Positions 1 to 34,653 of a stretch of DNA of 34,653 nucleotides are shown here, one piece after another. Position 1 is the first letter of the stretch. Every line of letters starts with the position of its first letter. The DNA is from a virus. Under the pieces are notes generated by a model. It was given only the letters and a program-made list of their open reading frames with translations. It made no database searches and had not been told where the DNA came from. Where the stretch lies: positions 1-34,653 of the IMG/VR virus record IMGVR_UViG_3300006924_000078. One strand, written 5' to 3'. A program made the translations under genes and the position numbers.

Positions 1-2
1 AG

Positions 3-470
3 GTTCTACCTGACAAGCACATCGTCAAGATGCCCCTGGAGACCTGCCAGATGCTCGCTATAGTCGCCTCAGACAAGTGGGGGCATGGTTATGGCACACT
101 GCCTAAGAAAGACGGCACACCCTATGCTACGGACAAGGGAGCGTTCCGTAATCACCCTTGTACTATCTGGGCAAACGAAACTAGGTCAAACGCTAGATGG
201 TTGCTTACTCATGGCATTGCATTATGTGAAGAGTATTTTAATCGATATGGTAAATGCCATACTTGCTTTAAAACACTCATTGCTGCTGATGAAATTATTC
301 CTTATGTAGCATGGGGTGACCACACTCCTTTTGTTCGTGCAATGCCAGAGGAGTATAAATGGGACGATAGTATTTCTACTATCGATGCTTATAAGATGTA
401 TATTGCATCTAAACCATGGGTATCTGACAACTACCTCCGCCTACCACACCGTAAACCACAATGGGTATAA
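3..470 (+). CDS. Conserved phage protein of unknown function, 5' end outside window
   Basis: The reading frame is open to the left edge: codons before the first ATG (base 30) read VLPDKHIVK, so the true start lies upstream and the ATG at 30 is probably internal. The visible 155 or so residues carry the pattern HIVKMPLETCQML, then a G/Y-rich stretch, NHPCTIWA, and an EYxxRYGKxH block with two further Cys. I recognise this as a pattern recurring in phage proteins, but I know no assigned function. The dense His, Cys and Trp conservation would suit a small enzyme or metal site (inference). The stop codon overlaps the next gene's start by 10 bases, so the two are probably co-translated. Confidence 0.75.
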   Translation, partial: VLPDKHIVKMPLETCQMLAIVASDKWGHGYGTLPKKDGTPYATDKGAFRNHPCTIWANETRSNARWLLTHGIALCEEYFNRYGKCHTCFKTLIAADEIIPYVAWGDHTPFVRAMPEEYKWDDSISTIDAYKMYIASKPWVSDNYLRLPHRKPQWV

Positions 471-772
471 AAATCACACCTGAAACTTATCAACAGATGG
501 AAGATGAGTTTCGAGAAGAGGGACTTGCATTTACCATTAGTATTCCTACTCAGGAAGCAATTGATAAGTGGCAAAATACTCCTGTTACACACCAACCAGT
601 AAGACATGGACATGATATGGTTGCTGAGATGTGGAAGAAGCATAGAGAACAACCTGAGGCAGGTCCTGAAGCAGATAAGATTGCTGCCATGGATCTTATT
701 GCAAGAGCAGGTGGTTTATTAAATGCTACAGTCGAATACTATGAAAACAAAATTGTAATCAATTATGGATGA
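461..772 (+). CDS. Hypothetical protein, 103 aa
   Basis: Not recognised. It starts inside the end of the preceding gene (ATGGGTATAA shares the stop) and ends overlapping the next start by 8 bases, so it sits in a translationally coupled chain. The protein is mostly polar and predicted helical, with a His-rich middle (HQPVRHGHDM, residues about 44-53) and an acidic, alanine-rich second half. There is no signal peptide, membrane segment or catalytic motif that I can identify. The tight packing and same-strand context support a real gene; its function cannot be inferred. Confidence 0.6.
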   Translation: MGIKITPETYQQMEDEFREEGLAFTISIPTQEAIDKWQNTPVTHQPVRHGHDMVAEMWKKHREQPEAGPEADKIAAMDLIARAGGLLNATVEYYENKIVINYG

Positions 773-953
773 TTTTAACACACCAGGATCCAATAAAAGT
801 TGGATGGACGATGGTTTTAAAAAACATGTAGTTCAAATTCAACTAGATAATATTGTAAAGATATTAGATGGAGAATTGAAGCACTATATCTGTACTGATA
901 AAACAACAACTCACGAAAAAATTGTAATCGAATACAACCGCACTAAAAAATGA
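765..953 (+). CDS. Hypothetical protein, 62 aa
   Basis: A small unrecognised protein with alternating basic and acidic residues and a central helix-like QLDNIVKILDGEL segment. It overlaps the upstream gene by 8 bases and the downstream glutaredoxin by 4 bases (ATGA), which is the main reason to believe it is expressed. No motif points to a function. Confidence 0.5.
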   Translation: MDDFNTPGSNKSWMDDGFKKHVVQIQLDNIVKILDGELKHYICTDKTTTHEKIVIEYNRTKK

Positions 954-1195
954 AAACAGCAACCATTTATAGCAACGGAAGTCAAGAGTGTGAAAGGATG
1001 ACATCCTTACTTAAATCACTTGGTGGTGAATTTTTAGAATATAGTTTAGGACAACATTTTACTCAGAGAGCATTTGAAGATGAATTTGGTGAGAATGCAT
1101 CGTATCCTCAGGTATCAATTGGTTATCAGCATATTGGTAGCATGAAAGAAACACTATACTACATGAGTAATATGGGAATGTTAGCAGAGGCTTGA
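950..1195 (+). CDS. nrdC: Glutaredoxin-like protein with degenerate active site
   Basis: An 81-residue thioredoxin-fold protein of phage glutaredoxin size. It opens with a beta strand (TATIYSNG) leading to the active-site position, keeps a cis-proline segment (SYPQVSIG, Pro53) and a C-terminal IGSMKETL segment matching the GG-x-D/E-T/L glutathione-binding region of glutaredoxins. Classical glutaredoxins have CPYC here; this one has SQEC, so only the second cysteine (Cys14) remains. T4-like phages use such proteins as reductants for ribonucleotide reductase. The missing nucleophilic Cys makes normal dithiol chemistry doubtful, so a monothiol, binding or regulatory role is possible (inference). 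It is coupled to the preceding gene by an ATGA overlap. Confidence 0.75.
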   Translation: MKTATIYSNGSQECERMTSLLKSLGGEFLEYSLGQHFTQRAFEDEFGENASYPQVSIGYQHIGSMKETLYYMSNMGMLAEA

Positions 1196-1220
1196 CAGCA
1201 CCCAAGAAACCCAGTATAAT
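1192..1220 (+). promoter_or_regulatory. Consensus sigma70-type (early) promoter
   Basis: TTGACA at 1192-1197 and TATAAT at 1215-1220, separated by exactly 17 bases: both hexamers are perfect consensus. It overlaps the last bases of the glutaredoxin gene and lies about 27 bases before the ATG at 1247. Host RNA polymerase with its main sigma factor should read it, so the following small genes and tRNAs are probably early-expressed. Confidence 0.85.
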
Positions 1221-1246
1221 AACTATGTCCCAAGTTTAGAGAGGTT

Positions 1247-1447
1247 ATGGCTTTAGGTAAACAAGTAGAGGAGAGTCTTTCAGAGGCTACAGGCAGTCTT
1301 CGCAACGCATTATCATATGCTGCTAGACAAGAACGACCGATTGTATGTAAACAGATTGCCAATCTTATCTCAGAGATTGACAGTATCGGATCATTTGATG
1401 GTATTATGGATAAATTAGAGGAGTTTTCCAATGAAAAAGACAGTTAA
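1247..1447 (+). CDS. Hypothetical early protein, 66 aa
   Basis: Not recognised. It is a predicted all-helical small protein with one cysteine. It follows directly after a consensus promoter, and a purine-rich ribosome binding sequence (AGAGAGG at 1238-1244) sits just before the ATG. Its end overlaps the next small gene by 17 bases. Being the first gene behind a strong host-type promoter suggests an early host-takeover protein (inference). Confidence 0.6.
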   Translation: MALGKQVEESLSEATGSLRNALSYAARQERPIVCKQIANLISEIDSIGSFDGIMDKLEEFSNEKDS

Positions 1448-1568
1448 GAAGATCGACAGACATGGACATGAAGAAACTTGGGAGTGGGAAGAAACACCTG
1501 AACTCAAGGAATTTATTAAGCGACAGTCATTTACTAAATTGACTGCACCCCCTACCCGTCCTGCCTAA
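1431..1568 (+). CDS. Small hypothetical protein, 45 aa
   Basis: A short frame starting ATGAAAAAGACAG and ending TAA at 1566-1568. A good ribosome binding sequence (AGAGGAG, 1417-1423) lies 7 bases before the ATG, inside the preceding gene. The product is a lysine-rich N-terminus, a tryptophan/glutamate centre (ETWEWEETPELKE) and a proline-containing tail. Not recognised. Spacing, the binding site and the lack of any other gene up to the tRNA at 1591 support it, but the small size keeps confidence moderate. Confidence 0.5.
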   Translation: MKKTVKKIDRHGHEETWEWEETPELKEFIKRQSFTKLTAPPTRPA

Positions 1569-1575
1569 TCCGTGT

Positions 1576-1581
1576 TATAAT
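1576..1581 (+). promoter_or_regulatory. Possible -10 element ahead of the tRNA pair
   Basis: TATAAT lies 9 bases before the tRNA-CAU gene. There is no acceptable -35 hexamer 16-18 bases upstream, so this is only a candidate; the tRNAs may instead be read from the promoter at 1192. Confidence 0.25.
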
Positions 1582-1590
1582 ATGCGGAGT

Positions 1591-1663
1591 GCTTCCTTAG
1601 CAATCTGGTGAATGCAGCAAACTCATAATTTGCCTAAGGTGAGTTCGATCCTCACAGGAAGCA
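1591..1663 (+). tRNA. tRNA with CAU anticodon (Met, or Ile2 after modification)
   Basis: Cloverleaf read by eye. The acceptor is GCTTCCT pairing with AGGAAGC (1656-1662), with discriminator A1663. The anticodon stem is GCAAA/TTTGC around loop CTCATAA, giving anticodon CAT at 1624-1626. The T arm is GTGAG/CTCAC with loop TTCGATC. No 3' CCA is encoded. The G1-C72 pair argues against initiator tRNA. Whether it is elongator Met or lysidine-modified Ile cannot be settled from the anticodon. Confidence 0.88.
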
Positions 1664-1666
1664 TTC

Positions 1667-1750
1667 GCGAGTATGGCGGAATCGGTAGACGCACCAGACT
1701 TAAAATCTGTTGAGAGTAATCTCGTGGGAGTTCAAGTCTCCCTACTCGCA
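1667..1750 (+). tRNA. tRNA-Leu (UAA)
   Basis: Class II tRNA of 84 bases. The acceptor is GCGAGTA/TACTCGC with discriminator A1750. The anticodon loop CTTAAAA gives TAA. A long variable arm (GAGA/TCTC) is diagnostic of Leu/Ser class, and the T arm is GGGAG/CTCCC. One C-T mismatch lies at the top of the anticodon stem. It begins only 3 bases after the tRNA-CAU gene, so the two are probably one transcript. It reads UUA, a codon favoured by A+T-rich phage genes. Confidence 0.93.
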
Positions 1751-1752
1751 TT

Positions 1753-1774
1753 CTGTTAAATATATCATTAACAG
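1753..1774 (+). promoter_or_regulatory. Small hairpin before the gene at 1789
   Basis: CTGTTAA (1753-1759) pairs with TTAACAG (1768-1774) around an 8-base A+T loop. It lies between tRNA-Leu and the next ATG, and its 3' arm runs into the likely ribosome binding sequence AGGAAA (1773-1778). It could mark a processing site or limit translation; both are inference. Confidence 0.35.
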
Positions 1775-1788
1775 GAAATCACAACATT

Positions 1789-2070
1789 ATGGCACAGTTT
1801 AGGTATACAATCTCACGCAAGCATGTATTTGTAGACAGTGTACCTGTTTTGATGTATTATGTTGAAAGTATGCCATTTGCTTTTGATGTTCTCGAAGATG
1901 AACAGAAGAACGATAAGTGGATACTGGCAGAAGCAGCACTCAATGAAGAGTATACTATGGAGGACATCTTCAAGTATTCTGATTACTTAATTGCTGAAGA
2001 ATGCCACCCCGTATTGTTTGATCTAGATATCGTTAATCCTGAAGTTTTACCTGATGAACACATTTCTTGA
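1789..2070 (+). CDS. Conserved-looking hypothetical protein, 93 aa
   Basis: Not recognised. It is an acidic 93-residue protein with an aromatic, hydrophobic N-terminal half (strand-like segments FVDSVPVLMYYVES) and a glutamate/aspartate-rich second half. AGGAAA lies 11 bases before the ATG. It overlaps the start of cpeT by 17 bases, so the two are probably translated together. A link with the bilin lyase is possible only by position. Confidence 0.6.
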   Translation: MAQFRYTISRKHVFVDSVPVLMYYVESMPFAFDVLEDEQKNDKWILAEAALNEEYTMEDIFKYSDYLIAEECHPVLFDLDIVNPEVLPDEHIS

Positions 2071-2578
2071 ATATCTGGAAGGAACCTTTTCTAACAAGAG
2101 ACAAGCACAAGGTCATCCTACTCGTTATGCTCATATTATCATTACTCATAAAAAAATTGGAGAGAACCGATTTTATGGTGAGCAATCTTATAATTATATG
2201 AAAGGTCGTCCATACAGGCAATTTGTACTTGAGGTTACAGAAAAAGACGAAAAATTTTTCCTACGAAATTTTGAGTTAAAAGACGCAACAAAATATATTG
2301 GTGCAAACAATCTCGATCAAATTACTGATGAAGACTTGACTTATCGCGATGGTTGTGATATTATGTTTGAACAGGTAGATAGCACTACTTTCAAGGGTGG
2401 TACTACTACATGTGAATGTTTTGTCGAATGGCAAGGTAAAAAAACATATCTTCAGAATGATATCTTGCTTACCAGCGATCAATATCATGTTGTCGATAAG
2501 GGTCTTGATGTAGAAACCAACCAAAAGGTGTGGGGTTCTAATTGGGGTCACCTTAAATTCGCCAAAATGCCTCCGTAG
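2054..2578 (+). CDS. cpeT: CpeT/CpcT-like chromophore lyase
   Basis: A 174-residue protein of the CpeT/CpcT family, beta-barrel proteins that in cyanobacteria handle or attach phycobilin chromophores to cysteines of phycobiliproteins. Family marks visible: FSN near residue 12, FYGEQSY (40-46), PYRQ (53-56), a FxL-D segment, ED-L followed by GC (100-101), the Cys120 region, TYL (131-133) and a C-terminal WGSxxG motif (160-165). Length is close to phage homologues and somewhat shorter than host ones. Several cyanomyoviruses carry cpeT as an auxiliary metabolic gene, presumably to adjust light harvesting during infection. Oddly, its last codons and its TAG stop lie inside the downstream tRNA-Thr gene (10-base overlap). 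Confidence 0.88.
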   Translation: MNTFLEYLEGTFSNKRQAQGHPTRYAHIIITHKKIGENRFYGEQSYNYMKGRPYRQFVLEVTEKDEKFFLRNFELKDATKYIGANNLDQITDEDLTYRDGCDIMFEQVDSTTFKGGTTTCECFVEWQGKKTYLQNDILLTSDQYHVVDKGLDVETNQKVWGSNWGHLKFAKMPP

Positions 2579-2640
2579 CTCAGTGGTAGAGCAGGGCTTT
2601 TGTAAAGCTCAGGTCGCAAGTTCAAATCTTGTCAGAGGCT
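2569..2640 (+). tRNA. tRNA-Thr (UGU)
   Basis: Cloverleaf: acceptor GCCTCCG with CAGAGGC (one C-A mismatch at pair 6), D arm GCTC/GAGC, anticodon stem GGGCT/AGCTC with loop TTTGTAA (anticodon TGT), T arm GCAAG/CTTGT with loop TTCAAAT, discriminator T2640. No encoded CCA. Its first 10 bases are the final codons and stop of cpeT. It reads ACA, abundant in the threonine-rich tail genes downstream. Confidence 0.9.
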
Positions 2641-2645
2641 CTCAA

Positions 2646-2717
2646 TCCTCTTTAGCTCAGCGGTAGAGCGGTTGACTGTTAATCAATTTGTCCCTGGTTC
2701 GATCCCAGGAAGGGGAG
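2646..2717 (+). tRNA. tRNA-Asn (GUU)
   Basis: Cloverleaf: acceptor TCCTCTT/AAGGGGA (one T-G wobble), D arm GCTC/GAGC, anticodon loop CTGTTAA (anticodon GTT), T arm CCTGG/CCAGG with loop TTCGATC, discriminator G2717. It lies 5 bases after tRNA-Thr and 2 bases before the next ATG; its 3' acceptor strand (AGGGGAG) doubles as that gene's ribosome binding sequence. Confidence 0.93.
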
Positions 2718-2719
2718 TT

Positions 2720-3316
2720 ATGAATAGTATTGCATTTACAGATAAAACAATTTACACAACGCCAACAAATTTGCCTGATGGTTTAATTGAATCTATTATT
2801 GAATACATCGATAGTAAATCGAATGATATGAATGATTCTAAAATCGATGGTTCGGATAGTGTATCTCTAAACACTCGGTCATCCAAAAATATTTGGATTA
2901 ATTGGGATGAGTGGATTGGTGGAATTATTAGTAACATGATGTTTTCTGCTAATAATGAATATTTTAATTACGATTTAAAATATTTTGATCAACCAATTCA
3001 AGCAGCAATTTACTCTGGAGACCGAAACGATTTTTATAGTTGGCATACTGACAATGGTACATCAGTTACTGCTCCCAGAAGATCTGACGGTGTTTTAATC
3101 GAAAGAAAATTATCATGTTCTTTATTATTAAGTGATCCAAATGAATATGAAGGTGGAGAATTAGAATTTTCTCTAGGTGAATGGAATAACTCTATGAAAC
3201 CAAATAAAGGAAGTTGTGTTGTCTTTCCTGGTTGGTTACCACATAGAGTAAAACCAGTGACAAGTGGAAAAAGAATATCGTTAGTTGCTTGGATGAATGG
3301 ACCTGCTTTTAAGTAA
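2720..3316 (+). CDS. 2OG-Fe(II) oxygenase (prolyl-4-hydroxylase-like / PiuC-like)
   Basis: A 198-residue protein with a complete 2-oxoglutarate/Fe(II) dioxygenase signature: HTD (His109, Asp111), a DPNEYEGGELEF segment typical of PKHD/PiuC-type hydroxylases, distal His175 in LPHRVKPV, and Arg185 for 2-oxoglutarate. Such enzymes hydroxylate protein side chains or small molecules; the substrate is not evident. An in-frame ATG at 2672 lies within tRNA-Asn, so I chose the ATG at 2720, which has the tRNA's 3' end (AGGGGAG) as ribosome binding site. It is the first of seven oxygenase-like genes here and the only one upstream of the tail genes. Confidence 0.88.
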   Translation: MNSIAFTDKTIYTTPTNLPDGLIESIIEYIDSKSNDMNDSKIDGSDSVSLNTRSSKNIWINWDEWIGGIISNMMFSANNEYFNYDLKYFDQPIQAAIYSGDRNDFYSWHTDNGTSVTAPRRSDGVLIERKLSCSLLLSDPNEYEGGELEFSLGEWNNSMKPNKGSCVVFPGWLPHRVKPVTSGKRISLVAWMNGPAFK

Positions 3317-3420
3317 AATTCGTGGAACTGTAACCTGGAAGGAACAATTTAAGTATATCTACTTATGTTTTTGTGAGATACTCAAAATCGTTATTTTGCG
3401 AGATAGGTACAAACCTCCTG

Positions 3421-3428
3421 TATAAATA
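3421..3428 (+). promoter_or_regulatory. T4-type late promoter (TATAAATA)
   Basis: Exact match to the T4 late-promoter octamer recognised by the phage gp55 sigma factor in T4-like phages. It lies 42 bases upstream of the giant structural gene, and is the only exact copy I noticed between genes here. It probably drives the collar and adhesin genes as well, since no later promoter was seen. Confidence 0.8.
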
Positions 3429-3458
3429 AATCGAAGAGAATCGTAGACGAATTCGGTC

Positions 3459-3470
3459 AGTATTAATACT
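3459..3470. repeat. Perfect 12-base palindrome abutting a start codon
   Basis: AGTATTAATACT reads the same on both strands and ends directly before the ATG at 3471, where a ribosome binding sequence would normally be; no clear one is present. It could be a protein site or chance in A+T-rich DNA. Confidence 0.35.
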
Positions 3471-6400
3471 ATGCCACTAACAAGACTGGACAACCTGATT
3501 ACCAGTAAAACAGGTAAATATCTTTATGTTTCGCCAGACGATTTTAATGCGTCAGACGAATTGAATAACAGGGGAAACTCTCCTGTAAGACCATTCAAGA
3601 GCATTCAGCGTGCTTTCCTTGAGGTTGCAAGATACTCATTTCTGCCTGGTGTAGACAATGATCGCTTCGACCAGTTCACCATCATGCTTATGCCTGGTGA
3701 ACACTTCATTGATAACCGTCCTGGTCTTTCCGACACTAGTAATATTGATGTATTTGGTTACAATACGACGACAAGTGAATGGACTGATAACAGCATTCTA
3801 GATTTGTCAAATCCAGATAATATTTTCTACAAGTTTAATAACACTGAGGGTGGATGTATTATCCCTCGTGGTACTTCTCTTGTTGGTTATGATCTTCGTA
3901 GAACGATGGTCAAGCCTTTATATGTTCCTGACCCTGCTGACTCTAGAGAAAATCGTTCGGCAATTTTCAATGTAACTGGTGGTTGTTACTTCTGGCAGTT
4001 TACTATCAAAGATGGTGAAACAACTTCACTATCTCCTCTCTACAATTCTTCTGCTGCTATACCTAGTGGTGAGGTTTATTATTCTAAGGATGACTTTACA
4101 AAGAAAACTGCACCTAATTATTCTCACCACAAATTAACTGTATTTGAATATGCAGACAAAGAAGAGTTAAGTCTACTCTACAGAAAGATTGCAAAGGCAT
4201 TTGAGGATTTCACACCAGGAATCAATATAGAAAATCCTAGTGGAAAACGAGAATTTGATGTAAGAGTTCAAGAAAACAGAATTGTTGGTCCACTGTCTGA
4301 CTCTAGAGCAATTGAGAGTCTACAGTTTGATGATGCTACATCTGATCCTGCAATTCCTGGATCTAATGTAAGAGTCACTGTAACAACTAAGATCGAGCAT
4401 GGTTATTTTGCTGGTCAGTCTGTTGCTATACTCAACACTGATGTCGATGACAAACTAGAAGGAACTTTTGTAATCTCTTCTATTGATGCAAACGATGGAA
4501 GGAAGTTTACTTACTTTGTCGAAGGCGAAGTTGTAACTACAATTGGTCCTGGTTCTAACTCTGGTGCAAGTAGTATTGCTCCTGGTGATGTTCTTAATAT
4601 CTCCTCAATTCCTGCTTTAGGAACTGGTGCATTAACTCTTGCAGAAGTTGATTCTGTTGAGTCTGCATCTCCTTATGTCTTTAACGTATCAATTCGCTCT
4701 ACATGGGGCATCTGTGGTATCTGGGCAAACGGTCTGAAGGCTACTGGATTTAAGTCCATGGTCATAGCTCAATATACTGGAGTTAGCCTTCAGAAAGATG
4801 ATAGAGCATTCATTCGTTATGATGAGTTTACTAACACTTTCAATCAAGCATCACTGAAAGATGCATTTGATAGTATTCCTTATCATACTAAGGGAGATTC
4901 TTTCTGGAAAGACGAATGGAGAAACTTCCATGTTCGTGCATCAGAAGACGCATTCATCCAGAACGTTTCTATCTTCGCTGTTGGTTTCGCTGATCACTTC
5001 CTGATGGAAAGTGGTGGTGACATGTCGATCACCAACTCGAACTCTAACTTCGGTAATACCTCACTACATGCAATCGGTCATAAAGGATTTGCATTCAATA
5101 GTGATAAGGGTGGATATATTGATGCTATTATTCCTCCTAAAGTTATTGAACCTACTGAAAAGAGGATTAACTACTATCCATTTAACTTACCTGCAACCAT
5201 CAATGGTGTAGAAGGTATTCAAACTAAAAATCAGGGTGTCGTTGTATATAACAATACCAGATTGTATCTTGAGTCTGATGAAGATGCAATTAATCCTGAT
5301 AAGCGTCCTGCTGTATCCATTGAGGGTTATAGACTTGGTGCAAGACAGAACGATAAAATTTATGTAAAACTTGAGAAAGGATATGCTACTGACGACCAGG
5401 AATATAGTGCAGAACTAAATCCAACTGGTTTTGTTAAGTATATCGCCAAACCTGATATTATCTCCCCTTCTACTGGCGGAGTAATTGATAATCTTTCTTT
5501 GGATGCTGCCAACCTTATTGAGGCAAACAGAACATTCTTCCAAGAAGAAGTCTTTGGATATGTTTTAGAAAAGTATCCTGATCTTCAACAAATTTCTTAT
5601 GTTAATCCTGGTCTAGATCCACAATCTAATCGTTATCAAGATTCTCGTAATCTCATCATTGCTAACAGAGATGAGATTGTAGATGAAGCATACGATTCGA
5701 TGTTTGCTGCTTTTGGTCCAGCAGGTGAGAATAACGCTGCATTTAACTCTGGAAATGACGAGACTAAGTGTAAGCGTGACATTGGATTAATTGTTGATGC
5801 TATTGCAGAAGACCTCAGAGATGGTGGTAACGGTAATATTATCGATGCTACTAAGAAATATTTTAATGCTGATGGTACACCGTTAGTTAACGGTCTGCTT
5901 GGAGAAGAAGAATTTGCTATTTTTGCATTCCGCAGAGCGCGTGATCTTTGTAAGCAAGCAATTGCAAACTTATTGACAGTAACTGATACTACAGTTAGTA
6001 TTGACCCTGCTAATACTGTTGCTAAGGACTTCCAACCAACAGGAGCAACATACGATCCTTCTAATGGTAATTTTGTATTCACCCTTGCTGATCATGGATT
6101 TAATGTTGGTGATTGTCTAGAACTAAACCCAAGTGGATTTACTTTCACTTGTGCGATGGACGGCAATAAGACCGAACATTCTCTTCCACAAATAGGACAA
6201 TTTGCGTATAACAAGACTATTCCTATTGATGCAATAACTGACGACACTATTCGTGTTAATGTAGGTGCATCTGGTCCTAATGTAGAGTTCACTCCATCTG
6301 GAGCAACATATAATCCTGCAACTGGTGATCTTGTACTAGAAATTGGCACTCATACTTTATCGGTTGGTGAAGGTGTTGTTATTGATGACAACTCATTGAG

Positions 6401-9400
6401 TTTCACTTGTGCGATGGATGGAAACCAGTCTACTAAGACTTATCCTCGCCCTGGTATTGACCCATTTGCTGGTAGGTCTATGCCTATCACAGCAGAAACT
6501 GCGACTAGCATTACTATTAACGCTGGTGTATCTGGTCCTAATGTAGCATTTACTCCAACAAATTCAACTTACAGTGGAACTGAGTTGACTCTTACTGTTG
6601 GGCAGCATGGTTTAGGTGTTGGTCGTGGCGTTGTTCTTGCTGACGATTCTATCACTTTAAATATTGATGGAACACCACGCACATTCCCTAACGCATCTGC
6701 AGACCCAGCAATCCAAGGAGATTCTCTTTCTATCACTAGTGTTGGTGCTAGTCAGCACACGGCAACTAACGCTGTATATGATGCAGCATCTGGTGTTGTA
6801 ACACTAACTATTCCAACTCATGGATTCACTAATGGCGACTATATTAAGGTTGCAGATAGTTCTTTAACCTTTACATGTGCTCTAGATAATAACACGGTAC
6901 AGAAGGCATATCCTCGTGCTGGATACGATTATCCAAGTGGTAGATGGTTGGCAGTCAGTAATGTAACTACTAACACATTTGATATCAATGTAGGATCTTC
7001 TTCTTATACTGGTGCTCATACATTCGTTAGTGCAACTACTAATGGTATTGATCGTCAGACAGGAACTCTAACCGTTGATATTGGTAACATTGGCACTACG
7101 GTTTCTTTTGTAAGTGCAACAACGAACGCTGTTATTCATCAACCACAAAGTGCTCACACATTTACTGGTGCAACTGCTAACGCTGTTAAGCATCTACCTC
7201 AGTCTGCACATACATTTGTAAGAGCAACTTCTGATGCTGTTACTGTATACGCTAGAACTAACATTCTTTCTACTGCATCTAGAAATAAGGATGCTAGAAA
7301 CCTAATCCTTGCTAATAAAAATGATATTATTGATGCTGCAATTGCCGCAATTAATGCTTTCAACCCAACATTTGTATTCCCAGGTGGTAGTGATGTTAAG
7401 TGTAAGCGTGACTTAGGAATTATTCTCGATGGTATTGCACAAGACCTTTGGTTCGGTGGTAATGAATATTCTATCGGTAATGTTATTGAATATTTCGATG
7501 GTAACTCTCTACTAAGCAATGGTGTTGCTGGTGAACTTAATGAAACACTCATCGCCATTGAAAAAATTCATGATCAAATTAACCTTGCTGTTAATAATCA
7601 ACTAGCAAGTACTGATACTACAATTACTTTAGATGGTTGTGGTGATCCTACAATTGTTGATGACTCTCATTGCGATGCTGAGAAACTAATCAGAAAGAAT
7701 AAGAAGTTCATTGCTAAGGAAGCATATCAGCGTATGCTTTCTGCTTATCCTTCATATACTCCATCTACAGGTAATACTGAGCAAGATTGCTTAGATGATG
7801 TTAACAATGTAATGGATGAAATCCTCTATAACCTGAAGTTTGGAGGAAACCATAAGACATTTGATGCTGCTAAGATTTACACTACTGGCATCTATGAAGG
7901 TAAGAATCCACAAACCTTCACTCCTACTGGTGCTCAATACAATCCTTCTACTGGTGTTGTTGTTCTAACTATTCCTGATCATGGGATGTTGCAAGGACAA
8001 TATGTCAAACTAGAAAGAGAAAGTCTGACATTTACATGTGCTCAAGACAGCAACCTAACAGAGCATAGTTATCCTCGTGTTGGTGATGGAAACTATCTAG
8101 AGTGGGAACAAATTGATAATACAACTGACGATACTATCACTATTAATGTTGGTGTCTCTAGCAATACAACGGCACATACTTTCGTTGGTGCTTTTAATGA
8201 TGCAGTTGTTTATGGAACTACACAGCAAACATTCCTTAATTCTGAAAGAGATGAGGCAGAGAGAGTCTTTGCTGAAGCATTATCAGTTTCCACTGATGTA
8301 ATGCGTAATATTGCAGTTACTCCAACTAATTGGACTCCTGCTGGTGACACATTACAGATTACTGATGGTACAATTATTCCAGATGTTACCAACCCAACAT
8401 GTCAGGGTGTAGCGTCTTCTCTAAGTACTTTGTTTGGTGTCATTACACAAGCTATTGGGAATGATGCTGGCGTTGGTACACTTACTGCTACAAGAACAGT
8501 ACCAACACAACCAACATCATATGCGGCACATAACTGTTCTGATGTTCTAGGTAATGTTGATAATCTTATTAGTATCTTCACTGATAATCTATTTGCTGGT
8601 AATCTTAATTCTCTTCCTGATATTGATAATGGTCTTTGGGATTGTGCTAATGTAAGAAGTACAATTGATACTCTTACATCTATTCTAATTGATGCTCTGG
8701 AAGCAACAAACCTTGACAGTTTACCTGATGTTGTTACTGGTGGATTTGCATTAGACAGACTAGGTTCTAAGTGCTATAGAGACATCGGTATTATCACTGA
8801 TGCTGTTATCAATGACCTCAGATTTGGTGGCAACCTTAACAGCATTCAAGCAGGTGAGGCATACTTTATTGGTAACAATCTAGCATACATTGATAAGGAG
8901 AAAACTGAAACTCTCGATGCATGGGGTGCTATTAAGAACCTTGCGATCTCTTCTCTTCGTAATCACACCACACAAATTAATAGCTGTCTACTGACTAATG
9001 GCAGTGCAATTGTTAATGTTGGATCTAATACTGGTCTAGCAATTGGTATGAAGGTTACTGAGTATCTGTCTACTGACTTCTCTTCTGATGCTCAATTAAA
9101 TTCTGGTGCTACACCTATCACTGCTAATATTGATGGCGAAACATATGTCAAGAGATTAGTTGGTGGTGATAGAGTTGAACTTGGTGTTAAGAATGCAAGA
9201 CTAACGACTGGTGCTACTAAGGTTGTAACTGGTCCTGGTGGTAGCAACTTGACCCTATACTTTGAAATGACACAAGGTTATTGGGCAGATACATTACCTG
9301 TAACTGATCCTACTATATCAACATCCAATGCTGGATATCCAGAGTGTGCTAATACTGCATCTGCAGTCGCGACTTTAGTAGATAATATTATCTCTATCAT

Positions 9401-12400
9401 TAATAATGGCATCGGTGCTGTTGACCTTGTAGAACAAATTGCAACTTCTTCTGATTTTGCTAAGAGAGCAACTATCTGGACTATTGATACAACAGGCACA
9501 AGTTCACCTAATCCACATCTACTTGAGACTGGAACTGCAATTAGACTTATTCCAAGACCAAGATGGGATGATGAAGCATCTAAGTATGTTGATGTTGATA
9601 AGCGTCTTGTTAGATTGCCCAATGGATTTGAAACTAATAGAACTTACTTTGTAATCGCTCCTGGTAGAATAACTTCTCCATACGATTACTCACCTACAGG
9701 TTTTGCTAAAACTGAATCTACCAAATTATTACTTGCTGAAACAAAGGCAAATGCTGCAGCAGGTATCTACATCTACTCTTCTGAGTCTGATACAATCGAT
9801 AAGGATGTTGAAATTGATCTTTATCAATTCACTCTTGATGAGAAGTATGATCTCACTACTTACAAGTGTAATCTAGATGTTGCTGTCGCTGGTGGTAGTG
9901 CTGTTACTGGTGGTATTGTAGCAAATGTTGCACATATTTTTGATGCACCTCAGAATGTTCCACAAAGAGTCTTCTTTAGACCTATTGGTAACAGCAACTT
10001 ACCACTTCTTGCTGCAGCACTACAGAGTGATAATGCAGCAGCGAATTTCAATGACTCTACTGCTGGTGTTGCTGACTCTCAAGGTAGACTTAATCCAGAA
10101 TTTGAATTCTTTGTTCGTTATCAAACATCCCTAACGAAACCAAATAAAGTATTCACGATCTATAAGACATTTGCTGATGCAATTAATGATCAGAATAGGA
10201 TTACATTCCAAACTTTAGATCCTAGTCTTAAGTTTACTGTATTTGCTAACAAGTCTAAGTCTCCATATGGTTTTGACCCAAGATCAACTTCTTACTCTAA
10301 TTCCACTACAGGTAGATGGTATATTAAAGTTAAGGACACCTCCAGTAGTGCAAATGCAATTGCAATTCAACAAGAAAGCATTCTTTGGAGAACACAACAG
10401 TCTGACTATACTCAATCTCCTGATCCTAAGACTGCTGATTCTTGGTACTTCAGACAGGAAGATTCTCGTGGAGCGGATGATAGAACATATAAACTGCGTT
10501 ATGTCATTCCTAGTTATCTTGAGGGTGTTAGAGATCCTATTAATGGATTTGTTATCAAGACAAGAACTGATACTAACCGTAGACTAAGACCACAAAACAT
10601 TCTACTTAAACCAGCACCTGGAAACTTTAAGTCTGATGCATTCTTCCAAAATGATGCGAATCCAGGTGAAAGAATCGGTTGGACGAGTGATCAAATTATC
10701 GCTGCCAAAGGTTCTCTACAGGACACATATGATCCTTATAATTTAGAGCAAGGAAAGAGGACTATTGTCACTGATAATAATATCAGCATGACAATTCAGT
10801 CTGGTAGATTTAAGACTGTTAATGGTGAGCAACTTCTTGAGTTGAGTGTATATGATTACGAACCAAATCAAAACATTCTAAGTCTAAACAAAGCAAGATT
10901 TAGAACTGTTAAGATTACTGCTCCTCAGGGTGGTTCGTTTGAAGTTGAGAAGACACTAGATGGTGGTAATATCAACTCTCCAAACCGTGTCACATGGACT
11001 GGTAACACTTCAGGTAGTGCATATATTCATGCATATACTAATGTTGGTAATGACCATTATCTAATCCTGAAAGGATTTAGTGATGGTGATCTAGAGTATT
11101 CTCCATTCTACAATACACGATTCCAGCAGGGTAGCATCTATGCAGATATGCTAGATGACCCTGATATGGGTAAGTCTTTACCACTTAAGAGACTTATTGC
11201 CAAAGAAGAGAGCGATCTTTTCTATAAGCAAAATGGAGCACCTGTATACACCATCACTCCTGGTGATACTATTAAGGAAGATGGAACTGAGAACAGATAT
11301 GTTGTTGCTTCTGTCGAAGATCAGGGTGATATCGATGATACATTCTATATCTTTGAGATTGAGACACTACAGCGTCGTATTGCTAAGCAGCAAGATGGTA
11401 TCTACTACCTAACTGCAATTCGTGGTAATATTTCTCCTCTGCCATTAGGTGCAGGTAATCAACGCAACTTCCGTAACTTTAAGTTCTCTCAACCAATTTC
11501 TTACCTGTATCCACAGAACTATAAGAATGATCCATTCTGGTTCCAGTATGCTGGTACAACAGCGAACGAGAAGTCTGCAGCTGCTGCATTAATTGATCCT
11601 CCCGCAACATATTCTGCTGCTGACAACTATATTCATGGTTTAGTTAGAACTAATGATTCTAAGTCTTCGATGACTAAGGAAACAATCATTGACTTGATTG
11701 CAACTCCTGCATTTGAAAATAACACTTACACTACTAAAGTTGGTGACATTGATTCTAGAATCCAAGCACAAGAAGGTAATGCATCTTCTGGCGCTGAAGA
11801 TAGAAAAATTCCTATCTCTGGTGACAATAGAGTATTCACGGATCAGAAATGGTATGTTGAACTTAGAAGACCTTCTATTGCTCGTGCTGGTAACCATACA
11901 TTTGAGTATCTTGGATTCGGTCCAGGAAACTACTCCACAGGTCTCCCAGCGCGTCAGGAGATCGTCTTAACAGCAACTCAGGACTACTACGCCCAAGCGA
12001 AGCGTCAAGACGCTGGTATCGTCTTCTACACAGGTATTAACTCTAACGGTGAACTTTATATTGGTAATCGTAAGATTAATGCTATTACTGGCGAAGAAGA
12101 ATTCTTAGAAAGAGCAGCATTACTTGACTCTGACGATGATGATGACGATATCAGTTCACTTGTCACCACCTTTGATGTTCCTGTTACATTCAATAAGAAC
12201 ATTACTATTAATGGTGGAGATGGAGAACTGGTTAGTAACTTTAATTCTCCTGTTGCAATAAATGTCAACAATGATGATTTAATATTCCAACCAAATGCAT
12301 TACAAGTTTACTCTAATGTAAATGTTAACGATCCAGATTTGCAAGGACAACCAAATGGTCCTGCCAACAACCCACTCTTGGATCGTACATCATTCACTCC

Positions 12401-15400
12401 TCGTCAGAGTGGTGATATCTTCATCGGTAAGAACCAAGTTAAAGCAGCACAGTTTGTAATTAACCCGATCAGAAATGGTCAAGGTTATAAGATTCAAACA
12501 CATACGATAATCGACGGTGGTATCGTATTCCCATCAAATGTATCTCCAAACCAATCCGCTTTATATTCTCTAAGCACTGGTGGTACTTCTCTAAATGCTA
12601 AACAATATGTTAAGTATGGTACATCAGGAGCATTTATCTTACCCACAGATGGAGATATCTTATTCAAGGGCGGTTCTGTTGAAAGATCTGGATCTCTTGG
12701 TTGGGTATATTCAAACTTCTATACTTCAATACAAAATGCTGCGATTGCTTCTGTTCAATTTAATGGAACGAAGTATGTTAAACTGAACTGGGACCTTGTT
12801 TCCTCTGTTCAGCAAACTAATAACAGTCTTGGTATTGTAGAGACATCTAGAATTAGAATCAAGAACTTCTATCCTAATGCTGCCCTAGAAAGTGACGGTG
12901 GATTCCCAATTGTTTCTCCAACTATTCAGGGAACTACATATCCATTCAATGCAAGCAACACCTTCTGTTATATTGAGATTGGTGAATCTATCGCTGCAGT
13001 ATCTTACGATAATGATGGTGATGGTGCAATTGATAATCCTGTCTCTAATCCAACATGGGATAACTTAATTTTACGAGCAGGAACACCTATTAACGGTGGT
13101 ACTCCTGCTCCTACTATGGAGTTCTCTTCTGCTAACTGGAAGGAAACAGGTGTTATTGGTGCTGACGTTCTAAGAACTGATACAGCTAGTATTGGTGATT
13201 ACAAACTTGGTATTAACACAATAGCAGCTGCAGCACATAGTGCATACGAAACTGCGTTTGTTGATGCTAATACTGATCCAAAGGCAAACCTAGAGGTCAT
13301 TGGTACTACATGGATTAGCGGTAAGAAAGTTCTAACTTGGTTAGACGAATCTTCTGCAACCCTAACCAATAAGACTGAAACTGGTCAGGCAAATGCATTC
13401 ATGGTTGGTGGATTCAGAGACAATCCTGATTCTACTGCATTAATTAGAGCGAATACTCTAACAAATAGAGTTGGTATTAACATCGCCAACAACAATACTC
13501 TTCTCGATAAGACATTTGTTGTTAATGGTGAAGTGAGAATTGCTCAGACATTAACTCTAACTAACGGAACAATTGAAAGTCCTTCTGGAACCTTTAATTT
13601 AGGTCCTACAAGTACAAGTATCAACCTGTTCCCATTAGCAACCACGCTGAATGTTGCAAATGATGCAACAGCAACGCAAACCATCAACATTGGCAATGCA
13701 ACTGCTAACCAGACGCTTACTATTGGTGGTGGAGCAGACACATCTGCTCTCTATATTCATAGTTCTTCTGAGTCTTCTGTTATTGACATCGGTACTGTAT
13801 CTAACTCTAATTCGGGTTATCAGTCATCTATCACAATGGGTGGCGCATTCCAGAACAGTGCATCTCTATTCAATATTAGAAACAGACTACTCAAAATAGA
13901 TGGTGATATTCAACTTGGTACACCATCTACTGGCATTACCAAGATGTACTCCTTCACTCCAAAACTGGAGATCTTTAGTGCATCTGGTGGTTCTAATGAA
14001 ATTGATGCTTTCCGTACAGGTTCTATTCTCAGCATTGGTGCTGATGCAGGAACTACAACCATCAATAACAGTCTTTATGTCAAAGCATCTGAACGAGTTG
14101 ATGGAAACATCACACTAAATGGTGGTCTGTCTGTTGGCATCATCACTGCAACTAGAGGTATCTTTAGTACATCTACTTCTTCTCATGCAGTAGGTGCAAC
14201 TGATGATCTCAACATTGATATCTACAGAAGAACAGAAATTGGTAAGACAATTGACTCTCAAGGTAATGCTCTATGGGGTGGCACAACCTTCCAAGAAGGA
14301 ACTAACACTTACTACTTACCTCTTAATGAGGCAATTGGTATTACTGATATTGCTATCGGTGATTTCCTTCTAATTGATAGAGGAGATACTACTGGTGGTA
14401 GTAACCAAGCAAACTCTGAAATCGTTAAAGTTGTAACTCTTATTAATGCTAGCAATGCTAATGATTCTGAGGGTTATAGAGTTGAGGTTGAAAGAGCACA
14501 GGAAGGAACTACACTCCGTACCGATCATCCTGACAACTGTAAGGTTGTCAAACTTCTTAAGCAGAACAATGTAAGTTATCTAACTCAAGCAATTGCTACT
14601 GCTGGTAGTCAAGGAGATTCGGTATCGATTACAACTGCTGAGTTTGGTGGTAGTATCAAGATCAATGATATTATTAGACTAAATGATGGGGAACTATTCA
14701 ATGTAAGTGGTATTAGTACCGATGCATCGAATATTCAAGGTTTAAGAATTAATGATGGTGCTGAACCAACTGCCTTTACTGTATTCGAGGTTCTCTCTAC
14801 TACAGGTCAAACGACAATTGAAGGTCCAACTGAAGTTAGAAATGATATTACCTTAACTGGTAGTACATCAAACAATGATAAGATGTTCACCATTACAAAT
14901 GGTGCTTCTTCTCCTATTACTGTATTTGATGTTGACAGTTCTGATGGCGACACTAGAATCCTTGGTGATCTAAGTGTCGGTGCTAACTTCCAAGAGTTTA
15001 CAGTTGATGGTGACTTAGGTAATGTTACCATGAAAGGTGGCAACCTTGACATCTTTAATAATGCTGGCACTACCAAGCAACTTGAATTCATTAATGGTAA
15101 TGGTAACTTAACTATTGCAGGTGTTATTGAAACTGAGGGAACAGGAACTAATCTGTTCGCTGGTGATATTCAACTTAACGGTGGCGACCTCACTGTTAAC
15201 GATGGATCCACCACAAGATTCAAGGTAAATAATGATGGTGGAATTGACCTTGGTGGAATCACAGACTACATCAGTCAGACTGGTGGTAGAAAGTGGGTTT
15301 ATCAGTCTACAGTATCTGGTGATGGTGGAGTATTGACTGCTAATGTTAACTACTTTACTAAAGCATCTTCTGACCTTGTTCTTAAATTGCCCCCGAGCGC

Positions 15401-15683
15401 AAAAACTGGAGACATGATCCGATTTGTTGATATTGGTGGCGCTTTGACCTATAATGTCAGAATGATTATTAGAGCACCTGACGGTATTCCTGTCGCAGGA
15501 GACTCAACTAATACTAACCTAAGTATTGGTAGCGTTGACTTCAATAACTTTGGTGGTGGTGAACTAATTGTTACGACACCTAATGCATCGTTCGGTCTGG
15601 TATATTCTGGAGCAACAAATGCAGACGGAAGCGCCACAGGCGTTCCAAGCAACCTACGCGGTTGGTGGTTAATGGAAATTTAA
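3471..15683 (+). CDS. Giant virion structural / tail-fibre-like protein, 4070 aa
   Basis: A single uninterrupted 4070-residue frame, a kind of giant structural protein known in T4-like cyanophages. The N-terminus (LTRLDNLITSKTGKYLYVSP) is probably the virion attachment end. Residues about 720-1830 contain four helical modules with a C-x-x-D-[IV]-x(5)-[DN] core and GGN ending (Cys at 767, 1311, 1440, 1768) and five roughly 85-residue beta modules with FTPTGATYNP starts and FTCAxDxN centres (starting near 854, 940, 1027, 1096, 1483). Residues about 1180-1260 hold short AHTF-x-x-AT-x-NAV repeats. Around 2885 is a run of six Asp, and at 3180-3188 a DNDGDGAID calcium-loop motif. The last 700 residues are fibre-like beta repeats (TINIGNAT, LTIGGG). 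It follows the late promoter. Role: long tail fibre or baseplate-associated structural protein (family knowledge plus inference). Confidence 0.85.
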   Translation: MPLTRLDNLITSKTGKYLYVSPDDFNASDELNNRGNSPVRPFKSIQRAFLEVARYSFLPGVDNDRFDQFTIMLMPGEHFIDNRPGLSDTSNIDVFGYNTTTSEWTDNSILDLSNPDNIFYKFNNTEGGCIIPRGTSLVGYDLRRTMVKPLYVPDPADSRENRSAIFNVTGGCYFWQFTIKDGETTSLSPLYNSSAAIPSGEVYYSKDDFTKKTAPNYSHHKLTVFEYADKEELSLLYRKIAKAFEDFTPGINIENPSGKREFDVRVQENRIVGPLSDSRAIESLQFDDATSDPAIPGSNVRVTVTTKIEHGYFAGQSVAILNTDVDDKLEGTFVISSIDANDGRKFTYFVEGEVVTTIGPGSNSGASSIAPGDVLNISSIPALGTGALTLAEVDSVESASPYVFNVSIRSTWGICGIWANGLKATGFKSMVIAQYTGVSLQKDDRAFIRYDEFTNTFNQASLKDAFDSIPYHTKGDSFWKDEWRNFHVRASEDAFIQNVSIFAVGFADHFLMESGGDMSITNSNSNFGNTSLHAIGHKGFAFNSDKGGYIDAIIPPKVIEPTEKRINYYPFNLPATINGVEGIQTKNQGVVVYNNTRLYLESDEDAINPDKRPAVSIEGYRLGARQNDKIYVKLEKGYATDDQEYSAELNPTGFVKYIAKPDIISPSTGGVIDNLSLDAANLIEANRTFFQEEVFGYVLEKYPDLQQISYVNPGLDPQSNRYQDSRNLIIANRDEIVDEAYDSMFAAFGPAGENNAAFNSGNDETKCKRDIGLIVDAIAEDLRDGGNGNIIDATKKYFNADGTPLVNGLLGEEEFAIFAFRRARDLCKQAIANLLTVTDTTVSIDPANTVAKDFQPTGATYDPSNGNFVFTLADHGFNVGDCLELNPSGFTFTCAMDGNKTEHSLPQIGQFAYNKTIPIDAITDDTIRVNVGASGPNVEFTPSGATYNPATGDLVLEIGTHTLSVGEGVVIDDNSLSFTCAMDGNQSTKTYPRPGIDPFAGRSMPITAETATSITINAGVSGPNVAFTPTNSTYSGTELTLTVGQHGLGVGRGVVLADDSITLNIDGTPRTFPNASADPAIQGDSLSITSVGASQHTATNAVYDAASGVVTLTIPTHGFTNGDYIKVADSSLTFTCALDNNTVQKAYPRAGYDYPSGRWLAVSNVTTNTFDINVGSSSYTGAHTFVSATTNGIDRQTGTLTVDIGNIGTTVSFVSATTNAVIHQPQSAHTFTGATANAVKHLPQSAHTFVRATSDAVTVYARTNILSTASRNKDARNLILANKNDIIDAAIAAINAFNPTFVFPGGSDVKCKRDLGIILDGIAQDLWFGGNEYSIGNVIEYFDGNSLLSNGVAGELNETLIAIEKIHDQINLAVNNQLASTDTTITLDGCGDPTIVDDSHCDAEKLIRKNKKFIAKEAYQRMLSAYPSYTPSTGNTEQDCLDDVNNVMDEILYNLKFGGNHKTFDAAKIYTTGIYEGKNPQTFTPTGAQYNPSTGVVVLTIPDHGMLQGQYVKLERESLTFTCAQDSNLTEHSYPRVGDGNYLEWEQIDNTTDDTITINVGVSSNTTAHTFVGAFNDAVVYGTTQQTFLNSERDEAERVFAEALSVSTDVMRNIAVTPTNWTPAGDTLQITDGTIIPDVTNPTCQGVASSLSTLFGVITQAIGNDAGVGTLTATRTVPTQPTSYAAHNCSDVLGNVDNLISIFTDNLFAGNLNSLPDIDNGLWDCANVRSTIDTLTSILIDALEATNLDSLPDVVTGGFALDRLGSKCYRDIGIITDAVINDLRFGGNLNSIQAGEAYFIGNNLAYIDKEKTETLDAWGAIKNLAISSLRNHTTQINSCLLTNGSAIVNVGSNTGLAIGMKVTEYLSTDFSSDAQLNSGATPITANIDGETYVKRLVGGDRVELGVKNARLTTGATKVVTGPGGSNLTLYFEMTQGYWADTLPVTDPTISTSNAGYPECANTASAVATLVDNIISIINNGIGAVDLVEQIATSSDFAKRATIWTIDTTGTSSPNPHLLETGTAIRLIPRPRWDDEASKYVDVDKRLVRLPNGFETNRTYFVIAPGRITSPYDYSPTGFAKTESTKLLLAETKANAAAGIYIYSSESDTIDKDVEIDLYQFTLDEKYDLTTYKCNLDVAVAGGSAVTGGIVANVAHIFDAPQNVPQRVFFRPIGNSNLPLLAAALQSDNAAANFNDSTAGVADSQGRLNPEFEFFVRYQTSLTKPNKVFTIYKTFADAINDQNRITFQTLDPSLKFTVFANKSKSPYGFDPRSTSYSNSTTGRWYIKVKDTSSSANAIAIQQESILWRTQQSDYTQSPDPKTADSWYFRQEDSRGADDRTYKLRYVIPSYLEGVRDPINGFVIKTRTDTNRRLRPQNILLKPAPGNFKSDAFFQNDANPGERIGWTSDQIIAAKGSLQDTYDPYNLEQGKRTIVTDNNISMTIQSGRFKTVNGEQLLELSVYDYEPNQNILSLNKARFRTVKITAPQGGSFEVEKTLDGGNINSPNRVTWTGNTSGSAYIHAYTNVGNDHYLILKGFSDGDLEYSPFYNTRFQQGSIYADMLDDPDMGKSLPLKRLIAKEESDLFYKQNGAPVYTITPGDTIKEDGTENRYVVASVEDQGDIDDTFYIFEIETLQRRIAKQQDGIYYLTAIRGNISPLPLGAGNQRNFRNFKFSQPISYLYPQNYKNDPFWFQYAGTTANEKSAAAALIDPPATYSAADNYIHGLVRTNDSKSSMTKETIIDLIATPAFENNTYTTKVGDIDSRIQAQEGNASSGAEDRKIPISGDNRVFTDQKWYVELRRPSIARAGNHTFEYLGFGPGNYSTGLPARQEIVLTATQDYYAQAKRQDAGIVFYTGINSNGELYIGNRKINAITGEEEFLERAALLDSDDDDDDISSLVTTFDVPVTFNKNITINGGDGELVSNFNSPVAINVNNDDLIFQPNALQVYSNVNVNDPDLQGQPNGPANNPLLDRTSFTPRQSGDIFIGKNQVKAAQFVINPIRNGQGYKIQTHTIIDGGIVFPSNVSPNQSALYSLSTGGTSLNAKQYVKYGTSGAFILPTDGDILFKGGSVERSGSLGWVYSNFYTSIQNAAIASVQFNGTKYVKLNWDLVSSVQQTNNSLGIVETSRIRIKNFYPNAALESDGGFPIVSPTIQGTTYPFNASNTFCYIEIGESIAAVSYDNDGDGAIDNPVSNPTWDNLILRAGTPINGGTPAPTMEFSSANWKETGVIGADVLRTDTASIGDYKLGINTIAAAAHSAYETAFVDANTDPKANLEVIGTTWISGKKVLTWLDESSATLTNKTETGQANAFMVGGFRDNPDSTALIRANTLTNRVGINIANNNTLLDKTFVVNGEVRIAQTLTLTNGTIESPSGTFNLGPTSTSINLFPLATTLNVANDATATQTINIGNATANQTLTIGGGADTSALYIHSSSESSVIDIGTVSNSNSGYQSSITMGGAFQNSASLFNIRNRLLKIDGDIQLGTPSTGITKMYSFTPKLEIFSASGGSNEIDAFRTGSILSIGADAGTTTINNSLYVKASERVDGNITLNGGLSVGIITATRGIFSTSTSSHAVGATDDLNIDIYRRTEIGKTIDSQGNALWGGTTFQEGTNTYYLPLNEAIGITDIAIGDFLLIDRGDTTGGSNQANSEIVKVVTLINASNANDSEGYRVEVERAQEGTTLRTDHPDNCKVVKLLKQNNVSYLTQAIATAGSQGDSVSITTAEFGGSIKINDIIRLNDGELFNVSGISTDASNIQGLRINDGAEPTAFTVFEVLSTTGQTTIEGPTEVRNDITLTGSTSNNDKMFTITNGASSPITVFDVDSSDGDTRILGDLSVGANFQEFTVDGDLGNVTMKGGNLDIFNNAGTTKQLEFINGNGNLTIAGVIETEGTGTNLFAGDIQLNGGDLTVNDGSTTRFKVNNDGGIDLGGITDYISQTGGRKWVYQSTVSGDGGVLTANVNYFTKASSDLVLKLPPSAKTGDMIRFVDIGGALTYNVRMIIRAPDGIPVAGDSTNTNLSIGSVDFNNFGGGELIVTTPNASFGLVYSGATNADGSATGVPSNLRGWWLMEI

Positions 15684-15692
15684 TTTAAACAG

Positions 15693-16919
15693 ATGGCAAC
15701 TTACGGAACACTTAAGACAATGAAAGCCGCCGCCATTGGCACCATCATGCCATGGGGCGGCGACTTGACAGGCATCCCCGCTGGATGGTTAATTTGCAAT
15801 GGTCAGACACTAGAAGCAGACGATTTCCCATTACTTACACAGGTAATTGGAGATAACTATGGCGGTACAACTTTAGGAGGAGTATTTCCAAATTATAGTG
15901 GATCAATTGCTCTTCCTAATATTAATCAAAGAGCACTGGTCGATCTTGACTCTTCATATTTTGATAATAGTAATAGTATTGATACAACTGAAGCACTCGC
16001 TGCCTTAGTTGATCCAGTAAATGGAGCAAACTTTCTTGGAACTGACATCGATAATGGTGTTGGTGATGATTATGATGCATATACTGATGTTAATTTTGCA
16101 TATACACCAGAGAGTGACTTCAATGGAAAACTAACTGGCGCTAATTTGAATGAAACTTTTGGATCAAAGACAGTATACATGTCTCATCGAAAGTTGGGTA
16201 GGAGACATATTTTGATTCATAGTCACCCAACTACATTTGACACCATGTATCTTCCCTCTTCGGGAACGAGACCAGGAAAAGGTGTTGCTGCATGGGGTGA
16301 GATTAACTATCGTATTTCTCGTGCAAACTTTGACCAATTAGATTATGGTCAGGTTCAGGCACAGTTGACTATTCAGTATACAAATGACCAAGGATTTGGT
16401 GGTGGTGCTCCAGGTGTCGTGGTTGCTAATGTTCAGGGTGAAGGACCAACATTTAACCTAAAACCAGTGAATGTTGTTGGATCTCCAATTTCTAACTGGT
16501 TCGGTCCATATCAAGTTCCAAACACCACTAGTAGTAATACAATGGATGAGGAGTTTCAAGCAGGAGATACATTAGCATATACTCCTGGTGGTGGTACAAC
16601 AACTGTTGCCAACAGAAACTTTGACAATGGTGGTGCCAATAGTGGTGACACACAGACTTATACTAAAGCAATGTTTGATAGCAATGCTATTAGTTTCAAC
16701 CAAAATGCGACAATTGCTGGTCAGCAAGCAGTTATTCAACCACATAATCATGAACCATTTGAGACTACTTTTGATAAATCAAATTTAAGAATTCCTAGCA
16801 CTGTCAATGTAACTGCTATTTCAAATGTTACACCACAGAATATCGATAAGGCATTCCGTCTAGATGTATCTGTTCCAACACCTAATCTAATCTGTTTATA
16901 TTTAATTAGAGCATACTAA
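15693..16919 (+). CDS. Tail-collar-domain fibre protein, 408 aa
   Basis: The N-terminus carries a phage tail collar domain: GTIMPWGGDL, then PAGWLICNGQTL and DFPLLTQVIGDNYGG (residues about 16-60), followed by ALPNINQRAL (73-82). This is the arrangement of T4 gp12-type short-fibre and other receptor-binding proteins. The middle is a beta-rich insertion. Two His-x-His pairs are present: HSH near residue 176 and HNH at 351-353; in T4 gp12 and gp37 such pairs bind metal inside the trimer. It ends in LIRAY, resembling the ends of the other two collar proteins here. Its stop overlaps the next start (TAATG). Likely a trimeric fibre or adhesin-connector in the virion tail. Confidence 0.85.
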   Translation: MATYGTLKTMKAAAIGTIMPWGGDLTGIPAGWLICNGQTLEADDFPLLTQVIGDNYGGTTLGGVFPNYSGSIALPNINQRALVDLDSSYFDNSNSIDTTEALAALVDPVNGANFLGTDIDNGVGDDYDAYTDVNFAYTPESDFNGKLTGANLNETFGSKTVYMSHRKLGRRHILIHSHPTTFDTMYLPSSGTRPGKGVAAWGEINYRISRANFDQLDYGQVQAQLTIQYTNDQGFGGGAPGVVVANVQGEGPTFNLKPVNVVGSPISNWFGPYQVPNTTSSNTMDEEFQAGDTLAYTPGGGTTTVANRNFDNGGANSGDTQTYTKAMFDSNAISFNQNATIAGQQAVIQPHNHEPFETTFDKSNLRIPSTVNVTAISNVTPQNIDKAFRLDVSVPTPNLICLYLIRAY

Positions 16920-17791
16920 TGGCAAATTACGCAAGAGAACGAGGAAAATATGGTGGGGTTGTGGGAGCAATCCAAATTTTTACTAGTGATTTGCCTCTCC
17001 AAGGCGACCCGTTGGATCCAGTTTGGAGGAAAAAAATTCCTGGTGGATTTTTACGCTGCGATGGTAAAATATATGATGCTGGTGACTACCCAGAATTGGC
17101 AGCAGTTTTGGGTGTTGGTAGTGCTTGTAAGTTTAAAAAACCAGAAATTGAATTAAGTGCAACGCAATTTCAAGTACCTGATGTTGGTGCTAAGTTTCTT
17201 TCTCCTGGTTTAGCATCTGGTACTTATCAGAGCACGGTTCTTGCTCAAACTGTCACAGAAAATAATAGTGGTGATATTAGAGTTGGTGCTGAAGTTCTAG
17301 TATCTGCACAATCAAATACTTTTACTATTGGATATAGTGGAAACTTCACTGTTGTTGGTCAATCTGATGTTGAATTACAGGGAAATGCAAAATTTAAACC
17401 ACCAAATGAAGATAGAGAAACTGGAGCAGCATTTTTAGATTCATCTTCTTTTCAGGCACATGGTCATAACACTAATGCAAAAGTGTTGAACTATACAGGT
17501 AACTTTAAAGTTGGTGCTGAGGGTAAAAGTGGAACTGATTTAACACCTTTCGCAGGTAATAGTATTATAGGATCTGGTAATCCTACTAATGATGCTGCAT
17601 CAAATCACTTACATGGTATTAGTTGGCCATCAACAACTGATTATGATCAAAATTACGTGTTTCAATTCCCTACATTTAATGTCGCAGCAGATAATTTGCA
17701 AACAACTTTAACTGTACAAACAAAAACAATTGATGAACTGCCAGAATCAATTCAACCTTTCATTTTAGTAGAGTATATTATTAAATTTTAA
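16919..17791 (+). CDS. Tail-collar-domain fibre protein, 290 aa
   Basis: A second collar protein, shorter and divergent. The core is GAIQIF, PGGFLRCDGKIY, DYPELAAVLG (residues about 16-65) and QVPDVGAKFLSPG (85-97). The second half is beta-rich with His-x-His pairs HGH (181-183) and HLH (230-232). It ends in EYIIKF, aligning with the IIKAY and LIRAY ends of its neighbours. It is coupled to the previous gene by a 1-base TAATG overlap and followed after 2 bases by the Ig-like adhesin gene. Probably a virion fibre component that pairs with one of the adjacent adhesins (inference). Confidence 0.8.
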   Translation: MANYARERGKYGGVVGAIQIFTSDLPLQGDPLDPVWRKKIPGGFLRCDGKIYDAGDYPELAAVLGVGSACKFKKPEIELSATQFQVPDVGAKFLSPGLASGTYQSTVLAQTVTENNSGDIRVGAEVLVSAQSNTFTIGYSGNFTVVGQSDVELQGNAKFKPPNEDRETGAAFLDSSSFQAHGHNTNAKVLNYTGNFKVGAEGKSGTDLTPFAGNSIIGSGNPTNDAASNHLHGISWPSTTDYDQNYVFQFPTFNVAADNLQTTLTVQTKTIDELPESIQPFILVEYIIKF

Positions 17792-17793
17792 CC

Positions 17794-19839
17794 ATGGCAG
17801 ATTTAATTTACGACTTAAGACCAGGAAGTGCAGGACTTGACTTTACTGGAGTTAATGATTATCTAAATGGTTGTGCCATTTATAATAGTTGTTTTGGTGT
17901 CTCTGGTTCTTGCGGAACTGGTGAACTTGGTGGATTCCAAAATAATATTGGTACAAAACATATAAGTTTTGGTACTTTCAATTCTACTTTGTTTGTGCAA
18001 AATAGGATAGCGCAGTTTGCATTGAATACCACCAACATGGATTATTTGATCATCGATCTGATTACAGGTGATGATTTTAATGGTGGAGAAAGACCAAACA
18101 ATTCCAATGAAGGTCTTAAGTTTAAATGTACCACTGGTGGCGACAATAGTACAACACAATTAGTTGCTGGTGGAAGTGGATACGGTCCATATCCAGGTGT
18201 GGAAGGTGGTGCTGGATGGATTACACGACAATATAATATTCCTGCTTCTAATAGAGGAAATTTTCTCTGGCAACTGTTCTGTACAGCAAACTCACCTGAA
18301 TTCCAAGGTGCTGGTGGTGTTTTTGCAAATAACCAGAATGCTGGTGATAGATATGCTGTTTCTAGAATTAGAATTTATGGCACTGTTCCTACAACTATCA
18401 CATACTTCAGAGCGAATGATGATTCACCTGACACAATGATTGATCCTGGTGCTCCAGTTACTTTATCTTGGAACACTAATTTGGGATCATTTTCTGGTGC
18501 TACTAGTGGATCGATTAATCAAGGTGTTGGTGCTGTTTCACCTATTGGTAGTGGATCTACTACAATTAATCCTGGTCCCACAACAGAGACTACTTATACT
18601 TTAACTGTACAAGGTCCAACAGGATCTTTAACGAAGCAGGTAACTGTTGAGATGGATGTTCCTGACAGTGATCCAGATTTATTTACATTTGATTCTATAA
18701 TAGATGCAGAAACTAGTACAGTATATACTAGTAACTCGATAACAGTTACTGGATTGGAGACTGGTGTAACACTCCAGGCATCAAATGGTGCATCGACTTC
18801 TAAAAATGGTGGAACCTTTAATACTAGTAATAAAACTGTTAATAATAATGACACGGTGAGGGTTAGAATGACCTCATCTGGAACCTTTAATACATTAAAG
18901 ACATCAACTGTTCAAATTGGCAGTGCATCTGCAACATTTAAAATTACTACTAAGTCTGAACCAGCACAGATTCCAAATGGTTTTGATTTTAATGATGTAT
19001 CGAATGCTAATTTAAATACTACTATTACTAGTAACTCGGTAACGATCACTGGTATTACACAACCAGTTCCTGTTAGTGTTCCTACAAATGGATTCTTGAG
19101 TTCTGTTAACGGCGGTAACTTTAATGCTAATGCAAAAACTATTTCTAATGGACAAACAATACGATTAAGATATACTACCACTGGTAATACTGGAGAACTT
19201 GCAAGTAGTTCAATTGTTGTCGGTGGTGGTGCTTCCGTTGATTGGAATATTACTAACCAAGGAACTGCAGATACTGATCCTGATTATTTCTTCTTTGAAG
19301 ATGAAGACAATGTGGGCGCTAATACATTGACCACAAGTCAACCAGTTGTTATTACTGGTATCAATATACCAACAAATGTTACTGCATCTAATGGTGCTCA
19401 GATTAGAGTTGGTACTGGGAGTTGGACTAATGGAAATACAGGAACTACAATTACTAATGGACAGAATCTGAGAGTTAGAATTACATCTAGTGCAGATCCT
19501 GGTGGTGTTGTAGAAACTGATGTTACTGTTGGTGCTCTATCAGATACATTTACAGTGACAACAACTACTGCAAATGATACTACACCAGATCCATTTTACT
19601 TTGCTAACAGAGATAATCAGGCACCTAATACATACATTGAGAGTAATGTAATTGTATTGCAAGGTATCACATCACCATCTAATGTAGTTGTTACTGGTGG
19701 ACAGTTTTCTAAAAATAATGGCAGTGGATGGAGTGGATTTGCAGCAACAGGTCAGGTAAATAATGGTGACCAGTTTAAAGTTAGAGTTTTAACTGGTGGT
19801 TTAGCAACATCTAGTAATTTAAGCGTAACTATTAGTTAA
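17794..19839 (+). CDS. Ig-like-repeat adhesin / tail fibre protein, 681 aa
   Basis: The N-terminal 200 residues or so are a unique beta-rich domain (DLRPGSAGLDFTGVNDYL start, several Cys). Then come five consecutive Ig-like beta-sandwich modules: one starting TTITYFRANDD (near 203), followed by four of about 100 residues beginning DLFTFDS, GFDFNDV, YFFFEDE and PFYFANR (near 295, 395, 500, 600). Each has an S-NS-V-ITGI strand, an S-NGG or analogous turn, a NGDT-x-RLR motif and an IG-x(5)-W/F-x-ITT end. Phage Ig-like domains commonly give weak surface binding on tail or capsid proteins. The C-terminal 480 residues match the C-terminus of the next protein domain by domain. No signal peptide. The start codon of the next gene follows the stop immediately. 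Confidence 0.8.
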   Translation: MADLIYDLRPGSAGLDFTGVNDYLNGCAIYNSCFGVSGSCGTGELGGFQNNIGTKHISFGTFNSTLFVQNRIAQFALNTTNMDYLIIDLITGDDFNGGERPNNSNEGLKFKCTTGGDNSTTQLVAGGSGYGPYPGVEGGAGWITRQYNIPASNRGNFLWQLFCTANSPEFQGAGGVFANNQNAGDRYAVSRIRIYGTVPTTITYFRANDDSPDTMIDPGAPVTLSWNTNLGSFSGATSGSINQGVGAVSPIGSGSTTINPGPTTETTYTLTVQGPTGSLTKQVTVEMDVPDSDPDLFTFDSIIDAETSTVYTSNSITVTGLETGVTLQASNGASTSKNGGTFNTSNKTVNNNDTVRVRMTSSGTFNTLKTSTVQIGSASATFKITTKSEPAQIPNGFDFNDVSNANLNTTITSNSVTITGITQPVPVSVPTNGFLSSVNGGNFNANAKTISNGQTIRLRYTTTGNTGELASSSIVVGGGASVDWNITNQGTADTDPDYFFFEDEDNVGANTLTTSQPVVITGINIPTNVTASNGAQIRVGTGSWTNGNTGTTITNGQNLRVRITSSADPGGVVETDVTVGALSDTFTVTTTTANDTTPDPFYFANRDNQAPNTYIESNVIVLQGITSPSNVVVTGGQFSKNNGSGWSGFAATGQVNNGDQFKVRVLTGGLATSSNLSVTIS

Positions 19840-22800
19840 ATGGCATTTACAACAGTCACCTATGATACAGCAGGAACATATAATATTGTTCTGCCAACTA
19901 ATGTGAAATCTCTTACATATGAGATGCGGGGCGCTTCTGGAGGAAAAACTGGTCCTGGTGGTAACACTAATCCAGGTTTTACTGCTGGTGCTCTAATTAA
20001 TGGAGGACCAGGAGAAAAAATTACTGGCGAATTAGATGCTGTTGCTTGTTCTGGCAAAACATTAGTAGTGCAAATTGGCACTAAAGGATTTGCTGGAACT
20101 ACTAACAGTGGTAATGATGGTAACGCTTCTGGAGGCACAGGACCATTTAGCGGTGGTGCAGGTGGATCACAACCTGGCAATGAAACATTTTGTAATTCTG
20201 GTGGTGGCGGCGGTGGTGGTGCTGCAACCGCTGTTAGTGTAGATAATGGATTTATTCTTATCGCTGGTGGTGGTGGCGGAGCAGGTGGTGCTACTTATGA
20301 TTCATGGGACTCTCAGTATAGAACTCCAAACGGATCTGCTATTGCTGCTGGTATAGTACAAACAACACTAAATGCAGGTGCTGGACAATCAGGTGGTAAT
20401 GGAAATACTGCTGCTAACGCTGGCGGTGGTGGAGGTGGTGGTGGAAATAATTTAAATTTTTTCGCATATGGTGCTGGTGGTGCTGTCCAAATATCAGGTA
20501 ACCATATTGGTGGTAACCATGGATTTAAGGGTGGTAGTTATAAGGATATTAATTTTGTAACGGAAGCATCTACAAGTATTAATGCATTTAATGATAATGA
20601 TGGATTCTTTGAGTTGGTATATGAGACTGGAGATCCACCTAATATACAATTTAATGTTTCTCCTGCTGCTGTTATTGTTAATGGAACAGGTGCTACTTTA
20701 AGTTGGGAATGTACAGGGGATGCGTCTTCTGCACCTACAAATGTTACCTTGAATGGCAATAATGTTGCTTTTGTTGATACTCTGCCTGTCAATCCGACTA
20801 GCACTACAACATATACTATTGTTGCTACTGGTCCTGGTGGAATTACCAGTGATAGTATTGTATTAACTGTTATTCCAGCAGGTGATTCGCTAAACAATGA
20901 GTTTGTTACTACCTATGGTACTGGTTCACATACTCTACAAGTTCCTGCAGGTACAACAAATGCATTCGTAACTATTGCTTCTGGTAGAGGTGGATCAGGC
21001 GGTTCTGATTCTGGTGGATCTGGTTGTCCTGGTGGTGCAGGTAGAGTAGGACAATTTAGGTTAAAGGATAACGGTGCAGGGAACCCATATGGTACTGCAG
21101 GATCACTTAATCAAACTATCTATCAGAATACTACAGTTGCTGTCCCTGCTGATATTAATGAAGTTAATTATGTAATTCAAGGTGGTAAAGGGGGAAGCAC
21201 TGCCGCATTTACTACTGGAAAGTTAGGACAGAAAATTAGTGGAGTATTAACAAATGTCGCTGGACAAACATTAAGTATTGTAGTTGGTGGTAATGGTGGT
21301 GCAGGCAACTCTGCAGTTGACTTAGGATCGCCAGGTCAGGGATATGATGATGGTGGTGAAGGTGGTGATAATTCTACAGTTAGTTCCACATATGTCACTG
21401 TTCCTCTTTACAGATATCTTAATTCTACTACTGGAGATCACTTTACTGGTATAGATCTTGTACCTCCAACTGGTTACACTAATGAAGGACAACTTGCTAA
21501 TGTATTCACTGATCCACAACCACCAGGAACTGTTGTACTAACCGATCAAGAACCAGGAAAACCAGCTAGTACATATACCGCATATGTTTTTCCTCCAACT
21601 GGAACAACACCATTTTTTATTGATGTAACTGAAATTCCAACAACTCTCTTTTATACCAAAACAAATGGAACTGATGTTTTATATACATCTAATGTAACTG
21701 AAGGAAACAGTGCTAGTCCAGCATATGTATTGGATACAGCAAATAATGCATTTGGATATGCATTTTATGCGCCAACTTCTCAAGTTACTTTAACAGTTGA
21801 TGGTGCAACCAGTGTAAGAGGTGGTGGAGGTGGTGGATCCAGTGCTATTCACCTTGGTAATACCTCTCTAGTTGTTGCTGGTGGTGGAGGTGGTGCTGGT
21901 GGTCCTGATGCTTGTGGAACACTAGATCAAACAAGTGGACAAGGTAACGGTATTTTATATACTACTGGTGCTAGAGCAACTGGACTAGATGGTGGCAACG
22001 CAACGCCAGACGGCGGTGGTGGCGGTGGCGGTGGATCAGGTGGTGGTTGGACACCTAGTAATCTTGCTGGTACTGGTGGTGCTCCATGTGTTGGTGGTAC
22101 TGGTGGTCAAACAGGAAATGGATACTATAATCTCTCATATTCTCAGAATGCTGGTGTTTTAACTCAAGGAGATAATTTCAACTCTGGTGATGGATATATA
22201 ACTCTTTCTGGTGCTGGAAATAACAACTGGAATTTGATTATTCGAGTAGGAGATCAAGGAAATAATGGTGCATCTGGTTCTCCTGGTGGAAAACCTGGAG
22301 GTTCAGGTGGCGGTGGTGCTGCAGGATTTATGGATGGTGGATCAGGTGGTAGTGATAGTTTAGGTAGTGGATGGTCAGGTTCAGGTGGTGGCGGTGGTGC
22401 AGGATCTGGAATTTATGATACAGATAATACTCGTTGGTTTGCTTCTTCTGGTGCAGGCGGTGGCGGAGGTGGCGGTTCTCTAAATGCAGGTTGTTCTGGA
22501 TCAGCACCTTCTGGTGGTTCGTGGTCTGCTACTACTAATGTTAGTGCTGCTGATGGCGGCACAGGTTCCTCTCAAGGTGGAGATGGTGCTGGCGGCGGTG
22601 GCGGTGGCGGTGGTCACTCTGGAGGTGGCGGAGGTGGTGCTGGTAGCGACAACAGTTCTGGTGGCGGTAACGGTGGATCTGGAACATCGCGTTATGACCA
22701 GAATGCATTAGAATTATTACAAGGTGGTAGTACAAATAGTGCTAGTGGATATGCAATTGTTTCATTTTCTGTACCACCACAAATTGCATATTTTAGAGCA

Positions 22801-24204
22801 GATGATAACAATACTTCCACTGATGTTTATGAAGGAGATGTTGTAACTTTATCTTGGAGTACATTATTCAATGGTGTTGAATCAGCGTCTTTTGCTGAAA
22901 TTGACAATGGTATTGGCACTGTTAGTGTTGGTGTACAATCAACAACAGTTATTGCTCCTTCTGTACCAACGACTTACATATTAACAGTAAGTAATGCTGG
23001 CGTATTCTCACAGAGAGCTGTTACACTTAATGTATTGGCACCAGATAATATTCCTGATCTTTTTGCTTTTGATAGTATTTTTGATGCTGACTTAAGCACT
23101 CAGTATATTAGTAATGAAGTGACAATCACTGGCATTCAAGTTGATGTTACTGGTTCTGCATCTAATGGAACATTTTTATCAGTAAATGGTGCTGCATATA
23201 CTCAAAGTGCTGTTACTATTAGCAATGGTGATACAGTAAGACTTAGACTTGTCTCGCCTGATACATATACCTCAACATTGACTAGCACAATTACTATTGG
23301 ATTAACTAGTGCTCAGTGGAATATTACTACTGCACAAGAACCAGGACAATTCCCTAATGCATTTGAATTTGAAAATGTTTTGGGTGCTCCAACAGAGTCT
23401 TATGTACAAAGCAATGAAATTACAATTACTGGTATTACTGTTCCAGTAATTGTGTCTGCTCCTACAAATGGATTTGAAAGTTCTGTTAACGGTAGTTCAT
23501 TTAGTACAGCACAGAAAGTTATTAATAATGGAGAAGTTTTAATCCTTAGATATCTTACGAGTGGTAACTTGGGTGAGTCGGCATCTACTTTTGTTACTGT
23601 TGGTGATAGTCCAAACAAAAACTGGTCAATTACTAATGTTACAACTGCTGATCAAGATCCAGATTACTTTGATTTTGTTAATGTTGTTGGTGCTGCAGCA
23701 AATACATTCATCGAAAGTTTACCACAGGTGATTGCTGGTATTAATGTTCCTACACCAATTACATTAACTGGTGGAGCACAGTTTAGAGTAGGTACTGGAG
23801 CATGGCAAACTACTGGAAATATAAATTTAAACGATGCTGTTCAATTGAGAGTTACTTCTAGTGCTGATTATGGTGGTGAAGTAGAAGTAGATGTTACTAT
23901 TGGATCTCTTACTGATATTTGGAAAGTTATCACTACTACAGATGGCGATCAAATTCCAGATGCTTTCTTCTTTATCAACCAAACTAATCAAGTACCAAAT
24001 TCATTTGTTTACAGTAATACTGTTCTTGTGCAAGGTCTTACTGCTGCAGCAAATATTACAGTAACTGGAGGCAACATTAAAGTTGGTAATGGCGCATGGG
24101 CAAACTCAGGACAAATAAATAATGGTGAGACATTGCGTTTAAGAATACTTACACCCAATGGTCTCAGTCAAACAGGAAACATGTCAATCACAGTTGGTCC
24201 ATAA
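19840..24204 (+). CDS. Glycine-rich adhesin with Ig-like C-terminus, 1454 aa
   Basis: A mosaic tail adhesin. Residues 1-255: beta-rich with poly-Gly clusters (near 121, 143, 193). Residues 265-345: an Ig-like domain with LSWEC and TTTYTIVATGPGG. Residues about 360-520: further Gly-rich modules. Residues about 520-648: a segment YRYLNSTTGDHF...GYTNEG resembling DUF5648-type repeats of extracellular proteins. Residues about 660-955: extremely Gly/Ser-rich with many 5- to 8-Gly runs. Residues about 979-1454: five Ig-like modules homologous in order to those of the preceding protein. Poly-Gly segments of this type pack as polyglycine-II helices in the gp38 adhesins of T-even-like phages, so a receptor-binding role is likely (inference). 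It is TAATG-coupled to the third collar gene. Confidence 0.8.
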   Translation: MAFTTVTYDTAGTYNIVLPTNVKSLTYEMRGASGGKTGPGGNTNPGFTAGALINGGPGEKITGELDAVACSGKTLVVQIGTKGFAGTTNSGNDGNASGGTGPFSGGAGGSQPGNETFCNSGGGGGGGAATAVSVDNGFILIAGGGGGAGGATYDSWDSQYRTPNGSAIAAGIVQTTLNAGAGQSGGNGNTAANAGGGGGGGGNNLNFFAYGAGGAVQISGNHIGGNHGFKGGSYKDINFVTEASTSINAFNDNDGFFELVYETGDPPNIQFNVSPAAVIVNGTGATLSWECTGDASSAPTNVTLNGNNVAFVDTLPVNPTSTTTYTIVATGPGGITSDSIVLTVIPAGDSLNNEFVTTYGTGSHTLQVPAGTTNAFVTIASGRGGSGGSDSGGSGCPGGAGRVGQFRLKDNGAGNPYGTAGSLNQTIYQNTTVAVPADINEVNYVIQGGKGGSTAAFTTGKLGQKISGVLTNVAGQTLSIVVGGNGGAGNSAVDLGSPGQGYDDGGEGGDNSTVSSTYVTVPLYRYLNSTTGDHFTGIDLVPPTGYTNEGQLANVFTDPQPPGTVVLTDQEPGKPASTYTAYVFPPTGTTPFFIDVTEIPTTLFYTKTNGTDVLYTSNVTEGNSASPAYVLDTANNAFGYAFYAPTSQVTLTVDGATSVRGGGGGGSSAIHLGNTSLVVAGGGGGAGGPDACGTLDQTSGQGNGILYTTGARATGLDGGNATPDGGGGGGGGSGGGWTPSNLAGTGGAPCVGGTGGQTGNGYYNLSYSQNAGVLTQGDNFNSGDGYITLSGAGNNNWNLIIRVGDQGNNGASGSPGGKPGGSGGGGAAGFMDGGSGGSDSLGSGWSGSGGGGGAGSGIYDTDNTRWFASSGAGGGGGGGSLNAGCSGSAPSGGSWSATTNVSAADGGTGSSQGGDGAGGGGGGGGHSGGGGGGAGSDNSSGGGNGGSGTSRYDQNALELLQGGSTNSASGYAIVSFSVPPQIAYFRADDNNTSTDVYEGDVVTLSWSTLFNGVESASFAEIDNGIGTVSVGVQSTTVIAPSVPTTYILTVSNAGVFSQRAVTLNVLAPDNIPDLFAFDSIFDADLSTQYISNEVTITGIQVDVTGSASNGTFLSVNGAAYTQSAVTISNGDTVRLRLVSPDTYTSTLTSTITIGLTSAQWNITTAQEPGQFPNAFEFENVLGAPTESYVQSNEITITGITVPVIVSAPTNGFESSVNGSSFSTAQKVINNGEVLILRYLTSGNLGESASTFVTVGDSPNKNWSITNVTTADQDPDYFDFVNVVGAAANTFIESLPQVIAGINVPTPITLTGGAQFRVGTGAWQTTGNINLNDAVQLRVTSSADYGGEVEVDVTIGSLTDIWKVITTTDGDQIPDAFFFINQTNQVPNSFVYSNTVLVQGLTAAANITVTGGNIKVGNGAWANSGQINNGETLRLRILTPNGLSQTGNMSITVGP

Positions 24205-25871
24205 TGGCATATACTACTACTTGGTCTGTATCGACCTACGCTAGTGCTGATAATGTACAGTTCGGGCATTGGTACAGTCAGCGAAATCCTAAACTAGATG
24301 GTCTGACAATTGGAACTGTCATGTCTATCTTTAGAAATAAGACAGGTAATTGGGGTACTCTCGATGGAGATTTAAACTCTAGATTTCCTGGATGGATTGA
24401 ATGTGACGGTAGAACAGTAAGCGCACAAGATTATCCAGATTTATTTGATGCTATTGGCACAACATATGGTGGCACCGCAACAAAAACTCTGAGTGGTAAT
24501 ACTTACACATATTCTGGTAACTTTAAACTACCAAACTATCATAATAGAAAATTATTTGGTATTGGAAATGTAGATGGTAATTCACCATCCTCTCCTACTA
24601 TTGTTACTTACAAAGGTCCTGATATAACTCAAGGTGCTAGTGGTGACTCTACTACTGTTGGATCACAAGGTGGCAACTGGTTTATTAAAAAAATTGATGG
24701 GGTTGGTACTCCTCCTGATGAACAAGTATTTCCAGGTATTACACAACCAGATGGTCAAGTTGTTGGATTTCAGTTGTGGCAGAACGAAGATATTGCAACT
24801 GACGCATATGTAACCAAAGCAATTGGTGAATGGGTACAGAGAACTGAAGGTGGTAGTCCAGACTATTGGAACACTGTAAATGATTTTCAAGAAGCAGATA
24901 TTACAATTACTGGTGGTAGTGGTACTGGATTGAAAGTTAGAGTGAGGGCAGAAGCACAATTAGATGATGCAGGAACTTCACCAGATGACACTAGATTTAA
25001 AATTATGACAGTATTAAATGCTGGTGCGAACTATCAGGTGGGTGACACGATGAATATTGTATTCCCATCACCTGCTCCTGGTGGTGGTACTATTAGCTTG
25101 TCTCCTGGTCTCAGAGTATTGACTGTAACAGATGCATTTACAACCAATACTGATGGTAAATTTTTTAAATTAGGATCTCTTACAACTACTGGTATTCAAG
25201 GTATATCTGGTGAAATTGATTATGAAATTACTGGAGACTTGCAAGCAGATATTGGACCATTGAATCCAACTCCTACTATTCCAGCACAGCATACTCATGA
25301 TATTATTACAGCAACAGTAGACCAAATTGGTGTCGGATATGTTGCGTGGGGAACTCCAGGATTCTACGGGATTAATGAAACGGACATCAAGAGTACTACT
25401 TACAGTAGTATTGGTTACAATAGTGTAGTATCTCCTGGTGGTGAAGTTAACTTTTCATTCAATAACTATTGGGCAGGAGATGTTCAAAATAGCATTCCTG
25501 GTCTTGCAAGTGGTGGTAATGCATCTGCTGCTATTGGTGTAAATGAAGTTCAGGGTAACATGATTGTATATAACCCAGGAACATTAAGAACACATACACA
25601 TTATCTACAGCAATCAGAATTTGGTGATCCTGAAAATGTCTATGGACTAGGTAATGTTAACGGTGGTGGTACTGCAGCAGGTGGTATGGCAACCAATAAT
25701 ACTACAACTATTAATTTTTCTCAAACAGATCTAGCATTAACTTCCAACCAGGCAGATTTTGAGTTAAACTTATCTAAGACAGTAGTTCCAACACCGTCTC
25801 TTGTACCAGAAAGTACTATTCCACTATTGACTAAATACCATCGAGTCAAGTATATTATTAAAGCATATTGA
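24204..25871 (+). CDS. Tail-collar-domain fibre protein, 555 aa
   Basis: The third collar protein. GTVMSIF, FPGWIECDGRTV, DYPDLFDAIGTTYGG and FKLPNYHNRKLFG (residues about 37-119) form the collar core. A large insertion follows, including a glycine-containing beta segment (near 230-310). His-x-His pairs appear at HTH 363-365 and HTH 464-466. The C-terminus KYIIKAY matches the ends of the two smaller collar proteins. It overlaps the adhesin stop by one base. Together with the two collar genes at 15693-17791 it brackets the adhesin pair, suggesting collar and adhesin are assembly partners. Confidence 0.82.
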   Translation: MAYTTTWSVSTYASADNVQFGHWYSQRNPKLDGLTIGTVMSIFRNKTGNWGTLDGDLNSRFPGWIECDGRTVSAQDYPDLFDAIGTTYGGTATKTLSGNTYTYSGNFKLPNYHNRKLFGIGNVDGNSPSSPTIVTYKGPDITQGASGDSTTVGSQGGNWFIKKIDGVGTPPDEQVFPGITQPDGQVVGFQLWQNEDIATDAYVTKAIGEWVQRTEGGSPDYWNTVNDFQEADITITGGSGTGLKVRVRAEAQLDDAGTSPDDTRFKIMTVLNAGANYQVGDTMNIVFPSPAPGGGTISLSPGLRVLTVTDAFTTNTDGKFFKLGSLTTTGIQGISGEIDYEITGDLQADIGPLNPTPTIPAQHTHDIITATVDQIGVGYVAWGTPGFYGINETDIKSTTYSSIGYNSVVSPGGEVNFSFNNYWAGDVQNSIPGLASGGNASAAIGVNEVQGNMIVYNPGTLRTHTHYLQQSEFGDPENVYGLGNVNGGGTAAGGMATNNTTTINFSQTDLALTSNQADFELNLSKTVVPTPSLVPESTIPLLTKYHRVKYIIKAY

Positions 25872-25879
25872 GGTAGATT

Positions 25880-26539
25880 ATGGGAGCACAACCGATTCGT
25901 CCTATGGAATTAATGGACGATCCTAATATTACTAAGTCTGATTTTACGGACTTCATTGGTGTATGGGAAAATTTTGTACCAAAAAGTAGATGTGAAGCAT
26001 TTATTAAACATTTTGAGAATGTCACTTCTAATGCTTCCGTAGTAGGAGGAGATGATATCACTCTGGGTGGAGTCATGGACGGCACCAATCAGTTTCCACA
26101 AGGATCTTTAGGCAGAAAAGATGAGTCTATTCTCATCAATTACTCTGATCCTAATATGAATTATGAAATTAATCAGTATCTTACAGCATGTGTTCAACAT
26201 TATATTGAGAAGTATGATCAACTAAAGCATGGTAAGTATGTGTCGGAAGATTCTAAGATGCAGAAGACAAAACCTGGCGGTGGATATCATGTCTGGCATT
26301 ATGAGAGTGCGGGGTTTGGACATCATGCAAGAGAACTGGTTTGGGCAATCTATTTAAATGATATGCCCGAAGGTGAGGCAGAGACTGAGTTTCTCTATCA
26401 AAGAAGAAGAATTAGACCTACAGCAGGCACAGTAGCTGTTTGGCCAGCAGGTATGACTCATGTACATAAAGGCAATACGGTATTTACTCAAGATAAATAT
26501 ATATTGACAGGATGGTATATTAAGGTTCCTAATAAGTAA
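25880..26539 (+). CDS. 2OG-Fe(II) oxygenase-like protein with HxE variant
   Basis: 219 residues with a 2OG-Fe(II) dioxygenase pattern: GGGYHVWHYES places iron ligands at His140 and Glu142 (HxE in place of the usual HxD), distal His194 or His196 in MTHVHKG, and Lys206 (QDKYILTGW) where 2-oxoglutarate is usually bound by Arg or Lys. Two strands, LVWAIYLNDM and GTVAVWPAG, match the double-stranded beta-helix core. The HxE variant and the Lys are seen in related prolyl-hydroxylase-like enzymes, so activity is plausible. It lies 8 bases after the collar gene with ribosome binding sequence GAGG, and starts the post-adhesin oxygenase cluster. Confidence 0.8.
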   Translation: MGAQPIRPMELMDDPNITKSDFTDFIGVWENFVPKSRCEAFIKHFENVTSNASVVGGDDITLGGVMDGTNQFPQGSLGRKDESILINYSDPNMNYEINQYLTACVQHYIEKYDQLKHGKYVSEDSKMQKTKPGGGYHVWHYESAGFGHHARELVWAIYLNDMPEGEAETEFLYQRRRIRPTAGTVAVWPAGMTHVHKGNTVFTQDKYILTGWYIKVPNK

Positions 26540-26540
26540 A

Positions 26541-27485
26541 ATGGCAGAATATTTCTATCAAAAACCAACAGACGAAGAAGTTAAGGAATTTTGGTCAAAG
26601 ACCATTAGACCTAGAGAATCTGTCATGGAATTGAACTTCTCTGAAAAAGCAGTTACTCTAGGTAATGTTGCTGAAGGTGGTCTAACTACATTTATTGATG
26701 AGAAAGCATGGGCAGATATTGTTCTTCCTTCTATTTCATCAGAATGGCATGACCCAGGTAAAGATGAAATAAAGAACTTAATTCTTTATAGTGATGATAC
26801 ATATCTCTGCTTTAGATCTAAGATGAGATATGAGTTTGATACAAATACTACTCGATGGGTAGATTATACTTATAAAAAGGGTAATGTATCAGACATTAAA
26901 ACTATCAACGAAACTATTCGTGCTGTTGCTGTCATTCAAAAAGAAGTAAAACAGAGAGAACTTCTGGAAGAAGTAAGAAAGTTAAATCTGGAGGCACTTG
27001 ATTATTATTATGATACTAAGTGGTATAAAAGAATAGATGAAATTCAGAAAATGTTATTGTATTCTGATTGGAGAGTTCTCCCTGATGCACCACAGAAATT
27101 TGATGGTGAGCAAGCTCTATGGATTACTTGGAGAGATAAACTAAGAAATCTTCTTCCGAAAAATCCAAGAGAAACATTTTCGGATAACTTTGAAATGTTT
27201 AAATTTGTTCAAACATTGAAGTATCCAGTTGATCCTTCTATATACATGGAAACATATCCTAACCGTGATGTAGAGTATTTGTCTACTGATGATCAGTTTC
27301 ACAAGTATGATTTCCAAGTATCTAAAGATTTTGTTGGTAAAACTCAATTAAATTTGATTACATTCTTAGAAACATATGATACTAATACTAGACCTATTGA
27401 AGCAAAAGTGTTAGAATTGGCAAAGGCGTTGAAATTAGAAACTGTTTACGAAGGACTTGATTACGAAAAATTTGTTGCTGAATAA
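26541..27485 (+). CDS. Probable tail-fibre assembly chaperone, 314 aa
   Basis: Residues about 160-210 (WYKRIDEIQKMLLYSDWRVL, then PDAP and ITWRDKLRNLL) resemble the small phage tail assembly chaperone domain, in which an R-x-x-LL-x-x-SDW-x-x-LPDAP motif is followed by a W-x-x-[YW]-R-x-x-LR helix. Residues 1-130 are a mixed domain without a recognised motif, and the C-terminus (FVGKTQLNLITFLETYDT onward) is helical. Gene position directly after the fibre and first oxygenase genes suits a helper for folding or trimerising the fibres. It starts 1 base after the previous stop. Assignment rests on one motif and on context; a non-chaperone role is possible. Confidence 0.6.
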   Translation: MAEYFYQKPTDEEVKEFWSKTIRPRESVMELNFSEKAVTLGNVAEGGLTTFIDEKAWADIVLPSISSEWHDPGKDEIKNLILYSDDTYLCFRSKMRYEFDTNTTRWVDYTYKKGNVSDIKTINETIRAVAVIQKEVKQRELLEEVRKLNLEALDYYYDTKWYKRIDEIQKMLLYSDWRVLPDAPQKFDGEQALWITWRDKLRNLLPKNPRETFSDNFEMFKFVQTLKYPVDPSIYMETYPNRDVEYLSTDDQFHKYDFQVSKDFVGKTQLNLITFLETYDTNTRPIEAKVLELAKALKLETVYEGLDYEKFVAE

Positions 27486-27488
27486 TAT

Positions 27489-28133
27489 ATGATTTATGAA
27501 TATGATATGCTCCCTAAAGGAGTTGTGAAAAATGTACTTGATTTCTATCAGTTTTGTGAATTTACAGACGGTTCTTGGTCTGGATCTCAGAATAAACAAT
27601 TAAAGTACAATGAACAATTGTTGGATGAATCACATTATCCAACTCTTGTTTCTATGATGAATAAGTATATCGCTGAGAACCAGGGATTTAATTATTACTT
27701 TGTTCCTAGCGCACATACACATCCAAACTTTCTTAGATATAAAGAAGGTATGCATTATCATTGGCATAATGATATGTGGATCATGGATGGCATCAAGACA
27801 GATTATAGTATAACTGTATTTCTTAGCGAACCTGATGATTATGAAGGTGGAGAACTAGAAATTGAAGTTGGTGATTCTGCAGTAGAATATAAACTAGAGG
27901 CAGGTAGAGCAGTAATCTATCATACTGGACTAAGACATAGAGTTAAACCAGTCTTGAAAGGTGAACGAAATGTAGTTACATGGTGGTTTACTTCTATGAT
28001 TGACAATGGTAAGGTTCGTGATATAATTACAGAATACTCTCGTCTGCTTTCTGAGACACCTATGGATCCAAGTGTGAAGTGGAAGTTTGAGAATATTCGT
28101 CAAAACTTGATTAGAGAACATGCAACTTTCTGA
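27489..28133 (+). CDS. PKHD/PiuC-like 2OG-Fe(II) hydroxylase
   Basis: 214 residues with a complete facial triad: HND (His93, Asp95), distal His150 in LRHRVKPVLKGER, and Arg160 for 2-oxoglutarate. The segments ITVFLSEPDDYEGGELEIE and AVIYHTGLRHRVKPV closely follow the PKHD-type (PiuC) hydroxylase pattern and resemble the oxygenase at 2720 (DPNEYEGGELEF, LPHRVKPV), so the two may be distant paralogues. A helical C-terminal extension of about 45 residues follows. It overlaps the next oxygenase gene by 14 bases. The substrate is unknown; fibre protein or a host component are both possible. Confidence 0.88.
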   Translation: MIYEYDMLPKGVVKNVLDFYQFCEFTDGSWSGSQNKQLKYNEQLLDESHYPTLVSMMNKYIAENQGFNYYFVPSAHTHPNFLRYKEGMHYHWHNDMWIMDGIKTDYSITVFLSEPDDYEGGELEIEVGDSAVEYKLEAGRAVIYHTGLRHRVKPVLKGERNVVTWWFTSMIDNGKVRDIITEYSRLLSETPMDPSVKWKFENIRQNLIREHATF

Positions 28134-28638
28134 TATTAAGGAGTATCCTAACTTCTTTTCTGCCACTGATCATCTATCAATTAATAGAGCAATTAGCAAA
28201 AAACCATGGTATTGGGGACATCAGAGTCATCCCAAGAAAAATAGTGGTCTACCTCCATTTTGGCAGATGCTATTAAATGATGATGCCTTCTTCTCAGACT
28301 ATCTCCTAAATAAGATTAAGGAAAATACTGGTAATGAATATGATCTTGAGCGTGTTTACGCAAATGGTCAAACTTATGGTATGAGAGGCAGTATTCACCA
28401 AGATGGATTTGATGAGAGTTGCAGAACTCTATTATATTATCCTCTTGAAGTTTGGAATCCTGAGTGGAATGGCAAGACTGCTTTTAAACTAGGGAATGAA
28501 TATCGTTATGTTACTCCTGAACCAAACAAAGCAATTATATTTCCTGGCGCAATCCCACACTGGGCAGAAGAAACTTCTAGAACATTTGCTTCACTGAGAA
28601 TCACTATCGCATGGAAACTGTTTATTAAAGTAAAATGA
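28120..28638 (+). CDS. 2OG-Fe(II) oxygenase, 172 aa
   Basis: A compact dioxygenase: IHQDG gives His93 and Asp95, followed by the strand RTLLYYPLEVWNPEWNGKTAFK; AIIFPGAIPHWAEET gives distal His147; and RITIAWK places Arg160 at the 2-oxoglutarate site. The W-x-x-EWNGKTAF segment is characteristic of the group of small phage oxygenases related to prolyl-4-hydroxylase. It overlaps the preceding oxygenase (14 bases) and the next gene (ATGA), so expression is coupled. No membrane or export signal is seen. Confidence 0.85.
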   Translation: MQLSDIKEYPNFFSATDHLSINRAISKKPWYWGHQSHPKKNSGLPPFWQMLLNDDAFFSDYLLNKIKENTGNEYDLERVYANGQTYGMRGSIHQDGFDESCRTLLYYPLEVWNPEWNGKTAFKLGNEYRYVTPEPNKAIIFPGAIPHWAEETSRTFASLRITIAWKLFIKVK

Positions 28639-28970
28639 ACTATCAGGTATACGAATTTCAAGAAATTATTGAACAAGCAATTGCTTGGAGAAGGAGACCC
28701 ACTGTCTTTGTTCGTAATATCGGTCCACGAGCAATTACTGATGATGCCAGACGCGATGAAGTCTATGGCATCTATAGAATGTTACTGTCAAATGATGTAA
28801 TGCAAGGTTTGCTTAAAAATGAGTATATCTTCATTAGTTTTGATGATTTGGATGATGCAAGAGAGTATGCTGTGGATAAGTTCCCAAGAAATAGTGAGGG
28901 AGATGCTGATATGTACTTGCAAGTTGAAGTATATGATAACGAAGGCAGAATCGAATACGATAATAAGTAA
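28635..28970 (+). CDS. Hypothetical protein, 111 aa
   Basis: Not recognised. It has an arginine-rich segment (AWRRRPTVFVRNIGPRA, residues about 17-33) followed by an acidic, alternating helix/strand second half (FDDLDDAREYAVDKFPRN, LQVEVYDNEGRIEYDN). It is ATGA-coupled to the upstream oxygenase and 2 bases before the next gene, so it belongs to the same operon. No catalytic motif. Confidence 0.6.
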   Translation: MNYQVYEFQEIIEQAIAWRRRPTVFVRNIGPRAITDDARRDEVYGIYRMLLSNDVMQGLLKNEYIFISFDDLDDAREYAVDKFPRNSEGDADMYLQVEVYDNEGRIEYDNK

Positions 28971-28972
28971 TC

Positions 28973-29836
28973 ATGGCAGTAACAGAATATTATATGGGTG
29001 CTCAAGAGCACAGTATTAACACAGAAACATTCTTAAACTACCATAGATATGTTCCTCAGGCATATGTAAAGTATGATCTAATTACTGAACCTGCTCGTGT
29101 AAAGTTGCAAGAGTTCTGGGAATTTATCAAGATATCTACACTCAAACCAGGATATTTGTCAACAGCATTGTTAAAGACAAATGATTCTGGTATTTGGTTT
29201 ACAACAACTGATAATACATTTGCTGAAGATCTGTCATTTCATGCATATAGTACAGTAGATTATAGAACAGTTAATCGGAATGAGTTGTTTGCCATGTTTG
29301 GTAAGACACAACCAGAATTGATGTCTCATCTTCTATTGGAAGAGTTAGATATTGGACTTGAAGGTATATCTGTCTCTCCTAGTGGTGAATTACAAAAATG
29401 CATTTTTGTATTCAGACCCAACTCACATGTTCTTTCACTTCTGAATCTTCCTAACTATGATAAACTACAGAAGTTTGTAGATCTTAGTTTTGAAGAATTG
29501 AAGACATCTAATAATGCATCCACATCGTTTAGTTCTCCAATTCGCTTGCAAGTAGATCCAAATGATGATACACTGTCTGTAGAATTTGTAAGTGCTTTCT
29601 TCCAGAAAGATCTTTATATTAGTGGTGGCAATCATGATTCTTATCTCGGTAGAAAGAATCATTACTTTGATAGAATGATTGAAGCAGATCTTTTAACAAC
29701 AGACGAGGTTGCATATTGTAAGACAAATAGTCCATCTTGGCAACAATTCTCCATCAAATTTAAATATAGTGGTGGTGAGTTAGTAGATAAAAAACTGTAT
29801 ACATTTGATGTTAGTGACTTTGAAACTGTAACATGA
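28973..29836 (+). CDS. Unrecognised protein within oxygenase cluster, 287 aa
   Basis: I do not recognise this family. The protein is mixed alpha/beta with regular strand-like segments (GIWFTTTDNTF, QKCIFVFRPNSHVL, IRLQVDPNDDTLSVEFV, FSIKFKYSGGEL) and a helical stretch around residues 45-60. It has no signal peptide or membrane segment. It lies between oxygenase genes and overlaps the next one by 4 bases (ATGA), so it should be made at the same time and in similar amounts. A partner, substrate-binding or second modifying function in the same pathway would fit the position, but nothing in the sequence shows it. Confidence 0.65.
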   Translation: MAVTEYYMGAQEHSINTETFLNYHRYVPQAYVKYDLITEPARVKLQEFWEFIKISTLKPGYLSTALLKTNDSGIWFTTTDNTFAEDLSFHAYSTVDYRTVNRNELFAMFGKTQPELMSHLLLEELDIGLEGISVSPSGELQKCIFVFRPNSHVLSLLNLPNYDKLQKFVDLSFEELKTSNNASTSFSSPIRLQVDPNDDTLSVEFVSAFFQKDLYISGGNHDSYLGRKNHYFDRMIEADLLTTDEVAYCKTNSPSWQQFSIKFKYSGGELVDKKLYTFDVSDFETVT

Positions 29837-30399
29837 TCCTTGGTAGTATTATCCACGAGTATAAACTTGATTGTTTAGATGTAAACGAACGAGTTATTGA
29901 TTTCTTATATCAATACAAGAAAGCACAATCTACTTCTGATGTTAGATCTAATAGAAATGGATGGCAGAAGAATCATCTAGAGAATTTTCCACAACTTAAA
30001 CCTCTCACTGATCTACTTGCTGTAGAGTTTGAGAGGTTTATTTGTGATCAAATGTTGCCATTGGTTGAGACACGATTTTATCTTGGTAATTTGTTTTGTA
30101 ATATCAATCCACCAGGTGCTGTGCATGTACCACATGTACACCAAGGAGATTTTACTGGAGTATATTACTTGCAAGCACCAGAAGATTGTGGTACGCTTAG
30201 TATTTTGAATCCCCATCAATGTTCCAACACTGCTAGAATGACATCTATGTTTGCTGGTGTCAAACTAGAACAGAAGATTATTCCCACTGCTGGCACTGGG
30301 TATTTCTTTCCAACACACCTTGTACACTATGTTGAGGAGAATCTATCACAATCAGATAGGATATCCTTGTCATATAATATTAATGTCGAACCAAAATGA
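29833..30399 (+). CDS. Putative 2OG-Fe(II) oxygenase (2OG-FeII_Oxy_5-like)
   Basis: 188 residues. The block NINPPGAVHVPHVHQGDFTGVYYLQAP matches the N-x-N-x-x-G...H-x-H...G-V-Y-Y-L pattern of the 2OG-FeII_Oxy_5 family, split here at residues about 90-116. A distal THLVHYVEEN (His165) and Arg176 in DRISLSYNI complete the usual order. The first ligand pair reads His101-Val-His103 rather than HxD; this family often shows that form, so the real acidic ligand is uncertain (Asp106 is close by). It is coupled on both sides by 4-base overlaps. Confidence 0.78.
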   Translation: MILGSIIHEYKLDCLDVNERVIDFLYQYKKAQSTSDVRSNRNGWQKNHLENFPQLKPLTDLLAVEFERFICDQMLPLVETRFYLGNLFCNINPPGAVHVPHVHQGDFTGVYYLQAPEDCGTLSILNPHQCSNTARMTSMFAGVKLEQKIIPTAGTGYFFPTHLVHYVEENLSQSDRISLSYNINVEPK

Positions 30400-30983
30400 T
30401 CTGTAAAGTTATTGATGGATTGTTTGATCCTGTATATCTACATCAAATAGATTCAGTGGTGAGAGATATTCCCCTGTCTACAAATAATATTGCTAATAGG
30501 AAAACATATCCTTATGGCACAGAAGGCACACATAGACTGATGGGTCAAATACTATTCAATCGTGAGGATATTAATACTATCACCACATTGAAACCTGAGT
30601 GTGAAGACTTCTTTAAGATCTTGAAAGTAGTTGAGAAAGAACTCAATGCATACTTCTATTGCTCTCAGATAACTGTAAATGTGCAGCACAGTGGTTGTGA
30701 TGGCACTACACATGTTGATAGTCCTGATCCAAACGACTATACTATACTATTATTCTCTTGTGCCACATGGAAACAAGAGTGGGGTGGACAGTTTCAGTTG
30801 TGTACATCAGACGGTGAAATTGTGGAGGAACACGAGTATATTCCTGGTCGCGTTATATTAGTACCATCAAAACACCCACACAGAGGTTTAGGACCAACTG
30901 AACCATATATCTATAGATCATCTGTAGCATTTAGAGTTACCCCATTAGACCATCATCTTCGTACAAATTACCAAGGACAATGA
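30396..30983 (+). CDS. 2OG-Fe(II) oxygenase, prolyl-4-hydroxylase-like, 195 aa
   Basis: Complete signature: THVDS (His106, Asp108), strand YTILLFSCATW, the WGGQFQL motif typical of prolyl-4-hydroxylase-type enzymes, GRVILVPSKHPHRGLGP with distal His162, and Arg174 (IYRSSVAFRV). The N-terminal 90 residues form a helical cap with two or more Cys. It is coupled upstream and downstream by ATGA overlaps. The divergent sequence relative to the other six oxygenases suggests separate acquisition rather than recent duplication. Confidence 0.85.
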   Translation: MICKVIDGLFDPVYLHQIDSVVRDIPLSTNNIANRKTYPYGTEGTHRLMGQILFNREDINTITTLKPECEDFFKILKVVEKELNAYFYCSQITVNVQHSGCDGTTHVDSPDPNDYTILLFSCATWKQEWGGQFQLCTSDGEIVEEHEYIPGRVILVPSKHPHRGLGPTEPYIYRSSVAFRVTPLDHHLRTNYQGQ

Positions 30984-31174
30984 AAGTACCAACACAATCA
31001 GAACTTACTCATTTGCAGTTACAAGCAATGATGAGAGAAAACTCATTTCCAGAGAGTGAACTATGTTATCTGGGTATGAGAGATGGCGAATACTGGTATT
31101 TGATTGCTGGTGAACATGAAGTACCAGTATCTGCTATTGAAGATTTAACTCAGGTAAGTGATGATGCAGTTTGA
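30980..31174 (+). CDS. Hypothetical protein, 64 aa
   Basis: A small protein with an N-terminal amphipathic helix (SELTHLQLQAMMRENSFP) and a strand-rich C-terminus (CYLGMRDGEYWYLIAGEHEV). Not recognised. Overlapping starts and stops on both sides place it in the oxygenase operon. Its last 14 bases overlap the next gene. Confidence 0.55.
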   Translation: MKVPTQSELTHLQLQAMMRENSFPESELCYLGMRDGEYWYLIAGEHEVPVSAIEDLTQVSDDAV

Positions 31175-31823
31175 TGATCTAAAAACATTTGGTGTTACAT
31201 ATAATAAGTTTACACGAGATGATCTAGAATTTCTATATCGTCAAGTTGATCTCATTCGTAATAACTTTGGCAGTGCAGTGCCTGCTAATGAAGATCTTAT
31301 TGGTCACATAGATCATGAGTATTTCTTACCTGATCAGTGTAAACAGCAGTTAGAGACACTAGTTCTGCCTATGGTTGGTGCATATCTACAAGAGTATCCA
31401 ACATATAATAGAGCGAAACTTGGTGTGTTATCTGATGGTGTGCCTATTATTTTAAGAGATGCATGGGTAAACTTTCAGAAGAAGTATGAGTACAACCCCG
31501 TGCATGATCATGGTGGTGCTTTTAGTTTTGTATTATGGTTAAAGATACCATACACAAGAGAAGATGAAGATGGTGTGTCATTTACTCAAAAACTACACAA
31601 GGATGCACTAACATCTAATGGTAAGTTTGAATTCTTTTATAATGATACTTTTGGTGGTATCTACAGTCACAAACTACCAATTGATCCATCATATGAGGGT
31701 ATGATACTATTGTTTCCATCAACCATGAAGCATTGTGTCTATCCATTCTATACATCCGATGACTACAGAATATCAATATCAGGAAATTTCTATCTCGACA
31801 CAGGGAGTGGACAGTCCGCATAG
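31161..31823 (+). CDS. Putative 2OG-Fe(II) oxygenase, 220 aa
   Basis: The core block NPVHDHGGAFSFVLWLKIP (residues 112-130) and ILLFPSTMKHCVYPF (182-196) with Arg203 before ISISGNFY follow the dioxygenase order His-x-His...His...Arg (His115, His117, His191, Arg203). As in the gene at 29833, the second ligand position is His in place of Asp. A GTG three bases upstream (31158) and a second ATG at 31164 are alternatives; AGG at 31152-31154 best fits the ATG at 31161. It is the last gene before a strong terminator, so it closes the late tail operon. Confidence 0.72.
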   Translation: MMQFDDLKTFGVTYNKFTRDDLEFLYRQVDLIRNNFGSAVPANEDLIGHIDHEYFLPDQCKQQLETLVLPMVGAYLQEYPTYNRAKLGVLSDGVPIILRDAWVNFQKKYEYNPVHDHGGAFSFVLWLKIPYTREDEDGVSFTQKLHKDALTSNGKFEFFYNDTFGGIYSHKLPIDPSYEGMILLFPSTMKHCVYPFYTSDDYRISISGNFYLDTGSGQSA

Positions 31824-31833
31824 TGGACTACAG

Positions 31834-31856
31834 GGACGCACATGCGTCCTTTTTTT
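31834..31856 (+). terminator. Rho-independent terminator
   Basis: GGACGC (31834-31839) and GCGTCC (31844-31849) form a G+C stem around ACAT, followed by seven T (31850-31856). It lies 10 bases after the last oxygenase stop. A second small stem, AGTCC/GGACT (31813-31829), spans the stop codon just before it. It separates the tail operon from the methyltransferase block. Confidence 0.9.
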
Positions 31857-31887
31857 GTCTATAATTATTCCATAAGCAATCGACCCC

Positions 31888-32508
31888 ATGCCACTCACTG
31901 CTGAACAAGGTTACAAGATCCGCGAGGAATACTCTGATATTAAAGAGAAAGCGGTGTGTGATGCTCATGGTCTTGAGCAGATTGGCGGATCACGCACTAA
32001 GATTGACGGACAGGATGCTAACAAGCGTGTTAGTATCAAGAATGCTAGTGGTAGCAGCACCCAGGTGCATCTAACTACACAAAAGCATTTCATGGAGGTT
32101 CTCAACATCACAGGTGATTCTGCTGAGTTTGTCAAGCATTTCTGTGGCAACAAAGAATATGACTACAACGGCAAAGATCGCCGTACTATTAAACAGATAG
32201 ACACACAATATACTGAGGCATTCAAACAGTTCCTTGATGATAATAAGCGTGCTGTAGTTGATCTCATTATCAAGAACGGGTTTGACATTACTCATGTAGT
32301 GTACAATCACATGCCAACTCAAGAGTATGAGTTGACTTATCAGCAGATTATTGGTAAAATAGAACAAGCAGAGTGGAAGTTCTTGAGTGGTGGGGTTCAT
32401 TTGAAACTCAACGGCAAGACTCTCTTTCACTTTCAGCGTGAGGGTAAGCGTAACCCCAGCAATCGCTACAATGTTCTCTGGCACATTCACCTTAACTTGT
32501 TCGTATGA
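31888..32508 (+). CDS. Possible PD-(D/E)XK-like restriction endonuclease, 206 aa
   Basis: The gene is unidentified by name, but residues 40-51 (DGQDANKRVSIK) have the spacing of a PD-(D/E)XK nuclease centre: Asp40, then Ser49-x-Lys51 on a strand, with Glu30 ten residues earlier. A following NASGSSTQVHLTTQ segment and a C-terminal strand pattern (KTLFHFQREGK, YNVLWHIHLNLF) recall small type II restriction endonucleases. The gene overlaps a DNA methyltransferase gene by 4 bases (ATGA), the usual arrangement of restriction-modification pairs. Ser in place of Asp/Glu in the motif weakens the call; a methyltransferase partner or specificity factor is the alternative. It follows a strong terminator and has no clear ribosome binding sequence. 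Confidence 0.5.
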   Translation: MPLTAEQGYKIREEYSDIKEKAVCDAHGLEQIGGSRTKIDGQDANKRVSIKNASGSSTQVHLTTQKHFMEVLNITGDSAEFVKHFCGNKEYDYNGKDRRTIKQIDTQYTEAFKQFLDDNKRAVVDLIIKNGFDITHVVYNHMPTQEYELTYQQIIGKIEQAEWKFLSGGVHLKLNGKTLFHFQREGKRNPSNRYNVLWHIHLNLFV

Positions 32509-33227
32509 TTATCGAAAAAGACTGTATTGAAGGCATGAAAGAACTTGACGAGAGTTCTATTGATTGCATTATTACATCACCACCATACAATAAGAAAGGT
32601 TTGCTAGGCAATGTCAAGCGCGGCAATCAGATCTGGGGTAAGTTTAACATTGATTATTCTACCTATGGTGATGATATGCCAGAGCAAGAGTATCAGGCAT
32701 GGATGGTAGCATTCTTGAATGAGTGTCACAGGGTGATCAAAGATGATGGTAGCATCTTCTTCAATCACAAACCACGAAGACACAAGAATAGATGCTATCT
32801 CCCTACTGATTTCATTGCCCATAGTGATGCACAACTGTATCAACTAATCATCTGGGATAGACGCAACTCACCTAACATTCGCAATGATGTTCTTGTGCCA
32901 TGTACTGAGCACATTTATTGGTTCTGTAAAAAGAAACCCAAGGTGTTCCGTGATGCTGTTGATCAACAGTATCGTAGTGAGGTGTGGGTGATTCCTCCTG
33001 ATCGTCAGAAGCAGCACCCTGCTCCATTCCCTGACAAGTTGGTACGCAATTGCATACAACTCACTACAGAGGCAGGAGACACGGTTCTGGATCCTTTTAT
33101 GGGGTCTGGTACTACCGCTCTCGTTGCTCAGTCTCTTAACCGTAACTGGATCGGATACGAGATTGATAAAGATTATATTAAGATCACAACCGAACGCCTT
33201 AAATCTAGTGTATTATCATTTACATAG
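32505..33227 (+). CDS. Site-specific DNA methyltransferase (beta class, N4-C or N6-A)
   Basis: 240 residues with motif IV TSPPYN (24-29) near the N-terminus and motif I DPFMGSGTT (196-204) near the C-terminus, followed by GYEID (218-222); this order is that of beta-class amino-methyltransferases. HPAPFPDKLV (171-180) is the usual motif before the SAM-binding half. The protein transfers a methyl group from S-adenosylmethionine to an exocyclic amino group; SPPY is common among N4-cytosine enzymes but also occurs in N6-adenine ones, so the base is open. The recognition domain is small (residues 30-160). It may protect phage DNA from host restriction or from the overlapping upstream nuclease candidate. 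Confidence 0.9.
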   Translation: MIIEKDCIEGMKELDESSIDCIITSPPYNKKGLLGNVKRGNQIWGKFNIDYSTYGDDMPEQEYQAWMVAFLNECHRVIKDDGSIFFNHKPRRHKNRCYLPTDFIAHSDAQLYQLIIWDRRNSPNIRNDVLVPCTEHIYWFCKKKPKVFRDAVDQQYRSEVWVIPPDRQKQHPAPFPDKLVRNCIQLTTEAGDTVLDPFMGSGTTALVAQSLNRNWIGYEIDKDYIKITTERLKSSVLSFT

Positions 33228-33248
33228 TATCACAATGCCACAAATCAC

Positions 33249-33440
33249 ATGACTTGCGACACTACTAAACAAGAGAAGAGTAAGGACGCATTCTTTATAT
33301 TCTATGAGAGTGTATTGAAACCAGATCACGAACTTCGTCAAGATGCACATGATCAACAATGCTACCATGAACTACTTGAGTGGCGTAGTGAGATCATTGA
33401 ATACCTTGACAAACGACGCAACGAAGAATTTTACTTATGA
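33249..33440 (+). CDS. Hypothetical protein, 63 aa
   Basis: A small, charged, predicted helical protein with two or three Cys and a His/Asp/Gln-rich centre. Not recognised. It lies 21 bases after the methyltransferase stop and is joined to the next gene by an ATGA overlap. Confidence 0.55.
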   Translation: MTCDTTKQEKSKDAFFIFYESVLKPDHELRQDAHDQQCYHELLEWRSEIIEYLDKRRNEEFYL

Positions 33441-33706
33441 TTATTAAAGAACGCCCAAACATCAAAACCTCAGACGATCACTGGAAAAATGAGTATTCAA
33501 AACAGCGTAAAGATCGTATGCAAGATGCGATCGATGATTACCTCCAAGATGATAAAGTATCAGCACGACAAACATATGAAGAGATGCTATCTGGCGTCGA
33601 TGATGTGATAGAATATCACAAGACAGCATACTGTCGTGCTATGACTCTTCGAGATCTTATGACTGGCAACACTGATCTCGACCTAGAATACAAAATTCCT
33701 GAATAA
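33437..33706 (+). CDS. Hypothetical protein, 89 aa
   Basis: A helical, highly charged protein (basic KQRKDRMQ followed by acidic DDYLQDDK) with a C-terminal helix containing EYHKTAYCRAMTLRDLM. Not recognised. It is coupled to both neighbours by ATGA and TAATG overlaps, indicating a run of co-translated small early-type genes. Confidence 0.55.
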   Translation: MIIKERPNIKTSDDHWKNEYSKQRKDRMQDAIDDYLQDDKVSARQTYEEMLSGVDDVIEYHKTAYCRAMTLRDLMTGNTDLDLEYKIPE

Positions 33707-33906
33707 TGACTGAAGAAGATTTTAAACAAGCAATCAACAACATGTTGATGATGCAGAGCAACAATGACCAGAACTTTCAGATTCTACAAGCACAAATTGA
33801 TAATCTTCAGCGTCAGTTGAATGATCTAAATGATTTGAAGGAGATGTTCCGTCTTCCTAAAGCAGAGAACAAAGACCGTAAACTATTTGAAGAGGTTGAC
33901 GAGTGA
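33706..33906 (+). CDS. Small coiled-coil protein, 66 aa
   Basis: Residues about 20-48 (NDQNFQILQAQIDNLQRQLN onward) show heptad hydrophobics with Gln/Asn/Asp spacers, a short coiled coil likely to oligomerise. The C-terminus is charged. Function unknown. It overlaps the previous stop by one base and the next GTG start by 4 bases. Confidence 0.55.
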   Translation: MTEEDFKQAINNMLMMQSNNDQNFQILQAQIDNLQRQLNDLNDLKEMFRLPKAENKDRKLFEEVDE

Positions 33907-34136
33907 AATTTACTCGTGGTATGATGGTTGAATACCACGCCGTCAAAGGATGGGTGGATTTTATTAGTGATAGGTATATCACTATTTGCTACATCGATCG
34001 ACCTGACCCATCATGTCGTCATGGTCGTTATCAGTCAACTTTATGTGTTTTTCGCGAGTATTGGAATGAAGTATGCAGTTGTGTGGATGAAGACCAAGAA
34101 GAAGGGACAAGCGAAACAGGAGGCAGTATTTTATAA
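33903..34136 (+). CDS. Hypothetical protein, 77 aa, GTG start
   Basis: The frame starts at GTG 33903 (GTGA overlap with the preceding stop); an internal ATG at 33918 or 33921 is possible. The segment MVEYHAVKGWVDFISDRYIT (MVEYH, GWV, YITI) reads like a small beta-barrel domain and is followed by a Cys-containing region (FREYWNEVCSCVDE). I believe similar proteins occur in other cyanophages, but no function is known to me. Its C-terminal tail overlaps a second frame that probably also encodes a protein (34066-34224). Confidence 0.55.
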   Translation: MKFTRGMMVEYHAVKGWVDFISDRYITICYIDRPDPSCRHGRYQSTLCVFREYWNEVCSCVDEDQEEGTSETGGSIL

Positions 34137-34224
34137 CTTAGATGATGCTGTTGCATGGGAACAACATATCAATATGACACTACATGCAAAAACAGAACTC
34201 CATCCCATATGGGGTGACAGTTGA
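34066..34224 (+). CDS. Hypothetical protein, 52 aa, overlapping the previous gene
   Basis: ATG at 34066 opens a frame overlapping the preceding gene by 71 bases in a different frame. The product is MKYAVVWMK, a lysine-rich loop, VFYNLDDAVAWEQHI and a LHPIW end. This beta-helix-beta layout with FYxLDDAxxWE looks like a genuine small domain. Frame sequence before this ATG looks non-coding (a shadow of the previous gene), so I start it here. No ribosome binding sequence better than GGA is seen. Confidence 0.45.
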   Translation: MKYAVVWMKTKKKGQAKQEAVFYNLDDAVAWEQHINMTLHAKTELHPIWGDS

Positions 34225-34294
34225 CGGAGTGTCCACTATTGTGGCACAGCACCCCAAAACCATGTATATTAAGAGAGTCAAAGGAACACACCCC

Positions 34295-34549
34295 ATGCAA
34301 CTCACCACACTCGTCACCACCGTTGACTTCTTCCCTGAAGCATTCATCGCTGAAGAGTCTGGCACTGTCGTCAAGCGTTTCCAGAAGCGCGTCACCTTCA
34401 ACTCTAACGGTCTCAAGTCCTACAGCACTGTGACCATGCTCACCGCTAAGCACGAGTGGGCAGAGCGCATTGCTAACGGTGCTGAGGTCACTGGTTACAA
34501 TGTAGAGCAAATGCCACGCTCTGAGTACATGCCAATGGCAGTAGGTTGA
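34295..34549 (+). CDS. Hypothetical protein, 84 aa
   Basis: The ATG at 34295 is preceded by AAAGGA (34280-34285) about 9 bases upstream; an in-frame ATG at 34184 and another at 34262 would add residues that overlap the previous gene, so I prefer 34295. The 84-residue product (MQLTTLVTTVDFFPEAF, then KRFQKRVTFNSNGLKSYSTV and a helical KHEWAERIANGAEVTGY) is a small soluble alpha/beta protein. Not recognised. Base composition is visibly richer in G+C (many CGC, CTC, AAG codons) than in the tail genes. Confidence 0.55.
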   Translation: MQLTTLVTTVDFFPEAFIAEESGTVVKRFQKRVTFNSNGLKSYSTVTMLTAKHEWAERIANGAEVTGYNVEQMPRSEYMPMAVG

Positions 34550-34553
34550 TTCA

Positions 34554-34653
34554 ATGAAGATCACACAGTATCTCCTGAGCGGCATCATTGCCTTTGTCGC
34601 TCTCACATGCTACCTGCTATTCTTAGCAGAGCGTGATAGTAAGATGATGAACT
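34554..34653 (+). CDS. Small membrane protein, 3' end outside window
   Basis: The frame begins ATGAAGATCACAC 4 bases after the previous stop and runs off the right edge; 33 residues are visible. Residues about 5-25 (QYLLSGIIAFVALTCYLLFL) form one hydrophobic transmembrane helix, followed by charged AERDSK. Not recognised; it could be a host-membrane-directed early protein (inference). Confidence 0.5.
   Translation, partial: MKITQYLLSGIIAFVALTCYLLFLAERDSKMMN

Follow-up and report, generated by a model that had tools for sequence, protein, structure and literature searches.

In the window, by which is meant the whole stretch of 34,653 nucleotides analysed, an IMG/VR contig that represents a genome fragment of a virus infecting marine cyanobacteria, a run of divergent genes of the 2OG-Fe(II) oxygenase superfamily is most likely the 3'-terminal part of a late tail-fibre transcription unit of 28 kb, in which three of them keep a fixed order around a relative of a tail-assembly chaperone. 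The identity of the enzymes (by profile), the conservation of their active sites, purifying selection, linkage to fibre genes and conserved gene order are established at the level of sequence. We regard the block, with roughly even confidence, as a late fibre-linked protein-modification cassette of S-PM2-like cyanomyoviruses, whose substrate and chemistry we infer to be fibre proteins and, most likely, their hydroxylation.

Gene order and transcription of the fibre unit

In gene order the window matches cyanomyoviruses of the S-PM2/Syn1 group, and the seven oxygenase ORFs were found where the original prediction had placed them. The features of the region are as follows.

2720 to 3316, + strand: oxygenase ahead of the late promoter and giant fibre gene, outside the operon (profile, tree)
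3421 to 3428, + strand: T4-type late promoter TATAAATA ahead of the giant fibre gene, the sole exact match in the window
3471 to 15683, + strand: giant tail-fibre protein of 4070 aa, opening the late unit; orthologues in S-PM2, Syn1, Sf-CH1b, ACG-2014j and ACG-2014h
15693 to 25871, + strand: five tail collar, short-fibre or glycine-rich adhesin genes (15693, 16919, 17794, 19840, 24204)
25880 to 26539, + strand: core oxygenase A, P4H-like (H140-x-E142, H194, K206)
26541 to 27485, + strand: divergent Phage_tail_APC (tail-assembly chaperone) relative, phrog_4697, with PF16778 matches among family members
27489 to 28133, + strand: core oxygenase B, PKHD/PiuC-type (H93-x-D95, H150, R160)
28120 to 28638, + strand: core oxygenase C, PHROG 274 type (H93-x-D95, H147, R160)
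28635 to 28970, + strand: conserved protein of 111 aa, phrog_4883, third gene past the chaperone relative at 65 loci
28973 to 29836, + strand: conserved protein of 287 aa with a predicted PT-barrel (prenyltransferase-like) fold (structure model)
29833 to 30399, + strand: oxygenase D, PF13759 (H101-x-H103, H165, R176), also in S-PM2
30396 to 30983, + strand: accessory oxygenase E, PHROG 274 type (profile, tree)
31158 to 31823, + strand: accessory oxygenase F (gene 31161), PF13759, HDH motif (profile, tree)
31832 to 31851, + strand: intrinsic terminator closing the unit, with an 8-bp stem and a T-run

PHROG tail families are matched by 15693, 16919, 17794 and 24204, the last of which contains PF07484 (Collar), and 19840 is similar to virion structural genes of relatives; the chaperone-like gene noted earlier, 26541, is the Phage_tail_APC relative. 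The tight coupling noted for positions 25880 to 31823 is real (intergene spacing of -14 to +3 bp), and one strong terminator is present at the expected end (31832-31851), with a comparable hairpin behind the unit in Sf-CH1b.

A single copy of the motif TATAAATA is present in the window, 50 bp 5' of the giant fibre gene, but about three matches are expected there by chance, so that a single match is by itself no proof. It is kept 43-50 bp ahead of the giant fibre ATG in five relatives and is found nowhere else in the unit; of the 48 TATAAATA sites in the same genomes, 35 are located between genes and no more than 100 bp 5' of an ORF, compared with ~3% of positions. The reported late promoter of S-PM2 is NATAAATA (PMC2984593). 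The S-PM2/Syn1 fibre locus has the same late promoter as the window. Because TATAAATA is conserved ahead of the giant fibre gene and absent inside the unit, the oxygenases most likely constitute the 3' end of a late fibre unit (3471-31823) with the layout of a T4-like late operon (one conserved TATAAATA promoter 5', uninterrupted genes, terminator 3'), which agrees with the late fibre-linked expression proposed earlier as far as promoter, terminator and spacing can indicate it. A candidate internal promoter within gene 27489 (28000-28027, 12/12 consensus) was discarded: in Sf-CH1b its TTGACA is replaced by TTGATA, and such sites are common in AT-rich DNA (61 found against 42 expected), for which reason it was not used as evidence. 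The main text of the S-PM2d RNA-seq paper, consulted for the timing of oxygenase expression, contains no oxygenase data.

Oxygenase families and active sites

All seven genes belong by Pfam or PHROG profile to the 2OG-Fe(II) oxygenase superfamily, which bears out the ordered dioxygenase pattern first read from their translations, and they comprise three subtypes, where at least three had been anticipated: a PHROG 61 type (2720, 25880 and 27489), a PHROG 274 type (28120 and 30396) and a PF13759/PHROG 81 type (29833 and 31161). PF13640 is matched by 25880 (3e-7), 27489 (1e-14) and 2720 (5e-16), and also by 28120 (6e-4, under the Pfam cut-off; PHROG 274 at 1e-32) and 30396 (4e-5, slightly under the cut-off; PHROG 274 at 1e-14), while PF13759 is matched by 29833 (9e-14) and 31161 (2.5e-9). 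The seven are as divergent from each other as had been claimed, most pairs escaping detection by BLASTP and the top pair having 29% identity. Two PHROG labels carried by oxygenase genes, "DNA endonuclease V" and "ferrochelatase", were judged to be misannotations, as these genes match 2OG oxygenase profiles.

The motif His-x-(Asp/Glu) or His-x-His, followed by His and then Arg/Lys, is invariant or nearly so among aligned relatives. In each of the core oxygenases A, B and C, a two-His-one-carboxylate Fe site is accompanied by a basic residue at the 2OG position, and none of these residues varies among the 38-42 sequences aligned for each enzyme; members of PF13759 have His-x-His in 61 of 62 cases, then His...Arg, and the aligned solved relatives of this family appear to share the His-x-His...His...Arg arrangement. 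Comparison of the window with Sf-CH1b gives dN/dS of 0.06-0.14 for every one of the seven, indicating purifying selection. Judged by these sequence features, the oxygenases look active.

Profile searches of solved structures place A closest to prolyl 4-hydroxylases (PDB 5c5t, 3itq and 5hv0; E 9e-6 to 1e-3), with which it shares Lys at the 2OG position, although the similarity is weak (9e-6 at best) and A has HxE where HxD is usual. The closest solved structure to C is OGFOD1 (6e-4). Oxygenase B matches PKHD-type hydroxylases including Sbal_3634 and PiuC (PDB 3dkq, 9ghl) over its whole length (4e-41, profile positions 1-215 of 216). The nearest solved relatives of the three core enzymes are hydroxylases that act on proteins, or belong to a family named after such enzymes. 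Gene 29833 aligns over its catalytic half with the PF13759 structures PDB 2rg4 and 3bvc, which are uncharacterised proteins, and His residues are present at the metal motif on both sides of the alignment.

The clear membership of B in the PKHD/PiuC family (E 4e-41) could be taken to mean that B acts on siderophore-type ligands as PiuC may, or that the proteins hold virion iron. PiuC and related genes adjoin TonB receptor genes, PiuC relatives are encoded in operons that also contain receptors for iron or siderophores, and PiuC has been suggested to act on a siderophore conjugate (PMC12004943). In contrast to that iron-receptor context, B lies in a tail context: no gene for a receptor or siderophore was seen in the block, and its constant partner is the tail-assembly chaperone relative. 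Small-molecule or iron chemistry is considered a quite improbable explanation.

Core genes, accessory genes and clustering

A tree of 145 oxygenases shows that 25880, 27489 and 28120 are one-to-one orthologues across Sf-CH1b, S-PM2, Syn1 and ACG-2014j, the first two having orthologues in ACG-2014h as well and the 28120 clade additionally containing one gene of P-SSM2; 29833 is common to the window and S-PM2. Gene 30396 is shared, among the whole genomes compared, with Sf-CH1b alone, and closely related IMG/VR contigs have another gene of its subtype at this place. Relatives of 31161 are located elsewhere in the genomes of P-SSM7, P-SSM4, S-SM2 and P-SSM2, and those of 2720 at other places in other phages; the place ahead of the giant fibre gene in S-PM2, Syn1 and ACG-2014h is taken by an oxygenase of a clade other than that of 2720, i.e. 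different phages fill it with non-orthologous oxygenases. The earlier grouping of 2720 with the cluster stands as regards its being an oxygenase and fails as regards a common operon, since it lies upstream of the late promoter.

Genes 2720, 30396 and 31161 are accessory, lineage-variable and of different ancestry, whereas the constant core consists of A, the Phage_tail_APC-type relative, B, C, the small protein and the PT-barrel-fold protein; only this core set is fixed, and the multi-step modification originally envisaged, if read as an ordered pathway, is unsupported or too strong. The variable members, two of which (31161 and 2720) have relatives elsewhere in other genomes, would suit an insertion hotspot at the distal end of the fibre operon, where mobile oxygenase genes of unrelated roles accumulate, but A, B, C and the chaperone relative hold their order and orthology at only about 26-60% protein identity, and this explanation, already disfavoured for the core, is very improbable.

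The fibre locus of S-PM2 and Syn1 (T4-GC 734-743) likewise has the giant fibre gene, the collar genes and then an oxygenase block in the same order as the window (GC240 oxygenase, GC741 chaperone relative, PiuC GC28, GC166 oxygenase, GC742, GC743), from which the window differs by its extra oxygenases 30396 and 31161 and by the clade at the place of 2720. In the annotation of these phages one oxygenase is named "DNA endonuclease V" and no joint function is given. The nearest annotated relative found for the window, Synechococcus phage Sf-CH1b (PV340850), shares the entire island at 89% DNA identity, and its complete genome encodes two further oxygenases elsewhere, one of them immediately ahead of baseplate genes.

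The 26541 family (motif SDWRVLPD...WR) has the conserved DWRxLPD...WR in common with Phage_tail_APC (PF16778), a profile matched by 19 of the 49 members aligned, at 3e-8 in the best case; the 26541 protein of the window itself has no PF16778 match at thresholds of E 1 and E 0.01. It differs from Phage_tail_APC in being longer (about 314 aa) and in lying between two oxygenases. Comparison of its structure model with PDB folds produced no match under E 0.001, so that the putative chaperone role depends on sequence similarity. Among 80 IMG/VR contigs retrieved with the 26541 protein, an oxygenase is immediately upstream of the 26541-type gene in 78 of 78 testable contigs and immediately downstream in 75 of 76, after which there mostly come a PHROG 274 oxygenase and then proteins of ~117 aa and ~290 aa, and the oxygenase-flanked block is directly 3' of the last collar/fibre gene. 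P-SSM2 has the succession PF16778 gene, oxygenase, tail fibre despite a different surrounding gene order; in S-SSM7 the gene 3' of the PF16778 gene matches PF13640 weakly, under the cut-off; and ACG-2014j has a second PF16778 gene among its fibre genes with no adjoining oxygenase.

It is this arrangement, not the number of oxygenases, that is striking. Profile searches of 13 cyanophage and pelagiphage genomes found 5-23 oxygenases per complete genome (additional Pfam/PHROG oxygenase searches covered 18 genomes), and published counts per genome are 1-5, 10 and 24 (PMC3037559, PMC9964418, PMC9602691); seven in one window, at first thought exceptional, is therefore not the finding, and the clustering is. 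In Sf-CH1b, six of nine oxygenases are within five genes of a gene encoding at least 900 aa, compared with 2.4 expected (p=0.008), and S-PM2 and Syn1 have a comparable excess near genes of structural size. The excess is modest when the 13 genomes are pooled (43 oxygenases near large structural genes versus 28.5 expected, p=0.0016), and none was found in P-SSM2, Syn9, P-SSM4, P-HM1 or pelagiphage HTVC008M. Fibre linkage as a general property of cyanophage oxygenases was accordingly rejected, being significant in some genomes only; the majority of oxygenases in other cyanophages have no link to the fibres, and a tail role is not extendable to the whole superfamily.

Possible roles of the block

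Cyanophage 2OG-Fe(II) oxygenases are numerous and are commonly classed as auxiliary metabolic genes. If those of the window were such genes, they would use up 2-oxoglutarate or modify host proteins, lipids or nucleic acids, and their co-transcription with fibre genes would be incidental. Modulation of 2OG/NtcA and DNA repair have been suggested in print (PMC3037559), and many cyanophage oxygenases are located elsewhere, with no excess near structural genes; however, 2OG drawdown fails to explain why orthologues occupy fixed places adjoining the tail-assembly chaperone relative, or the position behind a late promoter, and protein hydroxylases are among the nearest solved relatives. Metabolic roles are on balance unlikely, and together with PiuC-like small-molecule chemistry they are the most serious rivals to fibre modification. 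According to a 2022 paper, the viral functions of these oxygenases have not been specifically investigated (PMC9602691). When cyanophage S-TIM4 was passaged on optimal and poor hosts in an evolution experiment, mutations were recorded in 20 genes, mostly structural; one of the 20 was the oxygenase gene ORF23, which the authors considered nutrient-related (PMC6224464).

For the favoured function, fibre-protein modification, a sequence of events may be proposed. The cassette would be transcribed late, together with the tail-fibre operon; the 26541 chaperone relative would hold nascent fibre or collar proteins; and during chaperone-assisted folding and hand-over the flanking oxygenases would add hydroxyl groups to Pro, Lys, Asn or Asp residues in the collar, fibre and adhesin proteins encoded just upstream, yielding virions with hydroxylated fibre tips. 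Lineage-specific flanking oxygenases might add further sites suited to locally variable adhesins. Collagen-like or proline-rich fibres were sought as substrates and rejected, the fibre sequences having 4-6% Pro and no long collagen repeats, and no report of phage fibre hydroxylation was found in the open library searched. The conserved late block links specific oxygenase orthologues to fibres and to a chaperone relative, and makes the question testable in the cultivated phages S-PM2 and Syn1. If the proposal is correct, phages chemically edit their own host-recognition proteins, with a bearing on host range and on the limits of sequence-based prediction of binding.

The product of 28973, annotated as hypothetical, is conserved, although its S-PM2-like members have few conserved residues. 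Its structure model (pLDDT 84, pTM 0.86) shows ten strands, arranged as five beta-beta pairs separated by helices. In a PDB fold search, PT-barrel prenyltransferases take all of the first 20 places, the best at 1.3e-4 with a TM of only about 0.4; sequence searches of Pfam, NCBIfam and the PDB found no prenyltransferase match. S-CAM3, ACG-2014e, S-CAM1 and S-RIM44 encode uncharacterised proteins with the same fold, at TM 0.66-0.68 and 12-16% identity (E down to 2e-14). A prenyltransferase-like PT-barrel fold is predicted from the model, and it allows a more elaborate, rather speculative proposal, to which we give little weight: a phage peptide-tailoring pathway in which hydroxylases, a substrate-presenting chaperone and a PT-barrel enzyme acting on fibre-tip residues by prenylation or another alkylation would produce chemically decorated adhesins. 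Tryptophan halogenases adjoin oxygenase clusters in Syn9 and S-SSM7, which would be the same trend if peptide tailoring does occur.

Oxygenase labels and an adjoining gene

The two PF13759 oxygenases of the window (29833-30399 and 31158-31823) have His-x-His at the position where His-x-Asp is found in most 2OG oxygenases, and this motif is nearly invariant in an alignment of the family (61 of 62 sequences). Two other 2OG oxygenases, 28120-28638 and 30396-30983, fall under PHROG 274, which is labelled "DNA endonuclease V", and the label "ferrochelatase" is also attached to 2OG oxygenases (e.g., P-SSM2 27677-28270). Both labels are likely to be misannotations that have been copied into RefSeq phage records. 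The predicted structure of the product of 28973-29836, a conserved gene of the block labelled "hypothetical", appears to match the fold of PT-barrel prenyltransferases, a reading to which sequence-profile searches of Pfam, NCBIfam and PDB sequences lent no support.

Neighbouring genes

2054-2578, CpeT-like antenna protein gene, a short way upstream of the 2720 oxygenase gene
31888-33227, DNA methyltransferase gene (PF01555) and, just before it, an orphan 206-aa gene (phrog_25220)

The orphan gene gave no match above chance to any Pfam or PADLOC family; the pair is also present in Sf-CH1b and, according to a DNA match, in S-CAM22.

Halogenase and oxygenase loci of other cyanophages

In Syn9 (30000-46000), a pair of tryptophan halogenase genes precedes a series of genes for proteins of approximately 200 aa, seven of which match oxygenase profiles. 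The S-SSM7 region 96000-116000 may be a virion decoration island: downstream of a gene of the tail-assembly chaperone family PF16778, it carries genes for carbamoyltransferase, tryptophan halogenase, oxygenase and cysteine dioxygenase, along with sugar genes.

Follow-up and report, generated by a model that had tools for sequence, protein, structure and literature searches.

The R–M Locus

The window, i.e., the whole stretch of DNA that was analyzed, is the virus record IMGVR_UViG_3300006924_000078 (34.7 kb; positions 1–34653). It carries two adjacent genes on the same strand, here called R and M, in which the end of R and the start of M share the four bases ATGA (Table 1). A sequence-only reading of this DNA had described a 206-residue gene overlapping a methyltransferase gene by 4 bases, TSPPYN and DPFMGSGTT motifs in the methyltransferase, and a D40-x8-S49-x-K51 arrangement in the 206-residue protein. 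The overlap is exactly as described, both methyltransferase motifs are in place (residues 24–29 and 196–204), and the D/S/K arrangement is likewise found, all three residues being invariant in 68 distinct homologues.

For both genes, the closest annotated relative is Synechococcus phage Sf-CH1b (protein identity of 95% for R and 93% for M), and the gene order around the pair is similar in Sf-CH1b and the window. A putative hairpin (31832–31851; a pattern match only) stands between the upstream oxygenase-like gene and the R–M pair. Immediately upstream of the pair, positions 26541–31823 of the window hold a series of genes, most of whose counterparts in Sf-CH1b carry the annotation prolyl-4-hydroxylase or 2OG-Fe(II) oxygenase.

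Table 1. Features of the window.
Feature	Position	Strand	Remarks
Intrinsic-terminator-like hairpin and T-run	31832..31858	+	AGGGACGCACATGCGTCCTT then TTTTTG; pattern match only
R gene (206 aa)	31888..32508	+	ATG start; PHROG 25220, until now of unknown function
Predicted active site of R, D40...S49-x-K51	32005..32040	+	Invariant in 68 homologues; alignment with HinP1I
Q59-V-H61 of the TQVHLT strand of R	32062..32070	+	Q59 and H61 invariant in homologues
M gene (240 aa)	32505..33227	+	ATG start; PF01555
TSPPYN catalytic motif of M	32574..32591	+	Direct reading; invariant in 36 homologues
DPFMGSGTT SAM-binding motif of M	33090..33116	+	Direct reading; core residues invariant
ACGT site 1 of 4	4684..4687	.	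4-mer count
ACGT site 2 of 4	4963..4966	.	4-mer count
ACGT site 3 of 4	13165..13168	.	4-mer count
ACGT site 4 of 4	17655..17658	.	4-mer count

Methyltransferase M

M matches the Pfam family N6_N4_Mtase (PF01555) with an E value of 4.3e-47. Its SPPY motif (residues 25–28) lies ahead of FMGSG (residues 198–202), which is the permuted, beta-type order, and the SPPY form is typical of N4C-methyltransferases (MTases) and fits m4C. In the profile A2 search, the nearest solved structures are 8s9m/8s9n (E about 2e-72), which we take to be those of the bdelloid rotifer DNA cytosine-N4 methyltransferase N4CMT. Although this enzyme (PDB 8s9m-o) is the closest solved relative of M, it lies outside any restriction system. 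Motif order and m4C-specific closest relatives, the two features by which an N4-cytosine MTase of the beta (permuted) class is recognized, are thus both found in M. Judged from its sequence, M is probably an amino-methyltransferase of the cytosine-N4 type, with both chemistry and specificity being inferred.

Predicted Fold and Active Site of Nuclease R

Annotation of R by sequence alone (Pfam, NCBIfam, PADLOC, and phmmer against the PDB) yielded nothing useful, and the R protein of the window has no Pfam match to PF11463, the HinP1I family. Scans of GTDB genomes and of plasmids for R homologues found none that is cellular and none on plasmids. The structure of R was predicted by AlphaFold (AF2) using 68 diverse homologues (pLDDT 88.4, pTM 0.81), and a member of a second R clade was also folded (L103; pLDDT 82.8, pTM 0.80). 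The R model has the alpha/beta fold of PD-(D/E)XK nucleases. Comparison with the PDB by Foldseek gives E values below 1e-3 for the restriction endonucleases HinP1I (E 7.6e-10) and MspI only. VIA-align ranks R.HinP1I first (Z 15.7 and 15.6; PF11463; PDB 1ynm, 2fkc; cleavage site G^CGC), with the same fold over nearly the whole chain (196 aligned residues at Z 15.7), followed by R.MspI (Z 10.6; PF09208; PDB 1sa3; C^CGG) and, in the next row, the HhaI endonuclease (Z 4.7); Hjc resolvases, which are likewise PD-(D/E)XK proteins, appear at lower Z than HinP1I and MspI.

Profile comparisons point the same way. HinP1I is the top match of the R-family profile A3 among PDB sequences (E 0.031), single members of the family touch the Pfam models R-HINP1I (best E 0.0084) and Endonuc-MspI (best E 0.0096), and hhalign of the R profile against HinP1I and two mollicute homologues gives an E value of 1.4e-5. 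The best score of any family member against PF11463 is 16.1 bits, under the Pfam gathering threshold of 25 bits; R is therefore referred to as a new family related to HinP1I/MspI, a remote relative and not a member. The predicted fold and these profile matches support the assignment of R to the PD-(D/E)XK endonucleases of the HinP1I/MspI group, with cleavage itself being inferred.

In the R model, D40 lies on the strand of residues 38–42, and S49 and K51 lie on that of residues 47–53. These three residues are invariant in homologues with identities down to 23–25%, and the QVH motif is retained even by the most diverged linked homologues. In the local hhalign alignment, S49-x-K51 falls on Q81-x-K83 of HinP1I; D40 is paired with D62 in the global one. 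In terms of the motif Asp...(Asp/Glu)-x-Lys, Asp40 and Lys51 of R are thus invariant, and the acidic position is occupied by the invariant Ser49. The corresponding residue of HinP1I is Gln81 (the position was checked against the sequence) and that of MspI is presumably Asn; D62, Q81, and K83 of HinP1I, and likewise their MspI counterparts, are assumed here to have active-site roles. MspI, like R, is a PD-(D/E)XK variant in which the acidic residue is missing, and HinP1I is functional despite the Gln. Ser49 therefore need not argue against activity of R.

The sequence-only reading had proposed a candidate nuclease partner with a C-terminus reminiscent of small type II endonucleases, to be refuted by a fold unrelated to PD-(D/E)XK or by non-conservation of the Asp and Lys positions. 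Neither refutation occurred; what needs amending concerns the motif, which is a variant one, as its acidic (D/E) position is Ser.

R differs from HinP1I in sequence (14% identity), in length (about 40 residues shorter), in the Ser for Gln81, and in its predicted site, ACGT (see below). R.HinP1I homologues examined adjoin an MTase, as R does, but theirs is of the C5 type and that of R an amino-MTase. R.MspI shares 8% identity with R, is larger, and has a different site.

Linkage and Evolution of R and M

The 11 cyanophage records in GenBank that carry R are the same 11 that carry M at 60% identity or more, and the pair is also found in many IMG/VR contigs. This recurrence in both databases, together with a dN/dS of 0.05–0.14 for R (dS partly saturated), argues that the pair is not a chance product of ORF calling, and R is under purifying selection. 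Most IMG/VR loci have R upstream of M with the 4-base overlap; other arrangements are M upstream of R (gaps of -17, 82, 1207, and 1370) and convergent genes. Even where R retains only about 25% identity, it adjoins an M that is about 80% identical. At two loci initially classed as having the MTase alone (L137, L138), the gene upstream proved to be an even more distant one with D..S-x-K..QVH. In one clade (L076, L077, L079-L085; R about 37–44% identical), an unrelated Dam-type MTase (PF05869) replaces M, and R and the Dam gene have a 4-base (ATGA) overlap where checked. In six further loci (L060-L064, L066), R is present and neither MTase class was found on the searched contigs (up to 71 kb); as the contigs are fragments, absence of an MTase from these loci is unproven.

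Could M be the functional part, protecting the phage from host restriction, with R either a passenger in decay or a DNA-binding helper without activity? Lone MTases are common in phages, MTase-only loci of M's family exist, one locus (L141) keeps M with R internally deleted, and the acidic motif residue of R is replaced by Ser. A decaying gene does not fit the low dN/dS of R or a D/S/K core that is invariant over 68 divergent proteins, R is also found where the MTase is of another kind or where none was detected, and HinP1I works with Gln at the corresponding place. We regard this explanation as very improbable.

S-RIM12 has an intact R frame (L003:5001-5627) that its GenBank records do not annotate, and the start given there for M is a later one. 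In this phage, the R–M pair is immediately followed by another gene annotated as a DNA adenine methylase (L003:6636-7454).

Depletion of ACGT in R Carriers

For all 136 strand-symmetric 4-mers, the observed count was divided by that expected from a maximum-order Markov model, and contigs with R (R+; 39 contig stretches in 29 groups by shared backbone DNA) were compared with phages without it (R−; 17 Kyanoviridae or related cyanophages). ACGT ranks first of the 136 in separating R+ from R− cyanophages, with a median log2 ratio of -2.71 in clade A R+ cyanophages versus -0.37 in R− phages (Mann-Whitney p 1.4e-5) and a p value of 6e-7 when all R+ are compared with R−. In the other R clades alone, ACGT is third by p and has by far the largest effect. 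These p values are optimistic because contigs were treated as independent although not all R+ phages represent separate lineages.

The window has four ACGT sites against about 46 expected. ACGT depletion is seen with every flanking pair. In the Dam-paired clade, ACGT is absent (0/94.7 expected) and every other 4-mer has a ratio of at least 0.82; ACGT is also absent from the contig G002, which has R and no detected MTase (0/88.6 expected). The R− cyanophages have ratios of mostly 0.7–1.0, and the R-deleted locus is near normal (22/32, 0.69). The best matched case is provided by phages grown on the same host strain, WH8102, in which the R+ phage Sf-CH1b (3/95, 0.03) contrasts with the R− phages S-ShM2 (74/96, 0.77) and S-SSM5 (78/95, 0.82), so that host restriction is an unlikely cause there.

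The association is not complete. Several R+ contigs lack strong depletion (G048 0.73, G055 0.83, G053 0.65, G054 0.70, G063 0.67), as do the R+ phages S-CAM22 (0.50) and S-RIM12 (0.44). Among the R− controls, Syn33 (0.37) and P-TIM68 (0.42) have moderately low ratios; Syn33 belongs to the same genus, Brizovirus, as the R+ phage S-RIM12, and only 12 ACGT were expected in P-TIM68. ACGT is also low in some contigs with M and no detected R (G023 0.14, G017 0.28, G013 0.34); in G023, several further palindromes are purged. In addition, a restriction-modification (R-M) system in which M protects the phage DNA would not strictly require the loss of ACGT.

The contig G003, which has R without a detected MTase and 38 ACGT against 72 expected, was considered as a counterexample to purging and rejected, as all of its sites lie from 15.9 kb on. 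Its first 15.8 kb, which holds R, has none of 34 expected sites, and the first 11 kb of this part matches G002 at about 90–92% identity. At about 15.8 kb, ACGT passes from 0/34 to 38/38 expected (L205/L206), and GC content shifts after about 20–24 kb. These shifts suggest a mosaic, chimeric, or recombinant contig, and motif density can flag such contig junctions.

The main alternative is that R is a restriction endonuclease with a different true site, and that ACGT is avoided because of restriction by hosts or other phages. Such outside pressures clearly exist, since CCGG, AGCT, AGCC, and GGCC are avoided in marine cyanophages irrespective of R; moreover, the clade with R and no detected MTase also avoids TCGA, CGCG, and CCGG, and the ACGT-poor contigs with M and no detected R are compatible with this explanation. 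Outside restriction does not readily account for the difference by R among WH8102 phages (0.03 vs. 0.77–0.82), for ACGT as the sole depleted 4-mer of the Dam-paired clade, or for the near-normal count at the R-deleted locus. The sites of HinP1I (GCGC) and MspI (CCGG) are both NCGN. ACGT fits this pattern, and it offers an adenine to the Dam-type partner and a cytosine to the N4C-type partner. We therefore consider outside restriction of ACGT unlikely, without dismissing it. The target of R is probably ACGT, an inference that rests on genome composition and fold analogy, with cleavage and the specificity of M inferred.

Other Motifs Avoided by Cyanophages

Because R− cyanophages avoid them too, CCGG, GGCC, AGCT, and AGCC were rejected as signatures of the R target. 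In T4-like marine cyanophages (the window and controls L156-L158, L219-L232), CCGG is almost absent (0/15 expected in the window) and RGCY (AGCT, AGCC/GGCT, GGCC) is strongly avoided, possibly because of restriction by hosts or competitors. Individual phages lack other palindromes in the examined stretch, namely GTAC in Syn1 (L221; 0.00), CTAG in S-SM2 (L219; 0.00), and TTAA in S-ShM2 (L220; 0.00). These gaps hint at further restriction specificities, whether of phages or of hosts.

A Probable Phage-Borne Type II Restriction-Modification System

A Type II R-M system comprises an MTase with catalytic and SAM motifs, a linked endonuclease gene that is retained through evolution, and cleavage by the nuclease, blocked by the MTase, at one and the same sequence. 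The locus has the first two; the third is inferred, the only and indirect indication being that ACGT depletion tracks R. The pair had been called restriction-modification-like at the outset, a description now strengthened by an MTase linkage that outlasts changes of gene order and replacement of the MTase, and by the purging of ACGT in R carriers. We consider it highly likely that R and M constitute a Type II R-M system of lytic T4-like cyanophages, with a HinP1I/MspI-like R and ACGT as the likely target. The pairing, the invariant catalytic positions, the purifying selection, and the specific loss of ACGT in R+ phages are direct observations and the fold is a prediction; cleavage, methylation, and biological role are inferred.

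If R were a self-spreading nuclease of the homing or mobility type and the MTase a hitchhiker, the variable genome position of the pair would fit, and free-standing homing endonucleases are numerous in phages. Homing, however, needs a target much longer than four bases; lasting pairing with an MTase and the removal of a palindrome from the whole genome are typical signs of Type II restriction, and the confident fold matches of R are to Type II enzymes only. This possibility is hardly credible.

In the proposed Type II system, R would cut unmodified ACGT after infection, putatively as A^CGT by analogy with G^CGC of HinP1I and C^CGG of MspI, and M would methylate the cytosine of ACGT. Methylation, together with the loss of nearly all of its own ACGT sites, would protect the phage DNA. 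As incoming phage DNA would already be methylated or site-poor, no control gene would be needed and R may precede M, as the endonuclease gene does in melbournevirus. The targets would be DNA with unmodified ACGT, i.e., competing phages and/or the host chromosome; the data do not decide between them. T4-like cyanophages lack denA, denB, and ndd, the genes by which T4 degrades host DNA, and a review suggests that they may rely on an undescribed method instead (PMC2984593); the lack of these genes makes an attack on the host plausible. A further step would be to regard the system as a phage weapon, in which self-immunity is achieved mostly by purging the phage's own ACGT sites and the MTase is secondary and exchangeable (N4C-type, Dam-type, or absent); we see this as evenly poised between right and wrong.

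Related Viral Systems and Significance

Type II R-M systems are known in viruses, namely chloroviruses and marseilleviruses, and restriction enzymes have been described as rare on bacteriophages (PMC4081073). In melbournevirus, the endonuclease gene is transcribed before the neighboring MTase gene, and the proposed target is competitor viral DNA, not the host (PMC7253447). These systems are virus-borne and Type II, as the R–M pair would be, but they belong to eukaryotic viruses, the melbournevirus site is GATC, and their enzymes have not been shown to be related to R or M. In the same phage family as the R carriers, cyanophages Syn19, Syn2, and ACG-2014j have a pair annotated as 'R.RsaI endonuclease' and dam (Syn19 L004:2489-3789), in which the end of a small 171-aa gene overlaps the beginning of the MTase gene downstream of it, whose product is about 33% identical to M. 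The Syn19 gene was rejected as an R homologue, as its 171-aa protein has no similarity to R.

New here are the R family, its kinship with HinP1I/MspI together with an S-x-K site, the exchange of MTase partners, and the inference of a target from site purging, including in phages seemingly without an MTase. The composition method, which looks for a motif that carriers alone have purged, could point to the targets of other phage-borne nucleases. R represents a widespread, previously unannotated nuclease family of marine cyanophages with a specific predicted target, and is a direct candidate for host-DNA degradation in the phages that carry it. As phages without the system hold dozens of ACGT per 35 kb (74 in S-ShM2), phage–phage exclusion in the ocean is predicted. 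If R and M are indeed a weapon, lytic phages would turn restriction on competitors and the host, the reverse of its usual role.
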